Below, one piece after another: positions 1-64,000 of a stretch of DNA of 64,000 nt. Made by a program: the position numbers and the translations under genes. Positions within the stretch are counted from its first letter, which is position 1, and each line of letters opens with the position of its first letter. The notes beneath the pieces were generated by a model. That model ran no database searches, had not been told where the DNA came from, and was given only the letters and a program-made list of their open reading frames with translations. This DNA is from Brevibacillus sedimenti. Lineage in GTDB: Bacteria; Bacillota; Bacilli; Brevibacillales; Brevibacillaceae. Location: assembly GCF_020923495.1 (NCBI RefSeq), contig NZ_CP064048.1, forward strand, positions 87,501-151,500. Reading direction: 5' to 3'.

Positions 1-1
1 G

Positions 2-256
2 TTGAAAATGGAGGCAATACGATTGCATGTAGAGGAGAAGTGGACATACAGACGTATCACTGAGCATTTAGGAATCCAGGATAAGGATCGAGTAAAAAAA
101 TGGATGCGGAAATACAAACAACTTGGGGAGTTCGGTCTTTTGGATCAGCGTGGACGACGTCCAGAGTACATCGATCAAGATCGACATGTGAAAAAATTGA
201 AACGGGAGAACGAAATTCTAAAAAAGTGTTTGGAAATCTGGATGCGGGAGGTGTAA
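2..256 (+). CDS. IS3-family OrfA, helix-turn-helix protein (5' end may be outside window)
   Basis: About 84 residues are visible, beginning at the window edge, so the true start may lie upstream. The N-terminal half has the HTH_23/HTH_28 character of IS3 OrfA proteins (YRRITEHLGI, then RVKKWMRKY). The C-terminal part is a charged leucine-zipper-like helix (HVKKLKRENEILKK). OrfA binds the terminal repeats and, through a -1 frameshift, provides the DNA-binding half of the OrfAB transposase. The stop codon is at 254-256, about 28 bases after the slippery heptamer. Confidence 0.85.
   Translation: MKMEAIRLHVEEKWTYRRITEHLGIQDKDRVKKWMRKYKQLGEFGLLDQRGRRPEYIDQDRHVKKLKRENEILKKCLEIWMREV
220..226 (+). 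other. Programmed -1 ribosomal frameshift site (A AAA AAG)
   Basis: The heptamer AAAAAAG is phased A_AAA_AAG in the orfA frame, the canonical IS3-family slippery site. A -1 slip moves ribosomes exactly into the orfB frame. A GGGAGGTG sequence just downstream (about 245-252) could act as the orfB ribosome-binding site. Confidence 0.85.
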
Positions 257-273
257 GAAAAAAGTATCGTGTG

Positions 274-1119
274 ATGGAGAATGTGGCAGCATTGTACCCG
301 ATTACCGAACTCTCCAAACTTCTTGGTGTATCGAGGAGTGGGTATTATCGATATCTTGCACAGAAGGAGTGGGATAGAGACGGAGAACTGAAACAGCAGA
401 TTCAAACCATCTATGATGAACGAAAAGGAATATATGGGTATCGAAGAATTCAAGCGGAACTCCTTCGTCAATACGGCAAGGTTGTGAATCATAAGAAGGT
501 GTTACGGCTCATGCAAATTCTTGGGCTGAAAGCCATTATTCGTGGCAAACGAGCGTATCGGAGCACGTATCGAGCGGCTGAATCAGATGGTCGTGTTGCC
601 GAAAATTTGTTGAAGCGTGACTTCACAGCCGAGAAACCGAACCAGAAGTGGGTCACCGATGTTACCCAGTTTCGTGTAGGAGATCAACGTATCTTCTTAT
701 CTACGATTAAAGACTTGTTTCACAACGAAATCGTGGCGCACCATGTGAGCTTACACAATGACAATGTCCTTGTCCTAGAGACGTTTCGGAAAGCATTTGA
801 AAAGCATAAGGACGTGACTGGACTGATCGTACACAGCGATCAAGGCTTCCAGTACACGTCCCATGCATACCACGACATGCTGCAAAAGGTTGGCGCCCGA
901 ATCAGCATGTCCCGAAGGGGCAATTGTTTAGACAATTCCCCTATGGAGAGTTTCTTCTCGCACTTAAAGGCAGAAGCTCTCTATCCTTATGATATTCGAA
1001 GTTTGGATGAGGCGCAAAGACGAATTGAGGAGTACATTCGTTTTTACAATGAGGAGCGTTTGCAAATCAAATTAAATAAGCTGACGCCAGTCGAGTACAG
1101 GCGTCAGCATGCGGCCTAA
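274..1119 (+). CDS. IS3-family OrfB transposase, DDE catalytic domain
   Basis: This is the catalytic half of an IS3-family transposase. The HTH_21-like region (KGIYGYRRIQAEL) is followed by an rve integrase core. The DDE residues are visible in KWVTDVTQF, VHSDQGFQY and SPMESFFSHLK, with the last Glu in the usual spacing. The ATG at 274 gives a stand-alone OrfB of 281 residues, and the frame is open upstream to the frameshift heptamer, so the active protein is probably the OrfAB fusion. No internal stop is present. Confidence 0.9.
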   Translation: MENVAALYPITELSKLLGVSRSGYYRYLAQKEWDRDGELKQQIQTIYDERKGIYGYRRIQAELLRQYGKVVNHKKVLRLMQILGLKAIIRGKRAYRSTYRAAESDGRVAENLLKRDFTAEKPNQKWVTDVTQFRVGDQRIFLSTIKDLFHNEIVAHHVSLHNDNVLVLETFRKAFEKHKDVTGLIVHSDQGFQYTSHAYHDMLQKVGARISMSRRGNCLDNSPMESFFSHLKAEALYPYDIRSLDEAQRRIEEYIRFYNEERLQIKLNKLTPVEYRRQHAA

Positions 1120-1201
1120 CGGCCGGGGGTTTTTTAAGTGTCTACAAAATGGGGTCTTGACCATCTGTGAAGGGGTCTTGTTTGGTGTGTTGATACAAAT
1201 C

Positions 1202-1975
1202 CTAATCCATGCCGACTGACACGCGTGTCGTCAGCGTGCCGATACCTTCCACTGTCACGGAAATCTCGTCTCCCGGGTGCAGTTCACCCGCTCCCGCAGG
1301 CGTACCAGTCAACATTACATCACCCGGAAGCAGCGTCACGACGGAGGATACCGCCTCCAGCAACCGAGGGATGGAGAAGATCATCTGCTTGGTGCTGGAA
1401 TCCTGCCGCACCTCCCCATTGACGCGGGTCACGATGCGCAAATCGGCGTAATCCAGCTTGGCGGCGATCGCCGGTCCCAATGCACAAATCGAGTCCGTTT
1501 CCCCTGTTTTCGTCTGCTGCCCGCCGTGCTGCTGCACACCGGCAACGTCAATCGCACAGGTAAACCCGAGAATGTACTCGTCGGCTTCTTCCGCAGTGAT
1601 GTGACGCGCCTCTTTTTTGATAACGACAGCCAGTCCCCCTCCAAATTGAAGGGAGTAAGGCCGTCCTGGGAACACAAGCGACTCGTCCGGTCCAGCCAGC
1701 TGAACGGAAGGCTTCACAGCAATCGCCGGTTCCGCCGCAGGTTGAATCCCCATCTCTTCCGCGCGGTCCCGGTAGTTGAGACCGATGCTGACCACTTTGC
1801 TCGGGGTGCAGGGCGTTTTCAGCACGATCTCGTCAAGCGGCAGTTCCAGACCCGTCATGATGGGCTTGGCCGCTTTCACTTTGTAGATGTCTCCTTCAAT
1901 CACCCGCACCTTGTTTTCCGATTCCACCATCCAGCCATGCTTGACCTTGCCGTTTCGTTCATAGCGGATGATCAT
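1202..1975 (-). CDS. Fumarylacetoacetate hydrolase-family protein, metal site degenerate
   Basis: The 257-residue protein has the FAH/FAHD fold: a small N-terminal domain, then the C-terminal beta-roll with KPSVQLAGPDESL, LGFTCAIDVAG, ALGPAIAAK and MLTGTPAGAGEL. FAH-family enzymes cleave or decarboxylate acylpyruvates and related oxo-acids with a divalent metal held by a Glu-x-Glu pair and Asp. The usual YEGELAVVIG segment reads FGGGLAVVIK, so both metal-binding glutamates are glycine, and the usual TARD-Q stretch is also lost. The fold is clear, but normal hydrolase activity is doubtful. The start follows GGGAGGGGAAGCCC. It lies downstream of thiI on the same strand. Confidence 0.8.
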   Translation of the reverse strand: MIIRYERNGKVKHGWMVESENKVRVIEGDIYKVKAAKPIMTGLELPLDEIVLKTPCTPSKVVSIGLNYRDRAEEMGIQPAAEPAIAVKPSVQLAGPDESLVFPGRPYSLQFGGGLAVVIKKEARHITAEEADEYILGFTCAIDVAGVQQHGGQQTKTGETDSICALGPAIAAKLDYADLRIVTRVNGEVRQDSSTKQMIFSIPRLLEAVSSVVTLLPGDVMLTGTPAGAGELHPGDEISVTVEGIGTLTTRVSVGMD

Positions 1976-2033
1976 GGGCTTCCCCTCCCTGGATTGATTC
2001 CGTCGCTCATATCTGTCTTTTGCCGCTTTAGCT

Positions 2034-3233
2034 TTAGAACAGGTCGGTTGCCGCTTCCCGCGGCTCCGCCGTAATTTCCTCGATTACGGTGCGGTTTACG
2101 GCGTCCTCCACCAACGCCGCCACGTCCAGTTTTTCCTCGAACCGCTCTGCTACATGCGGTTTGGGCCGGGTCACCGGATTTTTCGGCGTAAAAATGGTGC
2201 AGCAGTCTTCGTACGGCAAAATGGACAGCTCGTACGTATCAATCCGCCGGGCAATGTCGGTGATCTCTGTCTTGTCCATCCCGATCAGCGGACGCAAAAT
2301 CGGAATCGAGACGACCTTGTTGATCGTGTTCATGCTCTCCAGCGTCTGGGACGCTACCTGGCCCAGGCTTTCACCGGTCGCCAGCGCCAAGGCACCGGTT
2401 CTGGCGGCAACCTGCTCGGCAATCCGCATCATGAATCGGCGCATGATGGTGATCAGGTAGTCTTCCGGACACTTCTCGCGAATGGCCGTCTGAATCTCCG
2501 TAAACGGAACGACGTGCAGCCGCACGGTCCCGCCCCAGAGGGCCAGCTTTTGGGCCAGATCGCGGACTTTTTGCAGGGCCCGTTCGCTGGTAAACGGATA
2601 GCTGTGGAAGTGAATCGCTTCCAGGGTGACACCCCGCTTCATCATCTTCCAGCCGGCAACCGGGCTGTCAATCCCGCCGGAGAGCAAGAGCAGCACCTTG
2701 CCGCCGGAGCCGACCGGCAGACCGCCGGGACCGGGAATCGTCTCACAACTGATATACGTGCCCTCGGCGCGAATCTCAATGTTCACGACTGCTTCCGGTT
2801 GGTGAACATCCACCTTGATTTCCGGGATGTTGCGCAAAATATGCGTTCCCACCATGCGGCTTACTTCCATCGACTGTTTCGGGAAACGCTTGTCCGCGCG
2901 GCGGGTCTCCACCCGAAACGTTTTCGGCTGCGGCTGCAGATGGCGGATCAGCTCCAACGCCTTCGCCTTGATCGCCTGTTCATCCGGCTCCACCTGAACG
3001 GTGGGGCTGATGGAGGAGATGCCGAATACACGGCGCAGCCGCTCCACCACCGCATGGGCGTCCTCTCCGTGCAGTTCCACGTACATGCGGCCGTAGTTTC
3101 GGCGCACCTTGATGTTGGCAAACGGGCGCAGCACGCTTTTGACGCTCTGTACCAAGGCTGCTTCAAACAAATCGCGATTCCGGCCTTTCAACGCCAGTTC
3201 GCCGTAACGAATCAAAATGACATCGTACTTCAT
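2034..3233 (-). CDS. thiI: tRNA 4-thiouridine synthase ThiI
   Basis: ThiI adenylates U8 of tRNA and transfers sulfur to make 4-thiouridine, and in many bacteria also feeds sulfur to thiamin thiazole synthesis. The 399-residue protein has an N-terminal ferredoxin-like/THUMP region (RADKRFPKQSMEVSRMVG) and a PP-loop ATPase (LLLLSGGIDSPVAGW). It ends without the C-terminal rhodanese domain of the E. coli protein, as is usual in Bacillales. The start is preceded by AAAGGAGCAAACC. Directly upstream on the same strand is a cysteine desulfurase, the expected sulfur donor, 18 bases away, so the two genes form an operon like B. subtilis nifZ-thiI. Confidence 0.95.
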   Translation of the reverse strand: MKYDVILIRYGELALKGRNRDLFEAALVQSVKSVLRPFANIKVRRNYGRMYVELHGEDAHAVVERLRRVFGISSISPTVQVEPDEQAIKAKALELIRHLQPQPKTFRVETRRADKRFPKQSMEVSRMVGTHILRNIPEIKVDVHQPEAVVNIEIRAEGTYISCETIPGPGGLPVGSGGKVLLLLSGGIDSPVAGWKMMKRGVTLEAIHFHSYPFTSERALQKVRDLAQKLALWGGTVRLHVVPFTEIQTAIREKCPEDYLITIMRRFMMRIAEQVAARTGALALATGESLGQVASQTLESMNTINKVVSIPILRPLIGMDKTEITDIARRIDTYELSILPYEDCCTIFTPKNPVTRPKPHVAERFEEKLDVAALVEDAVNRTVIEEITAEPREAATDLF

Positions 3234-3251
3234 GGTTTGCTCCTTTACATG

Positions 3252-4403
3252 TTACGCTTTTGCTTTCATATGGGGACGGATGCTGGCGACACACTCAGAA
3301 GCGGCAGCAACAAATGCCCGCGCCTCCTCAATGGTGTTCTCCCGTCCCACGCTGATGCGAATGGCCGACAGTGCCCGCTCCCTGTCCTGCAGAGCGGCCA
3401 TCAATACCCGGCTGGGCTCGTTTGCCTTGGAGGAGCAGGCTGATTTGGTGGAAACGAGGTAGCCTCGTTCCTCCAGCGCGTGCAGCAGCACTTCCGCCTT
3501 CATCCCGGGAAACGAGACGTTGACGATGTGAGGGGCCGCTCCCTCGCTTGGCGTGTTGACGACGCATCCGGGAATCTCGGCCAATCCCTGCCGCAGCACC
3601 TGGGTGATGGACGCCAGCCGGGCGGGTTCTTCCGGCCCCATCTCTTCCAGCAATCGGATTGCTTTGGCCATGCCGGCGATGGCTGGCAGATTCTCCGTTC
3701 CGGAGCGGAAACCACCCTCCTGCCCCCCGCCCATCAACAGCGGCTGGAGAATCAATCCCTCCCGTTTGTACAGGATGCCGACGCCACGCGGTCCGTAAAA
3801 TTTATGGGCCGATACGCTGAGCAGGTCGATGCCCCACTCCTTCAGGCGAATCGGCAGTTTGCCGACGCTTTGCACGGCGTCGACGTGGAACAGAATTTTC
3901 GGGTGCTGCTTCAGCAGGGCGCCGATCTCGGCGATGGGCTGCACCGTCCCCAACTCGTTGTTTACGTGCATGACGGAAACGAGAATGGTATCCGACCGGA
4001 TCGCCCGTTTCAGGTCTTCCACAGAGACACGACCCGCGCTGTCAACCGGCAAATACGTAACGGAAAAACCGAACTCTTCCAACTGCTTGCATACATCATA
4101 GACGGCAGGGTGCTCCACGCTCGTCGTAATGATATGTCTTCCCCGGCTCTGAAACTGCATGGCCACACCTTTGATCGCAGCGTTGTTGCTCTCGGTGCCG
4201 CCGGACGTAAAGATGATTTCCGACGGTTTGCACCCGAGGAAACGGGCGGCTACCGCGCGTGCCTGCTTCAGGATGTTCTCTGCTTCGAGCCCTTTTTGAT
4301 GCAGCGAGGACGGATTCCCATAGTAGGTCTCCATCGCCCGTTTGACCACCTCAACCACCTGCGGATGAGGACGAGTCGTGGCGCTGTTGTCCAAATAAAT
4401 CAC
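3252..4403 (-). CDS. nifZ: Cysteine desulfurase (NifZ/IscS-like)
   Basis: A PLP enzyme of aminotransferase class V that takes sulfur from cysteine as an enzyme persulfide. Visible marks are YLDNSATT at the N-terminus, the TSGGTESNN phosphate-binding loop, HVDAVQS, the PLP lysine in SAHKFYGPRG and the catalytic cysteine loop STKSACSS. I chose the GTG at 4403 (VIYLDNSATT) because AGGAAGG lies 8 bases upstream; an in-frame TTG at 4436 would add eleven atypical residues. It is paired with thiI immediately downstream, so it probably serves tRNA 4-thiouridylation rather than general Fe-S assembly. Confidence 0.92.
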   Translation of the reverse strand: MIYLDNSATTRPHPQVVEVVKRAMETYYGNPSSLHQKGLEAENILKQARAVAARFLGCKPSEIIFTSGGTESNNAAIKGVAMQFQSRGRHIITTSVEHPAVYDVCKQLEEFGFSVTYLPVDSAGRVSVEDLKRAIRSDTILVSVMHVNNELGTVQPIAEIGALLKQHPKILFHVDAVQSVGKLPIRLKEWGIDLLSVSAHKFYGPRGVGILYKREGLILQPLLMGGGQEGGFRSGTENLPAIAGMAKAIRLLEEMGPEEPARLASITQVLRQGLAEIPGCVVNTPSEGAAPHIVNVSFPGMKAEVLLHALEERGYLVSTKSACSSKANEPSRVLMAALQDRERALSAIRISVGRENTIEEARAFVAAASECVASIRPHMKAKA

Positions 4404-4605
4404 CAGTCCACACCTTCCTGAGGGCTGTTCGCCCAAAGTCTACTTTTCATCATAACACGACAGTTCCGATCAACATATAGCCGGGAGCATACTTCCCCTT
4501 ATTTTCTCCCACTTTTCGGCGGGGAACAACGCCGGGGAGAAAAAAGCGGCAAAAACCTTCACAAATTGTTCACAAACACAAGCGCTTACATTGGCAGGCG
4601 GGCTC

Positions 4606-4634
4606 TTTACACAGCAATGTCCATTCGTTAGAAT
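4606..4634 (+). promoter_or_regulatory. SigA-type promoter for the 48-residue coiled-coil gene
   Basis: TTTACA at 4606-4611 and TAGAAT at 4629-4634 are separated by 17 bases and lie about 45 bases upstream of the ATG at 4678. Confidence 0.65.
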
Positions 4635-4677
4635 AGTCAATAAATTTAGAGAACGAGAAGCGAAGGAGAGAAGCACC

Positions 4678-4824
4678 ATGACAACACGGACAATGGAGAT
4701 GGAAGAGAAAATCCGCAAAATGGAGGCAGAACTGAGAAGGCTGCGTGCCGAATTGGCGAAGCTGGGCAGCAAGCAGTCTGATGAAACGGTGACGGTCTAC
4801 CTGAACGAGGTGTACAACGGGTGA
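4678..4824 (+). CDS. Small coiled-coil protein of unknown function (48 aa)
   Basis: This short gene starts at an ATG preceded by GAAGGAGAG at a good distance and has its own promoter and terminator. The product is almost entirely charged helix with a heptad pattern (MEEKIRKMEAELRRLRAEL), followed by a short polar C-terminus ending YLNEVYNG. There is no signal peptide or membrane segment. It stands alone between divergent nifZ and the convergent small gene at 4930-5019. I do not recognise the family, and a dimeric helical protein is all that can be inferred. Confidence 0.7.
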   Translation: MTTRTMEMEEKIRKMEAELRRLRAELAKLGSKQSDETVTVYLNEVYNG

Positions 4825-4855
4825 ACCTTTGCCTTTGCCTTAGCCTTACCTGCCA

Positions 4856-4900
4856 GCGTGGAAGAAGCACGACTGTTTGTGCCGACTTCCACGCTTTTTT
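4856..4900 (+). terminator. Rho-independent terminator
   Basis: GCGTGGAAG (4856-4864) pairs with CTTCCACGC (4886-4894) and is followed by TTTTTT. It ends the 48-residue gene. Confidence 0.8.
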
Positions 4901-4929
4901 ACGCCTTCGCCCCGGTCAATGATTTCCCC

Positions 4930-5019
4930 TTACCGCCTCACGCTCCGCCAGTATGCGTACCCGATCAGTATCAGCAACCCGACGATCGTCGCGATTACAT
5001 ATGCAAACTTTGCCGCCAT
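4930..5019 (-). CDS. Single-span membrane miniprotein (29 aa)
   Basis: A minus-strand ATG at 5019 has GCGAGGT 7-8 bases upstream and opens a 29-codon frame. The product starts MAAKF, has one hydrophobic helix (about residues 6-22: AYVIATIVGLLILIGYA) and ends in a basic tail (YWRSVRR), so it should sit in the membrane with its C-terminus inside. It lies downstream of dapF on the same strand but after the dapF terminator, so it may have its own promoter. No family is recognised. Confidence 0.55.
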   Translation of the reverse strand: MAAKFAYVIATIVGLLILIGYAYWRSVRR

Positions 5020-5079
5020 CAGAGTACCTCGCTTTAGCTTTTATTCCGTAGTATGCGCATGTGCGGCTGTTCCTTTGCC

Positions 5080-5113
5080 AAAAAAGCCGTCCCCTATGTA
5101 ATAAAGGGACGGC
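5080..5113 (-). terminator. dapF terminator
   Basis: On the minus strand GCCGTCCC pairs with GGGACGGC and is followed by TTTTTT, 27 bases after the dapF stop codon. Confidence 0.85.
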
Positions 5114-5140
5114 CTCGGCCAACGATTTATGCTTTTTAAG

Positions 5141-6004
5141 TCAGCCTGTATACGGAAGCGAACCGTGATAAACGCCGGAATATACCTCTGTTGCAGGGCC
5201 GGTCATGTACACGCGGTTGTCGCTCTCCCGCCATTCGACCACCAAATCCCCGCCCGCCAGATGTACAGTTACAGTCCGGTCGGTCAAGCCGCTGAGGCTG
5301 GCAGCCACCGCCGCTGCACACGCTCCCGTGCCGCAGGCGAGCGTCACTCCCGAACCGCGTTCCCAGACGCGGAACAGCACTTCCTGCCGGTTCAGCACCT
5401 GAATGAACTCCACATTGGTGCGCTCGGGGAACCACTCGTGCCGCTCGATGACCGGTCCGTACTTCACCACGTCCGCTTCGTTCAGCTCATCGACAATCAG
5501 CACGGCGTGAGGATTGCCCATCGAGACGGCAGTCATCGTAAACGTGCGGCCGTCGATGGTGAGCGGCTGGCCGATCACTCGTTCCCCCGGCTCTCCGGTC
5601 ATGGGAATGGCCGACCGGACAAATTGCGGTTCCCCCATGTCAATGGTCACCAGCTCCACCTTGCCGTCGACGCCCACCGTTACGGACGGAGTGACGATGC
5701 CGCCCAGCGTTTCTACGGAAAACGACGTCTTGTCCGTCAATCCGTGGTCGTACACGTATTTGCTCACGCAGCGCAGGCCGTTGCCGCAGTTTTTCGCTTC
5801 GCTGCCGTCGTTGTTGAAGACCCGCATGCGAAAGTCAGCCTGCTCCGAGGGCATGATCAGAATCAAACCGTCACTGCCGATGCCAAAGTTGCGGTCGCTG
5901 ACCCGCCGTGCCAGTTCCGGCAGATCCACGCCCGTCAGCGGTTCGGAAAAACAGTCCACGTATACGTAGTCGTTGCCCAGTCCGTGCATTTTGGTAAATT
6001 TCAT
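5141..6004 (-). CDS. dapF: Diaminopimelate epimerase
   Basis: DapF converts LL- to meso-diaminopimelate for lysine and peptidoglycan synthesis. The 287-residue protein begins MKFTKMHGLGNDY, the conserved family start. Both active-site cysteines are visible, in NCGNGLRC and LACGTGACAA, together with RNFGIGSDG. Length is normal for the family. The ATG at 6004 follows GAGGGGCGAACC; the frame stays open far upstream but that stretch is not protein-like and overlaps the divergent DUF84 gene. Confidence 0.95.
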   Translation of the reverse strand: MKFTKMHGLGNDYVYVDCFSEPLTGVDLPELARRVSDRNFGIGSDGLILIMPSEQADFRMRVFNNDGSEAKNCGNGLRCVSKYVYDHGLTDKTSFSVETLGGIVTPSVTVGVDGKVELVTIDMGEPQFVRSAIPMTGEPGERVIGQPLTIDGRTFTMTAVSMGNPHAVLIVDELNEADVVKYGPVIERHEWFPERTNVEFIQVLNRQEVLFRVWERGSGVTLACGTGACAAAVAASLSGLTDRTVTVHLAGGDLVVEWRESDNRVYMTGPATEVYSGVYHGSLPYTG

Positions 6005-6122
6005 GGTTCGCCCCTCATTTTTGCTCCGAAATTGTATTTCTCGCTTTATCTTACCACAGAAGCCCTGGACGTGGGGAAGTGGTATACTACCCCTAGCCAA
6101 TCTGCAGCAGGAGGTGTGCGGC

Positions 6123-6654
6123 ATGGATATGTCCGCGCTGCGCTTCGCACTGGGCACAGTCAATCAGGCGAAACGGACAGCAGTCGTGTTGGCGACAGGA
6201 ACGGAACCGATCTGTCTGGCGGTGCCGTCCGGCGTCTCCGCCCAGCCGCTTTCCGAGGAAGAGACGATCACAGGGGCGATCAACCGGGCCAAAGCGGTGT
6301 TGAACCGGGTCCCGAACGCCGACATCGGCTTGGGGCTGGAAGGGGGCTTGACGTTTGACGATCGGTACACGAATCAATGGTATCTGCTCTCCGTCTGCGC
6401 CGCTTGGGACGGCAGGCGGCTTTGCCTGGGCAAGGGACTGTTTTTTCCCATCCCAAACTTGGCGGTGGAACGGATCAAACAGGAAGGCATCGAGCTTCGG
6501 ACGATCATCGACGAGTGGAGCGGCACCACGGGAACCAATCAGCGCGGCGGCGCTTACGGATTGTTGACGGAAGGGACGAATCCGGCGCTCCGAGGTGTTT
6601 CGCGACGCCGTCACCGCCGCCGTCACCCCGTTCGTCTCCGCTTTGTACCGATAA
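6123..6654 (+). pseudogene. DUF84 inosine/xanthosine triphosphatase (YjjX-like), frameshifted near the 3' end
   Basis: DUF84 proteins hydrolyse non-canonical purine NTPs (ITP, XTP) and so clean the nucleotide pool. The gene starts at ATG 6123 after CAGGAGGTG. It has ALGTVNQAKRTAV at the N-terminus, GLEGGL in the middle and GTTGTNQRGGAYGLLTEGT. After TEGT the frame runs into basic low-complexity sequence and through the terminator to about 6761. The neighbouring frame instead gives IRRSEVFRDAV...SALYR and stops at 6654, the expected family C-terminus. One extra A at 6579-6580 explains this, and removing it gives a 176-residue protein. It is either a real mutation or a sequencing error. Confidence 0.8.
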
Positions 6655-6684
6655 GTCCCCGGACGACCGAACCGATCAGACAGG

Positions 6685-6716
6685 AAAAAACCTCTCCGTC
6701 ACCGGAGAGGTTTTTT
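6685..6716. terminator. Bidirectional terminator
   Basis: A symmetrical hairpin, AAAAAACCTCTCCG / CGGAGAGGTTTTTT with a four-base loop, serves both the DUF84 gene and the convergent gene at 6733-7332. Confidence 0.9.
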
Positions 6717-6732
6717 CGACGAGGCGCCACCG

Positions 6733-7332
6733 TCATCGGGCGATGTAATACGGATAGATGATCAGCGCGCCAATAATGGCAATCGCCCCTACGATCATCG
6801 CCCAGACCCCGAGTGTACGAGCGTTTCGCCGGTACGCCAGGTATCCCAGCACCACGCCAATCGGAGCGACGATATACGGGAGCAGAAACAGCGACAGAAT
6901 GGACAAGCCCAATCCTGTCCAACCAATCCCGCTGGCTCCGCCGTCTGCCTGCGTGTCGACGTCGTCAGTGGTACGCGTGTCAGTGGTGGGCGTGTTCCGG
7001 ACGGGTTCGGCAATTTCCGCGGCCGTTTCCACGTCGTTCCCGTTCAGGGTGGAGTCATCCTGGCGGTTGTCCCCCCGTTTCTCCCCTTCCCGGTCTGCCT
7101 GCTGTGTCAGATCGGCTCCTGCCGTGTCCACGTTTTGTTCTCCCAGGTAACGTTCCGTCTGGGAGTAGGGATCATACTGGATGTTCCCTCGGGAACGGGC
7201 GGCATTTTCATCCAACACAGCCCCCATCCAGGAGTCGGCGAACTCGGTATCCCGCTGATCGAACATCTCCGTCAGGCCGTTTTCTCCTTCCTTCTGCTCG
7301 GCATTCACACGCTCGTCTCGATCGTACGCCAT
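6733..7332 (-). CDS. Membrane protein with long acidic N-terminal region and two C-terminal TM helices
   Basis: The product is about 199 residues. The first 125 are hydrophilic, rich in Asp, Glu, Gln and Thr, and probably disordered. The C-terminus has two hydrophobic helices (LGLSILSLFLLPYIVAPIGV and WAMIVGAIAIIGALIIYPYY) separated by LAYRRNART. This resembles DUF4190-type tails, but the assignment is tentative. I chose MAYDRDER at 7332; an upstream in-frame TTG at 7356 is possible. It converges on DUF84, with which it shares a terminator, and has its own promoter region. Confidence 0.65.
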   Translation of the reverse strand: MAYDRDERVNAEQKEGENGLTEMFDQRDTEFADSWMGAVLDENAARSRGNIQYDPYSQTERYLGEQNVDTAGADLTQQADREGEKRGDNRQDDSTLNGNDVETAAEIAEPVRNTPTTDTRTTDDVDTQADGGASGIGWTGLGLSILSLFLLPYIVAPIGVVLGYLAYRRNARTLGVWAMIVGAIAIIGALIIYPYYIAR

Positions 7333-7425
7333 GCCATGCTCAGCCCCTTTTTTCAAAAGGATTGTGATGAAGGAAGTAGCCTTATTCTCTGCCGAGGGTG
7401 TACAATTTAAACTGGAGGCGAGAGG

Positions 7426-8016
7426 ATGAAACCAGAGAACCCCCTAACGATTGGCATCGACATTGACGGCACTGTCACGGAGCCGAGCAGCATTGTCCCT
7501 CTGATGAATGAAAGCTTTGGCAAACAATTGCGATACGAAGACTGTATTGATTACAATCTGGCCACGGTCTACGGGATCAGCGACGAAGTCTTTGCAGACT
7601 GGCTGGACAAGCACGGCGAGCGCCTGTACGACGTCGCCCCTGTCCACGGCGCGGCCGACCGGGTGCTGCGCCAGTGGTACAAGCGGCACAAACTGGTGTA
7701 CATCAGCGCCCGGGAAGCCCGTCATCTGGAGGTCACCACAAAGTGGTTCTCCCGCTATCAGATTCCGTACCACCATATGGATTTGATCGGTTCGCACGAC
7801 AAGCTGGCCGCCGCCCGAAAGTGGCAGGTGGACCTGTTTTTGGAAGACCGGTTGGAAAACGCGCTGCAGCTGGCTGAGGCCCTCTCCATCCCGGTCTTTT
7901 TGTTCGACACTCCGTACAACCAGGGCACGCTCCCCCGTCTGGTGCAACGGGTCACCTCCTGGGAGCAGGTGGACACCCTGGTGGAGCAGCTGGCGCTGGA
8001 AAAGGCCAACGCGTAA
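7426..8016 (+). CDS. HAD-type nucleotidase (NT5C / YqfW-like)
   Basis: A 196-residue HAD-superfamily hydrolase of the 5'-(deoxy)nucleotidase type. The nucleophile motif is GIDIDGTVTEPSS (DxDGT). Motif II is in YISAREARHLE, the Lys is in GSHDKLAAA, and the acidic motif is DLFLEDRLENA. These proteins dephosphorylate nucleoside monophosphates or small phosphates in the cytosol; the substrate cannot be read from the sequence. The start is preceded by GGAGGCGAGAGG. It is a stand-alone gene ended by the hairpin at 8098-8135. Confidence 0.85.
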   Translation: MKPENPLTIGIDIDGTVTEPSSIVPLMNESFGKQLRYEDCIDYNLATVYGISDEVFADWLDKHGERLYDVAPVHGAADRVLRQWYKRHKLVYISAREARHLEVTTKWFSRYQIPYHHMDLIGSHDKLAAARKWQVDLFLEDRLENALQLAEALSIPVFLFDTPYNQGTLPRLVQRVTSWEQVDTLVEQLALEKANA

Positions 8017-8097
8017 AGCGGCCACCCGCTCTACGGTGAGAGTGCCGTTCCCGCTGAGACCGCGGCGATGGGACAGAGTGCGGCCTGCAGCACATGG

Positions 8098-8135
8098 AAA
8101 AAAGACGCATCCCCGGCACGGGATACGTCTTTTTT
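8098..8135. terminator. Bidirectional terminator
   Basis: AAAAAAGACGCATCCC pairs with GGGATACGTCTTTTTT. It lies between the nucleotidase and the convergent DUF1540 gene. Confidence 0.85.
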
Positions 8136-8137
8136 CC

Positions 8138-8362
8138 TTACTTTTTCTCGTCTTTCTTCGGTTTGAACGTGTGACAACAGGTTTGGGAGGAGTCGTTCAC
8201 CTGATCCTTGTGCTGGCTGTCGTGTCCGTACTCACCGGCAAACTCTTCCTTAAAATTTGCGTGGGCGTGACTGTCAATTTCCACCATGATCATCTCGGCG
8301 GAACAGTTGTTGCCTTCGCTCCAGTATTCGCAGTTGGAAACGCTGCATTTTACGATGGGCAT
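8138..8362 (-). CDS. DUF1540 cysteine-rich protein
   Basis: The 74-residue protein begins MPIVKCSVSNCEYW and continues GNNCSAEMIMVEIDSH. This Cys pattern is the DUF1540 signature, a small probable metal-binding module common in spore formers. A later CC pair (QTCCHTF) and a lysine-rich tail follow. The ATG at 8362 has TAGGAGGTGAG at ideal spacing; another ATG nine bases upstream does not. Function is unknown; metal binding is inferred from the cysteines. Confidence 0.85.
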   Translation of the reverse strand: MPIVKCSVSNCEYWSEGNNCSAEMIMVEIDSHAHANFKEEFAGEYGHDSQHKDQVNDSSQTCCHTFKPKKDEKK

Positions 8363-8504
8363 GTGTCTCACCTCCTAGAGGCTATCCTTTACCACGCACA
8401 TACAGCTTATACCCCCGCAAATTAAGGCTTCCTTGACATCACGCCGTTCGGCAAAACCATGACTGCCGCCTTCCTGGCATGTTTCGCGAAAGGAGACCTG
8501 TTTC

Positions 8505-9284
8505 ATGAGCAACCCGCGCATCGTCGTCATTACCGGCGCAGCAGGCGGTCTCGGGCAGGAACTGACGAGACTTCACCTGACAAAAGGAGATACCGTGGTC
8601 GCGACCGGCCGATCCATGGACAGTCTGGCAGCGATGCACGAACGTCTGGGTGCGTCCGACCGCCTGTTTCTCCATCAGCTCGACGTCACCGCCAACGAAG
8701 CCGTGCAGCATTTTGCCGACTGGGTACAGCTTCGCTTTGGCCGCTGCGACCTTCTCTACAACAACGCGGGCACTGCCGTATTCGTTCCGCTGGCCGAGAT
8801 GCGCCAAGACCAGCTGGAAACCATTCTGGCTACCAACATCGCCGGTCCGCTGTATGTGATCCGCGCGTTTTTGCCGATGATGCTTGCGGCCCGCTCCGGC
8901 CACATCGTAAACATCGCATCGCTCGCCGGCCAGGTGGCGACGGCAAAAGCGGCCGTGTACGCTGCCAGCAAAGCAGCTGTGATCCGGCTGAGTGAGGGAC
9001 TGCGCCATGAGTTGGCAGACAGCGGCATCCACGTCACCTGCGCCATGCCCGGACCGATCGACACGCCGTTTTTGCAGCGGGCGGACCAGACAGGCGCGTA
9101 CCGGGAAAAAGTCCGCCGCTATCTCCTGACGCCGGAGCAGACAGCGGCTCGAATCATCCGGGCTGTGGAAGCAAAGCAGCCGGAAGTGGCCATGCCCCTC
9201 CGGCTGCATCTCCTGTCACTGCTCTACACGATGCTGCCCCATGGCGTGAAGCGCCTCCTCGCCCCCCTGCTGAACCGGAAGTAG
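8505..9284 (+). CDS. Short-chain dehydrogenase/reductase (SDR)
   Basis: A classical SDR of 259 residues. It has the TGAAGGLGQE nucleotide-binding motif near residue 10, the NNAG motif, a serine in NIASLAGQ and the YAASK catalytic Tyr-Lys pair. A basic residue after strand 2 (ATGRSMDSL) suggests NADP(H). The C-terminus (about residues 225-259) is hydrophobic and basic, perhaps a membrane anchor, so lipid or retinol-like substrates are possible. The start follows AAAGGAGACCTGTTTC. Its last 69 bases overlap the end of the convergent MFS gene. Confidence 0.88.
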   Translation: MSNPRIVVITGAAGGLGQELTRLHLTKGDTVVATGRSMDSLAAMHERLGASDRLFLHQLDVTANEAVQHFADWVQLRFGRCDLLYNNAGTAVFVPLAEMRQDQLETILATNIAGPLYVIRAFLPMMLAARSGHIVNIASLAGQVATAKAAVYAASKAAVIRLSEGLRHELADSGIHVTCAMPGPIDTPFLQRADQTGAYREKVRRYLLTPEQTAARIIRAVEAKQPEVAMPLRLHLLSLLYTMLPHGVKRLLAPLLNRK

Positions 9285-10571
9285 CTCCGGCTCATCCAGC
9301 CGCCGCAGCGCCACATACGCGAGCAGACCGGTCACCACGCAGACGACGGAGGCAGCGCCGAACATTCCCTGCACTCCGCATACGGGGATGAGCCAGCCGG
9401 CAGCAGCCGCCCCGGCAGGCATGCCCGTCCCCGTAATCGTGCGGACGCTGGTCAGCACCCGCCCCAGCAGTTCTTCGGGCACGTGTTTTTGCAGATGACT
9501 GCGGTACAAGATGTTGTAGGGTGAAAAACTGAGTCCGGCCAGCGCCATCGCCAGCATCGCCACCTCGACGCGGGTAAACAGGGCAAGCGGCAGCGTCGTG
9601 ATCCCCCACACGCCGATGATGGCCGCCAGCGTCACGCCGGTCGGGAGTTTCCAGGTAACAGCGGAAAACAGGATCGACCCGAGCAGCGCCCCCGCCGCCA
9701 AGGCGGACCAAAGCAGTCCGAGCGAGACTGCTCCGCCTTCCAGATCGTTATTGGCGTACAGCGGCAGCCCCACCTCCACCGGGCCGTACGCCATGTTGAA
9801 GAAAAAGGTGAACAGCACAAGCCACAACAGGCGGCGGCGCCCCAGCAGGTAACAGTAACCGGTGCGGATGTCGGCGATCAGCGAACGCGGGAACGGACCG
9901 AATGCGACCACACTCCCGCTGCTTTCCGCCGCCTTCCCTTGGATCTCCTCTGCCTCTTTTTCGTCCATCCGCTCGACAGAGAAACTGTCCACTCCCGCGG
10001 CCGGCTTCAGGCGGGAAAAACAAAAGGCACAGAGGAAAAAGCCGATGGCGTCCACAATCAGCACGTTGGCCGCCCCGATCCAGGCGATCAATACCCCGGC
10101 CGCAGCGGGCCCGAACAGATAGTTAATCTGCCACTGGCTTTCCATCAGACCGTTCGCCTTGACCAGCAGGGATTTGTCCGTCACCAGCCGGGGCAGCAGG
10201 GTCTGGGCACCCGCGCTGCTGAGGGGTGAGAGCATCCCGGCGATGACGATCAGTACGTATACCAGCCACAGCGGCGTCCCCTCCATCTGCAGCAGCAGCA
10301 CCAGCGTGAAAAAGATCAGGCCGCGCAGCACGTTGTCCAGCATGATCAGCTGCCGCCGGTCAAAGCGATCCAGCAGAACCCCGGCGACCAGCCCGGCAAG
10401 CACTGCGGGGATGTTGTATGCCAGGACGACACCCCCCATGGCGGCAGACGAACCGGTCTTGTTCATCACAAACCAGGTCAAGGCCATCCATCCAAACTGA
10501 TTGCCCAGGCCGGACAAAAACAGTCCCACCCAGTACCAGCGAAACGACGATTGCCTCCACAGTTCCTTCAC
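9216..10571 (-). CDS. MFS transporter (MFS_3 / macrolide-efflux-like)
   Basis: A 451-residue major facilitator protein with about twelve hydrophobic segments. It begins MKELWRQSSFRWYWVGLFLS, the amphipathic start typical of MFS_3/MefA-like exporters, with GVLLDRFDRRQL as the loop 2-3 motif A. The substrate is unknown. The start is a GTG at 10571 preceded by AAAGGAAG. It is divergent from the winged-helix regulator at 10781, which may also control it. The 3' end overlaps the convergent SDR gene by 69 bases. Confidence 0.85.
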   Translation of the reverse strand: MKELWRQSSFRWYWVGLFLSGLGNQFGWMALTWFVMNKTGSSAAMGGVVLAYNIPAVLAGLVAGVLLDRFDRRQLIMLDNVLRGLIFFTLVLLLQMEGTPLWLVYVLIVIAGMLSPLSSAGAQTLLPRLVTDKSLLVKANGLMESQWQINYLFGPAAAGVLIAWIGAANVLIVDAIGFFLCAFCFSRLKPAAGVDSFSVERMDEKEAEEIQGKAAESSGSVVAFGPFPRSLIADIRTGYCYLLGRRRLLWLVLFTFFFNMAYGPVEVGLPLYANNDLEGGAVSLGLLWSALAAGALLGSILFSAVTWKLPTGVTLAAIIGVWGITTLPLALFTRVEVAMLAMALAGLSFSPYNILYRSHLQKHVPEELLGRVLTSVRTITGTGMPAGAAAAGWLIPVCGVQGMFGAASVVCVVTGLLAYVALRRLDEPELLPVQQGGEEALHAMGQHRVEQ

Positions 10572-10680
10572 GCCAATCTTCCTTTTCTTTCCGATTTGAG
10601 CATTATTGTAGCCATTTTTCTAAACTTTTTCAATTATTATATTTATTAATAGGAACTCCATCACTATTCGAAATACATGC

Positions 10681-10730
10681 TTGAAAACTTGCAGGTTTAT
10701 TTGATAAAATTCGTTCAAACAAATTTGAAC
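10681..10730 (+). promoter_or_regulatory. Promoter with palindromic operator upstream of the winged-helix regulator
   Basis: A TTGAAA (10681-10686), 17-base spacer and ATAAAA (10704-10709) form a likely SigA promoter. Just downstream lies a perfect inverted repeat, GTTCAAA (10713-10719) / TTTGAAC (10724-10730), with a further half-site ATGTTCAAAT near 10749. It overlaps the expected transcription start, so autoregulation by the next gene is likely. Confidence 0.6.
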
Positions 10731-10780
10731 GTTTCGATAATACCGTAATGTTCAAATGATTTTAAGAGGGTGATTATTTC

Positions 10781-11488
10781 TTGAAACGTTATATGGTCAT
10801 CGAAAGTCTGGAACAACTCCGCGCCATTAGTGACGCGCTGCGCCTGGAAATGATCACGCTGCTGACCAAAGATGCGTACACGGGAAAACAGTTGGCCGGG
10901 ATGCTTTCTCTCTCTCCTTCCAAGGTTCATTACCATCTAAAGGAGTTGGAGCAACACGGCTTTGTCCGCGTGGTCCGCACCGAGGAGAAAAACGGAATTG
11001 TGCAGAAGTTCTACCGTTCCGTCGCCTTCGATTTCAAGGTGAGCGAAGACCTGCTGCCGTCCCTGCGCGAGGACACCCTTTTACAGCAAGAAGTAATGCT
11101 CAACCACCTGCGTACCAGCATCACGCGGCTGTACAACGCGCCGGACGAATCGTTTCTGCTCTTTGCCGAAGAGGAAAAACGGCCGCCGCTCTACGCCTTC
11201 AACGGGGAAGTTAAGGCGCCGCGGGACGAGATCAAGGCATGGATCAAAAAGTATCACGCCTTGCTGGAGGAATTGAACGAGATGGAGGAACGCCACCTGC
11301 AGCGGATCAGGGCCGGGGAGGCGGAAGATACGGGAGAAGTGTTTTACTTCGTCGGCGTCGGCTTCATGACCAACGAGCAGATCTATGTGGCTGACGATGA
11401 ATCGCTGCCCGAGGGATTCGTGCATGCAGACGATGTAACGGTAAGGAAAATGGGCAGGAGGAAAACGGAATATGACCCAGACAACTAA
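10781..11488 (+). CDS. ArsR-like winged-helix transcriptional regulator
   Basis: The 235-residue protein has an N-terminal winged helix (about residues 5-80: ISDALRLEMITLLTK, then LSPSKVHYHLKELEQHGFVRVV) of the HTH_20/ArsR type. A longer C-terminal ligand or dimerisation domain follows, without an obvious metal cysteine cluster. The chosen TTG start follows GAGGGTGAT; an ATG four codons later (10793) is an alternative. Its end overlaps the start of the MFS gene at 11472 by 17 bases, so the two are translationally coupled. It probably regulates its partner transporter, and perhaps the divergent one. Confidence 0.8.
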   Translation: MKRYMVIESLEQLRAISDALRLEMITLLTKDAYTGKQLAGMLSLSPSKVHYHLKELEQHGFVRVVRTEEKNGIVQKFYRSVAFDFKVSEDLLPSLREDTLLQQEVMLNHLRTSITRLYNAPDESFLLFAEEEKRPPLYAFNGEVKAPRDEIKAWIKKYHALLEELNEMEERHLQRIRAGEAEDTGEVFYFVGVGFMTNEQIYVADDESLPEGFVHADDVTVRKMGRRKTEYDPDN

Positions 11489-12827
11489 ACGCGCACTGTG
11501 GAAAAACAGCCAGTTTGTCCGACTCTGGTTCGGCAACCTGATTTCGGCGCTGGCCGACAGTGCGTTCTTCGTCTCCCTTTCCTGGTTTATCGTGGACGTG
11601 ACCGGCTCGGAGACGGTGCTCGGCACCACCTTGATCTGCATGTCCATTCCCCGTCTTGTGTTTATGCTGGCGGGCGGAGTGGCTGCCGACAGGATCAGCC
11701 GCAAGCGGATCATGGTCGGTTCCATACTGGCTCGGGGGATGGTGCTCTCCGGCTTCGGCCTGCTGCTCATGTACGACGATGACCAACTGCTTCCCTACTC
11801 CGCCTACGCGATGGCCGCCCTGTTCGGCACGGTGGACGCTTTTTTCTGGCCCGCGCGCAATTCCATTCTGCCGTTTGTGGTCGGCCGCGACCAGTTGGCC
11901 GGAGCAAACAGCCTGATGGAAATCTCGCAGCAGCTCAGCATGGTATGCGGTCCGCTGGTCGCCGCCATGCTGCTATACACCGTACCGTACCCGCCGATGT
12001 TTTTGATCATGGCTGCCGCCTTTTTCGCCGGTACGCTGATTCTCTTCACGCTCCGGCTCCAGCCCGTCCAAACGGCGCCTTCGGCAGAACCGGATCACCA
12101 GCGTGCATCTCGGCCTTCCTACTTCCGCGACGTCTGGGAAGGCATCCGCTTCACCTTTTCCATCCCGATCCTGACGATCATCTTCGGGACGTCCCTGGTG
12201 CTCAACATGATGTTTTCCGGTCCGGTCAACATGGGGCTGCCCCTTTTGGTCAAGCATCTCGGCTGGGACGGCAGCGCCTACAGCTCGCTCAGTTCGGCTC
12301 TCGGCGTGGGCACCATCGCCGGCGGCGTCATCACTGCCTTGTGCGGCGGATTCCGCGGGCGCTACAAGTTCCTGCCCCTGATAGTCGGTCTGATGGGGGC
12401 AGGCATCGCCGCCGTCTCGTTCATGCATCAATTGGCGTTTGGGCTGGCGATGCTGTTCGCCGTCGGCATGGCGATGAGCATGACCAACATTCCGCTGATC
12501 ACCTACATACAGACGATCGTTCCCGACGCCAAGTTGGGCAGGGTGATGTCGCTGCTTACACTGATGTCGGTCGGTCTGGGCCCGGTCAGCTACGCGCTTT
12601 GCTCTGTTCTCCTGGAGCGCAGGTGGGCCGCTCCGGACACACTGCTTTTGATCGGCGGTCTGTCACTCGGGACGGTCGGCCTCAGCCTGCTTTTGTTCCG
12701 GTCGTTTCGCCAAATGGAGGAGCATCCGCTCTGGTCCGGCCGGACGGCGGCGGAAACGACCGACTCGCCGCAGCCGCACCAACCTGGCGACGGCAGCCGC
12801 AACGAACAAACACCCGCAGCGCTGTAA
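11472..12827 (+). CDS. MFS transporter, coupled to winged-helix regulator
   Basis: A 451-residue MFS_3-type exporter beginning MTQTTKRALWKNSQFVRLWF and carrying about twelve membrane helices. Motif A is GGVAADRISRKRIM. It is similar in plan to the transporter at 9216-10571, so the locus has two related exporters on either side of the regulator. The Shine-Dalgarno GGCAGGAGG lies inside the regulator gene. The C-terminal tail is hydrophilic. The stop codon falls in the loop of its own terminator. Substrate unknown; a drug or peptide exporter is likely. Confidence 0.85.
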   Translation: MTQTTKRALWKNSQFVRLWFGNLISALADSAFFVSLSWFIVDVTGSETVLGTTLICMSIPRLVFMLAGGVAADRISRKRIMVGSILARGMVLSGFGLLLMYDDDQLLPYSAYAMAALFGTVDAFFWPARNSILPFVVGRDQLAGANSLMEISQQLSMVCGPLVAAMLLYTVPYPPMFLIMAAAFFAGTLILFTLRLQPVQTAPSAEPDHQRASRPSYFRDVWEGIRFTFSIPILTIIFGTSLVLNMMFSGPVNMGLPLLVKHLGWDGSAYSSLSSALGVGTIAGGVITALCGGFRGRYKFLPLIVGLMGAGIAAVSFMHQLAFGLAMLFAVGMAMSMTNIPLITYIQTIVPDAKLGRVMSLLTLMSVGLGPVSYALCSVLLERRWAAPDTLLLIGGLSLGTVGLSLLLFRSFRQMEEHPLWSGRTAAETTDSPQPHQPGDGSRNEQTPAAL

Positions 12828-12845
12828 CGCCTGCGGGTGTGTTTT
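12810..12845 (+). terminator. Terminator overlapping the MFS stop codon
   Basis: ACACCCGCAG (12810-12819) pairs with CTGCGGGTGT (12831-12840), then GTTTT. The TAA stop at 12825-12827 sits in the loop. Confidence 0.8.
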
Positions 12846-12911
12846 CCTTTTTGAAGGCGAAGCAGTCAGTCATGCGCGCCCTTCCCTGCGGAAAGCAGGC
12901 GCCGCCGCGTG

Positions 12912-13682
12912 TTACGACGTCTTCCATTTCGCCAGTTCGTCCGGAAACTTGTCGTTCAACACTTTAATATAGGTGCCTTTCATGCCGAGCGAGCGGGACT
13001 CCAGCACGCCCGCGCTGGCCAGTTTTCTGAGCGCGTTGACGATGACGGAGCGGGTCAGGCCGGCCTGATCAGCCAGTTGGCTGGCGACGAGCAGCCCTTC
13101 CTTGGCATCGAGCTGTTCCATGATTTTCTCGATAGCGATCTGCTCGCTGTACGACAGGGACGAGAGCGCAATTTTGGCAAAGGTTTTGTCGCGCACCTCG
13201 CTTTCGATCTGCTCCGTGCGCTGGCGGACAATTTTCATGCCGATGACGGTGGCGCCGATTTCCGCCAGGATCAGATCCTCCGTCTCAAATTGGCCGTACG
13301 CCCGCAGCAGGACGAGTGTGCCGAGGCGGCTGCCTCCGGCGTTGATCGGCACGATGGTGGTCATCATCTGCGGGAAAAGCGACACCAAGTCGGGTGTCAC
13401 CATGCTGTAGGGGCTTTGCACCGGTTCGTTGGCCAGTGATTGGCTTACCTCCAGCAGCCGCTGATGATAGCCGGCAGGAAGCAAGTCTTTCGTCTGCTCA
13501 CCGACGGCAAAATCCTGCTGCAGTCCGCTGCCGATGATGGAGCCGTCGGCAGTGATGATGTAGACGTTGGCGTCGATGACGTCGGACAAAAGTCGGGCCA
13601 GGTCGTGGTAGCCGACTCCGCTGCCTCCCATCGTTTTTTGCAGCATCACATTAATCTTTCTCGTTTTCTCCAGTAAATTCAT
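12912..13682 (-). CDS. codY: CodY, GTP/branched-chain amino acid-sensing repressor
   Basis: CodY represses stationary-phase, nutrient-uptake and virulence genes when GTP and branched-chain amino acids are plentiful. The 256-residue protein has the N-terminal GAF ligand domain (TTIVPINAGGSRLGTL) and the C-terminal winged helix with ASQLADQAGLTRSVIVNAL and SRSLGMKGTYIKVLN, nearly invariant in CodY. The N-terminal half is more divergent from the B. subtilis protein. The start follows CAAGGAGGAAAAAAAGG. It is not next to the usual xerC-hslV-hslU partners but stands alone, so it may be a second copy. Confidence 0.92.
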   Translation of the reverse strand: MNLLEKTRKINVMLQKTMGGSGVGYHDLARLLSDVIDANVYIITADGSIIGSGLQQDFAVGEQTKDLLPAGYHQRLLEVSQSLANEPVQSPYSMVTPDLVSLFPQMMTTIVPINAGGSRLGTLVLLRAYGQFETEDLILAEIGATVIGMKIVRQRTEQIESEVRDKTFAKIALSSLSYSEQIAIEKIMEQLDAKEGLLVASQLADQAGLTRSVIVNALRKLASAGVLESRSLGMKGTYIKVLNDKFPDELAKWKTS

Positions 13683-13788
13683 TCCTTTTTTTCCTCCTTG
13701 CGGTTCTCTGTGGTCTCAGTATTGTCTGAAAAATCCCGGCTCATACGTGCAAATCAAAAAATAGACAATAAAAGAACAGGCGCAGGGC

Positions 13789-13829
13789 AAAAAAATACTG
13801 CCTGAGCAGAATTTGCCAGACAGTTTTTT
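13789..13829 (-). terminator. spo0M terminator
   Basis: On the minus strand CTGTCTG pairs with CAGGCAG, followed by a seven-base T-run, just after the spo0M stop. Confidence 0.7.
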
Positions 13830-13835
13830 CCGTGC

Positions 13836-14612
13836 TTAGCGTATGTTGCGGCGAATGATTTCCTCTATCTGATCGGCGATCATATCAGTCGGCCGGTTCA
13901 GATCGGCCTCAGTCAGGCGGAAGCGGGCATAGCGCTCATCCAGGTTGAACGCTTCCTCAAGAGCGCCCAGCAGACCGCGCGCCCGTTTATCCAGTTCCAG
14001 CAGCACTTCCAGCTCTCCATCGCGAAGGTGAAAGACGGCTTCCAATTCTTCCAGACGGCTGCGGTACGGGCCGATCGGACGGAATTCAAATTCCTGCACG
14101 AACGGATAGCGGCGACCCAGGTAGCGATTGTACTCGCAGTCCACTTTGTACAGTTGGAACCCGATCCGTTGAATGGCGTCCAACACCTTTGCCATCAAGG
14201 GATGCGGACGAACCTCGATGAAGTCGGAATCAGCCGGGTCAATGGCGTTCTTGATGTCCAGCCCGGTCCGCAGATAGACCGGCTGCCGTCCAATCGTCAG
14301 CGGCGTCTCATACGGCAGTTGGAAGGCAAACGGCAGCACTCTTCGCTCTTTGGGCAGCAGTGTAAAGCGCTCGGACAGTCTGTGCTTGACCAGGATGCAC
14401 TCCTCTTTTACCTTGCTGTCGTTTACTTCCCGTTCGTAGTGGGTGACGACGTACATGTAGATGTCGTCGATCTCCTGGGCCACGTCACCGCCCGCTATGT
14501 GGATTTCCCCTCTCACCATGTCGCCAGGCATGAGGGAATCCTGCTCCAGCCGGGCGTCAACCTGCGCGGAGCCGATCCCAACGCTGGCCAGCAGCTTTTT
14601 GAACATCGACAT
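13836..14612 (-). CDS. spo0M: Spo0M sporulation-control protein
   Basis: Spo0M is an arrestin-fold cytoplasmic protein that affects the early sporulation pathway and cell division in Bacillus. The 258-residue product begins MSMFKKLLASVGIGSAQVD and has the typical PGDMVRGEIHIAGG and ERRVLPFAFQLPYETPLT segments, with ENPDP-like sorting into two beta-sandwiches and a C-terminal helical part (EAFNLDERYARFRL). Length matches the family. The start follows AAAGGAGAGAATGAAGCG. It is a single-gene unit with its own terminator. Confidence 0.9.
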   Translation of the reverse strand: MSMFKKLLASVGIGSAQVDARLEQDSLMPGDMVRGEIHIAGGDVAQEIDDIYMYVVTHYEREVNDSKVKEECILVKHRLSERFTLLPKERRVLPFAFQLPYETPLTIGRQPVYLRTGLDIKNAIDPADSDFIEVRPHPLMAKVLDAIQRIGFQLYKVDCEYNRYLGRRYPFVQEFEFRPIGPYRSRLEELEAVFHLRDGELEVLLELDKRARGLLGALEEAFNLDERYARFRLTEADLNRPTDMIADQIEEIIRRNIR

Positions 14613-14749
14613 CGCTTCATTCTCTCCTTTGGTTCCGTTTGCTCCGCTGCGGTTCGCGTCCGCCGGAGTTTCAGTTTGGTTATACGGGTCGTGCAGCAGA
14701 AAGTTTCATGCGGAGACTGTATTTTTTTGACAATTTCGTCTGTTTGCCG

Positions 14750-15235
14750 TCAGGTCCCCTCCCGCTTCGTTTCCACTGTAACAAACAGAAACAGATCGCG
14801 GCTGATTGCCACCGTTTTCACCCGCACCTCGGCTATCGTGCCCTCGTCGTCCACCACGTACTCCCTTCTCCTGAGCATTTCATGCAGCACCTCGTGCACG
14901 CCGGCCACCTGCTCTACTTTTTTGCCCTTCAGGGAGGCGAGGTCTTTTTCCAAATGGCGCGCCACCTGTACCTCGATCGTCGGGTGCGGCTTCGGCTCCA
15001 GCACGACCACGCGGATCTCCTCGATCACCACGTCCTGCTTTTTGCGGGACACCCGCTGGGTCTGCCTCAGCGCCTCGTTCTCTTCCCGCAATTTTTCCGT
15101 CAACATTTGCAAACTCTGGTTCAGGACCAGCATCTGTTCCATTTCCCGACCGTATACCAGCAGCACCCCCGTCCCCCCCAACATGGCGCCCAACACCAGC
15201 AGGGCGACGTACCGCTTCCACAGACTTGCACTCAT
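14750..15235 (-). CDS. ytrI: YtrI-like sporulation membrane protein
   Basis: The 161-residue protein has one N-terminal membrane helix (YVALLVLGAMLGGTGVLLVY), then a coiled coil (REMEQMLVLNQSLQ to RQTQRV), then a compact C-terminal domain. This architecture and its position behind a YtrH-like gene match B. subtilis YtrI, a SigE-controlled sporulation protein. The ATG at 15235 overlaps the upstream stop as ATGA, so translation is coupled. Identification rests mainly on gene pairing and topology. Confidence 0.8.
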   Translation of the reverse strand: MSASLWKRYVALLVLGAMLGGTGVLLVYGREMEQMLVLNQSLQMLTEKLREENEALRQTQRVSRKKQDVVIEEIRVVVLEPKPHPTIEVQVARHLEKDLASLKGKKVEQVAGVHEVLHEMLRRREYVVDDEGTIAEVRVKTVAISRDLFLFVTVETKREGT

Positions 15236-15546
15236 GAACGCACCTGCCACAGCCATTGGACGGTGATCGTGCCCATATGGGCGCCGAGAAACGCCACCAC
15301 GATCATCACCAACTGTTTTACCACGGGGTGAAAGTGGCCCACGAGGATTTTTTCAATCTGTAAAAAGGAGTCAAACGTGCCGCCCAGAGCGCCCACCAGC
15401 CCCCAGATCTTCAACTGGTCCGCCAGTTCCTTCATCGACCAGAGCGGCGGTTTTTCTGCCGCCAGAAAATAGCCCAATCCGCCGGAAAGGGACCCGCCAA
15501 CGACGATCCCGTACGCGATAAAAAAGGTAAGTATCACCTGAGACAT
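15232..15546 (-). CDS. ytrH: YtrH-like sporulation protein
   Basis: A 104-residue membrane protein beginning MSQVILTFFIAYGIVVGGSL, with three predicted hydrophobic segments and GALGGTFDSFLQIEKILVG in the centre, the most recognisable part of the YtrH family. It forms a two-gene operon with ytrI through an ATGA overlap. In B. subtilis the pair is made in the mother cell and is needed for efficient sporulation. The start follows GGGAGGAATGAAGGC. A CATACGC element 25 bases upstream of the start resembles a SigE -10 box, but no convincing -35 is visible. Confidence 0.85.
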   Translation of the reverse strand: MSQVILTFFIAYGIVVGGSLSGGLGYFLAAEKPPLWSMKELADQLKIWGLVGALGGTFDSFLQIEKILVGHFHPVVKQLVMIVVAFLGAHMGTITVQWLWQVRS

Positions 15547-15702
15547 GCCTTCATTCCTCCCGACAAGGCAGCGTATGCTTATCCCTACGCCGCTTGTCAG
15601 GCAAATATGAAGAAAACACCGGGGCTAGTACGGGGACATGCCAAACTGCCGGAGGGCTCGCCATTTCCCGGGACAAACGCACAGGCACGGCTCGTCCCTG
15701 CC

Positions 15703-15743
15703 CAAAAACACACGGCATGCCGTCGCTGACATGCCGTGCGTTT
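15703..15743 (-). terminator. Terminator of the 74-residue protein gene
   Basis: On the minus strand ACGGCATG... pairs with ...CATGCCGT, followed by GTGTTTTTG. It sits directly at the 3' end of the gene at 15743-15967. Confidence 0.7.
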
Positions 15744-15967
15744 CATCTTTTTTTTCGTCTCATCCGGCCCAGCCTGCGTTGGATGCGCGGCGCCTGCATG
15801 ACCATCAGGTTCATGAACAGGTGAACCATGTTCGGATTGTGCAGAAGCTGCTGGAACACTTCCGGATTTTCCTTGAACCACCGTTCATTGGCCTGTACCC
15901 AAGCCCTGAAGCCCTTGTTGGTTTTGTAGTAACGGTTTAATCGGCTGATTGGGCGATATGCGCTCAT
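15743..15967 (-). CDS. Small basic protein of unknown function (74 aa)
   Basis: The product is strongly basic, begins MSAYRPISRLNRYYKTNKGF and ends QRRLGRMRRKKR, with a predicted helical centre (ENPEVFQQLLHNPNMVHLFMNLMVM). It has no signal peptide. It follows a 32-residue membrane miniprotein by one base, so the two are probably translated together. Similar short basic proteins occur in spore formers, but I do not recognise the family. Confidence 0.65.
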   Translation of the reverse strand: MSAYRPISRLNRYYKTNKGFRAWVQANERWFKENPEVFQQLLHNPNMVHLFMNLMVMQAPRIQRRLGRMRRKKR

Positions 15968-15968
15968 C

Positions 15969-16067
15969 CTACTCTATCCCTTCGTCAAAGAAAATGGAGA
16001 GAAGAAAGATAATCACCAGGATCCAGATGATGACTTCAAATCCTTCGTGTTTGAATAATGTTCTCAT
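15969..16067 (-). CDS. Membrane miniprotein (32 aa)
   Basis: An ATG at 16067 is preceded by GAGGAGGGACAG, a strong ribosome-binding site. The product is MRTLFKHEGF, one membrane helix (EVIIWILVIIFLLSIFF) and an acidic end (DEGIE). It lies directly upstream of the 74-residue basic protein, with one base between stop and start. A longer frame extends upstream but lacks a ribosome-binding site. Function unknown. Confidence 0.65.
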   Translation of the reverse strand: MRTLFKHEGFEVIIWILVIIFLLSIFFDEGIE

Positions 16068-16285
16068 TCTGTCCCTCCTCGTTGCTCCAGCCTGTACCCG
16101 TGTGCCGTACGTTCGGCCCATGGCCGTATACAGTATTAGGTATATGTCGCAAAAAGCCGGATGGATTGGACGGCCGCCTGTTGACTGCGATTTTCCGCTT
16201 TCGCCCAACGGCTGAAAGAGGTGCATAGTTCTTGCCAGCGTTCATCCATACTATCGGAGAGACTGTGTCACAAGGAGGCGGCGCC

Positions 16286-17548
16286 ATGATTTTGGGAACG
16301 GAATCGCTCCGGCGAAACAAAACCTACACGCTGCTCTTGGCGCTGGTTTTTTTCATGCACGTGGCCGCCTATCTGATCATCCCCGTGTTTCCCGTCTTCC
16401 TGCAAAACGTGCGAACCTTGTCCCTTACACAGGTCGGACTGGTTCTCGGGGCGGGAAGCATTGCCTATCAGGCGGCCAGTCTTCTCGGGGGACCTCTGTC
16501 CGATCGCTTTGGCAGACGTTCCATCATGATAGCGGGCGCGCTGCTGCAGGGGCTGGCGATGCTCGGCTATCACGTTGGCCAGGCGTTTTGGCAGTTTCTC
16601 GTGTTTTCGGGCGTAAACGGTCTGGGCGTCGGGCTGCTCGCTCCGGCGATCAAGGCCACGATTGCTGACGCCGTGTCAGAGGAGGAGCGGACTGTCGCCT
16701 TTTCCTGGCGGGGCATTTTTGCCCATCTGGGGATTATTGTCGCCGGGCTGACCATCACCTGGTTGACCGCCCTTGGACGAACGCCCTTTTTGCTCTCCTC
16801 GCTGGTGTTTGCCACACTGGCCGTCATCACGCGGCTGACGCTGCCCAACGACCGATGCGTCGGTCCGGACTGCCGCCGGACGCCGCTGCCGGAATATCTG
16901 CAGATCCTGCGCCATCGCAGTTTCCTGATGTTCTCCGGCATCTCGCTGCTCATCTGGGCGTTTTATGCCCAGTTTGCCCTGGTGCTCCCTCTGCGCGGCG
17001 AACACGTGCTTTCCACTTCGACCCTGATTGGCCTGATCTGGACCATCAACTCCGTCAGCGTCGTGCTGCTGCAAGGTGTTATCTCCCGCTTCGTGCTGGC
17101 GCGGATCAATCCATATCTGGCGCTCGTGGCGGGGATTGCGCTGTTGGGCGCCGGGTTGTTCGGGATCGGCTTTGCCCGGCAATTCGCCACACTCAGCGCG
17201 TCTGCCGTGCTGTTTATTCTTGGGGAAATGATGTTTTTGCCCGTCCTGGACAGCCTGGTCGGTTATTTTGCCAAGGAGAACTGGCTGAACGCCTATTTCG
17301 GTGTGGCCAACTTCGTCTCCGGGATCGGGACGGCACTCGGCACCAGCATCGGCGGCACCCTGGTGGAACGGCTGGGCGGAGTAGCCAGTCCGTACCCCTG
17401 GATCGCCTACGCGCTGACAACGGTGCTGCTGGCGGCCATTCTCGGCCTGTTTGCCCTGTACGCCATGCCGCGCCACAAGCGGGGCAGAGTGCCAGACGCA
17501 CAGGGAGAGCTGCACATAACGGGCAGAAAGGAGGGAAGCAAGACGTGA
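16286..17548 (+). CDS. MFS transporter (MFS_1 type)
   Basis: A 420-residue major facilitator protein with about twelve membrane helices. Motif A is clear (GGPLSDRFGRRSIM), and GVNGLGVGLLAPAIKATIAD fits the fifth helix of drug/proton antiporters. The start at ATG 16286 has CAAGGAGGCGGC; an upstream in-frame codon at 16232 lacks one. The last bases overlap a 45-residue downstream gene (ACGTGA), suggesting coupling. Substrate unknown. It is unrelated in detail to the two MFS_3 transporters near 10-12 kb. Confidence 0.85.
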   Translation: MILGTESLRRNKTYTLLLALVFFMHVAAYLIIPVFPVFLQNVRTLSLTQVGLVLGAGSIAYQAASLLGGPLSDRFGRRSIMIAGALLQGLAMLGYHVGQAFWQFLVFSGVNGLGVGLLAPAIKATIADAVSEEERTVAFSWRGIFAHLGIIVAGLTITWLTALGRTPFLLSSLVFATLAVITRLTLPNDRCVGPDCRRTPLPEYLQILRHRSFLMFSGISLLIWAFYAQFALVLPLRGEHVLSTSTLIGLIWTINSVSVVLLQGVISRFVLARINPYLALVAGIALLGAGLFGIGFARQFATLSASAVLFILGEMMFLPVLDSLVGYFAKENWLNAYFGVANFVSGIGTALGTSIGGTLVERLGGVASPYPWIAYALTTVLLAAILGLFALYAMPRHKRGRVPDAQGELHITGRKEGSKT

Positions 17549-17682
17549 AGCTGCCGGAAAAACGCGTTTCCAACAATCAGGACGTACGGTCCGAGCGCAA
17601 CGTCCAACCTGCATCCACGCAAAACGACAACCCCGGCTACGGGGACAAGAAGCTGGAAGGGCCTAATCGCCCCTCGACATAG
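17545..17682 (+). CDS. Small hydrophilic protein, coupled to MFS gene (45 aa)
   Basis: A GTG at 17545 overlaps the stop of the transporter gene and has AAAGGAGGGAAGC at ideal spacing. The product is polar and probably unstructured, beginning MKLPEKRVSNNQD and ending GYGDKKLEGPNRPST. The composition (Asn, Gln, Lys, Pro, no Cys) resembles small spore-core proteins of Bacillales, but I cannot name a family. A terminator follows three bases after the stop. Confidence 0.65.
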   Translation: MKLPEKRVSNNQDVRSERNVQPASTQNDNPGYGDKKLEGPNRPST

Positions 17683-17684
17683 CG

Positions 17685-17718
17685 GAAGGAGTGGTTCGAC
17701 CACTCCTTCACTATTTTT
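17685..17718 (+). terminator. Rho-independent terminator
   Basis: GAAGGAGTGG (17685-17694) pairs with CCACTCCTTC (17700-17709), followed by ACTATTTTT. Confidence 0.85.
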
Positions 17719-17739
17719 CGACAACATTCGGGGAATTTA

Positions 17740-19215
17740 TTGAAGGTTATGTCGATTTGCCCTATTATGAGGGAGAAGAATACCAAAATGCGGAAAGGAC
17801 GTCGCGCCTTGCCTCTAAAATTTGCAACCCAAACGCGCCTTTACCCCTGGTTCCTCATGCTCCTGCCCATTCTGTTTACCTGCGTCGTGTACCTCGGGTA
17901 CTCACAAGCACGACTGCAGTACTACACAAACGGAGTGCAAGCGATGGACAGGCAGTTGGATACTGTTTTCCAGATCCTTTCCTTGGTGAACGCTCGGGTC
18001 GAGGAAGGCTCCCTTACCATCACGGAAGCTGAAGAGCGAATGAAGGAATTCTTCGCCGGCCCCAAACGTCCTGACGGCACGCGCGACAGCAGCGCTGCCC
18101 GCTTGACGATGGGTGAGGGAGTAAGCCTGTTTGCATTCAACTCCCAAGGAATTCTGACGATTCATGCCGATTGGGAAGGGCAAAACCTGAACACGCTTCC
18201 CACTCCGGAAGGGCATCATCTCATCCGGGAAGTGCTGAACGAAGGTAAGCACCACCTCTCGTTTCAGTGGCAGCCCCCGGACGGCGCTTCTCCCGAGAGC
18301 AGAATTTCCGTCGTCCGCTACTTTCCGCAGTGGGACTGGTACGTCGGCATTGTGACGTCGGAAGAGCGATTTTATCAGCAATTTTCCATCTTCAAAGCGA
18401 TGCTGATTATGCTGGTGGCCGGCAACTACCTGATCACGGCAATCCTGATCTACCTGACCCAGCGGCAGGAAAAGCTGCTGCTGAACTCCAAGCGGCGCGG
18501 CGAACAGCTGGCCGAAGCCAACCAGAGCATCCTGAAGTCGCTGGCAGTCGCCCTGGAGGAGCGGGATGCCTACACCTCGGGCCACTCCCAGCGGGTCGCC
18601 TATTACATGCGCGTCATCGGCAAGCAGATGGGCATGGACGAAGCGATGCTGGATACGGTGTACACCGGCGGACTGCTGCACGACATCGGCAAAATCGGTA
18701 TCGAGGACAGCATACTGCTGAAACCGGGGCGGCTCACGGACGAAGAATACGAGATCATCAAAGCCCATCCGGTGCGCGGGGAAGCGCTGCTGCGCAAACT
18801 GTTTGTCCAGGCCGGGACGCAGGATTCAGAGCAGATCGAGACGATTCTCGTCATCACCCGTCACCATCACGAGCGCTTTGACGGGAAAGGGTACCCCGAT
18901 GGATTGAAGGGACATGACATTCCGCTCGTCGCCCGGATCTCCGCTGTCGCCGACGCGTTCGACGCGATGACCTCGTCTCGCGCCTATCGGAAAGGGCTCT
19001 CCTTTTCCAAAGCGTGCGACGAAATCATCCGCAACACGGGCACGCAGTTTTGTCCCCAAGTGGTGGACGCCTTTTTTCAAAGCGTGACGGAAGAGACGTT
19101 CTATCACGCCCATCACATCTCACGGGCCAACCAGCTTTTGCTCGACCGATTTGACGACCGTGAAATCGCCCTGGCCCAGCCGTCTTACCATCGGAAATCG
19201 GGCATTCCGCTATAA
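17740..19215 (+). CDS. Membrane HD-GYP phosphodiesterase with extracytoplasmic Cache-like sensor
   Basis: A sensor enzyme of about 491 residues predicted to hydrolyse cyclic di-GMP. It has an N-terminal membrane helix (about 36-56), an extracytoplasmic region of about 155 residues that looks like a single Cache domain (YFPQWDWYVGIV), a second helix (AMLIMLVAGNYLITAILIYL) and a C-terminal HD-GYP domain. Metal-site motifs are GHSQRV, LLHDIGKIGI, HPVRGE and HHHERFDGKGYPDGLKG. The exact start is uncertain: 17740 has GAAGG close by, and ATGs at 17767 and 17788 are alternatives. It could oppose the GGDEF protein at 31089-33344. Confidence 0.88.
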   Translation: MKVMSICPIMREKNTKMRKGRRALPLKFATQTRLYPWFLMLLPILFTCVVYLGYSQARLQYYTNGVQAMDRQLDTVFQILSLVNARVEEGSLTITEAEERMKEFFAGPKRPDGTRDSSAARLTMGEGVSLFAFNSQGILTIHADWEGQNLNTLPTPEGHHLIREVLNEGKHHLSFQWQPPDGASPESRISVVRYFPQWDWYVGIVTSEERFYQQFSIFKAMLIMLVAGNYLITAILIYLTQRQEKLLLNSKRRGEQLAEANQSILKSLAVALEERDAYTSGHSQRVAYYMRVIGKQMGMDEAMLDTVYTGGLLHDIGKIGIEDSILLKPGRLTDEEYEIIKAHPVRGEALLRKLFVQAGTQDSEQIETILVITRHHHERFDGKGYPDGLKGHDIPLVARISAVADAFDAMTSSRAYRKGLSFSKACDEIIRNTGTQFCPQVVDAFFQSVTEETFYHAHHISRANQLLLDRFDDREIALAQPSYHRKSGIPL

Positions 19216-19216
19216 A

Positions 19217-19257
19217 ACAGCCATGCTGCTTTTCCACTTGGAGCAACATGGCTGTTT
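19217..19257. terminator. Bidirectional terminator
   Basis: AAACAGCCATG pairs with CATGGCTGTTT, with T-runs on both strands. It separates the HD-GYP gene from the convergent gene at 19263. Confidence 0.75.
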
Positions 19258-19262
19258 GTTTT

Positions 19263-19778
19263 TCACTCTCCCCTGTCGATGGGCACCCATCTGTACGGCA
19301 GGCCGTACGCATCCAGACGCTCGGCAAAGCGTTCCGCTTCCTGTTGCGGCGCGATCAACTGCAGATAACGGGTGAAGTAAAAGACAATCCGATCCTTCTC
19401 CTGCTCCTGCAGCCGGTAGTGGGACAACTGGGATACATCCTGGAGGGTGTGAAAGTAGTCATAGCGCTCAGGCGTCAGCGGGGCGCGAAACACGCGGCTG
19501 ACCACCACATTCCCGCTGTAGGTTTCTTTCATGTTCGTTTTGGACGCCCCCAAAAACCGGAGCAGTTCACCCGCCCGGCGCGCTCCCACCTTGTCGGCCA
19601 GCATGCCGTCGTTGTACTCCACTTCCAGGTGGGTCAAGCGATGGTGGACGCTCTCCAGCATCGCCATCAGCACTTTGCGGACGGCCAGATTGCTCGGCGA
19701 AAAGCCGTTGTCGTAGAAGTTGTACTCAAACGACGTCTCTTCGCCCTGACGCCGGGTGTAAAACGTCACAGCGTTCAC
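19263..19778 (-). CDS. Hypothetical protein (171 aa) in operon with M42 peptidase
   Basis: A soluble, mixed alpha/beta protein with no signal peptide or membrane segment, beginning MNAVTFYTRRQGEETSFEYN and ending YGLPYRWVPIDRGE. The start is a GTG after AGGGGGAATGTGGC. It lies 12 bases downstream of the M42 peptidase gene on the same strand, so the two are co-transcribed. There is no obvious catalytic motif, and I do not recognise the family. Confidence 0.65.
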   Translation of the reverse strand: MNAVTFYTRRQGEETSFEYNFYDNGFSPSNLAVRKVLMAMLESVHHRLTHLEVEYNDGMLADKVGARRAGELLRFLGASKTNMKETYSGNVVVSRVFRAPLTPERYDYFHTLQDVSQLSHYRLQEQEKDRIVFYFTRYLQLIAPQQEAERFAERLDAYGLPYRWVPIDRGE

Positions 19779-19790
19779 GCCACATTCCCC

Positions 19791-20867
19791 CTAGCGCGGC
19801 TTGATTGCGTCCAGCGCCGCCCGGTCCAGCTTGCGCACGGCAGCAAACAGCAGGCGCTTGGCCGCTTCGTAGTCGTCCCGGTCGATGATGGCCGCATGGC
19901 TGTGAATATAGCGGGCCGGGATGCCGATCACAGCGGAAGGCACTCCCTGGCCGTGGTACTGAACCGGTCCGGCGTCCGTGCCCCCTTTGGCGACATAGAA
20001 CTGGTAGGGGATGTTCTCCTCTTCGCAAATCGCAATCAAAAAGTCGCGCAGCCCCGGCTGCAGGATAAAGACCGGGTCGTACAGCCGCATCAGCACGCCG
20101 CCGCCCAATTTTCCGCCCTCTTCCCTGACGCCGGGGATGTCGCCGGCCGGACTCGCATCCAATGCCAGGAACAGATCCGGTTCGATTACGGCCGCCGCCG
20201 TCTTGGCTCCGCGGGCGCCCGCCAATTCTTCCTGTACCGTGGCCCCCACGTAGACCACGTTGGGGTGGCTGGGGCAGTCGTGCAGCTCCTTGGCCAGCTC
20301 TACCGCAAGGCTGCAGCCGTAGCGGTTGTCCCACGCTTTGGCCATCAGCCGCTTCGGATTTGCCATTACGGTAAACGGACAGACCGGCACCACCGGCTGC
20401 CCCGGCCGGACGCCCAGCTGCTCCGCCTCCTGGCGTGAATCCACGCCGATGTCGATGTACATGTTGCGAACGTCCATCGGCCGATTGCGCTGATCATCGC
20501 TCAGCACGTGCGGCGGGATGGAGCTGATCACCCCGTCGATCGCACCGGCAGGAGTCAGGACCTGCACCCGCTGCGCCAGCAGGACCTGTCCCCACCAGCC
20601 GCCAACGGTTTGAAACGAGAGGAATCCCTTGTCCGATATCCGCGTCACCATGAAGCCCACTTCGTCCAAGTGACCCGCCGCCATGATGCGGGGCCCGTTT
20701 TCATCCCCGCGCATCACGCCGAACAAGCTCCCCAGATTATCGCAGACGATTTCCTGCGTATACCTCGATATGTACTCCCGCATAACGGTTCGCACGGGCG
20801 CTTCAAAACCGGAAACTCCCGGCGCTTCGGTCAATCTCTTCCACAGCTCAAGCTGAAACTGATTCAT
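19791..20867 (-). CDS. M42-family glutamyl/leucyl aminopeptidase
   Basis: A di-metal aminopeptidase of the M42 clan, whose members form cytoplasmic dodecameric cages that trim peptides. The 358-residue product shows AAGHLDEVGFMV (first metal His-Asp), KAWDNRYGCSLA (bridging Asp), VGATVQEELAGARGA (catalytic Glu pair), LALDASPAGD and the C-terminal IPARYIHSHAAI histidine. All family ligands appear present. The start at 20867 follows AGGAGGAGG. It leads an operon with the hypothetical protein at 19263. Confidence 0.92.
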   Translation of the reverse strand: MNQFQLELWKRLTEAPGVSGFEAPVRTVMREYISRYTQEIVCDNLGSLFGVMRGDENGPRIMAAGHLDEVGFMVTRISDKGFLSFQTVGGWWGQVLLAQRVQVLTPAGAIDGVISSIPPHVLSDDQRNRPMDVRNMYIDIGVDSRQEAEQLGVRPGQPVVPVCPFTVMANPKRLMAKAWDNRYGCSLAVELAKELHDCPSHPNVVYVGATVQEELAGARGAKTAAAVIEPDLFLALDASPAGDIPGVREEGGKLGGGVLMRLYDPVFILQPGLRDFLIAICEEENIPYQFYVAKGGTDAGPVQYHGQGVPSAVIGIPARYIHSHAAIIDRDDYEAAKRLLFAAVRKLDRAALDAIKPR

Positions 20868-21016
20868 TCCGGCCAAAACCTCCTCCTGTACGCGGCAAAA
20901 CCGCGTCCCTATTATTATCAGCCAAGGGGGGAGCGGGATGCAACCGCCGCTCCGGGCAGGAATACGAGCATCCGCCCCGAATGGATTTACAAACACACGG
21001 ATGGAGGACATACGCC

Positions 21017-21841
21017 ATGACAATAACGATTCGCAAATTGACGGATAAAGAGGAGCTGCATGCACTGGAAGCGTTGGAAGGCACCATCTGGAGCGGTTCA
21101 TCCGTGATTCCGCTGCACATGACGCTGACCGTCGCCAAGTTTGGCGGCCTCTTTCTCGGCGCCTACGACGGTGACCGGATGATCGGCTTTTTGTACAGCT
21201 TTCCCGGTTATACGGACGGTGAACTGCACCTGTGCTCGCACATGCTGGGATTTTTGCCCGAGTACCGCCAGCAGGGGTTGGGCGTCCGGATGAAATGGAT
21301 GCAGCGGGAAGAAGCCCTTCAGGCCGGATACCCCAAGATCACCTGGACGTACGACCCGCTGGAGACGGTGAACGGCTATCTGAACATCGCCAAGCTGGGC
21401 GGCATCGTCCGCCGTTATCTCCCCAACTGTTACGGCGAACTGAACGACGACCTGAACCGGGGACTGCCGACTGACCGCTTTTTGGTTGAGTGGTTTATCG
21501 CCAGCGATCGGGTGGAGCGTCACCGCACAGGTAAGCCTGAACGCTCCGACACGGCCGCCGTTCCGGAGGTGCTGTGCTGCGACCTGAGCAGCGAGCTGCC
21601 CCGCCCGCGGGACATCCGGCTGAACCGTTCCGACGAGCGGCTGCTGCTGTCAGTCCCCGCTCATTTTCAGGCGGTCAAACAGGCAGACATGGGCGCGGCT
21701 GCAGCCTGGCGGGAAGCGACCCGCGCACTGTTTACCCATTACTTTGAGCAGGGCTATGTGGTGACCGATCTTCTGCGGGATCAGTCGATCGTCCGCTACG
21801 TCCTGGAGAAGCGGCCGGTGGAGGACATTCTGCGGAGCTGA
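21017..21841 (+). CDS. GNAT-family acetyltransferase
   Basis: A 274-residue protein whose first half has the GNAT fold: GLFLGAYDGDRMIGFLYSF (strand 4 region) and HMLGFLPEYRQQGLGVRMK, which contains the acetyl-CoA pyrophosphate loop R/QxxGxG. The second half is longer than in simple GNATs (COG3375-like proteins). The acceptor is unknown. The ATG at 21017 follows ATGGAGGACATACGCC. It is divergent from the M42 peptidase and 76 bases upstream of the flavoprotein gene, so it may be co-transcribed with the latter. Confidence 0.82.
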   Translation: MTITIRKLTDKEELHALEALEGTIWSGSSVIPLHMTLTVAKFGGLFLGAYDGDRMIGFLYSFPGYTDGELHLCSHMLGFLPEYRQQGLGVRMKWMQREEALQAGYPKITWTYDPLETVNGYLNIAKLGGIVRRYLPNCYGELNDDLNRGLPTDRFLVEWFIASDRVERHRTGKPERSDTAAVPEVLCCDLSSELPRPRDIRLNRSDERLLLSVPAHFQAVKQADMGAAAAWREATRALFTHYFEQGYVVTDLLRDQSIVRYVLEKRPVEDILRS

Positions 21842-21917
21842 ACGGACGAAAGCGCTCGTCCTCTTGCTGTGGTACAATGGGGGATGCATGTATTACAACG
21901 AAAAAGGACGAGAAGAC

Positions 21918-23198
21918 ATGAAGGCAAGCGAATACGATGTGATCGTCATCGGCGGCGGACCGGCCGGGCTGATGGCTGCGATCGCCGCTTCCGGCGAAGG
22001 AGCGCGGGTCTGCCTGGTGGAAAAAGGCGAAAAGCTGGGACGCAAGCTGATCATCTCCGGCGGCGGACGCTGCAACGTGACCAACGCCAAGGACATGGAC
22101 GAGCTGATCAAGCAGATGCCGGGCAATGGCCGATTCATGTACAGCGCGTTTGCCCAGTTTGGCAATCGGGAGATCATCCGCTTCTTTGAAGAGATGGGCG
22201 TCGCCCTGAAGGAAGAAGACCATGGCCGGATGTTTCCCGTCACGGACAAGGCGATTACCGTGGCGCATGCGCTGATCGAGCGAATGAAGCGGCAGGGGGT
22301 GGAGATTCGCCTGAACAGTCCGGTGGAGCGGGTCCTGTACGCGGACGGTCGCACGATAGGGGTACAGCTCCGAAGCGGTGAGCGGCTGCACGCCCCTTGT
22401 GTGGTGATCGCCGTCGGGGGATGCTCTGTTCCGCAAACCGGTTCCACTGGAGACGGATATGCCTGGGCGCGGGAAGCGGGGCATACGGTCACCGAACTGT
22501 ACCCAACGGAAGTGCCGCTGGTGGCCAGTGATCCGTACATCCGGGACAAATCGCTTCAGGGGCTGTCGCTGCGCGATGTGGCATTGACCCTTTACGACGC
22601 CAAAGGCAAAAAGGTAACGACCCAGGTGGGCGACATGATTTTCACCCACTTTGGCATATCGGGGCCGGCTGCCCTGCGCATGGGCCACTACGTCTCGGTG
22701 ACGAAACGGAAGCAGGGCGACACGCCGCTGCTGCTCACCATCGACCTGATGCCGGCGAAGCACCTTGACGAGGTAGCTGCGGACATCTGGCGTTTCCTGG
22801 AGAACCAGCCGAAAAAAGCGGTAAAAAACGTGCTGAAGGGCTATTTGCCTGAACGGATGATTCCCCTGCTGCTGGCAATGGCCTCCATCCCGGAGGATCG
22901 CACCGGACACCATGTGAGCAAACAGCAGTCGCTGGACTTGGCCCGGCTGATCAAGGGGGTGCCTCTGACCGTGACCGGCACCCTGTCGCTCGAAGAGGCG
23001 TTCATTACGGGAGGCGGGGTCAGCGTCAAGGAGATTGATCCCCGCACCATGCAGTCAAAGCGAATGGCCGGACTGTTTTTTGCCGGCGAAGTGATGGACG
23101 TGCACGCCCACACCGGCGGATACAACATCACCATCGCCTTCTCCTCCGGCTTCGTGGCCGGCACCCACAGCGCACGGATGGCGTTGGGACTGACATAA
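21918..23198 (+). CDS. BaiN/RdsA-like (HI0933-family) FAD flavoprotein
   Basis: A 426-residue NAD(P)/FAD-dependent oxidoreductase of the HI0933/YhiN group. The FAD dinucleotide motif is VIVIGGGPAGLMAAIAAS, followed by the family hallmark KLGRKLIISGGGRCNVTN. The second FAD contact is LFFAGEVMDVHAHTGGYN at the C-terminus. These proteins are predicted reductases of unknown substrate. The start at 21918 is preceded by AAAGGACGAGAAG; an ATG ten codons upstream lacks a ribosome-binding site. The stop codon is immediately followed by the 3' end of an antisense group II intron. Confidence 0.87.
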   Translation: MKASEYDVIVIGGGPAGLMAAIAASGEGARVCLVEKGEKLGRKLIISGGGRCNVTNAKDMDELIKQMPGNGRFMYSAFAQFGNREIIRFFEEMGVALKEEDHGRMFPVTDKAITVAHALIERMKRQGVEIRLNSPVERVLYADGRTIGVQLRSGERLHAPCVVIAVGGCSVPQTGSTGDGYAWAREAGHTVTELYPTEVPLVASDPYIRDKSLQGLSLRDVALTLYDAKGKKVTTQVGDMIFTHFGISGPAALRMGHYVSVTKRKQGDTPLLLTIDLMPAKHLDEVAADIWRFLENQPKKAVKNVLKGYLPERMIPLLLAMASIPEDRTGHHVSKQQSLDLARLIKGVPLTVTGTLSLEEAFITGGGVSVKEIDPRTMQSKRMAGLFFAGEVMDVHAHTGGYNITIAFSSGFVAGTHSARMALGLT

Positions 23199-25087
<1,889 letters not shown>

Positions 25088-25090
25088 CGA

Positions 25091-25123
25091 AAAAAACCTC
25101 TTCGTATTTGTACGAAGAGGTTT
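25091..25123. terminator. Bidirectional terminator at the intron 1 insertion site
   Basis: AACCTCTTCGTA (25095-25106) and TACGAAGAGGTT (25111-25122) form a perfect 12-bp stem, with a T-run on the minus strand. Before the intron inserted it would have lain directly after the flavoprotein gene. Confidence 0.85.
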
Positions 25124-25158
25124 GGTTTGAGAAAAAATGGGAACACTATGAAACAGGT

Positions 25159-25180
25159 ACTCTTTTCGTTGGAAAAGAGT
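25159..25180. repeat. Perfect 9-bp inverted repeat
   Basis: ACTCTTTTC, a four-base loop GTTG, and GAAAAGAGT. It lies in the 210-base gap between the terminator and the 65-residue membrane protein gene, without a clear T-run on either side. Nothing else is recognised in this gap. Confidence 0.5.
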
Positions 25181-25333
25181 CAGCTGAACCCCTACTCCCC
25201 CTAGTTTCGGGGTTCTCACACCTCTACTCCCTTTATCTTCCTACACGGGGCGTCGATGAAACAGGCGGCGCTCCCTTTTTTTGCCTTCCAGTCTTATATC
25301 CCCGCGTCCGCCATTGTCTGCCAACGGCACTCC

Positions 25334-25531
25334 CTACATGGTCAGCCGGTACAGGTAGGCCAGCGCTGTCAAGATGAAGGCGAATCCCAGGAGAAAAAAG
25401 GTATTGGCCCGCTGCCTGACACGCTGCTCGTCGCCGTTGAAGTGGGCGAGCAGGCGGGCACGCCAGCGTTTGGTGCGGGGCTGCCACATCAGCAGCAGGC
25501 CGACAGCGAAGAGAAACAGGGGCAGCATCAT
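25334..25531 (-). CDS. Two-helix membrane protein (65 aa)
   Basis: The product begins MMLPLFLFAVGLLLMWQP (helix 1), has a basic cytosolic loop (RTKRWRARLLAHFNGDEQRVRQR) and ends with helix 2 (FFLLGFAFILTALAYLYRL). It starts 7 bases after the stop of the TPM/EzrA-like gene, so it is co-transcribed and probably translationally coupled. Function unknown; an accessory of the upstream membrane protein is a reasonable guess. Confidence 0.65.
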   Translation of the reverse strand: MMLPLFLFAVGLLLMWQPRTKRWRARLLAHFNGDEQRVRQRANTFFLLGFAFILTALAYLYRLTM

Positions 25532-25538
25532 CTGCGCT

Positions 25539-28124
25539 TCACCCCTTTTTCTTGCGCCGCAAGAGCCAGCCTTTTTCCGGCTCCTCGGATGCCCCTTCCA
25601 CGATCAGGCGGGCCGCCTCTGCAAGTTGGTACGCCTCGTCAAACGCCAGATGGCGAAACGCTTGTTCCGCTTTGGTCAGCATGTCATCCACCTGCCGGTT
25701 TTGACGGCGGTAGCGGTTGGCGTACTGGATCGCTCCTTCTGCCTTTTGGCAGGTGGCGATCGTCAGCTCCGCCAGATGCTCCGTCTCCAGCAGCAGTTCG
25801 TTGGCTTCATTGATCAAAATGGACACTTCGTCCAGGTCGTAGCGGTACTGCTCCATCATTGCCTTGATCCGCGTGAGGATCTGCACCACGTCTTCAAACA
25901 GGAATTTCAACCGGGACGGAATGCCCGGCAGGTAGCTCCGCTTGATCTCCTGACGAAGCCGCACCAGCGTGCTGGAGATTCGCTCCAACTCGTCGAGGGC
26001 GTCGTCCTCCGTCTCGATGACCAGCCGCTCCGGTTCCGGATGTTGCTCCTGTTTCGCCTCTGCCTGCGCTTCGTGGCCTTTGGGGATCACCAGTTCATAT
26101 TCTGCGTCCTCCTGGTCCGACACCTCTTCCACGTGGCTGACAGCCATGCGTTCTTCGGCGTGGACCGGCGGTTTTTTACCGGGACGGGCAGCCGGCGCGT
26201 CAAACAGCCATTCCCGCTCCGCCTGGGTCAGCGCCTCTTGTGACGCCGCCGCGGGGGCGACAGCGCCGTCTTCCGGTCCGGTTTCCAAACGCTCCGACGC
26301 TGCAGCAGTCCGTTCCTCATTTTCTCCTGTCAAGACATGGCCGGCAGCCCCCTGTGCGGCGGCTTCCGCTGTGGCTGCTCCCGACAAGGCCGCTGCTGCT
26401 GGTGGGGTTGCAGCGGCTGCTGGTGCGGTTTTACCGGTTTCTGATGCAGTTTCAGCGGCCCCTGATGCGGAAACAGCCGCCGCAGCAACAGCTCCCGCTG
26501 CCGCATCGGCAAGCGCAGCTGCAGGTGCAGCCGCTCGATCTGCCGCCGCCGGCTTGATCGGCATCTCGTCAGCAGCGTTTTCTCCGATGATTCCATTTGA
26601 CTCTCCGCCAGCCTGCTCCCCTGCCCTGGGTTCTGCTGCGGAGAGGGATGCTGCTGCCTCCCGTTGGCTCAGGACCATGTTCTCGATGTTCTGGTACGTG
26701 GTGTCAATCAGCACGTCAAACGCTTTTACATGGGTCTCCACCATGTCCAGGCTTCCCTCTTCCAATGCCGACTTCGCCGCGTTGATCAGCTGCTTGGCCT
26801 GCATCAGGGAGCCTTCCAGCGGGTCGCGGTTCAGATCGTACCCGTCACCCGTCGCCTGGATGATGCCTTCCTCCAACTGCCTGAACTCTTCCGGCATCTC
26901 CTTCAACACGCGTCCGACCAACGCCGGTATCCGCTCCAGGTCGCTGGTCAGCTTGCCCAGCAGCTGTTGCGCCTTCAGCGTGATGTCATAGGCCAGCACG
27001 TCGTCGCCGTCCGTGCGCGCTTCCTTGATCTTGGCGCGCATCATTTCCACGTCATCCAGCGCCGTCTTCAATTCGTGAAAGGACAGCCCGTACTCCAGAC
27101 GCAGGTCGGACAGTCGCCGTTCCACCTGCTCCATCTGCTTGCCGATTTCCGGAATGGCCAGCTTGCTTTCCTTTTTCGTGGCGATCACCTGGGTGGTGTC
27201 CGTCTTCAATGCGTCCAATTCCTGCTCGATGGAACCGAGCATCTCCCGCGCTTCCTCCAGCAGGCCGAGCGCCATTTGGAAGCGGAAGCGGTCGCACGCC
27301 TCCTCCGCGTCCAGAATCATCATCTCCACATCGGGGATGCGGATGCGCAGCAGGTTTTCCTTCCGGTCGGCCAGGTGCATGAACCGCTCCTCCGTCTTGC
27401 CGCGGGAACGGCGCATCTGCTTGTCCACCTCAATGACGTTGATTTTTTCCACCAGTTGGTCCTTCCACTCCTCCACCGCATCCACCTGGGCAAAAATGGC
27501 GCGGCGGCGGATCATCGCGTACACCAGCGCAGCGGAGAGAGCGGCAAAGACTGCGCCAATCCCGTACAGCCACCAAGGCAGACCCGAGTCCGATTGTTTC
27601 TGCTGCTGGGCAGCGTCTGGAGAACCTGCGGCCGCGCCCGGCTTGTTCTTCAATCCTTCCAATTCTCCCTTGACTTCCGACAAAAACGCCTGGATTCCCT
27701 GCAGGTATTGTTTGTCCACGCGGAACGGTTCATAGTAGGCCTCCGCTTTTTCGTGCAGCAGCTCAGGAGTGGCCCCTTTTGCCGCCAGGGCCGGTCCTGC
27801 ATGTACCCCAAGCTCCTGGGTGTTGATGTCAAGCACGACCATCAGGGTGTCCTCGGGCAGGTTGTAGTTGTCGTACAGCTTTTTCGCGTATTCGTCGGGC
27901 GTTTGCGCTTCCGGTTGGGTGCTTTCGACCACCACCACCTTGTAATTGCCGCCGAGCTGCTTGATTGCTTCGGCAGCGCTCTCCCGTTCGTTCTTTTTCA
28001 GATAACCGTCGGCGTCTTGAATCACTTCGTCCGTTTTGTCCGGAAACGGCACAGCCATTGCCGGATTCGCATATAAGAGCATGCCTGCCAGACAGAGCAG
28101 GACCCAATTTCTTTTCACGGTCAT
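25539..28124 (-). CDS. TPM-domain / EzrA-like membrane fusion protein (861 aa)
   Basis: Domains in order: signal peptide (residues 1-24, ...AMA), TPM domain (about 25-160, with DTLMVVLDINTQELGVHAG), a linker, a membrane helix (about 182-208), a long helical region of spectrin type (about 215-485), an alanine-rich low-complexity stretch (about 485-630) and a C-terminal helical domain (about 690-850). The C-terminal segment AEGAIQYANRYRRQN...EQAFRHLAFDEAYQLAEAA closely resembles the end of EzrA, the FtsZ-ring regulator. The TPM domain would be outside and the EzrA-like part inside. It sits next to refZ, where B. subtilis has ezrA. Whether it acts on FtsZ is inference. Confidence 0.78.
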   Translation of the reverse strand: MTVKRNWVLLCLAGMLLYANPAMAVPFPDKTDEVIQDADGYLKKNERESAAEAIKQLGGNYKVVVVESTQPEAQTPDEYAKKLYDNYNLPEDTLMVVLDINTQELGVHAGPALAAKGATPELLHEKAEAYYEPFRVDKQYLQGIQAFLSEVKGELEGLKNKPGAAAGSPDAAQQQKQSDSGLPWWLYGIGAVFAALSAALVYAMIRRRAIFAQVDAVEEWKDQLVEKINVIEVDKQMRRSRGKTEERFMHLADRKENLLRIRIPDVEMMILDAEEACDRFRFQMALGLLEEAREMLGSIEQELDALKTDTTQVIATKKESKLAIPEIGKQMEQVERRLSDLRLEYGLSFHELKTALDDVEMMRAKIKEARTDGDDVLAYDITLKAQQLLGKLTSDLERIPALVGRVLKEMPEEFRQLEEGIIQATGDGYDLNRDPLEGSLMQAKQLINAAKSALEEGSLDMVETHVKAFDVLIDTTYQNIENMVLSQREAAASLSAAEPRAGEQAGGESNGIIGENAADEMPIKPAAADRAAAPAAALADAAAGAVAAAAVSASGAAETASETGKTAPAAAATPPAAAALSGAATAEAAAQGAAGHVLTGENEERTAAASERLETGPEDGAVAPAAASQEALTQAEREWLFDAPAARPGKKPPVHAEERMAVSHVEEVSDQEDAEYELVIPKGHEAQAEAKQEQHPEPERLVIETEDDALDELERISSTLVRLRQEIKRSYLPGIPSRLKFLFEDVVQILTRIKAMMEQYRYDLDEVSILINEANELLLETEHLAELTIATCQKAEGAIQYANRYRRQNRQVDDMLTKAEQAFRHLAFDEAYQLAEAARLIVEGASEEPEKGWLLRRKKKG

Positions 28125-28167
28125 GACAACCCCTTAATGTAAAAATTCTCAAGAATCACGAGCCGGC

Positions 28168-28776
28168 TTATCCGCGGGCCGGTAGCAGCCACGCTTCCAG
28201 ATAGCGCATGACGGAGACGAGCAGCCAATCCGCAAACTCCTCCGAAGCCGGCTCCAGATAGTAGACTTCCCGCACCGATTGCGGCTGCAAAAACGGGTAA
28301 ATGAGCTGGCTGGCCGTGGCCAGTGCGATGCGATCCACCGGCACGACGCGAAACTCTCCCGCAGCAATTCCTTCTTCGATCACGTTGGCGATGCCGTGCT
28401 TCCAGCGGCTCAGGTACAGCGTCATCACTTCCCGCGCCAGCATCGACTCCACGCTCAATTCACGCTGAATCAGCCGAGTGATCGGCGCGTGCTCCCGCTG
28501 AAACGACAGGTAGAGGCGAATCACCCGCTCCAGCCGTTCCATGGCAGGAAGTCCGCTGTCTTCTTTTTCCCGTATATCCAGCTGGCGAAACAGCGTTTCA
28601 AAATACGAGGCGATCAGCGTCTCCAGCACGCCCTGCTTTCCCCGGAAGTGGTAGGAAATGAGCGCGACGTTCACCCGCGCTTCTTCCGCGATCTGACGCA
28701 CGGACGTGCCGTGGTAGCCGTGTATGTCAAACAGCTTGGCCGCTGCCGACAGAATGCGCAGCTTGGTCTGATCCAT
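28168..28776 (-). CDS. refZ: TetR-family regulator, RefZ-like
   Basis: The 202-residue protein has a TetR HTH (RILSAAAKLFDIHGYHGTSVRQIAEEARVN, given here in two parts: residues 6-20 and 21-35) and the YHFRGKQGVLETLI segment. In B. subtilis RefZ (YttP) binds sites near the origin and tunes FtsZ placement and chromosome capture at sporulation. The assignment rests on family plus position, between the EzrA-like gene and the GGDEF/rpsD region. The start at 28776 has GGAGAGGGGAATGGCG. It lies 43 bases upstream of the TPM/EzrA-like gene. Confidence 0.78.
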   Translation of the reverse strand: MDQTKLRILSAAAKLFDIHGYHGTSVRQIAEEARVNVALISYHFRGKQGVLETLIASYFETLFRQLDIREKEDSGLPAMERLERVIRLYLSFQREHAPITRLIQRELSVESMLAREVMTLYLSRWKHGIANVIEEGIAAGEFRVVPVDRIALATASQLIYPFLQPQSVREVYYLEPASEEFADWLLVSVMRYLEAWLLPARG

Positions 28777-28991
28777 TCGCCATTCCCCTCTCCAGTTCCG
28801 GCCATTGAAAATCCGAACCGGGCAGCAAGGCTGCTCAGGCACATGCCTTTTGTGCAGACCATTCGCCAACAAATAGACAGTCCTGTAGATAGTTCGACAA
28901 AGTTTTCCAGAGTTCCTCCTGCCAATTCTGGGCAATTACGCGAAAACGTCTCGACAGCGCAAGGTCGGCGGCTGCTGTGACGCCCCGCGCA

Positions 28992-29032
28992 AAAAGGCGC
29001 TCACACACCGCACCTGCGGCACGCGAACGCCT
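28992..29032 (-). terminator. Probable terminator after the lipoprotein gene
   Basis: On the minus strand AGGCG...CGCCT with an inner GC-rich hairpin is followed by TTTTT. It would separate the lipoprotein gene from refZ. Confidence 0.5.
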
Positions 29033-29042
29033 GCTTTCATTT

Positions 29043-29918
29043 TTACTTTGATGTTTTCTCCGCGCTCGTCGGGTTCGGCAGCGGCTGCACTTGTCCGTAG
29101 TTCTGCAGAAATGTCTCCACCCGGGTGTGTTCCAGTACCCGTTGGTTGTTGGCGTCGTACTCGGAGCGAATGGACATCACCAGGCTGGTGGGCAGCATGG
29201 TGGTCTTGTTGTAATACACGGTGTACTCCGCCTCCAGCTCCATCTGGTCAATCATCTCGTCGACGTTTGTCTCCGCCGCCTGGATGGACACTCCCTGCCG
29301 GAGTGCTCGCCACGCACCGTCGGACAGCGTCATCGCCAGCTTGAGCCGCGGCTGATGGGCAGACTGGACATGCAGGCCGGCCTGCTGCTTCATTTGTTCT
29401 GCCAGCCAATTTTTCAGCTTCGTCGAGTCCAGCAGCACCCGCACCGCTTCGATGTCATCTGCCGTATTGCGGTCGGTCAACGGCAGCACGCTCTTTTTCA
29501 TCTCGTCCATCTGGCGAAAGGCAAAGACCGGGTCCCAGTTGTTCAGCTCCTGGCGAAACGACCCGTCGAGTCCCGCGCTCTTCCATTCCCGGTCGCTCTC
29601 CTGCTTGACGAACAGCCGCTCTTGCCTGGACAAAAGCGACAGGGTTTGGACCCGCTTTTGTTCGGGCTGTGACAGCTTTACGTTCATCAAGATGCCTTCC
29701 TTATGCTTCCGTCCGGAGAAACTGACGACGTTTGCGTTGGCGGTGTCCCCGGTCAACAGCTTGGTCTGTCCGTAAAACGCAAATGACTCCTGCTCGGCAA
29801 AACGGTCGCGAACCTGGTCATAGGCGGCTTGCGCGTTTGGCCTGTCTCCCATCGTATTGCAGCCTGCCAGCACAGCGCACAGCAGGGGCAAGAAAACGAA
29901 GTGCAACGCTTTGCGCAT
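29043..29918 (-). CDS. Lipoprotein of unknown function
   Basis: The product begins with a lipoprotein signal peptide ending in the lipobox LAGC (Cys at residue 19), so it should be anchored on the outer face of the membrane. The mature 270 residues are hydrophilic and resemble LppX/LolA-like beta-sheet proteins in composition (KLKNWLAEQM, EYTVYYNKTTMLPTSLVMSI), but no family is certain. The start follows GAGGAGGGACGAAC. It lies 65 bases downstream of the MBL hydrolase gene on the same strand. Confidence 0.75.
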   Translation of the reverse strand: MRKALHFVFLPLLCAVLAGCNTMGDRPNAQAAYDQVRDRFAEQESFAFYGQTKLLTGDTANANVVSFSGRKHKEGILMNVKLSQPEQKRVQTLSLLSRQERLFVKQESDREWKSAGLDGSFRQELNNWDPVFAFRQMDEMKKSVLPLTDRNTADDIEAVRVLLDSTKLKNWLAEQMKQQAGLHVQSAHQPRLKLAMTLSDGAWRALRQGVSIQAAETNVDEMIDQMELEAEYTVYYNKTTMLPTSLVMSIRSEYDANNQRVLEHTRVETFLQNYGQVQPLPNPTSAEKTSK

Positions 29919-29983
29919 GTTCGTCCCTCCTCCTCGTCGCCATTAGGGTATCCGAGGAAGAAAAGGCTTATTCTGCTGGCGGG

Positions 29984-30979
29984 TCAAAGGGAATAGTAGA
30001 GCACGCCGTCTTTCTCCCTGATCTCCACCTGGTGCAGAATCGCCAACAGGTCGATGTGGCCCAGTGTCTCCGAGAGAGTGAGCGGCAGTTCTTTTTCATA
30101 CAGCGTTGGAAACAAGAGCGCATTCAGCTCGTAGGCCGTCTTTTCGCCGTCAGCCAGGAACCGGCGGAGCATGTCCGTCCGCTCCCAGTTTTTCTGCAAT
30201 CGCGCCAGAATCAGCTCGCGGTGATTGGTGACCGGCTCACCGTGCCCGGGCAGCACCAGGTCGATCTCCATGTCGGCGCACATCTGAAGCGCCGTCCGGT
30301 ACTGCACCAGAGTCAGCGGTCTGGCCCGCGACTGATCGCGGGGCGGCTCGACAAAGGCATTGGAAGAGATGTGTTTGATGATGTGATCCCCGGCGATCAT
30401 GACGCGATCAGCCGCCCGGTACAGGGAAAGATGGCTCTGCGAGTGGCCCGGGGTGTAGAGAACCTGCCACCCGGACAGATGGGGCGCCGTCTGTTCGTGC
30501 TTTAGCAAGCCGTCGATGCGGCTTTTTTGGGAAAATGTCATCATCAGCTGGTGAAACTTGCGGATGAGGGAGAGTTTCTCCTCGGGCACGCCGCTCTCCC
30601 GATAGAGCTCGTGGAAAAACCGATCGTGAAAATCGAGAAACGGTTCGTGCCACTCCACGTACGGGACGGCGAGCGGATGGGCGTAGATGCGCGCTCCCGA
30701 CGACTCACGGACACGTTCCAACAACCCGCAGTGGTCGACGTGATGGTGGGTCAAAATCACCTGTTCGATCGCATCCACCGGGTAACCGAGCTCATCCAGT
30801 CCGTCCGTCAGCGCCTGCCAGGCCTCTTCGGTCAGCGGTCCGGCATCCACCAGCGTCAGCCGTTCGCCCTCCACCAGATAGACGTTGACCGCGCCGACGG
30901 AAAAGGGAGTGGGAATCATAATCCGGTACACCCCATTCGCCACTTGTTCAGCCATTCGCTTGTGCTTGTCAGTGCTCAT
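29984..30979 (-). CDS. Metallo-beta-lactamase fold hydrolase
   Basis: A 331-residue MBL-fold enzyme. Metal ligands are in ILTHHHVDHCG (HxHxDH), YTPGHSQSHLSLY and MIAGDHI, with a late His near LVLPGHGEPV. A C-terminal helical extension (about 260-331, DMLRRFLADGEKTAYELNALL) is of the type seen in lactonase- and glyoxalase II-like relatives. The substrate is not evident. The start follows GGGGGAATGGCGA. It lies 109 bases after the GGDEF protein gene on the same strand. Confidence 0.85.
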   Translation of the reverse strand: MSTDKHKRMAEQVANGVYRIMIPTPFSVGAVNVYLVEGERLTLVDAGPLTEEAWQALTDGLDELGYPVDAIEQVILTHHHVDHCGLLERVRESSGARIYAHPLAVPYVEWHEPFLDFHDRFFHELYRESGVPEEKLSLIRKFHQLMMTFSQKSRIDGLLKHEQTAPHLSGWQVLYTPGHSQSHLSLYRAADRVMIAGDHIIKHISSNAFVEPPRDQSRARPLTLVQYRTALQMCADMEIDLVLPGHGEPVTNHRELILARLQKNWERTDMLRRFLADGEKTAYELNALLFPTLYEKELPLTLSETLGHIDLLAILHQVEIREKDGVLYYSL

Positions 30980-31088
30980 TCGCCATTCCCCCGTCCTGTC
31001 TGTGTTTGTGAATCCTGGAAAAGCTGGTGCGTTCCTGTCGGCGAAGCCAATTTTATCGGCAGAAAAAGCAAAGAGCCTCGTTTGGCTC

Positions 31089-33344
31089 CTACGCGAGAAT
31101 CACCTGGTTTCTGCCTTTGTGTTTCGCCTCGTACAAGGCGACGTCTGCCTGGTGGAACAGCTCTTCCACGCTGTACTGCGGCTGCTGATCCCGGCACCAT
31201 GCGGCCAGGCCGCAGGAGATGGTGACCTGCGGAATCGTTTCCGCCTGCACAAGGGAGCGGATGCGCTCGGCGATGCCATGGGCGGTCGCCTTGTCCACAC
31301 GCGGCAGGTAGATCGCCAGTTCCTCGCCGCCCCAGCGGGCCGCGATATCCGATTCACGAATGTTTCGTCGAATCAGGTCGGACACCTGCAGCAGGACTTC
31401 ATCGCCCACCTGATGCCCGTACGTGTCGTTTACCGTTTTAAAATAATCGATATCTATCAAGAGGAGCGAACCGTGGCTGTCTTTCTCCAATGAAGTCCGC
31501 ACGCAGTCGTTCAGGTGGCGCCGGGTGTAAAGTCCGGTCAAGTTGTCGGTGATCACCATCCGCTCCACTTCGTTGTGCAGCATGGCGTTGGTCATGGCCA
31601 GGCTCACGTGCTGCCCGAAGATCTCCAGCAGTTTATAATCGTCAAAACCAAAAAAATGATGGCGGGAATCCGCAACGAGCAGCACGCCTCCCAGCTCTCC
31701 TTCCACCACCAGCGGCACTCCCATCAGCGATGCGCAGGGCATCAGGGAAAAGGGCAGCGGTTTGGCACCGGGCTGTGCGAGCATGAGCACCTGTTTGCCG
31801 GCCACGGCATCCGCCAACGGTTTTTCCGAGGCCGACACCAGCTGTCCGTGACACGCGGGCAGCGATGACGAGATGACTTCAAAGCGGTCGTCGTCCGGCC
31901 GTTTGCGCAGGATGGCGACAAATTCAGCCGAGAAGGTCTCCAGGAGCTTCTTTGTCACAAAGTCGAGGATTTCCTTCAGATTCAGGCTGCGGTTCAGCTG
32001 CCGGGCCATTTCGTTGATCAGACGCAGCTCGCGGATCAAGTTGCGCGACTGCTGGTAGAGCTGGGCGTTTTCAAAGGCTTTCCCCGCTGTCTCCGCCAGG
32101 ATGGAGATGTACTCCGTCTCCTGCCGTCCCGGCGCTGCCTGCCGTTCTGCCGTCAGCTGCAGCACCCCGTAAATGCCCTGTTTGCCCAACAGCGGGGCGG
32201 CGATCACGGCCATCGGGATGCCGTCGTGCTCTTCGTAATCGACGACCAGCCTTCCCTCCAGGTACGCCTGCGTGCTGGTGGACGCGTCATCGTCCTGAAA
32301 GGAGAGGGGTTTGACGGGTGTGGTGGCGTTGGTTTCCACGGTCAAGAACAGTTCGACAAAGGCCGTCGGAAAGAGCTTTCGGATGCTGGTCACGATCTCG
32401 TTCAGCACGTCTTCCACGTCGATCGAGGCCTGAATCCTGGTCATCAACTGATACAAGAGATCCTTTTGCGTGGCCTCACGGCGCAGCGCATCGGCGACCA
32501 TGGTCCGCCACAAGGCGTAGCTCGCCTTTTCCCCCACTTCCTGCAGGAAGGCGACATCCCGCTCATCGTACACGCAATCCGGCTCATCAGGCGCAAGGTG
32601 CAGAAACAGCGCGTACAGCGGCCTGTTTTCGCAGGAGATGGGAAAGACGACGGTGCGCTGCTCGTCCCACACGGACGGCGTGATAACCCGATCGCCCAGT
32701 CGGGCCGCCACCTGTCTGATGTGGCAGTCCCCCTCGCCCGCCGGCTCGCTGGTGGCCAGCTCCCGGCTGTTCAGCGTTCCGGCTTCCGTCAGCTTGACGG
32801 CAGAGCAGTACCCTTTCTCCACGATGTCCGCGATCTGCCGCACCAAGCTGGCCAGCAGGTCCTGTGTATTGTCATGTCTGGCCAGGTTCATCACGATTTC
32901 GCTGGTGGCGTGCTGAATGTAGGCATCGTATCCCATCCGGAGCAACGGTTCCAGCCCACGCATGAAGGAACAAAAATCGAAGTCTACCTCGTTGTGGGGG
33001 GCCAGCATGCCGATAACGGCACGGGCACGCCCGTCGCGTTCGCACAGCGGAAACGCGCCCCAGACCAGGGGACCGCTGTCCGCCACACATACCGTGATCT
33101 CTCCCGTACGCAGGGCGCGGGATACGGGAGAACGGGCATCACCGCAAAGCGAGCTGCCCTTTCGCAGGTCAAGTCCGTTGGGATTCCAGGTTTGGCCGCC
33201 TTGCATCCTGATAACTTTGAGCAAACAGCCGACGGAATCTGTCAAGTAAAGAATGCCTGGACGCTTTTCCGGCCAGGATTGCAGAATAAAGTGGGCCATG
33301 TAGGAAAAGACCGTCTCCAACTTCCCCAACTTTTTGCTTGACAC
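31089..33344 (-). CDS. dgcP: Diguanylate cyclase with GAF domains (DgcP-like)
   Basis: A cytoplasmic 751-residue protein. N-terminal sensor regions are followed by two GAF-like domains (about 285-430, ASIDVEDVLNEIVTSI; and about 440-590, SLNLKEILDFVTKKLL) and a C-terminal GGDEF domain. The active-site motif is WGGEELAIYL, and RESD five residues earlier is an intact RxxD inhibitory site, so it should make cyclic di-GMP and be product-inhibited. B. subtilis DgcP (YtrP), near rpsD, is the positional counterpart but shorter. The start is a GTG after GAGGGAATATCTC. It is 26 bases after the phosphatase gene. Confidence 0.85.
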   Translation of the reverse strand: MSSKKLGKLETVFSYMAHFILQSWPEKRPGILYLTDSVGCLLKVIRMQGGQTWNPNGLDLRKGSSLCGDARSPVSRALRTGEITVCVADSGPLVWGAFPLCERDGRARAVIGMLAPHNEVDFDFCSFMRGLEPLLRMGYDAYIQHATSEIVMNLARHDNTQDLLASLVRQIADIVEKGYCSAVKLTEAGTLNSRELATSEPAGEGDCHIRQVAARLGDRVITPSVWDEQRTVVFPISCENRPLYALFLHLAPDEPDCVYDERDVAFLQEVGEKASYALWRTMVADALRREATQKDLLYQLMTRIQASIDVEDVLNEIVTSIRKLFPTAFVELFLTVETNATTPVKPLSFQDDDASTSTQAYLEGRLVVDYEEHDGIPMAVIAAPLLGKQGIYGVLQLTAERQAAPGRQETEYISILAETAGKAFENAQLYQQSRNLIRELRLINEMARQLNRSLNLKEILDFVTKKLLETFSAEFVAILRKRPDDDRFEVISSSLPACHGQLVSASEKPLADAVAGKQVLMLAQPGAKPLPFSLMPCASLMGVPLVVEGELGGVLLVADSRHHFFGFDDYKLLEIFGQHVSLAMTNAMLHNEVERMVITDNLTGLYTRRHLNDCVRTSLEKDSHGSLLLIDIDYFKTVNDTYGHQVGDEVLLQVSDLIRRNIRESDIAARWGGEELAIYLPRVDKATAHGIAERIRSLVQAETIPQVTISCGLAAWCRDQQPQYSVEELFHQADVALYEAKHKGRNQVILA

Positions 33345-33370
33345 GAGATATTCCCTCTCTCAGCGTATTC

Positions 33371-33952
33371 TCATTTTTCCAAATGGTCAGTATCATTGAC
33401 CTGCAGCACTTCCCAACTCTGTCCGGTGTAGCGGAACACGTTGACTGCCGTATTGTCGATCCGCGTTACACCCGTCCCCTGCTCGCCATTGGTCACGTAG
33501 TGCAAAAAGCAATTAATAAAGCCTCCGTGGGATACGACAACAATCTCTTCGCCCGGATGGTCTGCCGCCAATCCGGTCAACGTCGTCACAGCTCGCTGTT
33601 GCATTCCCTCGAAGGTCTCAATTCCGCATGCCGCTTCATCTTGGTGGGCAAATCGTTCCCTGATTTCTTCGTACGTCAATCCTTCCCACTGACCGTAGCA
33701 CCGCTCCCTGAGCGCATCCAAGGCGGAAACGGAAACACCGGCGTTCTCCGCAATCTGGCGGGCTGTCTGCATCGCCCGGCTGAGATCGCTGGAGTAGACG
33801 GCACGGATGGTCTTGCCGCGAAACCGGGCAGCCACCTGCCGAGCCTGGCGCAATCCTGCTTCGTTCAGCGCCACGTCACTGTGGCCCTGAATGCGGCGCG
33901 CAAGGTTCCAATCCGTTTCACCGTGGCGAATCAAGTAGACGATTGTATCCAA
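33371..33952 (-). CDS. Histidine phosphatase (PhoE/GpmB-like)
   Basis: A 193-residue phosphoglycerate-mutase-like phosphatase. The catalytic histidine is in YLIRHGETDWN, a second RHG-family signature is YSSDLSRAMQTA, the acidic residue is in LRERCYGQWEG, and the second His is in VVVSHGGFINCFL. Substrate range is probably broad (phosphomonoesters). The start is a TTG after GGGAGGAGTAATCAAC. It is the first gene of the minus-strand run ending at 25334. Confidence 0.87.
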   Translation of the reverse strand: MDTIVYLIRHGETDWNLARRIQGHSDVALNEAGLRQARQVAARFRGKTIRAVYSSDLSRAMQTARQIAENAGVSVSALDALRERCYGQWEGLTYEEIRERFAHQDEAACGIETFEGMQQRAVTTLTGLAADHPGEEIVVVSHGGFINCFLHYVTNGEQGTGVTRIDNTAVNVFRYTGQSWEVLQVNDTDHLEK

Positions 33953-34160
33953 GTTGATTACTCCTCCCGTGATTCTGGTGCTGGTCTTTTTTCATTATAT
34001 AAGATGAATGTTTGCAATTCCATATAGATTACGACACATTTGGGACAAAATTCCCATTTTTCCTCCCGCCTCCATTTTCTCCCCCCGCGTGAAACGAGCG
34101 CGCCAATTCTCTCGTCAGAGAAGGTGTACGCGTGATTTTGACACCGAGGAGGAATTGTAC

Positions 34161-36430
34161 ATGAAACCATGGATCATCCGATCGGGATCCGTCGTGCTGA
34201 GCGCTGTCCTGTTGGCGCCTGCCGCCCAGGCTTACGCCGCGCAGCTGCTGCCGGCCGAAGCTCCCGTCCAGGCCACACCGATCAGCGCCCCGGCAGGCAA
34301 TCAGCTGACCGATGCCGCCAGCAAAGCCAAACTCTCCAAGGAGGCAGCGCTGAATATCGCCAAAAAACTGGTTCCGCAGGGACTGGAGCTGGAAAACGTG
34401 TCGTTCCGTTCTGCCGACATCTGGCGTACGTTTCCGGAATGGACGTTTATCTGGGTGAAAAAAGACCAGAACGAGATTGCGTACTCCTATACTGTCAGCA
34501 TTCACGCCGACAGCGGGGAGCTGACCGGCTATTCCCACTACCAGCAACATCCGTCCAAACCCGCCTATGCAGACCGCGTGTCGTATGCCGAGGCACAGGA
34601 GGCGGCGGAGCAGTTCCTCGCCCGTCACAACCCGGCTAAAGCGAAAGCGACCCGTCTGTATACGCGGGATCTGCCAGTGCCCAAAACGCCGCTTGATTCC
34701 AATACCTCCTACACATTCCGGTTTGTCCGCCTGGTGGATGACGTGCCGTTCCCCGACAACAGCGTGGAGATCACCGTCAACGCTGCCGGTACAGTCACCG
34801 GTTACACGCTGAGTTGGAGTGACGGCGTCCGCTTTGAAAAACCGCAACGGATGCTGTCGCCCGAAGAAGCTGCCGCGCTGTTCAAGCAGCATGCCAAGGC
34901 AAAGCTCTCCTACGTGCTTCCCTGGGATGCGCGGGGGAGGAGCGAAACAAGCCGATTCTGGCATATGAGAACCCGTTCACCTTTTACCTGGACGCAAAAA
35001 ACGGTACGCCTTTGACGGACTCGCTCGAGCCGCTCAAACCTGAGGCGGAGACATCACCCGCAAGCAGCAAGCGCCTGTCCCCGCGCCATACGGGCAGTGC
35101 GCTCACCCAGGAAGCTGCCGTGCAGTTGGCAGAACGGACGTTTGATCTCTCCGGATACAAACTGCGTGCTGCCTCCTACAACGAAAAGGACTCCAACGGC
35201 AGCCGGCCGGTCTGGAACCTGGAATACCAAACAAAGAACGCCAACGGCCAAAGCTATGTCTATATCGCCATGGACGCGCTCAACGGAGACGTGTACCACT
35301 TCAGCAAGAACAACCAGCTGCCGGAGCCTAAAAAGGACGCGGCCAAAAAAGCAGACGCAAACAGCTTGAAGAAAAAAGCAGCGGAAGTGATCCGCTCCTG
35401 GACGCCGACCTGGGCCGACCGGCTCTATGTGACGGAAACAACAGAACTGAAACCGGACGCCGAGCGGTACGAGGTGCGGTTCCAGCGGCTGGTCAACGGC
35501 ATTCCCGCTGCCACCGGCTCAGCCAGCGTCTCATTTGATGCTGCCACCGGCGAAGTGCTCACCTACAACACGCATTTTGGGTCCGAGACCTATCCGTCCC
35601 AGGTACCGAAGCACCGCTCCGCCGCGGAAGCATTGGCAGCCTGGGAGAAGGAAACGGAAGTGGAAGCGGTCTACATGCTCGAGCCCTTGCCGGATGACGC
35701 GGTCGCTTTCCGCGCTGAAAAAGCCGTTACGCTGCCGGAACGCAAGGCAAAGCTGGTGTATCGGGCCGCAGTGACGCCGCTGGATCAGCCGTACGTCTAT
35801 GACGCTGTCAGCGGCGACTGGCGCAGCCTGTCGACGGGCAAGCCGATCCAGCTGCATCGTCCCGCCCCTGCCGACCTGAAGGGGCACCCAGCCGAGAAAG
35901 CGCTGATGCTGATGTACGAGTACGAGGCGCTCTCCCTGATCGACGGCAACATCATGCCGGAGCGCAGCATTACCCGCGGGGAAATGATCCAGATGCTGAT
36001 GCTCAGCCTCAATCAAGGACGGGTACTGCCCGTGGCCGCCGGACGAAAAGCGAGTTTCAGCGACGTCGCCAGCACGTCCAAATACTTCGCCGCTGTCGAA
36101 GCCGCAGTCGATCGCGGCCTGCTGGACAAAAACTCCCCGTCGCTGAAGCCGGATGAGACGATCACACGGGAAGAACTGGCGGACATGATCGTCCGCGCCC
36201 TGGGATACCGCAAACTGTCGGAACACGCTGAGATGTTCGCGACGAAGCTGACCGACATCGACCAATCCACCCACCGCGGCGCCATCGTGATCGTGTCGAC
36301 GCTGGGCATTATGACGCCCGCCAAAGGGGAGTTCCAGCCGAAGGGCAGCGTCTCCCGGGCTGATGCTGCCGTCGCGTTTGCCCGTTTCCTGGAAAAACGC
36401 AGCGAGCTGGAAGAGAACCGCACGTTTTAA
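34161..36430 (+). pseudogene. Secreted YcdB/YcdC-repeat and SLH protein, frameshifted
   Basis: The gene starts at ATG 34161 after GAGGAGGAATTG. It encodes a signal peptide (...AAQAYAA), PepSY-like YcdB/YcdC repeats on both sides of the break and C-terminal S-layer homology modules (ITRGEMIQMLMLSL, ITREELADMIVRALGY, VSRADAAVAFARFLEK) that would tether it to the cell wall. The first frame runs into unrelated sequence and stops at about 35015. The second frame is already homologous from about 34938 (GEERNKPILAYENPFTFYLD). Adding one G to the GGGGG run at 34933-34937 restores a 756-residue protein. This is a homopolymer indel, either real or an assembly error. Confidence 0.85.
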
Positions 36431-36473
36431 CCGGCTTAACTGGCAGCTGCACCAGCAGCCAAAAACGCAGCCG

Positions 36474-36510
36474 GGGCGGACCCCATGAGGCCGCCCCGTT
36501 ACATTTTCCT
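36474..36510 (+). terminator. Terminator after the SLH protein gene
   Basis: GGGGCGG pairs with CCGCCCC around a short loop, followed by GTTACATTTT. Confidence 0.65.
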
Positions 36511-36537
36511 TGACTTTGCGCGCTCCAAGACTATAAT
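36510..36537 (+). promoter_or_regulatory. rpsD promoter
   Basis: TTGACT (36510-36515) and TATAAT (36532-36537) with a 16-base spacer. Transcription would start near 36544, giving a leader of about 200 bases. Confidence 0.8.
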
Positions 36538-36544
36538 ATTGGAT

Positions 36545-36747
36545 GTATGTGTACAGGGTAGCATTGATTGCAGGTAAAAACGGAAGTGTCACCCTCTCTT
36601 AGTTTCATCCCTTTACAGGCTGCGGCTGAACTACCTGTGAGGAGCACGATGCGGAAACGCTACCGTCCGAAGTTCGTGTAGGTAAAGATGGAACTAGCCT
36701 TCCGGAAGTAAACACCTGTGAATCCCATTTTAAAGGAGAATGAAAAC
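36545..36747 (+). promoter_or_regulatory. Long structured 5' leader of rpsD (probable S4 autoregulatory leader)
   Basis: About 200 non-coding bases lie between the promoter and rpsD. In Bacillus and relatives ribosomal protein S4 represses its own translation by binding the rpsD leader. The leader here has several short complementary stretches (GGAAGTGTCACC..., TTCATCCCTTTACAG..., CTTCCGGAAG near 36699-36708), consistent with a fold, but I cannot verify the S4-binding consensus by eye. Confidence 0.55.
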
Positions 36748-37344
36748 ATGGCACGTTACACTGGTCCACGTCACAAACTGGCTCGTCGTCTGGGCATCTC
36801 CCTGGATGGCACTGGCAAAGACATCAAACGGAATTACCCGCCTGGCCAACACGGCCACAGCCGCCGCAAACTGAGCGAGTACGGCATCCAGCTGCAAGAA
36901 AAACAAAAACTGCGCCACATGTTCGGCGTGAGCGAAAAGCAATTCCGCCGCACGTTCGAGCAAGCTACCAAAATGCACGGCGTTGTTGGCGAAAACTTCA
37001 TGAAACTGCTGGAGTCCCGTCTGGACAACGTGGTATACCGCATGGGCTTCGCGCCGACTCGTCCGGCTGCGCGCCAACTGGTTAACCACGGTCACTTCCT
37101 GGTAAACGGCAAAAAAGTGAACATTCCTTCCTACCGCGTACAACCGGGCGACGTGATCAGCGTTCGCGAGAAGTCCCGCAACCTGCAAATCATTAAAGAT
37201 TCGCTGGAAGCGCGCAACTTCCTGCCGAACTACATCACGTTCAACGACAACGCAATGGAAGGTACGTTCAACCGTCTGCCGGACCGCGAAGAAATGCCGG
37301 CGGAAATCAACGAAAAACTGATCGTCGAGTTCTACAGCCGTTAA
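36748..37344 (+). CDS. rpsD: Ribosomal protein S4
   Basis: S4 is a primary 16S rRNA-binding protein of the small subunit and a translational repressor of its own gene. The 198-residue product begins [19 protein letters not shown] and has the S4 RNA-binding domain ([20 protein letters not shown], then [20 protein letters not shown]). Codon use is strongly biased and less GC-rich than its neighbours, as expected of a highly expressed gene. There is no zinc-finger cysteine cluster, so this is the C-minus form. The start follows AAAGGAGAATGAAAAC. Confidence 0.98.
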
Positions 37345-37360
37345 TCTTTGATAGAGAAAA

Positions 37361-37390
37361 AGAAGTCGGGTTATCCCGACTTCTTTTTTT
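37361..37390 (+). terminator. rpsD terminator
   Basis: AGAAGTCGGG and CCCGACTTCT form a perfect stem around TTAT, followed by a T-run. Confidence 0.9.
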
Positions 37391-37437
37391 TGCCAAAAGC
37401 AAGTACCTGCTCCCATCCGGCTTGCTCATCGGGTCCG

Positions 37438-37896
37438 TCAGCTCATCGCCGCTTTGACCCGCTCGATCTGCCTGAGGTGATCGCGGATGTGGTCGACGTA
37501 CTTTTGCAGCAGCTGGGCAAATGTCATGGGGCCGGCTTCCGAGTGAATGCCCACCCGCTGCCAGTCGTCTTCCGTCAGTCTGGACAGGACAGGCAAAAAG
37601 CTTTCCCGCAGAAACTTGAACAGCAGCAGGTATTGCCCGGCGTCCAGTTCATGGTAGCGTAATTGGGCAGCCCATTTGTCCTGGTCAAAGGCGGTCAGCA
37701 GCGGCCGATCCTCAGCCAGAACCGTTTTAAACCGATGAAGCCCGACAATCTCTGAGTCAGTCACATGCACGATGATTTCGTGGATGCTCCATTTGCCAGG
37801 TGCCGGCCGAAAGCGCATCTGCTCCTCGCTCAAGCCGTCGATGGACGCCCGCAGCAGTTCGTATCCCTGTGCGTATTCGTGTATCAGTTCTTTCAT
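37438..37896 (-). CDS. DinB-family protein
   Basis: A 153-residue four-helix DinB/YfiT-like protein. The metal histidines are in KWSIHEIIVHVTDSE (first His), and KYVDHIRDHLRQIE (last two). These proteins often act as metal-dependent thiol transferases using bacillithiol in Firmicutes; no specific substrate can be named. The start at 37896 has GGAGGGAGTGGAAGG. It converges on rpsD and is separated from tyrS by a hairpin. Confidence 0.85.
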   Translation of the reverse strand: MKELIHEYAQGYELLRASIDGLSEEQMRFRPAPGKWSIHEIIVHVTDSEIVGLHRFKTVLAEDRPLLTAFDQDKWAAQLRYHELDAGQYLLLFKFLRESFLPVLSRLTEDDWQRVGIHSEAGPMTFAQLLQKYVDHIRDHLRQIERVKAAMS

Positions 37897-38046
37897 CCTT
37901 CCACTCCCTCCATGAACAAGCGTTACACTCATTGTAAAGAAAGGACGAAATATTTACAAAACAAACCCGATCTCTTGCCTGCAGCCGACGCAGACGCCAA
38001 CAGCACGATCCCCGTCAACAGGACAAGATGCCTTGCCTCCCATAAT

Positions 38047-38090
38047 AAAAAGCAGTCCGCTCGGAAAAATTCCGCACGGACCGCTTTTTG
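38047..38090. terminator. Terminator of tyrS
   Basis: A long hairpin (AGCGGTCCGTGCGGAA / TTCCGAGCGGACTGCT on the minus strand) followed by TTTT. It lies seven bases from the tyrS stop. Confidence 0.8.
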
Positions 38091-38096
38091 CCTTGT

Positions 38097-39368
38097 CTAC
38101 ACCAGTTTCACCTTTGCAAACTTCCGCTTGCCCACCTGGACGACCATGCCGTCCGCAAGCGGCACGCTTTGATTAATGTCGGCCACTTTCTCCTCGTTTA
38201 CCTTGACCGCTCCCTGCTGCACCATGCGGCGGCCCTCCCCCTTGGAGTCGACCAGCTTCAGGTCAAACACGAGGTTGACAATGTTGGCCTCGCCGTTTTC
38301 GTACGCTGCCAGATTCAGCTCCACTTCCGGCAGATCGGTCGGCAGGGCGCGCTGCTGGAAGACGGTTTTGAAGTAGGTCTCCGCCTCTTCAGCCGCCTCC
38401 TCGCCGTGGAACATGCGCACAAAGGTTTTCGCCAGCCGCATCTTGGCATCACGCGGGTGCACGCTGCCGTCGGCAAGGCCGTTCTTCAACGCTTCCAGTT
38501 CCTCGCTGGAAATGTCGGTCGCCAGTTCGTAGTAGCGGAGCATCAGCTCGTCCGGCACGGACATCGCCTTGCCGTATATTTCGTTCGGCGCTTCGTTGAC
38601 CCCGATGTAGTTGCCCAGACTCTTGGACATCTTCTGCACGCCGTCCAGCCCTTCCAAGAGCGGCATGGTGAGGATCACCTGCTGCTCCTGGCCGTACTCT
38701 CTCTGCAGGTGGCGCCCCATCAGCAGATTGAACTTCTGATCGGTGCCGCCCAGTTCCACGTCGCTTTGCAGCGCCACCGAATCGTAGCCCTGCATCAACG
38801 GGTAGAAGAATTCATGCAGCGAGATGGCCTGGCCGCTGTTGAAGCGCTTCTCGAAATCGTCCCGTTCCATCATCCGGGCCACCGTGGTCCGGGCCGCCAG
38901 CTGCACCACGTCGGCAAACGTCAGCGGCGCCAGCCAACTGGAGTTGTAGTGCACTTCCACGCGGCTGGCGTCCAGCACCTTGCCAAACTGCTCCACGTAG
39001 CTTTTCGCATTCTCCTTCACCTGTTCCTCGGTCAACTGCTTGCGCGTCTCCGACTTGCCCGTCGGGTCGCCGATGCGGCCGGTGAAGTCGCCGATGACCA
39101 ACTGCACGGTGTGGCCCAGTTCCTGGAACTGACGCAGCTTTTGCAGCACGACCGTATGGCCGACGTGAATGTCGGGAGCGGACGGGTCCAGTCCCAGCTT
39201 CACTTTCAGCGGACGGCCGGTCGCGACGAAACGCTCCAGCTTGCGGCGCAGCTCCTCCTCTGGAATAATCTCCACAGCACCTCGGCGAATCACCGACAGC
39301 TGGCGTTCCACTTCCTGCTTCTGCGCTTCTGTCAGCGCGTATGTCTCATTTGTCTGTTCGACACTCAT
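38097..39368 (-). CDS. tyrS: Tyrosyl-tRNA synthetase (TyrZ-like subclass)
   Basis: The enzyme charges tRNA-Tyr. It is a class I synthetase of 423 residues with the HIGH-equivalent HVGH ([13 protein letters not shown]), KMSKS ([10 protein letters not shown]) and a C-terminal S4-like tRNA-binding domain ([14 protein letters not shown]). The segment [18 protein letters not shown] marks the TyrZ/TyrRS-type 2 branch rather than the classical Bacillus TyrS type, which has a shorter equivalent. Expression is controlled by the T-box leader upstream. The genomic position next to rpsD matches B. subtilis tyrS. Confidence 0.93.
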
Positions 39369-39399
39369 CCCAGTACAGCTCCTTTTCTTTGATCCATAC

Positions 39400-39662
39400 T
39401 TGCATAAAATAAAAAAACCCGCCCCAATTTAGGGACGAGTCTGCACCCGCGGTACCACCCTAGTTGAAAAGATGCGCACGGCATCCTTTCCGCTCATCGC
39501 ACAGGATAACGGTCTGCTCCGTCCGGATTGTCCGGAAGGCTCCCGGTGTGTACTTCGCGATGTGGAAGGGGCTGGTTTGCACCGACCACCAGCTCTCTGA
39601 CAACTCCGCTTGTCACTCGCTACTGTCACCGTTCGACGCCACGGTCTTCTGTAAACACGTAT
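39400..39662 (-). promoter_or_regulatory. T-box riboswitch (tyrosine)
   Basis: The conserved T-box sequence AGGGTGGTACCGCG is read on the minus strand at 39448-39461. It is followed by the terminator CGTCCC / GGGGCG plus TTTTTTT ahead of tyrS. A GAAGTACAC segment in the 5' part (about 39552-39560) supplies a UAC tyrosine codon as likely specifier. Uncharged tRNA-Tyr would stabilise the antiterminator and allow tyrS transcription. Confidence 0.9.
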
Positions 39663-39668
39663 ACTGCT

Positions 39669-39697
39669 ATTGTTGCACAGCGGCTATTTCATGTCAA
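39669..39697 (-). promoter_or_regulatory. Promoter for the tyrS T-box transcript
   Basis: On the minus strand TTGACA (39692-39697), 17 bases, AACAAT (39669-39674). It is back to back with the PBP1 promoter region, where TATAAT lies at 39732-39737 on the plus strand. Confidence 0.75.
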
Positions 39698-39765
39698 CGG
39701 CGCGCTTCTATCCTCCCGATCCCGCCTATGGTATAATCAGGATAACACTAGGGGGTCGTAGAACT

Positions 39766-42700
39766 ATGTCGAACAAGCACTCTTCTTCCTCTGAACCAGC
39801 CAAGCGCAAGCGCCGCCGCGGCCGCAGGCGGACGATCCTGCTGCTGGTCAAGGGTCTGCTATTGATGGGGCTGTTGGGCGTCATTCTGGCCGGAGGTGTT
39901 GTGTTAGGCTACGTTGCTGCGCTCGTCAAGGACGAGCCTGTGCGCAGCCGGGAAGAACTGCAGCAGAAAATCTTCACCAATTACCTCACCGGCTTCGCCT
40001 ATTACAACGACGGTTCGCTAATCGGACAGCTCCGCGCGTCTGAAGGGGACCGGCGCCTGGTGAGAAAATCGGAAGTCTCTCCGTATCTGATCAACGCCAT
40101 CATCGCCACCGAAGACAAATACTTCTTTCAGCACAAGGGTATCGTGATCCAGTCGACGCTGCGCGGCGCCTTGCAGGACTTGACCAACCAGCCTGTCGTC
40201 ACCGGCGGCAGCACGCTGACCCAGCAACTGGTGAAAAATACCATCCTCTCGCATGAAGTGAGCCACATGCGCAAGGCGCGGGAAATCTTCAACGCGATGC
40301 GTATCGAGCGGATGTTTTCCAAGGACCAGATTCTCGAAGCCTACATGAACGAGATCTACCTCGGGAAAAATGCCAACGGCTCCAATGTCTACGGCGTCCA
40401 AGCAGCGGCCAAGGGCATTTTCAACAAGGACGTGAAAGACCTCGACCTGGCGGAGGCCTCCTATCTGGCGGGGATGATTCAAAACCCTGGGGCGTACTCG
40501 CCGTTTAACAACGAAGGATACAAACGCGGAAAGGATCGCCAGAAGATGGTGCTGGACCGGATGATGGAAAACGGGTACATCACCCAGGCTCAGTACGATG
40601 AAGCACTGGCGTCCGATCTGAAGTCGCGGCTGGCCAAACCGGCGAAGCAGGCGTACCGGGAAGTGCCGTTCCTGATGATGGAAATCGAGGAGCGGGCCGC
40701 CCGCGCGCTCGTCGACGCCGAATTAAAGGAAAAAGGGCGGGACAAGTCCAGCGTCGAGCGCAACGAGTACCGCCAACTGATCGAAGAGAAGCGCCGCGAC
40801 ATCCTGCGCAACGGCTACAAGGTGTACACCACGATCAACAAGGACGTCAACACGATCATGCAGGCCGTGGCCCAGGACCCGAAAAACTTCGGAAAAACCG
40901 CGACGTACACGATTCGCCGCGCCAACGGCAAGACGGAAAAAATCGAGAACGCCCTGGAAGAAGTCGGGGCCATGCTGATTCACAACAAAACCGGCGCCAT
41001 CCTCGGCATGATCGGCGGACGGGATTTCAACGTGGAACAGACCAACCACGCCACCGTTCCCCGTCAGCCGGGTTCGGCCATGAAGCCGCTGGCTGCCTAT
41101 GCGCCCGCGTTTGAACTGGGACTGCTGCAGCCCGGTTCGCCGATCGACGATTCGCCCGTGCTGCTGGCAGACGGGAAAACCGGCTCCCACCTGCCGATGA
41201 ACTGGAACAACAAGTTTCACGGTATCATGAGCGCCCGCGAAGCGCTGCGGATGTCCTGGAACATCCCGGCGATCAAGACGTACCTGAAGGTGGGCATCCC
41301 GAAAGCGCTGGATTACGTGAAAAAAATGGGCGTCACCACCTTGGTCGACAGCGACAATTACGCCGCCACAGGGGTGATCGGCGGGCTGGCGTACGGATTG
41401 ACGGTGGAGGAAATCACCAACGCCTACGCCACCTTTGCCAATCGCGGGTCATTTGTGGACGCCTACCTGATCGAGCGGATCGAGGACAGCCAGGGCAGGG
41501 TCATCTATCGGCACGAAGCAAAGCCGGTACAGGTGTACAGCGAGCAGACCGCCTACCTGATCACCGACGTGCTCCGATCGGTGGTCAACGCCGGCACCGG
41601 GACCCACATCCGTCAGTACGTTCCGCGCAAGGTGGACATCGCCGGCAAGACGGGGACGACCAACAACAACAACGACTTGTGGTTCGTCGGTTACACTCCC
41701 GAACTTTCCATGGGCGTCTGGATTGGGTTCGATGAGCCACATCCCATTCCTGACCGGGACAAGAACGTGCCGATGGCCGTGTGGGGCAAGATCATGAAGC
41801 AGATTATCGACAAACACCCCGACTTGTCGCCGCCCGACAAGACCTTTGCCAAACCGGCCGGCATCGTCACCGCCACCGTAGACAGCAAGTCCGGACTTTT
41901 GCCGAGCGAACTGTCCAAACAAGCGGGCCATTTGATCACGGATCTGTTCAACCAGAAGTACCTGCCGACGAAAACGGATGACTCGCATCAGAAAGCACGC
42001 GTCATCCTCTACAACGGCGAGCGCTACCTGGCCAAGGAAGGAACGCCGGACGACTTTGTGTCAGAGGGCATCTTCTTCCGCTCACCGGACCCGCTGCCCG
42101 ACAGCGAGCAGCTCGCCAAAGACAAAAAGGCCAACGTCAAGCCGCTTGATTGGGAGCAGCGCCTCCCCGAAAAGGAAGATCCCAGGACCGAGGTGGCCGG
42201 CGCTCCCGCCGCTCCGACCAACGTCACCGCCGTCCAGTCCGGCAAGCAAGTGACACTTTCGTGGAAGTCGGGCGGCGAAGCGGACCTGATCGGCTACCGG
42301 ATTTACCGCGCCAACGGGTCAAACGGCTTCGTCCGCGTCGCCACGGTGAAAGACCCGGCCGTGCTCAGCTATACGGATGCGTCGGCAAACGGCGGACGAT
42401 ACTACGTCACTGCCGTGGACATCACAGGCCAGGAGTCGGCGCCGTCAGCGGCAGTCTCTGCCGGAAATTCCACAGGCACGTGGGAGGTCCCAACCGCCCC
42501 CGGCCAAACGGAATCGCCGCTCCCGGAGCCAAACGACCCCGGCATCGGAAACGGCGGAGACCCAATCGCCATGCCGCCCAGCGCGCCCAAGTCTTTGACG
42601 CTGACAAAAGTTCAGGGCGGCTGGAAACTGCAGTGGAAGCGCAACAGCACAAACGAACAGGTCATCGCGTACAACGTCTACTTCAGCCCGGACCCGGCAA

Positions 42701-42837
42701 CCGGATACCTGCTCCTGGAGTCGGTGACCGGCACCAGCTATGTGCACATGAGCGAAGACAACAGCGGCACGTATTACATCACTGCCGTCAACAGTTTCGG
42801 AGAATCGCCGCAATCGAACAGCGTTGCCGCCCACTAA
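39766..42837 (+). CDS. Class A penicillin-binding protein (PBP1) with C-terminal Fn3 domains
   Basis: A bifunctional peptidoglycan synthase of 1,023 residues, anchored by one N-terminal helix (about 25-53) after a basic cytosolic tail. The GT51 transglycosylase (about 85-260) has IIATEDKYFFQHKG and GGSTLTQQLVKN. The transpeptidase (about 400-700) has the nucleophile SAMK (PGSAMKPLAAYAP), SWN and KTGTT. Two fibronectin type III-like domains follow (about 810-900 and 945-1023; each ends YYVTAV or YYITAV). Fn3 tails are common in Bacillales PBP1. The ATG at 39766 follows AGGGGGTCGTAG. Confidence 0.93.
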   Translation: MSNKHSSSSEPAKRKRRRGRRRTILLLVKGLLLMGLLGVILAGGVVLGYVAALVKDEPVRSREELQQKIFTNYLTGFAYYNDGSLIGQLRASEGDRRLVRKSEVSPYLINAIIATEDKYFFQHKGIVIQSTLRGALQDLTNQPVVTGGSTLTQQLVKNTILSHEVSHMRKAREIFNAMRIERMFSKDQILEAYMNEIYLGKNANGSNVYGVQAAAKGIFNKDVKDLDLAEASYLAGMIQNPGAYSPFNNEGYKRGKDRQKMVLDRMMENGYITQAQYDEALASDLKSRLAKPAKQAYREVPFLMMEIEERAARALVDAELKEKGRDKSSVERNEYRQLIEEKRRDILRNGYKVYTTINKDVNTIMQAVAQDPKNFGKTATYTIRRANGKTEKIENALEEVGAMLIHNKTGAILGMIGGRDFNVEQTNHATVPRQPGSAMKPLAAYAPAFELGLLQPGSPIDDSPVLLADGKTGSHLPMNWNNKFHGIMSAREALRMSWNIPAIKTYLKVGIPKALDYVKKMGVTTLVDSDNYAATGVIGGLAYGLTVEEITNAYATFANRGSFVDAYLIERIEDSQGRVIYRHEAKPVQVYSEQTAYLITDVLRSVVNAGTGTHIRQYVPRKVDIAGKTGTTNNNNDLWFVGYTPELSMGVWIGFDEPHPIPDRDKNVPMAVWGKIMKQIIDKHPDLSPPDKTFAKPAGIVTATVDSKSGLLPSELSKQAGHLITDLFNQKYLPTKTDDSHQKARVILYNGERYLAKEGTPDDFVSEGIFFRSPDPLPDSEQLAKDKKANVKPLDWEQRLPEKEDPRTEVAGAPAAPTNVTAVQSGKQVTLSWKSGGEADLIGYRIYRANGSNGFVRVATVKDPAVLSYTDASANGGRYYVTAVDITGQESAPSAAVSAGNSTGTWEVPTAPGQTESPLPEPNDPGIGNGGDPIAMPPSAPKSLTLTKVQGGWKLQWKRNSTNEQVIAYNVYFSPDPATGYLLLESVTGTSYVHMSEDNSGTYYITAVNSFGESPQSNSVAAH

Positions 42838-42864
42838 ACGACGTATGATAGGGATAGAGAGGTG

Positions 42865-42899
42865 AACAAGAGATGGTTTTGCTGCCATCTCTTGTTTTC
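42865..42899 (+). terminator. Terminator between PBP1 and acuA
   Basis: AACAAGAGATGG and CCATCTCTTGTT form a perfect 12-bp stem, then TTCT. It overlaps the acuA upstream region. Confidence 0.8.
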
Positions 42900-42918
42900 T
42901 AAACCAGGAGGTGCGTCA

Positions 42919-43551
42919 ATGAAGCACGTCAAGCGCTATCATTCACAGCAGCTCGTCGCCGGCGGAAAGCGGCTGCTGGTGGAGGGGCCCGTCGAACCGG
43001 AACGTCTCGCCTCCTTCCGCTTGGACGAAGGGCTCAAGGCGTTTCGCATCCCCGAAGAGCAGCACAAGGCCCTTGTGGAAATTGCCGCCCTGCCGGAGGG
43101 ACGGATCATCGTAGCCCGGGAAGCGGACCTGGTGCTGGGCTACGTCACGTTTCTCTATCCCGACCCGCTTGAGCGCTGGTCGCAGGCCCAACTCCCCGAC
43201 CTGCTCGAGCTGGGGGCAATCGAAGTAAGCCAGGCCGTCCGGGGCGGCAGTGTCGCCAAGACGATGCTGCAGGTGGCCTTTATGGACGACGCGATGGAAG
43301 ACTATATTGTCATCACGACGGAATATTACTGGCATTGGGACCTGAAAGGAACAGGGCTGGATGTGTGGCAGTACCGAAAAGTGATGGAAAAGGTAATGGG
43401 CAGCGTCGGCATGGTCTGGATGGCGACGGACGATCCGGAAATCTGCTCCCATCCGGCCAACTGCCTGATGGCCCGAATCGGCAGTCGGGTCCCGCCGGAG
43501 AGCATTGCTGCTTTTGACGCCATGCGCTTTCAACACCGCTATTTCTATTAG
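42919..43551 (+). CDS. acuA: Acetoin utilization protein AcuA, GNAT acetyltransferase
   Basis: In B. subtilis AcuA acetylates and inactivates acetyl-CoA synthetase AcsA. The 210-residue protein has GNAT features: LVLGYVTFLYPDPLERWS (strand 4), IEVSQAVRGGSVAKTML (acetyl-CoA loop region) and the C-terminal segment MRFQHRYFY. Start at ATG 42919 after CCAGGAGGTGCGTC. It is the first gene of the acuABC operon; the next gene starts 39 bases later. No acsA is seen in the window. Confidence 0.92.
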   Translation: MKHVKRYHSQQLVAGGKRLLVEGPVEPERLASFRLDEGLKAFRIPEEQHKALVEIAALPEGRIIVAREADLVLGYVTFLYPDPLERWSQAQLPDLLELGAIEVSQAVRGGSVAKTMLQVAFMDDAMEDYIVITTEYYWHWDLKGTGLDVWQYRKVMEKVMGSVGMVWMATDDPEICSHPANCLMARIGSRVPPESIAAFDAMRFQHRYFY

Positions 43552-43590
43552 GAGTATTTGGAGCGCCAGGAAAAAGGGGGAGTTTTGCCC

Positions 43591-44235
43591 ATGCGAATCG
43601 AGAAGATCATGCGCCGACGGGTCGTCACTGTCCATCCCACCACCAGTATCGGCGATGCACTGAAACTGCTGCGGGGCAACCGCATTCGACATCTGCCCGT
43701 CGTGGACCAGGAGCGTCTCGTGGGAATCATCTCCGACCGCGACCTGCGCGATGCCCTCCCGTCCACGCTGCTTGCGCACGACGACGATCACACTGTCCTG
43801 CAAAAACCGGTGGCGGACATCATGCAGCGCCAGGTGATCACCGCCCATCCGCTCGATTTTATCGAAGACGCAGCAGTGCAAATTTACGAACACAAGGTAG
43901 GATCGCTCCCGGTCGTGGAAGGAAACCGGCTGGTCGGCATCATCACCGAATCAGACCTGTTCAACAGCCTGATCGAACTGTTTGGCGTGAACAAACCCAG
44001 CTCCCACATTGAGGTGGAGGTAGACGACCGCGTGGGCATGCTGGCGGAAGTCAGCCAGGTGATGCGCGAAGCCCAGGTGAATGTCTGCAGCGTGGTCGTC
44101 TTCCCCGGGGACCAGCCGGGCAGGAAGAATCTGGTCTTCCGCGTCCAGACGATCGACCCGCGCCCCGTCATGGAACTGCTGCGCAGCAAGGGCTTTGCGG
44201 TCGTCGCTCCCGGGGAAGGGGGGGAGGGGCGTTGA
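43591..44235 (+). CDS. acuB: Acetoin utilization protein AcuB (CBS pair plus ACT domain)
   Basis: A 214-residue regulatory protein. Two CBS domains (about 1-65, GRRRVVTVHPTTSIGDAL; and about 72-135, DIMQRQVITAHPLDFI) that should bind an adenine nucleotide are followed by an ACT-like domain (about 138-214, DRVGMLAEVSQVMREAQVNV). It lies between acuA and acuC and probably tunes one of them. The start follows AAAAGGGGGAGTTTTGCCC, and the stop overlaps the acuC start. Confidence 0.92.
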   Translation: MRIEKIMRRRVVTVHPTTSIGDALKLLRGNRIRHLPVVDQERLVGIISDRDLRDALPSTLLAHDDDHTVLQKPVADIMQRQVITAHPLDFIEDAAVQIYEHKVGSLPVVEGNRLVGIITESDLFNSLIELFGVNKPSSHIEVEVDDRVGMLAEVSQVMREAQVNVCSVVVFPGDQPGRKNLVFRVQTIDPRPVMELLRSKGFAVVAPGEGGEGR

Positions 44236-45389
44236 GCCGGAACGCTCGTCTGATCTACTCTGCCGATTACACCCGCTACTACTTTCACGACGAACATCCG
44301 TTCAACCAGCGCCGGTTGCTGCTGACCTACGATCTGATGAGCGCCTACGGTTTGATAAACGACGCCGACATCCTGCCGCCGCGGCTGGCGACCGACGAGG
44401 AACTGGCGCTGATCCACGATCCGCGCTACATCCAGTTTGTCCGGCAGCAGGGGGAAAGTGACACCGAGCTGCCGCTGGCGGCCGGGTACGGGATTGGCAC
44501 CGAAGACGTCCCCTTCTTCCCGCAGATGCACGAGGCCGCCGCGCTGATCGTCGGCGGCACCTTGCAGGCGGTGGACGCGGTGATGAACGGACAGGCGGAG
44601 CATGCCTTCAACCCAGCGGGCGGACTGCACCACGCCTTTCGCGGGAGGGCATCCGGTTTTTGCATCTACAACGACTGCTCCGTCGCCATCGCCTATTTGC
44701 GCCAGCACTGGGACGCCAGGATTCTCTATATCGACACCGACGCCCATCACGGGGACGGTGTGCAGTGGGCCTTTTATGACGATCCCAACGTCCTCACCGT
44801 CTCCCTGCACGAGACCGGCAAATACCTCTTTCCCGGCACCGGCAGCCTGACGGAACGGGGAGAAGGCAGCGGCTACGGCTATTCGGTCAACATCCCGCTG
44901 GAAGCGTTTACAGAAGATCAGTCGTTTTTGGACATTTACCACGAGTTGATTCCCAAATTGGCGCGCGGCTTCAAGCCGGATGTGATCGTGACGCAAAACG
45001 GCTGCGACGCCCACACCTACGATCCGCTTACCCACCTCTCCTGTTCGATGCGCATCTATCAGGAAATTCCCCGGCTGGCTCATCGGCTGGCGCACGAGTG
45101 GTGCCAAGGCCGCTGGATTGCCGTGGGCGGCGGAGGCTATGACATTTGGCGGGTGGTGCCCCGCGCCTGGACATTGCTCTGGAGCGAGATGACCGATCAG
45201 CCGCTCGCGGACGGCCCGCTGCCGGAAGCGTGGCGCTCCCGCTGGCAGCCGCTGAGCGAACTGGAGCTGCCGACCCGGTTGTTTGACGATCCGTTTCCGC
45301 CCATCCCCCGCCGGGCGGAGATCACGGAGAAAAACCGCATCACGCTGGAACGGGCGCTGATGTACGCGCCGATCGAAACGGATAGCTGA
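44232..45389 (+). CDS. acuC: Acetoin utilization protein AcuC, HDAC-type deacetylase
   Basis: AcuC removes the acetyl group from AcsA, reversing AcuA. The 385-residue protein is a zinc deacetylase of the histone-deacetylase family. Zinc ligands and catalytic residues are in GLHHAFRG, YIDTDAHHGDGVQWAFY, SLHETGKYLFPGTG and VTQNGCDAHTYDPL. The TTG start at 44232 overlaps the acuB stop (TTGA), and GGGGAGGGG lies just upstream. It completes acuABC. Confidence 0.93.
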   Translation: MSRNARLIYSADYTRYYFHDEHPFNQRRLLLTYDLMSAYGLINDADILPPRLATDEELALIHDPRYIQFVRQQGESDTELPLAAGYGIGTEDVPFFPQMHEAAALIVGGTLQAVDAVMNGQAEHAFNPAGGLHHAFRGRASGFCIYNDCSVAIAYLRQHWDARILYIDTDAHHGDGVQWAFYDDPNVLTVSLHETGKYLFPGTGSLTERGEGSGYGYSVNIPLEAFTEDQSFLDIYHELIPKLARGFKPDVIVTQNGCDAHTYDPLTHLSCSMRIYQEIPRLAHRLAHEWCQGRWIAVGGGGYDIWRVVPRAWTLLWSEMTDQPLADGPLPEAWRSRWQPLSELELPTRLFDDPFPPIPRRAEITEKNRITLERALMYAPIETDS

Positions 45390-45437
45390 GCGGACAACCG
45401 GCGTGCCGGTATGAAGGGCATGCAGGGCGCACCATAT

Positions 45438-45473
45438 GAAAAACCGGTCTCTCCCGCGAGAAACCGGTTTTTT
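45438..45473. terminator. Bidirectional terminator
   Basis: AAAAAACCGGT pairs with ACCGGTTTTTT around a GC-rich loop. It separates acuC from the convergent nucleosidase gene. Confidence 0.85.
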
Positions 45474-45486
45474 CATGCGTGTTTCA

Positions 45487-46413
45487 CTATGAACGGCTCA
45501 GCAGCTTTTCCAGCTCGTCTGGCTGAAAGCCTTTGACTGCTTTGTCGCCGACCACCGTCACCGGCACGCCCATGAATCCGAAGCGCTCCACTTCTTCCTG
45601 GTAGGCGCGGCTGGTCATCACGTCCCGCACTTCAAATGCGACGCCTTTGGCGGTCAGCCACTGTTTCACCATGTCGCAGTCGATGCAGTTTTTGGTGGAG
45701 TACACGATCACGCCAGGCGTCATCGCGCGCAGCATCCGGCTGACGATCGCGTACGAACGCTGCGACGCCAACCGGGTAAACTCCGCGAAGTTGACGTGTG
45801 CAGAACCGTCGGCCTTGTCCGACATGGAGCGAACAATCACAAACGGCACGCCGTTCATGGCGCATACCTGCCCGACGGCTGCCCCTTCCATCTCTGTGCA
45901 GTGAGCGTCAAACTGCTCACGGAGCCATTTGACCTTTTCCCTGCTGGCGACGAACTGGTCGCCGGAGAGAATTCGCCCGCTCGCGACCTGCACGTCGTCT
46001 TCCAGATCCTTGCCCGCCGCAATCGCCAGCTCCCGCAGCGCCGGGTCGGCCTGCCACACCCATTGCTCGGTATACGGAATCTGGCCGGGGGCAAATCCCA
46101 GTGCCGTCACGTCAATGTCGTGCTGCACGCAGTCCGTGGAGACGACAAGATCGCCGATGTTCAGATCGGGGTGCACCGCTCCCGCCACCCCGGTGAAAAT
46201 GATCCGGTCCACCTTGAACTGATCGATCAGCATTTGCGTGGTGACAGCGGCGTTTACCTTGCCCACCCCCGATTTACAGAGAACGACGGATGTTCCCTCC
46301 ATCTCTCCCTCGTGGTAGACAATGCCCGCCTTCTCCGTGCTGACCGTGCCGGTCATCGCTTCCAGATACAGCGCAATTTCCTCGTCCATCGCGCCGATAA
46401 TTCCAATGCGCAT
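45487..46413 (-). CDS. mtnN: MTA/SAH nucleosidase fused to a glutaredoxin-like domain
   Basis: Residues 1 to about 230 are a complete 5'-methylthioadenosine/S-adenosylhomocysteine nucleosidase. The catalytic acids are in GAMDEEIALY, CTEMEGAAVGQV and RSMSDKADGSAH. The enzyme frees adenine in methionine salvage and the activated methyl cycle. Residues about 234-308 form a glutaredoxin/NrdH-like module with the redox motif CIDC (STKNCIDCDMVKQW), cis-proline MGVPVTVV and KGFQPDEL. The reading frame is continuous with a short linker, and no start with a ribosome-binding site lies before the second domain. The ATG at 46413 follows CAGGAGGGAACG. Confidence 0.9.
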   Translation of the reverse strand: MRIGIIGAMDEEIALYLEAMTGTVSTEKAGIVYHEGEMEGTSVVLCKSGVGKVNAAVTTQMLIDQFKVDRIIFTGVAGAVHPDLNIGDLVVSTDCVQHDIDVTALGFAPGQIPYTEQWVWQADPALRELAIAAGKDLEDDVQVASGRILSGDQFVASREKVKWLREQFDAHCTEMEGAAVGQVCAMNGVPFVIVRSMSDKADGSAHVNFAEFTRLASQRSYAIVSRMLRAMTPGVIVYSTKNCIDCDMVKQWLTAKGVAFEVRDVMTSRAYQEEVERFGFMGVPVTVVGDKAVKGFQPDELEKLLSRS

Positions 46414-46467
46414 CGCTTCGTTCCCTCCTGCTCCTCTTGCTGTCAAACACTTGTTCCTCTCGGCGCT

Positions 46468-47478
46468 TTAGATTTCTCGCGGCCGGGTGCTTTCGCGGTA
46501 TTCAATACGGTGGGGCAGCAGCACAACGTGCTCCTCCACGTGCTCGTTGTTCATGTACTTGGTCAACAGGCGCATCGCCACTGCTCCGATGTCGTACATC
46601 GGCTGGACGACCGACGTGAGCCGCGGCCGCACCATTTCCACCAGGCGGATGTTGTCGTGCCCGATCACTTCGATGTCGCCCGGTACGTTCAAGCCGGCAT
46701 CCTGGACGGCGTGAATCGCCCCGATCGCCATTTCGTCACTGGCAGCAAAAATGGCGGTCGGCGGGTCGGACAGCTTGAGAAACTCCCCAGCCGTACGCAG
46801 CCCTGATTCGTAGAAGTAGTTGCCGTGGGCCACCAATTTTTCGTCATGCGAAATCCCGGCGTCGGCCAGCGCCTTTTTGTAGCCCTCGTAGCGCATCAGA
46901 CCGCCCAGCGGGTCATTGATCGGACCGGTGATCATCGCGATCCGCTTGTGCCCGTGTTCGATCAGCGCCTTGGTGGCGTCGTAAGCCGCCTGGAAATGGT
47001 CGATGGTGACGGACGGCAATGTGTTGTCCGCATCACGCGTGGCCGCCAGAACGATCGGCACCTGTGCGCTGGTGAACGCCTGCAAGTGGTCTTCCTTGAT
47101 TTCCGCTCCCATGAACAAAAGGCCGTCCACTTGTTTTTCCAACAGTGTGTTGATCAACTGCAATTCCTTTTCCATGCGCTGGTCCGAGTTGCACAGGATG
47201 ATGTTGTACTTGTACATGGTGGCGATATCTTCAATGCCGCGTGCCAATTCGGAAAAAAACAGACTGGAGATGTCCGGGATGATGACACCGACCGTCGTTG
47301 TTTTCTTGCTGGCTAATCCGCGCGCGACTGCGTTGGGCCGATATCCGAGACGTTCGATCGCAGCCAATACTTTTTTTCGCGTCAATGGTTTGACATTCGG
47401 GTTTCCGTTGACAACCCGGGAAACCGTCGCCATCGAAACTCCCGCTTCTCGTGCCACATCATAGATAGTAACCGGCAT
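46468..47478 (-). CDS. ccpA: Catabolite control protein CcpA
   Basis: A LacI-family global regulator that, with HPr-Ser46-P, binds cre sites to control carbon metabolism. The 336-residue protein starts [20 protein letters not shown], the conserved HTH. The hinge helix is [12 protein letters not shown], and the periplasmic-binding-protein-like core follows ([16 protein letters not shown]). The start could also be a GTG one codon upstream. Position between acuC and aroA matches B. subtilis. Confidence 0.94.
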
Positions 47479-47592
47479 CACATACCCTCACTTTCCCCAT
47501 AATATGGTTTTCATGATCATTTTCATAAATGTATGCACTTATGATACGACAAGCCGTGCCCGGTTGCAATCGTTTATCAGGCGAGCGGCCCC

Positions 47593-47901
47593 TCATCTCA
47601 TCAGTTTGTTCATCGTTTTCAAAAGTTCGTCAATAACCTCGCTGTCTCCCTGTTGAATGCGGTCGATGACACAGCTTTTCATGTGCCCTTCCAGCAGCAT
47701 TCTGCCCACCGCATTCAGCGCCGACTGAGCCGCCGCGATCTGATTCAGGATGTCGTCGCAGTACACGTCCTTTTCCACCATGCCGCGGATGCCGCGAATT
47801 TGTCCTTCCACCCGGTTCAGCCGGGAGATGAGATTGCTCTTGATCTTGTCCGGCCGCGGCGTGGACCGCTCCGGCGCACAGCAGTGCTCCTGTTCACTCA
47901 T
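47593..47901 (-). CDS. csoR: CsoR/FrmR-family copper-sensing repressor
   Basis: A 102-residue all-helical repressor. The copper ligands of CsoR are present: Cys in DVYCDDIL, His and Cys in EGHMKSCV. An extra N-terminal CC pair (EQEHCCAPE) is as in several Firmicute CsoRs. CsoR releases copA/copZ promoters upon Cu(I) binding. No copper ATPase or chaperone gene is adjacent, so the regulated genes lie elsewhere. The start follows GAAGGGAGCG. Confidence 0.88.
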   Translation of the reverse strand: MSEQEHCCAPERSTPRPDKIKSNLISRLNRVEGQIRGIRGMVEKDVYCDDILNQIAAAQSALNAVGRMLLEGHMKSCVIDRIQQGDSEVIDELLKTMNKLMR

Positions 47902-48031
47902 CCGCTTTCGCTCCCTTCAGCCATGTCCTCTTGTGCTTAGCTTACTGGTTGGGACGTGTTTCGTCAAATGAAGAGGGCCCTCCCGCCGATCGGAAGAGCC
48001 CTGGACACTTATTTTATGCAAGACGGACGAA

Positions 48032-49129
48032 TCAGCGCTGCACCGTTGGCGTTGCTTCCTTGTACAGACCGGATGCGAGCAGTTCGTCGAGGATGTGGTT
48101 GAACTGCGGGATGTTGACCTGCTGCTTGGCGTCGGACAGAGCGACGTCCGGATCCGGGTGCACCTCGATCATGATGCCGTCCGCGCCGACAGCAAGACCG
48201 GCCTTGGCCGTAGGCAGGAGCAGATCGCGGCGACCGGTGGAGTGAGTGACGTCGACGAATACCGGCAGGTGGGTCTCCTGTTTCAACAGCGGCACGGCAG
48301 AGATGTCCAGCGTGTTGCGGGTCGCTTTTTCGTAGGTGCGGATGCCGCGCTCGCAGAGCATCACCTGCTTGTTGCCCTCGGACAGGATGTACTCCGCAGC
48401 GTAGATGAACTCTTCGATCGTCGCCGACAACCCGCGCTTCAGCAGGATCGGGTGGTTGATCCGGCCGGCCGCTTTCAGCAGCTCAAAGTTTTGCATGTTG
48501 CGGGCCCCGATTTGAATGACGTCGATGTAGCGGGTGGCCAGTTCCAGGTCAGCGGGATTGACGATTTCGCTGATCGTCACCAGGTTGAATTCGTCCCCGA
48601 TCCGCTTGAGAATCTCCAGGCCTTCCACGCCCAGGCCCTGGAAGTCGTACGGCGAGGTACGCGGCTTGTACGCTCCTCCGCGCAGCACGCGAAGACCGCG
48701 CTTGACGTGATTCTCCGCCACGGCGCGCACCTGCTCGTAGCTCTCCACGGAGCACGGGCCGGCGATCATGATCGGACGGCCTCCGCCAAACTCCACGCCC
48801 TTGATCGTGATCACAGTGTCTTCCGGCTGTTTTTTGCGGCTGACCAAAAGAACCTTTTTATTGTCGTCTTTCATCAGATCGAGCGACGCCTGGAAAATTT
48901 GCTTGAACAGATGGCGGATCGTATTGTCGCTGAACGGACCGTTGTTGTTCTCCACCAGCTGGGTGAGCATTTGGCGCTCCCGTTCCGGATCAAAGGGGTT
49001 GACGCCCTGCTTTACTTTCTCTTTGCCCAGCTCCTGAACGAGTTCGGCCCGCTTGTTGATCAATGCGAGAATCTGCAGGTTGATCTCGTCAATCTGTTTG
49101 CGCATGGTTTCGATTTGGTCGTGTGCCAT
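48032..49129 (-). CDS. aroA: Bifunctional chorismate mutase / DAHP synthase
   Basis: A 365-residue fusion. The N-terminal AroQ chorismate mutase (about 1-90, [19 protein letters not shown]) serves as a feedback-sensing domain, and the C-terminal class I-beta DAHP synthase (about 105-360) makes the first shikimate intermediate from PEP and erythrose-4-phosphate ([60 protein letters not shown]). This is the B. subtilis AroA (AroG/AroQ) type. The start is ATG 49129 after GGAGAGTGGAGCGAAG, and a clear SigA promoter lies upstream. Confidence 0.94.
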
Positions 49130-49181
49130 CTTCGCTCCACTCTCCTCGTCTTCTTTGTTCTCACCACAATAAATTAGGGTT

Positions 49182-49210
49182 ATTATAATCAATCAAATTG
49201 CCCTTGTCAG
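49182..49210 (-). promoter_or_regulatory. aroA promoter
   Basis: On the minus strand CTGACA (49205-49210), 17 bases, TATAAT (49182-49187). Confidence 0.8.
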
Positions 49211-49240
49211 CAGTTTAGCGCCAAAAAGCATGAAAGTAAA

Positions 49241-49268
49241 TTGCAAATTTGTTTTAAAACGTTTGCAA
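49241..49268. repeat. Palindromic operator candidate between aroA and the FtsA-like gene
   Basis: TTGCAAA (49241-49247) and TTTGCAA (49262-49268) flank a perfect GTTTTAAAAC palindrome (49251-49260). It lies upstream of both divergent genes. No known consensus is matched exactly. Confidence 0.5.
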
Positions 49269-49383
49269 TTTTTCCTCTTGTCGAGAAGATTGCCTGTTTC
49301 GACAGGATTCTCCGCACTTCGAGTCGAAAACATTCCCGAAGTGATTTCCCGGATTTTCCTATGGAATGAGGAGTGACCTGATT

Positions 49384-51561
49384 TTGTCGGACATTGTGCA
49401 AACAGCTTCGGATGAGCTGATCTTTGCTTTGGATATTGGGACACGCAGCGTAATCGGGCTGATCGTCGAGCCTTCGGGCGATCGGTTCCGCATCATCGAC
49501 TGCGCCATCCGTGAACATGACGAACGCTCCATGCTGGACGGACAGATTCACGACGTCGACGCCGTCGCCAAAGTCATTCGGCAGGTCAAGGAGCAGTTGG
49601 AAGAAACGCACGGCTCACTGAAACGGGTGGCTGTGGCGGCGGCCGGCCGTTCGCTGCGGACGCGGCGGGTGCGGATGGAGATGCCGATTGCCCCGCACGC
49701 AACCATCTCCCGCGACGACGTGCTGGCCCTGGAGTTTTCCGCCGTTCAGGAAGCCCAGGCCCAACTGGCCCATGAACTGAACGAACGGGACGTCACCCGC
49801 TACTACTGCGTTGGATACAGCGTCGTCAACTACTACCTGGACGGCGAACTGATCGGCAACCTGCTCCACCAACGCGGGGACACTGCCAGCGTCGAGGTGA
49901 TCGCCACGTTTTTGCCCCGCGTGGTCGTGGACTCGCTGCTGGCTGCGCTGAAGCACTGTGACCTGGAAATGCAGGCGCTGACCCTGGAGCCGATCGCGGC
50001 GATCAACGTGCTGATCCCTGTCACCATGCGCAGGTTGAACATCGCGCTGGTGGACATTGGCGCCGGCACTTCCGACGTGGCCCTGACCGAGGAAGGGACG
50101 ATCACCGCCTACGGCATGGTGCCGGTAGCCGGGGACGAGATTACCGATGCCCTGATGAACGCCTTTTTGCTCGACTTCCCAATGGCAGAGGAAGTGAAGC
50201 GGGCGCTCTCTTCCAGCGAAACGGTATCGTTCACCGACATACTCGGGATGGAGCACAACCTGTCGTCTGCCGAGGTGGCAGCTGCCATCGACAGTGACAT
50301 CCGCCACCTGGCTGTCAACATCGCAAACAAAATCCTGGAACTGAACGGCAAGCCGCCGCAAGCCGTGATGCTGATCGGCGGGGGCAGCCTGACGCCTAGA
50401 CTGACAGAACGCGTCGCGGAAGCGCTGAAGCTGCCGCCGTCTCGCGTCGCGGTCCGGGGCGCAGATGCCATCCGGCAGTTTGTGGACGAACATCCAAACA
50501 TCACCGGACCGGAATTCGTCACACCGGTCGGCATCGCCGTCGCGGCGCGCCGCCATCCGGTCAAATACGTGACCGTCACCGTCAACGACGCGCCGATCCG
50601 CATCTTCGACCTGCGCAACATGACGGTCGGCGACGCGCTGATTGCGGCCGGCATGGACATCCGCCGTCTCTACGGCCGCCCCGGCATGGCGATGTCGCTG
50701 ACCGTAAACGGCCGAATCAAAATCATTCCGGGCGGCCACGGCACCCCGCCCGTCATCGAGAAAAACGGGGAAGCGTCGGGGCTGGACGCCCCCGTGGCGG
50801 ACGGCGATGTGATCGTCGTCGTGCCCGGTCAGGACGGCCGCGAAGCGGAGGCGCGGGTGCTGGATCTGCTGGACCGCCTGGACACGCTGGAGCTCACCTG
50901 CAACGGCCAGCCGCTGTCACTCGGCCCCATCGCCCTGGTCAACGGCGTGCGGCAACCGCTGGACGCCCCTCTCGCCGACCGCAGTGAGCTGGAGATTCGT
51001 CTGCCCGGCACGGTGGAAGAGGTGCTGCGGGAAGCGGGGCTGCTCCCGGACGGAGACGAAGCAGCGCCGCCTCCCCTCCGGTTCAGCGTCAACGGCCGCT
51101 CATACACCCTGCCAACCCGCAACCTCCGGGTGGAGGTAAACGGCAAACCGGCCGCACTGGACGATCGCGTGCGGCAGGGCGATGAGCTGGCATTCCGGGT
51201 GGAAGAACTGACGATTCCCGCCATCCGCGACGTCATTCCTCTCGAGGAGTGGGGGCAGGAGACGATCACCGTCCACTTCAACGGTCAGCCTGTCGTGCTG
51301 CCTGTGGGCGGCGTATCCGTCACGGTGGACGGCCGACCGGCACAGGCGGACGATCCCGTCCGGGACGGCGCGGTGATTACCGTAAAGGCAGCCGAGCCCG
51401 TCGCGCCCCTGTTCAGTGACGTTTTCCGCTATGTCGACGTCCCGCTGGAAAAGCCGACGGGCGAAGGCAACTTTCGCCTGGTGACGCTCGTCAACGGGGA
51501 GCCGGCTTCGTACCACACGGTGTTAAAGAACGGCGACAAACTGGAACTGTATTGGGAGTAA
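49384..51561 (+). CDS. FtsA-like actin-fold ATPase with long beta-rich C-terminal tail
   Basis: A 725-residue protein. Its first about 390 residues have the FtsA/PilM actin fold: ALDIGTRSVIGLIVE (phosphate 1), DIGAGTSDVALTEEG (phosphate 2), the SHS2/1C-type insertion between them, and MLIGGGSLTPRLTERV (adenosine motif). The remaining 330 residues are repeated short beta-rich units (YVTVTVNDAPIRIFDL, LELTCNGQPLSLGPI, LRFSVNGRSYTLPT, ITVHFNGQPVVLPV) that look like tandem beta-grasp or SLBB-like modules. I prefer the TTG at 49384, eight bases after GAGGAGTG; an ATG at 49366 has no ribosome-binding site. It is not the dcw-cluster FtsA. Role unknown, perhaps cell-envelope scaffolding. Confidence 0.82.
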   Translation: MSDIVQTASDELIFALDIGTRSVIGLIVEPSGDRFRIIDCAIREHDERSMLDGQIHDVDAVAKVIRQVKEQLEETHGSLKRVAVAAAGRSLRTRRVRMEMPIAPHATISRDDVLALEFSAVQEAQAQLAHELNERDVTRYYCVGYSVVNYYLDGELIGNLLHQRGDTASVEVIATFLPRVVVDSLLAALKHCDLEMQALTLEPIAAINVLIPVTMRRLNIALVDIGAGTSDVALTEEGTITAYGMVPVAGDEITDALMNAFLLDFPMAEEVKRALSSSETVSFTDILGMEHNLSSAEVAAAIDSDIRHLAVNIANKILELNGKPPQAVMLIGGGSLTPRLTERVAEALKLPPSRVAVRGADAIRQFVDEHPNITGPEFVTPVGIAVAARRHPVKYVTVTVNDAPIRIFDLRNMTVGDALIAAGMDIRRLYGRPGMAMSLTVNGRIKIIPGGHGTPPVIEKNGEASGLDAPVADGDVIVVVPGQDGREAEARVLDLLDRLDTLELTCNGQPLSLGPIALVNGVRQPLDAPLADRSELEIRLPGTVEEVLREAGLLPDGDEAAPPPLRFSVNGRSYTLPTRNLRVEVNGKPAALDDRVRQGDELAFRVEELTIPAIRDVIPLEEWGQETITVHFNGQPVVLPVGGVSVTVDGRPAQADDPVRDGAVITVKAAEPVAPLFSDVFRYVDVPLEKPTGEGNFRLVTLVNGEPASYHTVLKNGDKLELYWE

Positions 51562-51575
51562 CCGTCTGCTCTCAC

Positions 51576-51616
51576 AAAAAAACGGGTGCGGCCCTTACAA
51601 GCCCACCCGTTTTTTT
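51576..51616. terminator. Bidirectional terminator
   Basis: AAAAAAACGGGTG pairs with CACCCGTTTTTTT. It ends the FtsA-like gene; about 100 bases of unassigned sequence follow before ytxJ. Confidence 0.85.
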
Positions 51617-51716
51617 GTGCAGTTTCACATTCGCGGCGCCACCCTGGGACGAGGCCGACAGCGAAGACAGGCGGACGCTTGCGTTCGCCCCTCCCCCGCC
51701 GTTCGCTGCATCCGCT

Positions 51717-52043
51717 CTAGCCTTGCACAGCCTCGCGGATGGCGTCCTTGGTAATTTTCCAGTGGGAGGTGTGCCATTTTACCTGGCCGTCCTCCAGCAG
51801 AAAAATCTGCGGGGACTCGTGTTTGATGGCAAAGCGCTCCTCCACCGCGTTGGAGACAGGACGGTCCTCGCGCACGAGAATGACCGCCGCGGGAAGTTGC
51901 TGTTCGCTGAGGAACGCCTGAAACTCTTCATAAGCGGTCGTGCTGATCGGGCAGATCGTGCTGTGCTTGAACAGCAGCCGTTTGCCCGCGCCCGACACGA
52001 ATTGATCCAGTTCCTCCAGCGTGTGCAGTTGTACTTCCGTCAC
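51717..52043 (-). CDS. ytxJ: YtxJ, bacillithiol-system thioredoxin-like protein
   Basis: A 108-residue monothiol thioredoxin-fold protein. The redox segment is HSTICPISTTAYEEF with a single Cys in a TxCPIS motif, the cis-proline region is HESPQIFLLEDG, and the end is HWKITKDAIREAV, all typical of YtxJ (BrxC-type bacilliredoxin). It would reduce bacillithiol mixed disulfides. Its place in the ccpA-aroA neighbourhood agrees with B. subtilis. Confidence 0.9.
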   Translation of the reverse strand: MTEVQLHTLEELDQFVSGAGKRLLFKHSTICPISTTAYEEFQAFLSEQQLPAAVILVREDRPVSNAVEERFAIKHESPQIFLLEDGQVKWHTSHWKITKDAIREAVQG

Positions 52044-52245
52044 GAAGAATCGCTCCTCTCACATCTGGTGCATGCGTCTACCAGTATACGGAATCGCATC
52101 GGCGAAGTCTACGTTTCCCGTGCGATACAGCCCGCAGGCCAGCGCGCGGCGATATCTCGTAAATGCAGCAGAATTCTTACGGCACAGCGAAAAAAGAGCC
52201 GTCCTTTCGTGAGGACAACCCGGTTCGCCTAGACCATGATTTTCG

Positions 52246-52626
52246 TCAAACGCTGTCGCAATTCGTGCATCCATTTCTGGTCCCCAGCGATCGGGCCAGC
52301 AAAAACAGGTCCAACAATTCGTTCACCCGCTCCTGCAACGCCTCTCGCACAGTCGCATCCTCTTTCTCTTTGGCGATGAGCACCATCAAATGGGAAAGTT
52401 CTGACACGTCTTCAAAATTAATCGATTGGCGCTGCGGATGTTGGCCCCATTCCTCCATCAGTTTCTTCAGATCAGCTTTGATGACGTCCACCACCTGGGA
52501 ATGGCTGCAAGCATCGTTTTCGCAGACGTGTACCGGCACGTTCATGATTTTCACGCGGCCGCGGTACACGACGTTGCGCAGCACGAGCTCCATGCCACTT
52601 CCGCAGCGGCTGCATTTCTTGTACAT
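52246..52626 (-). CDS. YgiT-type zinc-finger protein
   Basis: The 126-residue protein begins MYKKCSRCGSGMEL and has a second cysteine pair in VHVCENDACSHSQV, a four-Cys zinc site like that of YgiT/MqsA N-terminal domains. The C-terminal half is helical (KADLKKLMEEW, ALQERVNELLDLFLLARSL) and lacks an obvious HTH, and no MqsR toxin gene is adjacent. Another Cys pair ends the protein (NGCTNCDSV). Function unknown; small zinc-ribbon proteins of this kind are frequent in Bacillales. The 200 bases to ytxJ hold nothing convincing. Confidence 0.7.
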   Translation of the reverse strand: MYKKCSRCGSGMELVLRNVVYRGRVKIMNVPVHVCENDACSHSQVVDVIKADLKKLMEEWGQHPQRQSINFEDVSELSHLMVLIAKEKEDATVREALQERVNELLDLFLLARSLGTRNGCTNCDSV

Positions 52627-52738
52627 GGGTTCACCTCTATCCGCATCTGTGTACTCCCCCTACGTATTCGAGCCTTCTTTCTGCAATCCTGCCCAAAACG
52701 AGGTGGTACTTGGTGGATGGATTGACATTCCCAAGCAG

Positions 52739-52773
52739 AAAAAAACGCCCGGCGGCTGACCTCCCGCCGGACG
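52739..52773 (-). terminator. Terminator of the 74-residue zinc-ribbon gene
   Basis: On the minus strand CCGGCGG pairs with CCGCCGG, followed by GCGTTTTTTT. Confidence 0.7.
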
Positions 52774-52849
52774 AAAGAACAAGACCGGACAGGGATCAAC
52801 CGCCGGGCGCAGCCACCAAGCGGCATCGCTTCGGCAACACTGCCGACGA

Positions 52850-53074
52850 TCAAGCGTATATGGCGTTCACTTTCTCGCAATGCGGGCAGACAGCCACTTT
52901 TCCGGAACGGCCCAGCTCGTCCTCGACGCGATAGCCGGTGATTCGCTCGGAGAAGCAAAACAGGCATTCCGTGTTAAAGTCCATATCGTACTGTGCCTTC
53001 CATACGATCGATTTAAAATCCTCGCCGACGCTGATCAAAATCGTCGGAGCCTCGTGAAGCAAAGCTCTGCGCAT
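52850..53074 (-). CDS. Small zinc-ribbon-like protein (74 aa)
   Basis: The product begins MRRALLHEAPTILISVGEDF and has two CxxC pairs, TECLFCFSE and AVCPHCEKV, likely holding one metal. I chose the start at 53074 because AAAGGATGG precedes it by 8 bases. The terminator follows about 75 bases after the stop. No family is recognised. Confidence 0.65.
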   Translation of the reverse strand: MRRALLHEAPTILISVGEDFKSIVWKAQYDMDFNTECLFCFSERITGYRVEDELGRSGKVAVCPHCEKVNAIYA

Positions 53075-53247
53075 GACAACTGCCATCCTTTCATATCGCG
53101 TAGTCTTTACGTATCCTCTAGCTTTTCCATGTTTTCAGAATAATATACTTCCCAAAAATGGGCATTTGCCCGTTACGGCTCTGTGTGAAAACCCATATGT
53201 TATGGGTGTAAGCACAAGAGGCTTAACAAACAAAAGGAGGATGTTTG

Positions 53248-53343
53248 ATGAGCAGCATCTTTAACGGCGACCTGGACGATTTCACTCTGGTGTTGATCCT
53301 GTTCATCCTGCTGGTGATCGTTGGTTGTTCCTGCGACAATTAA
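53248..53343 (+). CDS. YjcZ-like sporulation miniprotein (31 aa)
   Basis: An ATG at 53248 is preceded by AAAGGAGGATG. The product has a polar start (MSSIFNGDLDDF), one membrane helix (TLVLILFILLVIVGCSC) and ends DN. The FILLVIVG core is the signature of YjcZ/YtzL-type miniproteins, abundant in spores of Bacillales and made during sporulation. It stands alone with a terminator at 53419-53445. Confidence 0.75.
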   Translation: MSSIFNGDLDDFTLVLILFILLVIVGCSCDN

Positions 53344-53418
53344 AACGGTAGCGCACATCTGCGCCAATCATAGCATATACATTAGCACCGAATCCTGCAC
53401 AGCGCGTTTCATACGCAC

Positions 53419-53445
53419 GCTACCCTGACCACGGGTAGCTTTTTT
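53419..53445 (+). terminator. Terminator after the YjcZ-like gene
   Basis: GCTACCC and GGGTAGC form a stem around a seven-base loop, then TTTTTT. Confidence 0.85.
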
Positions 53446-53512
53446 CTCGTCGATTTGTGTACAATATTTACAATACATACTAGTGCAATGGAAAGTGAGG
53501 TACGTCTGTGCA

Positions 53513-54625
53513 ATGAAAGATCCCCGTATCGAAAAACTGGCCGATGTGCTGGTGAACTACTCGACGCGCGTCCAGCGCGATGAAAACGTTCTCATCTATG
53601 CGATCGGCGAGGTAAGCGAACTGGTTCGCGCCGTCATCCGCAAGGTGTACGAGGCGGGCGGCAACCCGTACGTGCAGTTGATCGACCAAGCGATCCAACG
53701 GGAACTGCTGCTTGGCGCAAATGAGACGCAGTTGGGCGTGATGCGCGATGCAGAAGTTTCCTTCATGAAGCAAATGGACTGCTACATCGGCATTCGCGGC
53801 AGCGACAACATCAGCGAGCTGTCCGACGTACCGGGGGACAAGATGCAGCTCTACAACAAGCTCCTGCTGCGTCCCGTACTGGACGTGCGCGTGCCGGAGA
53901 CCAAGTGGGTCGTGCTGCGCTACCCCAATGCGTCCATGGCCCAGTTGGCCAACATGAGCACCGATGCTTTCGAAGACTTCTATTTCAAGGTCTGCACTCT
54001 GGATTACGGCAAAATGGACAAGGCAATGGACAGCCTCGTCGAGCTGATGGAAAAGACGGACAAAGTGCGCATCACCGGCCCGGGCACCGATCTGACCTTT
54101 TCCATCAAAGGCATTCCGGCGATCAAGTGCTCCGGACAGTCCAACATCCCGGATGGCGAAGTGTTCACCGCTCCCGTCCGCGACTCCGTCAACGGCGTCA
54201 TCAGCTACAACACGCCGTCGCCGTACCAGGGCTTCACGTTTGACAACATCAAGCTGACCTTCAAGGACGGCAAAATCATCGACGCGACCGCCAACGATAC
54301 CAAACGGATCAACGAAGTGTTCGATACGGACGAAGGTGCGCGCTACATCGGGGAATTTGCCATCGGGGTCAACCCGTACATCCAGAACCCGATGAAAGAC
54401 ATCCTGTTTGACGAAAAAATCGACGGCAGCTTCCACTTCACACCCGGTCAAGCCTACGATGAAGCGTTCAACGGCAACAGGTCGTCCATCCACTGGGACC
54501 TGGTCTGCATCCAGCGTCCGGAGTGGGGCGGCGGCGAAATCTGGTTTGACGACCGCTTGATTCGCAAAGACGGCCGCTTTGTCGTTCCGGAGTTGGAATG
54601 CCTCAATCCGGAAAATCTGAAGTAA
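53513..54625 (+). CDS. ampS: M29-family metallo-aminopeptidase (AmpS-like)
   Basis: A 370-residue cytoplasmic aminopeptidase of clan M29, with broad N-terminal specificity and two metal ions. Ligand regions seen are GEFAIGVNP (Glu), DGSFHFTPGQAYD (His and Tyr) and SSIHWDLVC (HxD near the C-terminus). N-terminal DPRIEKLADVLVNYSTRV is typical. The ATG at 53513 was chosen because it begins MKDPRIE as in homologues; GTGAGG lies 13 bases upstream. Confidence 0.92.
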   Translation: MKDPRIEKLADVLVNYSTRVQRDENVLIYAIGEVSELVRAVIRKVYEAGGNPYVQLIDQAIQRELLLGANETQLGVMRDAEVSFMKQMDCYIGIRGSDNISELSDVPGDKMQLYNKLLLRPVLDVRVPETKWVVLRYPNASMAQLANMSTDAFEDFYFKVCTLDYGKMDKAMDSLVELMEKTDKVRITGPGTDLTFSIKGIPAIKCSGQSNIPDGEVFTAPVRDSVNGVISYNTPSPYQGFTFDNIKLTFKDGKIIDATANDTKRINEVFDTDEGARYIGEFAIGVNPYIQNPMKDILFDEKIDGSFHFTPGQAYDEAFNGNRSSIHWDLVCIQRPEWGGGEIWFDDRLIRKDGRFVVPELECLNPENLK

Positions 54626-54642
54626 CGATGCAATCGCCGCAC

Positions 54643-54679
54643 AAAAAAGCGAAGGGACGCAAAATCCCTTCGCTTTTTT
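54643..54679. terminator. Bidirectional terminator
   Basis: AAAAAAGCGAAGGGA pairs with TCCCTTCGCTTTTTT. It serves ampS and perhaps the convergent padR gene. Confidence 0.9.
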
Positions 54680-54725
54680 ATCTGCTCTCTTAATTCGCTG
54701 CGGCCCGGACAGTCTCGTCCGTTCC

Positions 54726-55262
54726 CTACAGGGGACAGGCGGTCTGTTGTTTCAGCAGAGCCGGCATGTGTTGTTCCAAAAACGCAATCGTCGTCTCCAG
54801 GTGGTGGATCGTGTACTCCCAGCAGAATCGCTGGTACTCGTCAAGGTGCTGCTGCAGATCCTGGTACGAGTGTCTTGTGTGCTTGAGCAAGTCCCGCTGC
54901 ATCTCCAGACAGTCCTGCATCAGTTCCCTTTGCTCCTCTGGCGTGCGGCTCTTGCCGAAAAAGATTTTGACCAGCATGTCGGACCGCAGCACCGGCGGCA
55001 GTATCGGAGTCAGCATCTCCTTGCGAAACGCCTCCCGACCGGCCTCCGTGATGCTGTAGAGGATCTTGTTCGGCTTGCCCGACTGGATGACTTCCCGTTT
55101 GGTTACGTATCCTTCGTCCTCCAGCTTGCGGAGCGCCGGGTAAATGGCACCGAAGCTGGCGTCATAGAAAAAGCCGATGCTGTTGGAAAACGCCTGTTTG
55201 ATATCGTACCCACTCATCTCTGTGTAACTCAAAAACCCGAGAATAATTGTTTTGACATCCAT
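54726..55262 (-). CDS. PadR-family transcriptional regulator
   Basis: A 178-residue PadR protein. The N-terminal winged helix is MDVKTIILGFLSYTEMSGYD, ...FGAIYPALRKLEDEGYVTKR, and the C-terminal VirR-like helical domain (MLVKIFFGKSRTPEEQREL and YTIHHLETTIAFLEQHM) belongs to the subfamily-1 type. PadR proteins repress adjacent genes, often exporters or stress genes. None is adjacent here except the divergent interrupted protease. The start at 55262 follows GGAGGGATGTAG. Confidence 0.87.
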   Translation of the reverse strand: MDVKTIILGFLSYTEMSGYDIKQAFSNSIGFFYDASFGAIYPALRKLEDEGYVTKREVIQSGKPNKILYSITEAGREAFRKEMLTPILPPVLRSDMLVKIFFGKSRTPEEQRELMQDCLEMQRDLLKHTRHSYQDLQQHLDEYQRFCWEYTIHHLETTIAFLEQHMPALLKQQTACPL

Positions 55263-55377
55263 CTCTCTACATCCCTCCAACACGCTGTCTGCACTGTCGA
55301 ATGCGCTATATGTTCGAAATATTCTATATAAGTATTATAAGACCTTTATTATGATTATACCAATCCTATTTCTTTAT

Positions 55378-55402
55378 TATATCAATTAAAATTATTGATA
55401 TA
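55378..55402. repeat. Perfect inverted repeat between padR and the protease gene
   Basis: TATATCAAT (55378-55386) and ATTGATATA (55394-55402), loop of seven, in an AT-rich stretch (about 55300-55415) unlike the GC-rich surroundings. It is a candidate operator for the divergent PadR. Confidence 0.5.
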
Positions 55403-55936
55403 TCCATCTCGTAAATATTTGGGCGTCCCTTCCTCCCTGCTGTGCCATAAGATGATACATACCTATCTGCTGTGGGGGGAGATACCGTGAAAAGTAAAAA
55501 ATGGTCCCATTACACCAAAGTCAAGTACCCTGTGAGCAGCAGTTTACATCCTCTCAACTTTTTCGTGCCGATTGTGGAGCGCGTCAAGGCAGGCGTCGTC
55601 TCCATTGTGACCGAGGATACGCCCCACGGGCACAAAATGGAATCGCTGATCCGCAGTCTGATCACCGACGAGTCGCCACTTCCCTCCGAGCGGAGTTACG
55701 GCTCCGGTTTTATATTTCATCCCAAAGGATACATTCTCACCAGTGAGCACGTGATAGGAAAATCGCGGACCATCTACGTCAAACTGTACAACGGGAAGGT
55801 GTTTGAAGCACAACGGGTGCTGACCGACCGCGTTCGCGACTACGCTGTTATCAAGATCGACGCGGATTGCAAGCTGACCCCGCTGCGGCTGGGCAGTTCA
55901 GCCGACACGAAGGTGGGCGAATGGGTCATCAGCATT

Positions 55937-55946
55937 GGTTCCCCGC
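55937..55946 (+). repeat. attL core
   Basis: GGTTCCCCGC direct repeat, left copy, codons 151-154 of the protease. The right half of this site (55946-55966) is element-derived. Confidence 0.85.
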
Positions 55947-56005
55947 CTGCCGCCATAGCGGCAAACCGAGGACTAAATGGCGAGTGCCGCTTGGGAGTGA
56001 ATGCA

Positions 56006-56036
56006 ACTTACCTTTCTCAAGTATGTATGTTACAAT
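56006..56036 (+). promoter_or_regulatory. Candidate promoter and operator of the HxlR gene
   Basis: A TACAAT -10 (56031-56036) lies 17 bases after a weak TTACCT. The imperfect inverted repeat ACTTAC (56006-56011) / GTATGT (56021-56026) covers the spacer, as expected for HxlR-type autoregulation. Confidence 0.4.
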
Positions 56037-56078
56037 TAAGGACAACACAATAAGCTGTTTCGCAGAGGTGACACCGAC

Positions 56079-56399
56079 GTGGGTCAAGAATTTGCTGGCG
56101 AGCAAATGTGCCCGAAGTACGAAGGGGCCATGAACATTCTCGGCAAGAGATGGACCGGACTGATCATCCATGTGCTGCTGCTCGGGGCTGTCCGTTTCAA
56201 GGACATCCGCGAAATGGTGCCGCACATGAGCGATAAAATGCTGTCGGAACGATTGAAAGAACTGGAGGAACTGGGCATTCTGGAACGCAAGGTGTTTCCG
56301 GAAACTCCCGTCCGCATTGAATACCATCTGACGGAAAAAGGAAAAGATCTGCGCCCCGTGATCGAATCGATTCACGCTTGGGGCCAGAAGTGGATATAG
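56079..56399 (+). CDS. HxlR-family winged-helix regulator with N-terminal redox-type cysteine
   Basis: A 106-residue MarR/DUF24 (HxlR) regulator. The start is GTG 56079 after GAGGTGACACCGAC. Its N-terminus is MGQEFAGEQMCPKYEGAMNI, with the single conserved Cys before the first helix that YodB/CatR/HypR-type sensors use for quinone, diamide or disulfide stress. The HTH (FKDIREMVPHMSDKMLSERL) and wing (PVRIEYHLTEKGKDL) follow. It lies inside the recombinase element, upstream of the recombinase and separated from it by a terminator. It may regulate itself, the recombinase or host genes. Confidence 0.88.
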   Translation: MGQEFAGEQMCPKYEGAMNILGKRWTGLIIHVLLLGAVRFKDIREMVPHMSDKMLSERLKELEELGILERKVFPETPVRIEYHLTEKGKDLRPVIESIHAWGQKWI

Positions 56400-56433
56400 T
56401 CGGCTGCACCGGCTGTCCGCGCCCCGCTAAAGT

Positions 56434-56462
56434 CCCGCCAGGAACGTCGGCGGGGCTTTTTT
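56434..56462 (+). terminator. Terminator between HxlR and recombinase genes
   Basis: CCCGCC (56434-56439) pairs with GGCGGG (56449-56454), followed by GCTTTTTT. The recombinase would need its own promoter, not evident in the remaining 70 bases. Confidence 0.7.
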
Positions 56463-56531
56463 GGCTGTCCAGGCATATGCACCGCTTCCCTGCTGTAGAC
56501 TCTACCATCCGCGATGAGGGAAGGTGGTTCG

Positions 56532-57986
56532 ATGCGAACGGCTGTCTACATTCGCGTCAGTACGGAGGAACAGGCCAAGGAGGGATTTTCCGTGGCCGCC
56601 CAGCGGGAGCGGCTGCTCGCCTACATTCGCTCCCAGGGCTGGACCTTGGCGGACATCTACGCCGACGAAGGCGAGAGTGCCAAGGATACGCGCCGGCCTG
56701 CGCTGCAGCGGATGCTGGCAGACGTGCGGCTGGGGCGGATCGACGTGGTGCTGGTGTACCGGCTGGACCGTCTGACCCGCTCCGTCCTGGATCTGTACCG
56801 GCTGCTGAGCCAGTTTGAACGGTACGGCGTCCGCTTCAAAAGCTGCACGGAAGTCTACGACACGACGACGGCAATCGGCCGGCTGTTCATCACGCTGGTG
56901 GCGGCTCTGGCCCAATGGGAGCGGGAAAACCTGGCGGAACGAGTGAAGCTGGGGATGGAGCAGATGGTGAGGGAGCGAAAACGGCCGGGCGGCCCCCCGC
57001 CCTACGGTTATGAATGGCAGGACGGCCGGCTGGTGGTGCATCCGACAGAGGGAGAGGCAGTTCGCGGCATGTTCCGGCATTTTCTGGCCGGATGGACACC
57101 CCGGCAGATTGCCGAATGGGCCAACCATGAGGGCTTTCGCGGTAAACACGGTGCCCGCTGGAGCCCCGGCGCGGTGACCCGCCTGTTGAAAAATCCGGTA
57201 TACTACGGAGCCCTGCGATGGAACTACGCAGAAGGCGGCCAGCGGCTCAACCGGCCGGAAAAGTGGATGCTCGTCGAACGGGCACATCCGGCCATCGTCG
57301 ATGCCTCCACGTTTGCAGCCGTCCAACAGCGACTTGCGGAGCGGCGGTCTCTTCATCCCCGGGTCCTCTCTTCGCCGTTCATCTTTTCCGGCCTCCTGTA
57401 CTGCTCCCGCTGCGGCTCACCGATGCGCGGCAAGACGGCCCGGACCAAAAAACCCAACGGCAAACGCTACACGCACCACTATTACCTGTGCAAAAACAGG
57501 CAGAAGGGCGGGTGTCAGGCCGCCGCGATCCGCGAAGATCGGCTGGCCCGGGAAGTGATCAGCCACCTCCACCGCTACGGGGAGGAACTGCGTGCGGCCT
57601 GCCGCGAAGCTGTCGCGTCCGGGGCAGCTCAAACGGAAATGGCGGCAGCGGAAGCGCTGCTGAAAAAATGCCGGCAAAGGCGGAAACGCTGGGAAGACGC
57701 CTATGCCGAAGGGCTCATCACACTGGGAGAGTACCGCGCCAAGCTGGGAGAGCTGAAACAGGCGGAACAGGAGGCGCTGGCCGCAGCGCAGTGCCGCCCT
57801 CTTGCGGCCGTTTCGGACGAGTGGCAGGAAATGCTGGCTGATTGGTCCTCCATCTGGGAGAGTGCCACGCGGGAAGAGCGCCGGCAGTTGGCCGACATTC
57901 TGCTCCGCCGTCTGGAAGCGGATACGTGTCCGTCAGCGTCCGGCTCCGGTCTGGCCGTGCGCCTCACGCTGCTCGCGTTTCGCTGA
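56532..57986 (+). CDS. Large serine recombinase (site-specific integrase)
   Basis: A 484-residue large serine recombinase. The catalytic domain (1-150) begins [20 protein letters not shown] with the nucleophile Ser at residue 10, followed by [17 protein letters not shown]. The recombinase domain (about 160-270) has PPPYGYEW and [14 protein letters not shown] zinc ribbon (CSRCGSPM ... [12 protein letters not shown]) and a coiled-coil-rich C-terminus complete the protein. The start follows GAGGGAAGGTGGTTCG. The stop is 26 bases from the attR core, the usual arrangement of integrase and attP. Likely cuts at the central TC of the GGTTCCCCGC core. Confidence 0.93.
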
Positions 57987-58012
57987 GGCAGTTTGCCCCT
58001 ACGGGAGCAGAC

Positions 58013-58022
58013 GGTTCCCCGC
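58013..58022 (+). repeat. attR core
   Basis: GGTTCCCCGC direct repeat, right copy. Left of it lies element sequence (57991-58011 is the attP left arm), right of it the protease frame continues as [11 protein letters not shown]. Confidence 0.85.
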
Positions 58023-58279
58023 TCGGTCTGGAAAACTCCGTCACGGCCGGCATCATCAGTGCCAAAAACCGGCGCCTGCAGGTGGCCAGGCGGATGTACG
58101 AGGATATTTTTCAGACAGACGCGGCGATCAACCCCGGTAACAGCGGCGGTCCGCTGATCAATCTGAACGGAGAAGTGATCGGACTAAACGCGTTCATTAT
58201 TCAATCCAGTCAATGTCTCGGATTTGCCATCGGCATTGACGCGCTGAAGGAGCGGTTGGCACAGTTCGTGTTCACCTAA
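58013..58279 (+). pseudogene. Trypsin-like (HtrA-type) serine protease, 3' part
   Basis: This 89-codon piece begins [20 protein letters not shown] and contains the catalytic serine loop [20 protein letters not shown], ending [10 protein letters not shown]. It has no start codon with a ribosome-binding site, so it is probably silent while the element is in place. It is in the same phase as the 5' part across the 2,076-bp element. There is no PDZ domain after the protease domain, so the rejoined enzyme is a minimal HtrA-like protease. Confidence 0.9.
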
Positions 58280-58339
58280 GCTAAGCCCCTCCCGCCTCGC
58301 AGGTGATGCTGACTTGCCGCACCGGCTCTCGCCCCCAAC

Positions 58340-58376
58340 AAAAAACCCCGTCTACCGTGACGGGGCTTGTTTTTCA
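58340..58376. terminator. Bidirectional terminator
   Basis: CCCCGT and ACGGGG form the stem, with a T-run on each strand (AAAAAACCCCG on one side, CTTGTTTTT on the other). It would end both the protease gene and the small minus-strand gene, whose TAG stop is in the loop. Confidence 0.75.
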
Positions 58377-58498
58377 AAGGCAATCAAATACACGCCGCTG
58401 CCCTGTTCATTGATCTGTTGTTCCGCCTGCTTCAACTGCTGAAGCTGGGCCTCTGTCAAGCGGGCAATCGGCAGTTCGTCGAGCCGGTTCTGTTTCAC
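58352..58498 (-). CDS. Small helical protein (48 aa)
   Basis: A GTG at 58498 has GGAGGAATGGCAC directly upstream. The product begins MKQNRLDELPIARLTEAQLQ, continues as a Gln-rich amphipathic helix and ends GVYLIAFEKQAPSR. The stop lies in the loop of the bidirectional terminator. I do not recognise the family. It could be co-transcribed with the DUF2325 gene, whose stop is 63 bases upstream. Confidence 0.6.
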   Translation of the reverse strand: MKQNRLDELPIARLTEAQLQQLKQAEQQINEQGSGVYLIAFEKQAPSR

Positions 58499-58561
58499 GT
58501 GCCATTCCTCCGTTTGTTGTCAGACTCGAAATGTAGTCTGCCCACTCAGGAGGTTATGTAT

Positions 58562-58843
58562 TTACGCCACGTGCAGAAGAGCCTTGGCAATGGCTGCACA
58601 AGAACGTTTGCAGAACACAATCGGCAGTTCCCGGTCTTTTGCCTGATTTTTCACCGTCTTGGCCAGATTGTGGTTGACGAAGTCGGTCAGCACCAAAATC
58701 ATGTGGACGCCGGTCGGGATTTTCACGCCGGTTTGCGAGCTTTTCCGGCCGGTCACGTGATGAATCTCGGTAAATCCTTGATTTTGCAAAAAATCAACGA
58801 TATTGCCCAGGCGGTCACCGCCGATGACGAGAATGGACGACAT
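58562..58843 (-). CDS. DUF2325 protein
   Basis: A 93-residue protein beginning MSSILVIGGDRLGNIVDFL, with TGVKIPTGVHMILVLTDFVNHN... and a C-terminal VFCKRSCAAIAKAL that has a CxxxC-like pair (two Cys, spacing KRS). This is the DUF2325 Rossmann-like family of unknown function. The start follows TAGGAGGGAATTACC. It is divergent from the encapsulin operon, and two Fur-like boxes lie in the shared intergenic region, so both sides are probably iron-regulated. That suggests a role in iron handling, not shown directly. Confidence 0.8.
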   Translation of the reverse strand: MSSILVIGGDRLGNIVDFLQNQGFTEIHHVTGRKSSQTGVKIPTGVHMILVLTDFVNHNLAKTVKNQAKDRELPIVFCKRSCAAIAKALLHVA

Positions 58844-58909
58844 GGTAATTCCCTCCTACTTGAATGGTTTGCTGAATCGTTGTATGTTGTGTCTCGCTTG
58901 TTTTCTAAT

Positions 58910-58924
58910 TGATAATGAATCTCA
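58910..58924. promoter_or_regulatory. Fur-box-like site 1
   Basis: TGATAATGAATCTCA matches the 7-1-7 Fur consensus TGATAATnATTATCA at 12 of 14 informative positions, the left half perfectly. Confidence 0.6.
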
Positions 58925-58931
58925 CTATTAT

Positions 58932-58946
58932 TGATAAATATTATCA
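58932..58946. promoter_or_regulatory. Fur-box-like site 2
   Basis: TGATAAATATTATCA matches TGATAATnATTATCA at 13 of 14 positions. With site 1 it forms a pair 22 bases apart, between the DUF2325 gene and the encapsulin operon. A TATAAT at 59056-59061 on the plus strand may be the operon's -10 box. Confidence 0.75.
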
Positions 58947-59095
58947 TTCCCAATTAGCTTTGACAATACTCTCCGAGGTAACATTTTTGTGTCAGCAGAA
59001 ATACTAAGACCGATCCTGCATTGTTCTTGTCCGGTGCCTTTTTCCAGCGATATGATATAATGAAAAGACACTTACCAGTGAGGAGGTAGCGTTGG

Positions 59096-59710
59096 GTGCA
59101 AGAGATGTCACAACTGCACGCCATATTTACCCGCACCAGCGGCTTTATCGAGCGCTTCATGGGCATCATCCAGCCGATTATCGACGCGGCGCAGGATGAA
59201 CACACCCGCCTGTACTATCACCACATCTTGGAGGAAGAAGAACAGCGCCTCGGCCGCCTGAACGAGCTGATTCCCTACCTCGACTCCCTCATCGACGGGG
59301 ACAAGGCGAAACAACTCAGCGATCGGGAGTTTTCCCGCCTGCTTTCCGACATAAATCTGGAACGGTTCGGCCTGCACAACTTCCGCGAACACCTGGAACT
59401 CTCCCTGTACGAGTTTCAGGACGAGGAGACGCGCAGTGTCCTGAGCAGCATGCGCGAAGCGACCCAGGAAGATTACCTCCGCGTCAAGGAGATCATTGCC
59501 GCGCTGAGCGAACGCTTTTCCGACGACGACCGCCGTCCTGACCTGACCGACCATGACGAGGGGCACGACATTCACCAGGTGGATCACCTGCAGGCTTCCG
59601 CGGCCCAAATCGGTTCAGCACACGCCGGAAAAGCACCGGGAGCCGCACATGCCGTTTCCGCCCCGGCAGCCAAAAAAGGATTGACCGTCGGCAGTTTGAA
59701 GGGGTTGTAA
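59096..59710 (+). CDS. IMEF-type iron-mineralizing encapsulin cargo protein
   Basis: A 204-residue protein with a helical ferritin-like region (residues about 1-145: EEEEQRLGRLNELIPYLDSL, NFREHLELSLYEFQDEETRS) and a disordered His-, Ala- and Pro-rich linker (about 150-190). It ends KKGLTVGSLKGL, the TVGSL-type encapsulin loading peptide. These match IMEF proteins of Firmicutes, which oxidise Fe(II) and fill a large encapsulin shell with iron mineral. The start is GTG 59096, nine bases after AGGAGG; an ATG three codons later is too far from it. The shell gene follows 48 bases downstream. Confidence 0.9.
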   Translation: MQEMSQLHAIFTRTSGFIERFMGIIQPIIDAAQDEHTRLYYHHILEEEEQRLGRLNELIPYLDSLIDGDKAKQLSDREFSRLLSDINLERFGLHNFREHLELSLYEFQDEETRSVLSSMREATQEDYLRVKEIIAALSERFSDDDRRPDLTDHDEGHDIHQVDHLQASAAQIGSAHAGKAPGAAHAVSAPAAKKGLTVGSLKGL

Positions 59711-59758
59711 AGGGCCGTTTCTTCTTCATCATTTTTGAACGAATTGGAGGTAGCAACG

Positions 59759-60607
59759 ATGGACAAGCTCCGCAAGTTTCCCGACTCTCCCTTGACGAAA
59801 GACGAGTGGCACCAATTGGACGAGACCGTCGTCGAGATGGCCCGCCGCCAACTGGTCGGACGCCGCTTTATCGATATCTACGGACCGCTTGGCGAAGGCA
59901 TCCAGACGATTACCAACGACATTTACGAGGAATCCCGCTTCGGGGGCTTAAGCCTGCGCGGCGAATCCCTGGAGCTGACCCAGCCGAGCCGACGGGTCAG
60001 CCTGACCATCCCGATCCTGTACAAAGACTTCGTGCTGTACTGGCGCGACGTCGCCCAGGCCCGCACCCTGGGGATGCCGCTGGACATGAGCGCCGCAGCC
60101 AATGCGGCCGCAGGATGCGCTCTGATGGAAGACGACCTGATTTTCAACGGCTCCAAGGAGTTTGATCTGCCCGGCCTGATGAACGTCAAGGGGCGCCTCA
60201 CCCACTTGAAAAGCGACTGGATGGAATCCGGCAACGCATTTGCTGACATCGTCGAGGCCCGCAACAAGCTGTTGAAGATGGGACACAGCGGCCCGTACGC
60301 GCTGGTCGTCTCTCCGGAACTGTACTCGCTGCTGCATCGCGTCCACAAGGGGACCAACGTCCTGGAAATCGAGCACATTCGCAATCTGGTGACCGACGGG
60401 GTGTACCAATCCCCCACCATCAAGGGACGCACCGGCGTGCTGGTTGCCACCGGCCGGCACAATCTGGACCTGGCAATCGCCGAAGACTTCGACACCGCGT
60501 TCCTCGGCGACGAGCAAATGAACAGCTTCTTCCGCGTTTACGAGTGCGTCGTGCTCCGCATCAAGCGGCCGAGCGCCATCTGCACGCTGGAAGAAACGGA
60601 GGAATAA
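59759..60607 (+). CDS. Encapsulin shell protein (family 1)
   Basis: A 282-residue HK97-fold shell protein. Hallmarks are LTKDEWHQLDETVVEMARRQ, GRRFIDIYGPLGEG, the P-domain and E-loop region (SRRVSLTIPILYKDFVLYWRD), and the C-terminal FFRVYECVVLRIKRPSAICTL. Subunits assemble into a hollow icosahedral compartment. The upstream IMEF cargo, with its loading peptide, makes this an iron-storage nanocompartment. The ATG at 59759 follows TTGGAGGTAGCAACG. Twenty bases after the stop begins an antisense group II intron, which separates the gene from its original terminator. Confidence 0.95.
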   Translation: MDKLRKFPDSPLTKDEWHQLDETVVEMARRQLVGRRFIDIYGPLGEGIQTITNDIYEESRFGGLSLRGESLELTQPSRRVSLTIPILYKDFVLYWRDVAQARTLGMPLDMSAAANAAAGCALMEDDLIFNGSKEFDLPGLMNVKGRLTHLKSDWMESGNAFADIVEARNKLLKMGHSGPYALVVSPELYSLLHRVHKGTNVLEIEHIRNLVTDGVYQSPTIKGRTGVLVATGRHNLDLAIAEDFDTAFLGDEQMNSFFRVYECVVLRIKRPSAICTLEETEE

Positions 60608-60627
60608 GTACGGGGAGGCACTTCCGC

Positions 60628-62517
<1,890 letters not shown>

Positions 62518-62520
62518 CGA

Positions 62521-62558
62521 AAACAAGAAGAGTCCTCATCACAGAGGACTCTTCTTTC
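62521..62558. terminator. Bidirectional terminator at the intron 2 insertion site
   Basis: AAGAAGAGTCCTC (62526-62538) and GAGGACTCTTCTT (62545-62557) form a perfect 13-bp stem around ATCACA. It now lies between the intron and the aminotransferase gene and originally also followed the encapsulin gene. Confidence 0.88.
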
Positions 62559-62603
62559 GTATGAGAATCACGTCTTTTCAGCTGCTGTTGCACGGTCTGC
62601 TGC

Positions 62604-63806
62604 CTACTGCGTCACGACGGCGGTGTAGGCGGCAATGGCGCTGTCCAGCCGGTCGATGGCCAGCTTGGTATCTTCCCTGTTCAACAGGGTGTAGTTGAGC
62701 CGCATCGTGTTCACCTGCGGCTCGGCTGCGTAAAACGGGATGCCTGGTACGAACGCGACGCCTTCCCGCACGGCCTGCGCGAGCAGTTTTTCCGAATGGA
62801 TGTGTTCCGGCAGCTTCACCCAGAGGAACATGCCTCCCCGCGGCTTGTTCCAGGTAATGCCGCTCCAATTCTTGCTGGCCAGCAGTTGGTGCATCCATTC
62901 CATCCGCTCCTGGTAGGCGGCACGGATCTTGCTGATGTGGGCGTCCAGATCGAAGCGGGACAGCAGTTGATGCAGCGCAATCTGGTCAATGGAACTGGAG
63001 TGCAGGTCGACGGCCTGTTTCGCTCTGACCATCGTCTGGATCACCTGAGCGTCTCCGATCGCCCAGCCGATCCGCAGCGCCGGCGCCACCGTTTTCGAAA
63101 AGGTGCTGGTGTAGACGACCGCCGAACCTTCGGGGTGCTGATCCAGCGAGAAGATGGTCGGATACGGCGCCTCCCCGTCAAACTGAATCTCGCCGTACGG
63201 GTCGTCTTCCAGGATCAGGATGTTGTTGTCGCGGCACTGGCGCAAAAGGCCAAGACGCCGTTCCAGACTCCATACCTTGCCGGTCGGGTTGGCAAACGTG
63301 GGAATCACATAGGCCATTTTGGGACGGTACTGGGCGATCTTGCGGGCCAGATCCTCCATGTCCATGCCCTCGTCGTCCCCCTCCACCGGAATAGCGCGAA
63401 TGCCGCGGAACTGAAACAGCTGCAGAGCAGCCAAATAGGTGGGGTTTTCTACCAGCACGACGTCGCCTTCGTCCAGATAGACGCGACAGAGCAAGTCGAC
63501 GGCCTGCTGGGAGCCGGTGGTAAGCAGCATGTTTTCCACGCCCACGTTCATGTTCTTTTGTTTCATCCGGGATGCCACCCACTCGCGCAGCGGCAGGTAC
63601 CCGTCCGTCAGACCGTATTGCAGCGATTTCGGCCCTTGACTGAGCGCGCGGTCAAATGCAGCCTTCATTTCTTCGAGCGGAAAAAACTCCTCTGCCGGCA
63701 GTCCGCCAGCCAGCGACAGCACCGGGGTCCCCTGCGTCAATTTCAGAATTTCCCGCACGGCCGAGGAGCTCAGTGCGCCAACCGATTGTGAAAAAGCGTA
63801 CTCCAT
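62604..63806 (-). CDS. PLP-dependent aminotransferase (LysN/2-aminoadipate aminotransferase-like)
   Basis: A 400-residue fold-type I class I/II aminotransferase. It has SLAGGLPAEEFFP at the N-terminus, TTGSQQAVDLL (phosphate loop), IPTFANPTGKVW (Asn contact), ILEDDPYGEIQF (Asp and Tyr to PLP) and the PLP lysine in STFSKTVAPALRIGW. The KGLP/GGLP start and overall shape match the LysN/AraM-like group that takes 2-aminoadipate, aromatic or branched-chain substrates. The start at 63806 follows AAGGGGGAACGGAAC. The sequence from 63807 to 63920 holds only its upstream region. Confidence 0.88.
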   Translation of the reverse strand: MEYAFSQSVGALSSSAVREILKLTQGTPVLSLAGGLPAEEFFPLEEMKAAFDRALSQGPKSLQYGLTDGYLPLREWVASRMKQKNMNVGVENMLLTTGSQQAVDLLCRVYLDEGDVVLVENPTYLAALQLFQFRGIRAIPVEGDDEGMDMEDLARKIAQYRPKMAYVIPTFANPTGKVWSLERRLGLLRQCRDNNILILEDDPYGEIQFDGEAPYPTIFSLDQHPEGSAVVYTSTFSKTVAPALRIGWAIGDAQVIQTMVRAKQAVDLHSSSIDQIALHQLLSRFDLDAHISKIRAAYQERMEWMHQLLASKNWSGITWNKPRGGMFLWVKLPEHIHSEKLLAQAVREGVAFVPGIPFYAAEPQVNTMRLNYTLLNREDTKLAIDRLDSAIAAYTAVVTQ

Positions 63807-63920
63807 GTTCCGTTCCCCCTTGATTGAGTTTATCCTTGTTGTATCACTCACGCCGGGAGAAGTCCAATCTATGCTTGCTATAGACGGAATAGGTTTTGGC
63901 TATTGTTCTCTTGGACAAGC

Positions 63921-63945
63921 AAAAAAGGAAGCGTAAACCGCTTCC
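63921..63945 (-). terminator. Terminator of a gene beyond the right edge
   Basis: GGAAGCG and CGCTTCC form a stem. On the minus strand it is followed by TTTTTT. The gene it ends would lie outside the window. Confidence 0.65.
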
Positions 63946-64000
63946 CGTCTCATTCTCTGGATCGTGTTCGTTTGTATCGCGCGCCAGGGTTCAGGGTTCG

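What the first reader, a model, noticed from the sequence alone, without database searches (positions are those of the whole stretch)
55487..58279. A protease gene split by a 2.1-kb serine-recombinase element whose exact excision would restore the catalytic triad
Seen: the S1C protease frame breaks at GSP and resumes at [13 protein letters not shown]. The junctions share GGTTCCCCGC (55937-55946, 58013-58022). The intervening length, 2,076 bases, is a multiple of three. The His and Asp of the triad are on the left, the Ser on the right. The joined element ends form a 52-bp imperfect palindrome (16 of 21 arm positions) centred on TC, as serine-integrase attP sites do. Known: skin in sigK and the SPbeta element in spsM show that serine-recombinase elements in spore formers can act as developmental gene switches. 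Inference: this is a minimal element of the same logic, with only a recombinase and one regulator, switching a protease on. Alternatively it is a simple parasite.
Basis: partly seen in the sequence, partly recalled or inferred. Interest (0 to 1): 0.92.

Follow-up and report, generated by a model that had tools for sequence, protein, structure and literature searches.

The report
Sporulation-linked split protease gene in Brevibacillus
Across the bacterial genus Brevibacillus a probable spore-formation protease gene is cut in two by a small DNA element carrying its own excision enzyme, and the sequences indicate that the cell can cut the element out and rejoin the gene, probably while making spores.

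Summary
The window is Brevibacillus (nearest named: B. thermoruber). A 238-residue HtrA-like protease is split by a 2,076-bp element holding a large serine recombinase and an HxlR-type regulator.

Comparison decides the interpretation. Of 39 family genomes, 31 carry the gene interrupted and 8 uninterrupted. In 29 the same element type sits at the same codons; the rejoined ends form a palindrome centred on the same TC in all 29, and in-silico rejoining gives a full-length protease in 31 of 31. Both halves are under strong purifying selection, and the recombinase follows vertical descent. One genome grouped with split ones shows the predicted junction exactly. The promoter looks late mother-cell (sigma-K-like -10 in 39 of 39, GerE-like box in 33). 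A related recombinase splits the spore gene sleL/yaaH in Aneurinibacillus kin.

Beyond the finding: a second, distantly related recombinase element sits 27 bp downstream in five of the 39; three of these, and B. migulae outside the set, have the gene in three pieces with a 12-codon 'mini-exon' between two elements.

The 'multiple of three' is chance (11 of 29). Excision, its timing and the directionality factor are inferred. A new variant of the skin/gin kind.

The parts
55417..55428 (+). GerE-box-like sequence ATTTGGGCGTCC upstream of the protease
   Evidence: Matches RWWTRGGYNNYY (consensus recalled); full match with the -10 placed 29-30 nt further on in 33 of 39 family members
55446..55454 (+). 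sigma-K-like -10 sequence CATAAGATG
   Evidence: CATANNNTR in 39 of 39 family members and upstream of 13 of 13 orthologue loci outside the family
55487..55946 (+). left piece of the HtrA-like serine protease (start GTG; carries the His and Asp motifs)
   Evidence: PF13365 positions 1-91; alignment A1
55937..55946 (+). attL core GGTTCCCCGC; predicted crossover TC at 55940-55941
55942..58017 (.). intervening element (2,076 bp between the two predicted crossover points)
56079..56399 (+). HxlR-family regulator, 106 aa
   Evidence: PF01638 1.7e-31; present in 27 of 29 elements of this type
56421..56465 (+). GC-rich inverted repeat followed by T-run (terminator-like) between regulator and recombinase
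   Evidence: read by eye; similar features seen by eye in many relatives
56473..56504 (+). conserved recombinase upstream region GCATA-N15-CTGTAGACTCTA, sigma factor not assigned
   Evidence: alignment of 26 upstream regions; the only exact match in the window's own genome
56514..57986 (+). large serine recombinase, 490 aa
   Evidence: PF00239, PF07508 and PF13408; Arg-Val/Ile-Ser motif in 29 of 29
58013..58022 (+). attR core GGTTCCCCGC; predicted crossover TC at 58016-58017
58013..58279 (+). right piece of the protease (carries the catalytic Ser, GNSGG)
   Evidence: PF13365 positions 87-144

Best explanation
This is a sporulation gene-intervening element. SHOWN from sequence: one HtrA-like protease gene is interrupted at the codons for Gly-Ser-Pro by a vertically inherited element whose large serine recombinase, and whose ends, which rejoin into a palindrome centred on TC, have been kept across the genus. 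INFERRED: in the mother cell of a sporulating cell the recombinase, together with a directionality factor, exchanges strands at TC, releases the element as a circle and rejoins the gene in frame, so that sigma-K RNA polymerase (helped by GerE) can express an active late mother-cell protease. The forespore keeps the interrupted copy, so the split gene is what is inherited. The protease's substrates are unknown; spore coat or cortex proteins are a guess.
For: 31 of 39 family genomes are interrupted and 8 are not. The rejoined ends (attP) average 17.0 of 25 palindromic positions at the same TC in 29 of 29 elements, while attB, attL and attR do not. Rejoining in silico gives 237-242 aa in 31 of 31. 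Median dN/dS in 25 split genomes: left 0.047, right 0.017; in 7 intact genomes 0.082 and 0.014. Recombinase distances follow those of flanking PadR (r = 0.907, 0 of 2,000 shuffles, n = 23), as well as two flanking genes follow each other (0.901, n = 20). G019 groups with 8 split genomes (100/100 support; within a six-genome subclade 88/90) and has GGTTC followed by C as in all 8 attR sites, whereas all 8 attL sites have T or A there. Promoter: CATANNNTR in 39 of 39, GerE-like box in 33 of 39; 13 of 13 orthologue loci outside the family have CATANNNTR and 5 of 13 a full sigma-K match, against 7.7% and 0.36% of background windows (consensus read in PMC3416734). Protease hits at E <= 1e-50 in 73 of 123 SpoIVA-positive genomes and 0 of 26 SpoIVA-negative ones (six of the 26 identified by elimination). 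A 47-48% identical recombinase lies in a split sleL/yaaH. Element cargo YheC/D in 24 of 29; yheC and yheD are sigma-E genes raised by SpoIIID in B. subtilis (PMC517825).
Against: No reads, PCR or expression data could be examined. The recombinase upstream region does not match sigma-E or sigma-K consensus (1 of 29), so the sporulation-specific trigger is not identified. The HxlR gene, the only other gene recognised in the window's element, is absent from two relatives that keep the recombinase (G034, G030), so it cannot be the universal directionality factor. No Brevibacillaceae promoter has a full sigma-K -35/-10 match (0 of 39). In G003 the recombinase is shorter (about 435 codons for query residues 5-489) and may be impaired. 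The link with sporulating species is confounded by phylogeny. The GerE consensus is recalled; I did not find it spelled out in the papers opened.
Confidence: 0.82

Rival explanations
1. A simple mobile parasite that happens to sit in a dispensable protease gene; the split gene is decaying.
For: The recombinase is phage-integrase-like (best-ranked phage hit 39% over 96% of the query; up to 49% over 65% in the listed rows), one genome (G019) lacks the element cleanly, and one recombinase (G003) is shortened.
Confidence: 0.06
2. A DNA switch triggered by something other than sporulation, for example redox stress sensed by the HxlR protein, restoring the protease in growing cells.
For: HxlR resembles RrpB/RrpA redox regulators below cut-off and a Cys-Pro-Lys-Tyr/Phe-Glu motif was found in 25 of 29 loci searched; the HxlR upstream region looks sigma-A-like (by eye).
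Against: Mother-cell promoter motifs in front of the protease, a related recombinase in sleL/yaaH, and heritable loss would be expected if excision were common in growing cells, yet only 1 of 26 same-genus genomes (window included) lacks the element.
Confidence: 0.09
3. Split-protein complementation: the two halves are made separately and assemble into an active protease without DNA rejoining.
For: Both halves are open and conserved; in the two loci looked at the right piece has an upstream in-frame start codon.
Against: In four species a 12-codon piece stands alone between two elements and is still conserved, which makes sense only if DNA is rejoined; the palindromic ends and recombinase are kept; G019 shows the precise empty site.
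Confidence: 0.02
4. RNA-level removal (intron or intein-like).
For: None found.
Against: The only Rfam matches at gathering threshold in 54500-62500 are parts of a group II intron downstream at 62134-62433; the element has recombinase attachment-site anatomy.
Confidence: 0.01

Closest known systems
gin element in gerE of Bacillus cereus ATCC10987 (PMC5595907; abstract, introduction, discussion and passages read)
   Same: Non-phage element in a mother-cell gene; serine recombinase; short direct repeat; symmetric circle site with a central dinucleotide; excision rebuilds the gene
   Different: gin is 28.6 kb with three recombinases and a 42-aa directionality factor (GirX), reported there in a handful of strains; here 2.1-3.7 kb (29 elements), one recombinase, no GirX-like gene identified, vertically kept across a genus, target is a protease
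skin in sigK (B. subtilis, C. difficile; PMC5025042 and PMC517825, passages read)
   Same: Large serine recombinase element in a mother-cell sporulation gene, excised during sporulation
   Different: skin is 48 kb in B. subtilis and prophage-like; its recombinase is under sigma-E/SpoIIID in B. subtilis, whereas here the recombinase upstream region fits no sigma-E match
SPbeta in spsM (PMC4191935; passages read)
   Same: Serine recombinase excision rebuilds a spore-envelope gene
   Different: SPbeta is an active prophage; no phage genes were recognised here
yin element in yabG (PMC10747680; passages read)
   Same: The interrupted gene is a sporulation protease
   Different: yabG codes for a cysteine protease, yin is prophage-like and reported as unique to one strain; here an HtrA-like serine protease and a near genus-wide element
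fdxN element / XisF of heterocyst-forming cyanobacteria (NCBIfam match below cut-off; PMC4874684, passages only)
   Same: Serine recombinase element excised in a differentiating cell
   Different: Different phylum and target; the XisF model scores 183 bits against a cut-off of 375 (for the recombinase of relative G014)

Membership tests
Sporulation gene-intervening element (skin/gin kind) | Element interrupts the coding region of a sporulation-specific gene | tested here: inconclusive
   Interruption shown. The gene's sporulation role rests on promoter motifs and occurrence, not on expression data
Sporulation gene-intervening element (skin/gin kind) | Carries its own serine recombinase | tested here: met
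   Arg-Val/Ile-Ser motif in 29 of 29
Sporulation gene-intervening element (skin/gin kind) | Short direct repeats at the ends and a symmetric circle site with central dinucleotide | tested here: met
Sporulation gene-intervening element (skin/gin kind) | Precise excision restores a full-length functional gene | tested here: inconclusive
   In-silico restoration 31 of 31, natural empty site G019; excision not observed
Sporulation gene-intervening element (skin/gin kind) | Excision is timed to the mother cell | not testable with these tools
   Needs cultures
Sporulation gene-intervening element (skin/gin kind) | Works with a recombination directionality factor | tested here: inconclusive
   HxlR is the only other conserved gene (ORFs of 45 aa or more compared) in the window's element but is absent in G034 and G030
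Prophage | Phage structural or replication genes | tested here: not met
   In the window's element only HxlR and recombinase were recognised; in 26 elements the recognised conserved genes were these and YheC/D. Other ORFs of the G034 and G030 elements were not classified
Large serine recombinase | Resolvase, Recombinase and zinc-ribbon domains | tested here: met

The most novel reading that the evidence does not exclude
In four species (G031, G034, G030 and B. migulae) the protease is a three-piece gene that needs two distantly related serine recombinases, acting at predicted dinucleotides TC and AC 27 bp apart, with a conserved 12-codon coding piece stranded between two elements: a two-key DNA lock on one protease. 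Together with second-site insertions alone in two more species (one in inverted arrangement, so that inversion rather than excision would rejoin the gene), the locus has repeatedly recruited programmed DNA rearrangement, and in the window's lineage the device has shrunk to a recombinase plus an HxlR protein that may set its direction.
Probability: 0.55. Interest if true: 0.86.

Novelty: new variant of a known kind. Interest (0 to 1): 0.76.

Why it matters
The known sporulation gene rearrangements that I read about are mostly individual cases in prophage-like elements. Here one is fixed across nearly a whole genus, with dozens of natural variants, a natural empty site, double insertions and a two-gene minimal form. 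It makes an old question directly testable: whether such interruptions are tolerated passengers or kept as timing devices. It also adds two target genes (an HtrA-like protease and sleL/yaaH) and gives 29 natural attL/attR pairs for a compact serine recombinase.

Tried and rejected
Length multiple of three as evidence: rejected, 11 of 29. HxlR as universal directionality factor: rejected, absent in G034 and G030; still possible in the other 27. Sigma-E or sigma-K promoter for the recombinase: not supported, 1 of 29; its conserved GCATA-N15-CTGTAGACTCTA box has one exact match in the genome plus one with 3 mismatches, and the reversed control pattern gave 3. RNA intron: rejected. Recombinase as a recent phage arrival: not supported. 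The window genome's second recombinase copy (G000:C1:2727265) was checked for a split gene and none was recognised. More distant recombinases (L147-L150) lie mostly beside repressor- or ImmA-like genes and look like ordinary prophage (by eye). Palindromes of the second element: 11 of 22 is not significant once the search over centres is counted (756 of 2,000 random joins reach it; 13 in 85, 15 in 5), so only G033 (15) and, weakly, G030 (13) stand on their own, though the centre is the same AC in four of five. Paper searches (10 used) listed no title or abstract on an intervening element in a Brevibacillus protease or in sleL/yaaH; the library lacks most subscription journals, so this is weak evidence of novelty. 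In one search the element-1 right site of G031, G034 and G030 was mis-set (the last piece was used in place of the mini-exon); one search corrects it and one search uses the correction. My notes give the distance between the two element sites as 15 nt; counted from the codons it is 27 bp. No structure prediction was run.
Full report
OBSERVATION. The window is G000:C1:87501-151500 of a 3.93-Mb genome. Protease left piece 55487-55946 and right piece 58013-58279 cover complementary parts of PF13365; between them lie an HxlR-family gene and a large serine recombinase. The intact homologue of G019 is HtrA-like: TIGR02037 216 bits (below its cut-off of 416), nearest solved structure an HtrA protease (1l1j, 4.5e-46). 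The rejoined ends form an 18-of-25 palindrome centred on TC.

HOST AND DISTRIBUTION. Named relatives are Brevibacillus, the nearest being B. thermoruber (92% over the left piece). In a search of 149 genomes (window included), every genome of the window's genus except G019 gave the protease in two pieces with a 57-90% identical recombinase between them. All 39 family genomes held were then re-searched: 25 in the genus plus G028 carry the window's element type alone, three (G031, G034, G030) carry it plus a second element, two (G026, G033) carry only the second element, and eight are uninterrupted (G019, G027, G029, G032, G035-G038). In the named collection, 24 Brevibacillus loci were looked at: 3 (L122, L123, L125) are uninterrupted and 21 are not, the right piece lying outside or unseen in L116, L119 and L120.

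ATTACHMENT SITES. Over the 29 elements of the window's type, attP averages 17.0 of 25 palindromic positions at the same TC (range 14-20), attB 8.8, attL 7.0, attR 9.0; 24 of 20,000 random joins reach 14. The six core positions identical between attL and attR in all 29 are GG, TC and CC, with variable positions between them, so TC is the shared pair at the palindrome's centre. Lengths are 2,076 to 3,697 bp, mod 3 evenly spread.

SELECTION AND DESCENT. Nei-Gojobori median dN/dS in 25 split genomes is 0.047 (left, 206 of 300 pairs usable) and 0.017 (right, 118 of 300); recombinase 0.146 (126 of 300); in 7 intact genomes 0.082 and 0.014 (8 and 5 of 21 pairs usable). In six split genomes of the other genera it is 0.111 and 0.060 (4 and 5 of 15). 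Pairs were dropped for saturated synonymous sites or dS of 0.05 or less. Triad motifs are present in all 39; G021 reads LTSQHV where the others have LTSEHV, the His being kept. Recombinase distances correlate with flanking PadR (r = 0.907, n = 23), Flp (0.879, n = 23) and the protease pieces themselves (0.785, n = 26); PadR and Flp correlate at 0.901 (n = 20). Three of 26 genomes were dropped from each flanking-gene set for want of a long enough match in the fetched stretch. One recombinase, G003's, is shorter than the rest.

A NATURAL EMPTY SITE. G019 groups with G002, G004, G005, G006, G012, G013, G014 and G018 (100/100 support) and, with 88/90 support, falls inside a subclade of six that leaves out G006, G013 and G014, all split; most other forks are unresolved. 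It shares 250-254 of 255 bases on the left and 189-196 of 200 on the right. After GGTTC it has C, as in all 8 attR sites; all 8 attL sites have T or A there. This is the product expected from one exchange at TC. A mixed culture or an assembly choice cannot be excluded.

SECOND ELEMENT AND MINI-EXON. Five of the 39 carry a second recombinase (51-54% identical to that of G030; 24-28% to the first where compared) ending just before a right piece that starts further along the gene; the predicted exchange point, AC, is 27 bp after TC. The best rebuilt palindrome is centred on that AC in four of five (11, 11, 13 and 15 of 22; G034 shows none), but given the search over centres only 15 is clearly, and 13 weakly, above chance (5 and 85 of 2,000 random joins; 11 is reached by 756). 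In G031, G034 and G030 the 12-codon piece [12 protein letters not shown] stands alone between the two elements, and joining at TC and AC gives 240-242 aa. B. migulae (L126) shows the same: mini-exon at 13528, a 47% identical second recombinase, first-element palindrome 16 of 25 at TC; its first recombinase matches only residues 2-354 and may be broken. The isolated conservation of this piece argues for rejoining of DNA and against complementation by separate proteins. In G033 (B. dissolubilis) the right piece is on the opposite strand, so inversion of about 11.7 kb, not excision, would rejoin it; this is one assembly only.

PROMOTERS. All 39 family members have CATANNNTR 39-48 nt before the start, and 33 of 39 a full RWWTRGGYNNYY (GerE box, recalled) 29-30 nt before it. 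The background count in that call (70 of 18,886 windows with both) includes these promoters themselves. Thirteen orthologue loci outside the family all have CATANNNTR within 150 nt of the aligned start (background 7.7% of windows), at varying distances, and 5 of 13 the full KCACM-N14-16-NCATANNNTR (background 0.36%); 0 of 39 family members have the full form. Some organisms may recur among the 13, so they are not all independent. The sigma-K consensus was read in PMC3416734 (passage).

OCCURRENCE. Protease hits at E <= 1e-50 (for split genes, the left piece) occur in 73 of 123 genomes with SpoIVA and 0 of 26 without; 20 of the 26 are listed and six follow by elimination. These are related genomes, so this is a lead only.

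CARGO AND KINSHIP. A YheC/D ATP-grasp gene (PF14398, 1.1e-78 in G014) lies in 24 of 29 elements of the first type and also in the second-type element of G026. In B. subtilis yheC and yheD are sigma-E genes raised by SpoIIID (PMC517825, passage). The gene belongs with the solved cortical-lytic enzyme and YaaH (4s3j 2e-64, 4s3k). Rebuilt sites centre on GG with 15, 15 and 18 of 25 in G087, G127 and G147 (15 or more in 15, and 18 in none, of 2,000 random joins searched the same way); G137 was not resolved; G115 is intact.

MECHANISM. Excision at TC by the element's own recombinase is well supported. Mother-cell timing is supported by the protease promoter, the sleL precedent and the general logic of skin and gin, but not shown. 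What starts excision is open: the recombinase upstream region is conserved but fits no sporulation sigma factor tested, so the recombinase may be made constitutively with a separate direction factor, as reported for SPbeta and C. difficile skin (PMC5595907). In the window's own element the HxlR protein is the only recognised candidate; a short peptide (GirX has 42 aa) or a host-encoded factor is possible.

CLASSIFICATION. It works like a skin/gin element. Membership is provisional, since excision and timing are untested. New aspects are near genus-wide fixation, the two-gene minimal form, the protease target, double interruption with a mini-exon, and the sleL relative. I saw no report of these in ten searches of an open-licence library; double interruptions in cyanobacterial nif genes may exist (recalled, not found in the passages of PMC4874684 I read).

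Noticed in passing
L142-L145, L163-L166 (family f12, Aneurinibacillus and kin): sleL/yaaH (LysM-LysM-GH18) split by a related serine recombinase in four genomes, with an intact homologue in G115.
   Followed up: partly
L126 (B. migulae) 10001-19669: A fourth three-piece protease with both element types; its first recombinase matches only residues 2-354.
   Followed up: partly
L090 (G033, B. dissolubilis) 3033-14806: Right protease piece inverted relative to the left, with a Tad-pilus-like operon (named by eye) and the second-type recombinase between: a possible invertible segment.
   Followed up: partly
L091 (G034) and L092 (G030): Second-type elements carry kdp-like potassium-transport genes, recognised by eye only.
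   Followed up: no
window 59096-60607: IMEF cargo Flp protein (PF24309) and encapsulin shell (PF04454) just downstream; the Flp gene follows the protease in the relatives looked at.
   Followed up: no
window 60698-62433 (-): Group II intron: reverse transcriptase/maturase (PF00078, PF08388) and intron RNA matches.
   Followed up: no
L146 (G000:C1:2727265-2728689): Second recombinase copy (46% identity) beside a DUF817-like gene (named by eye); no split gene recognised.
   Followed up: partly
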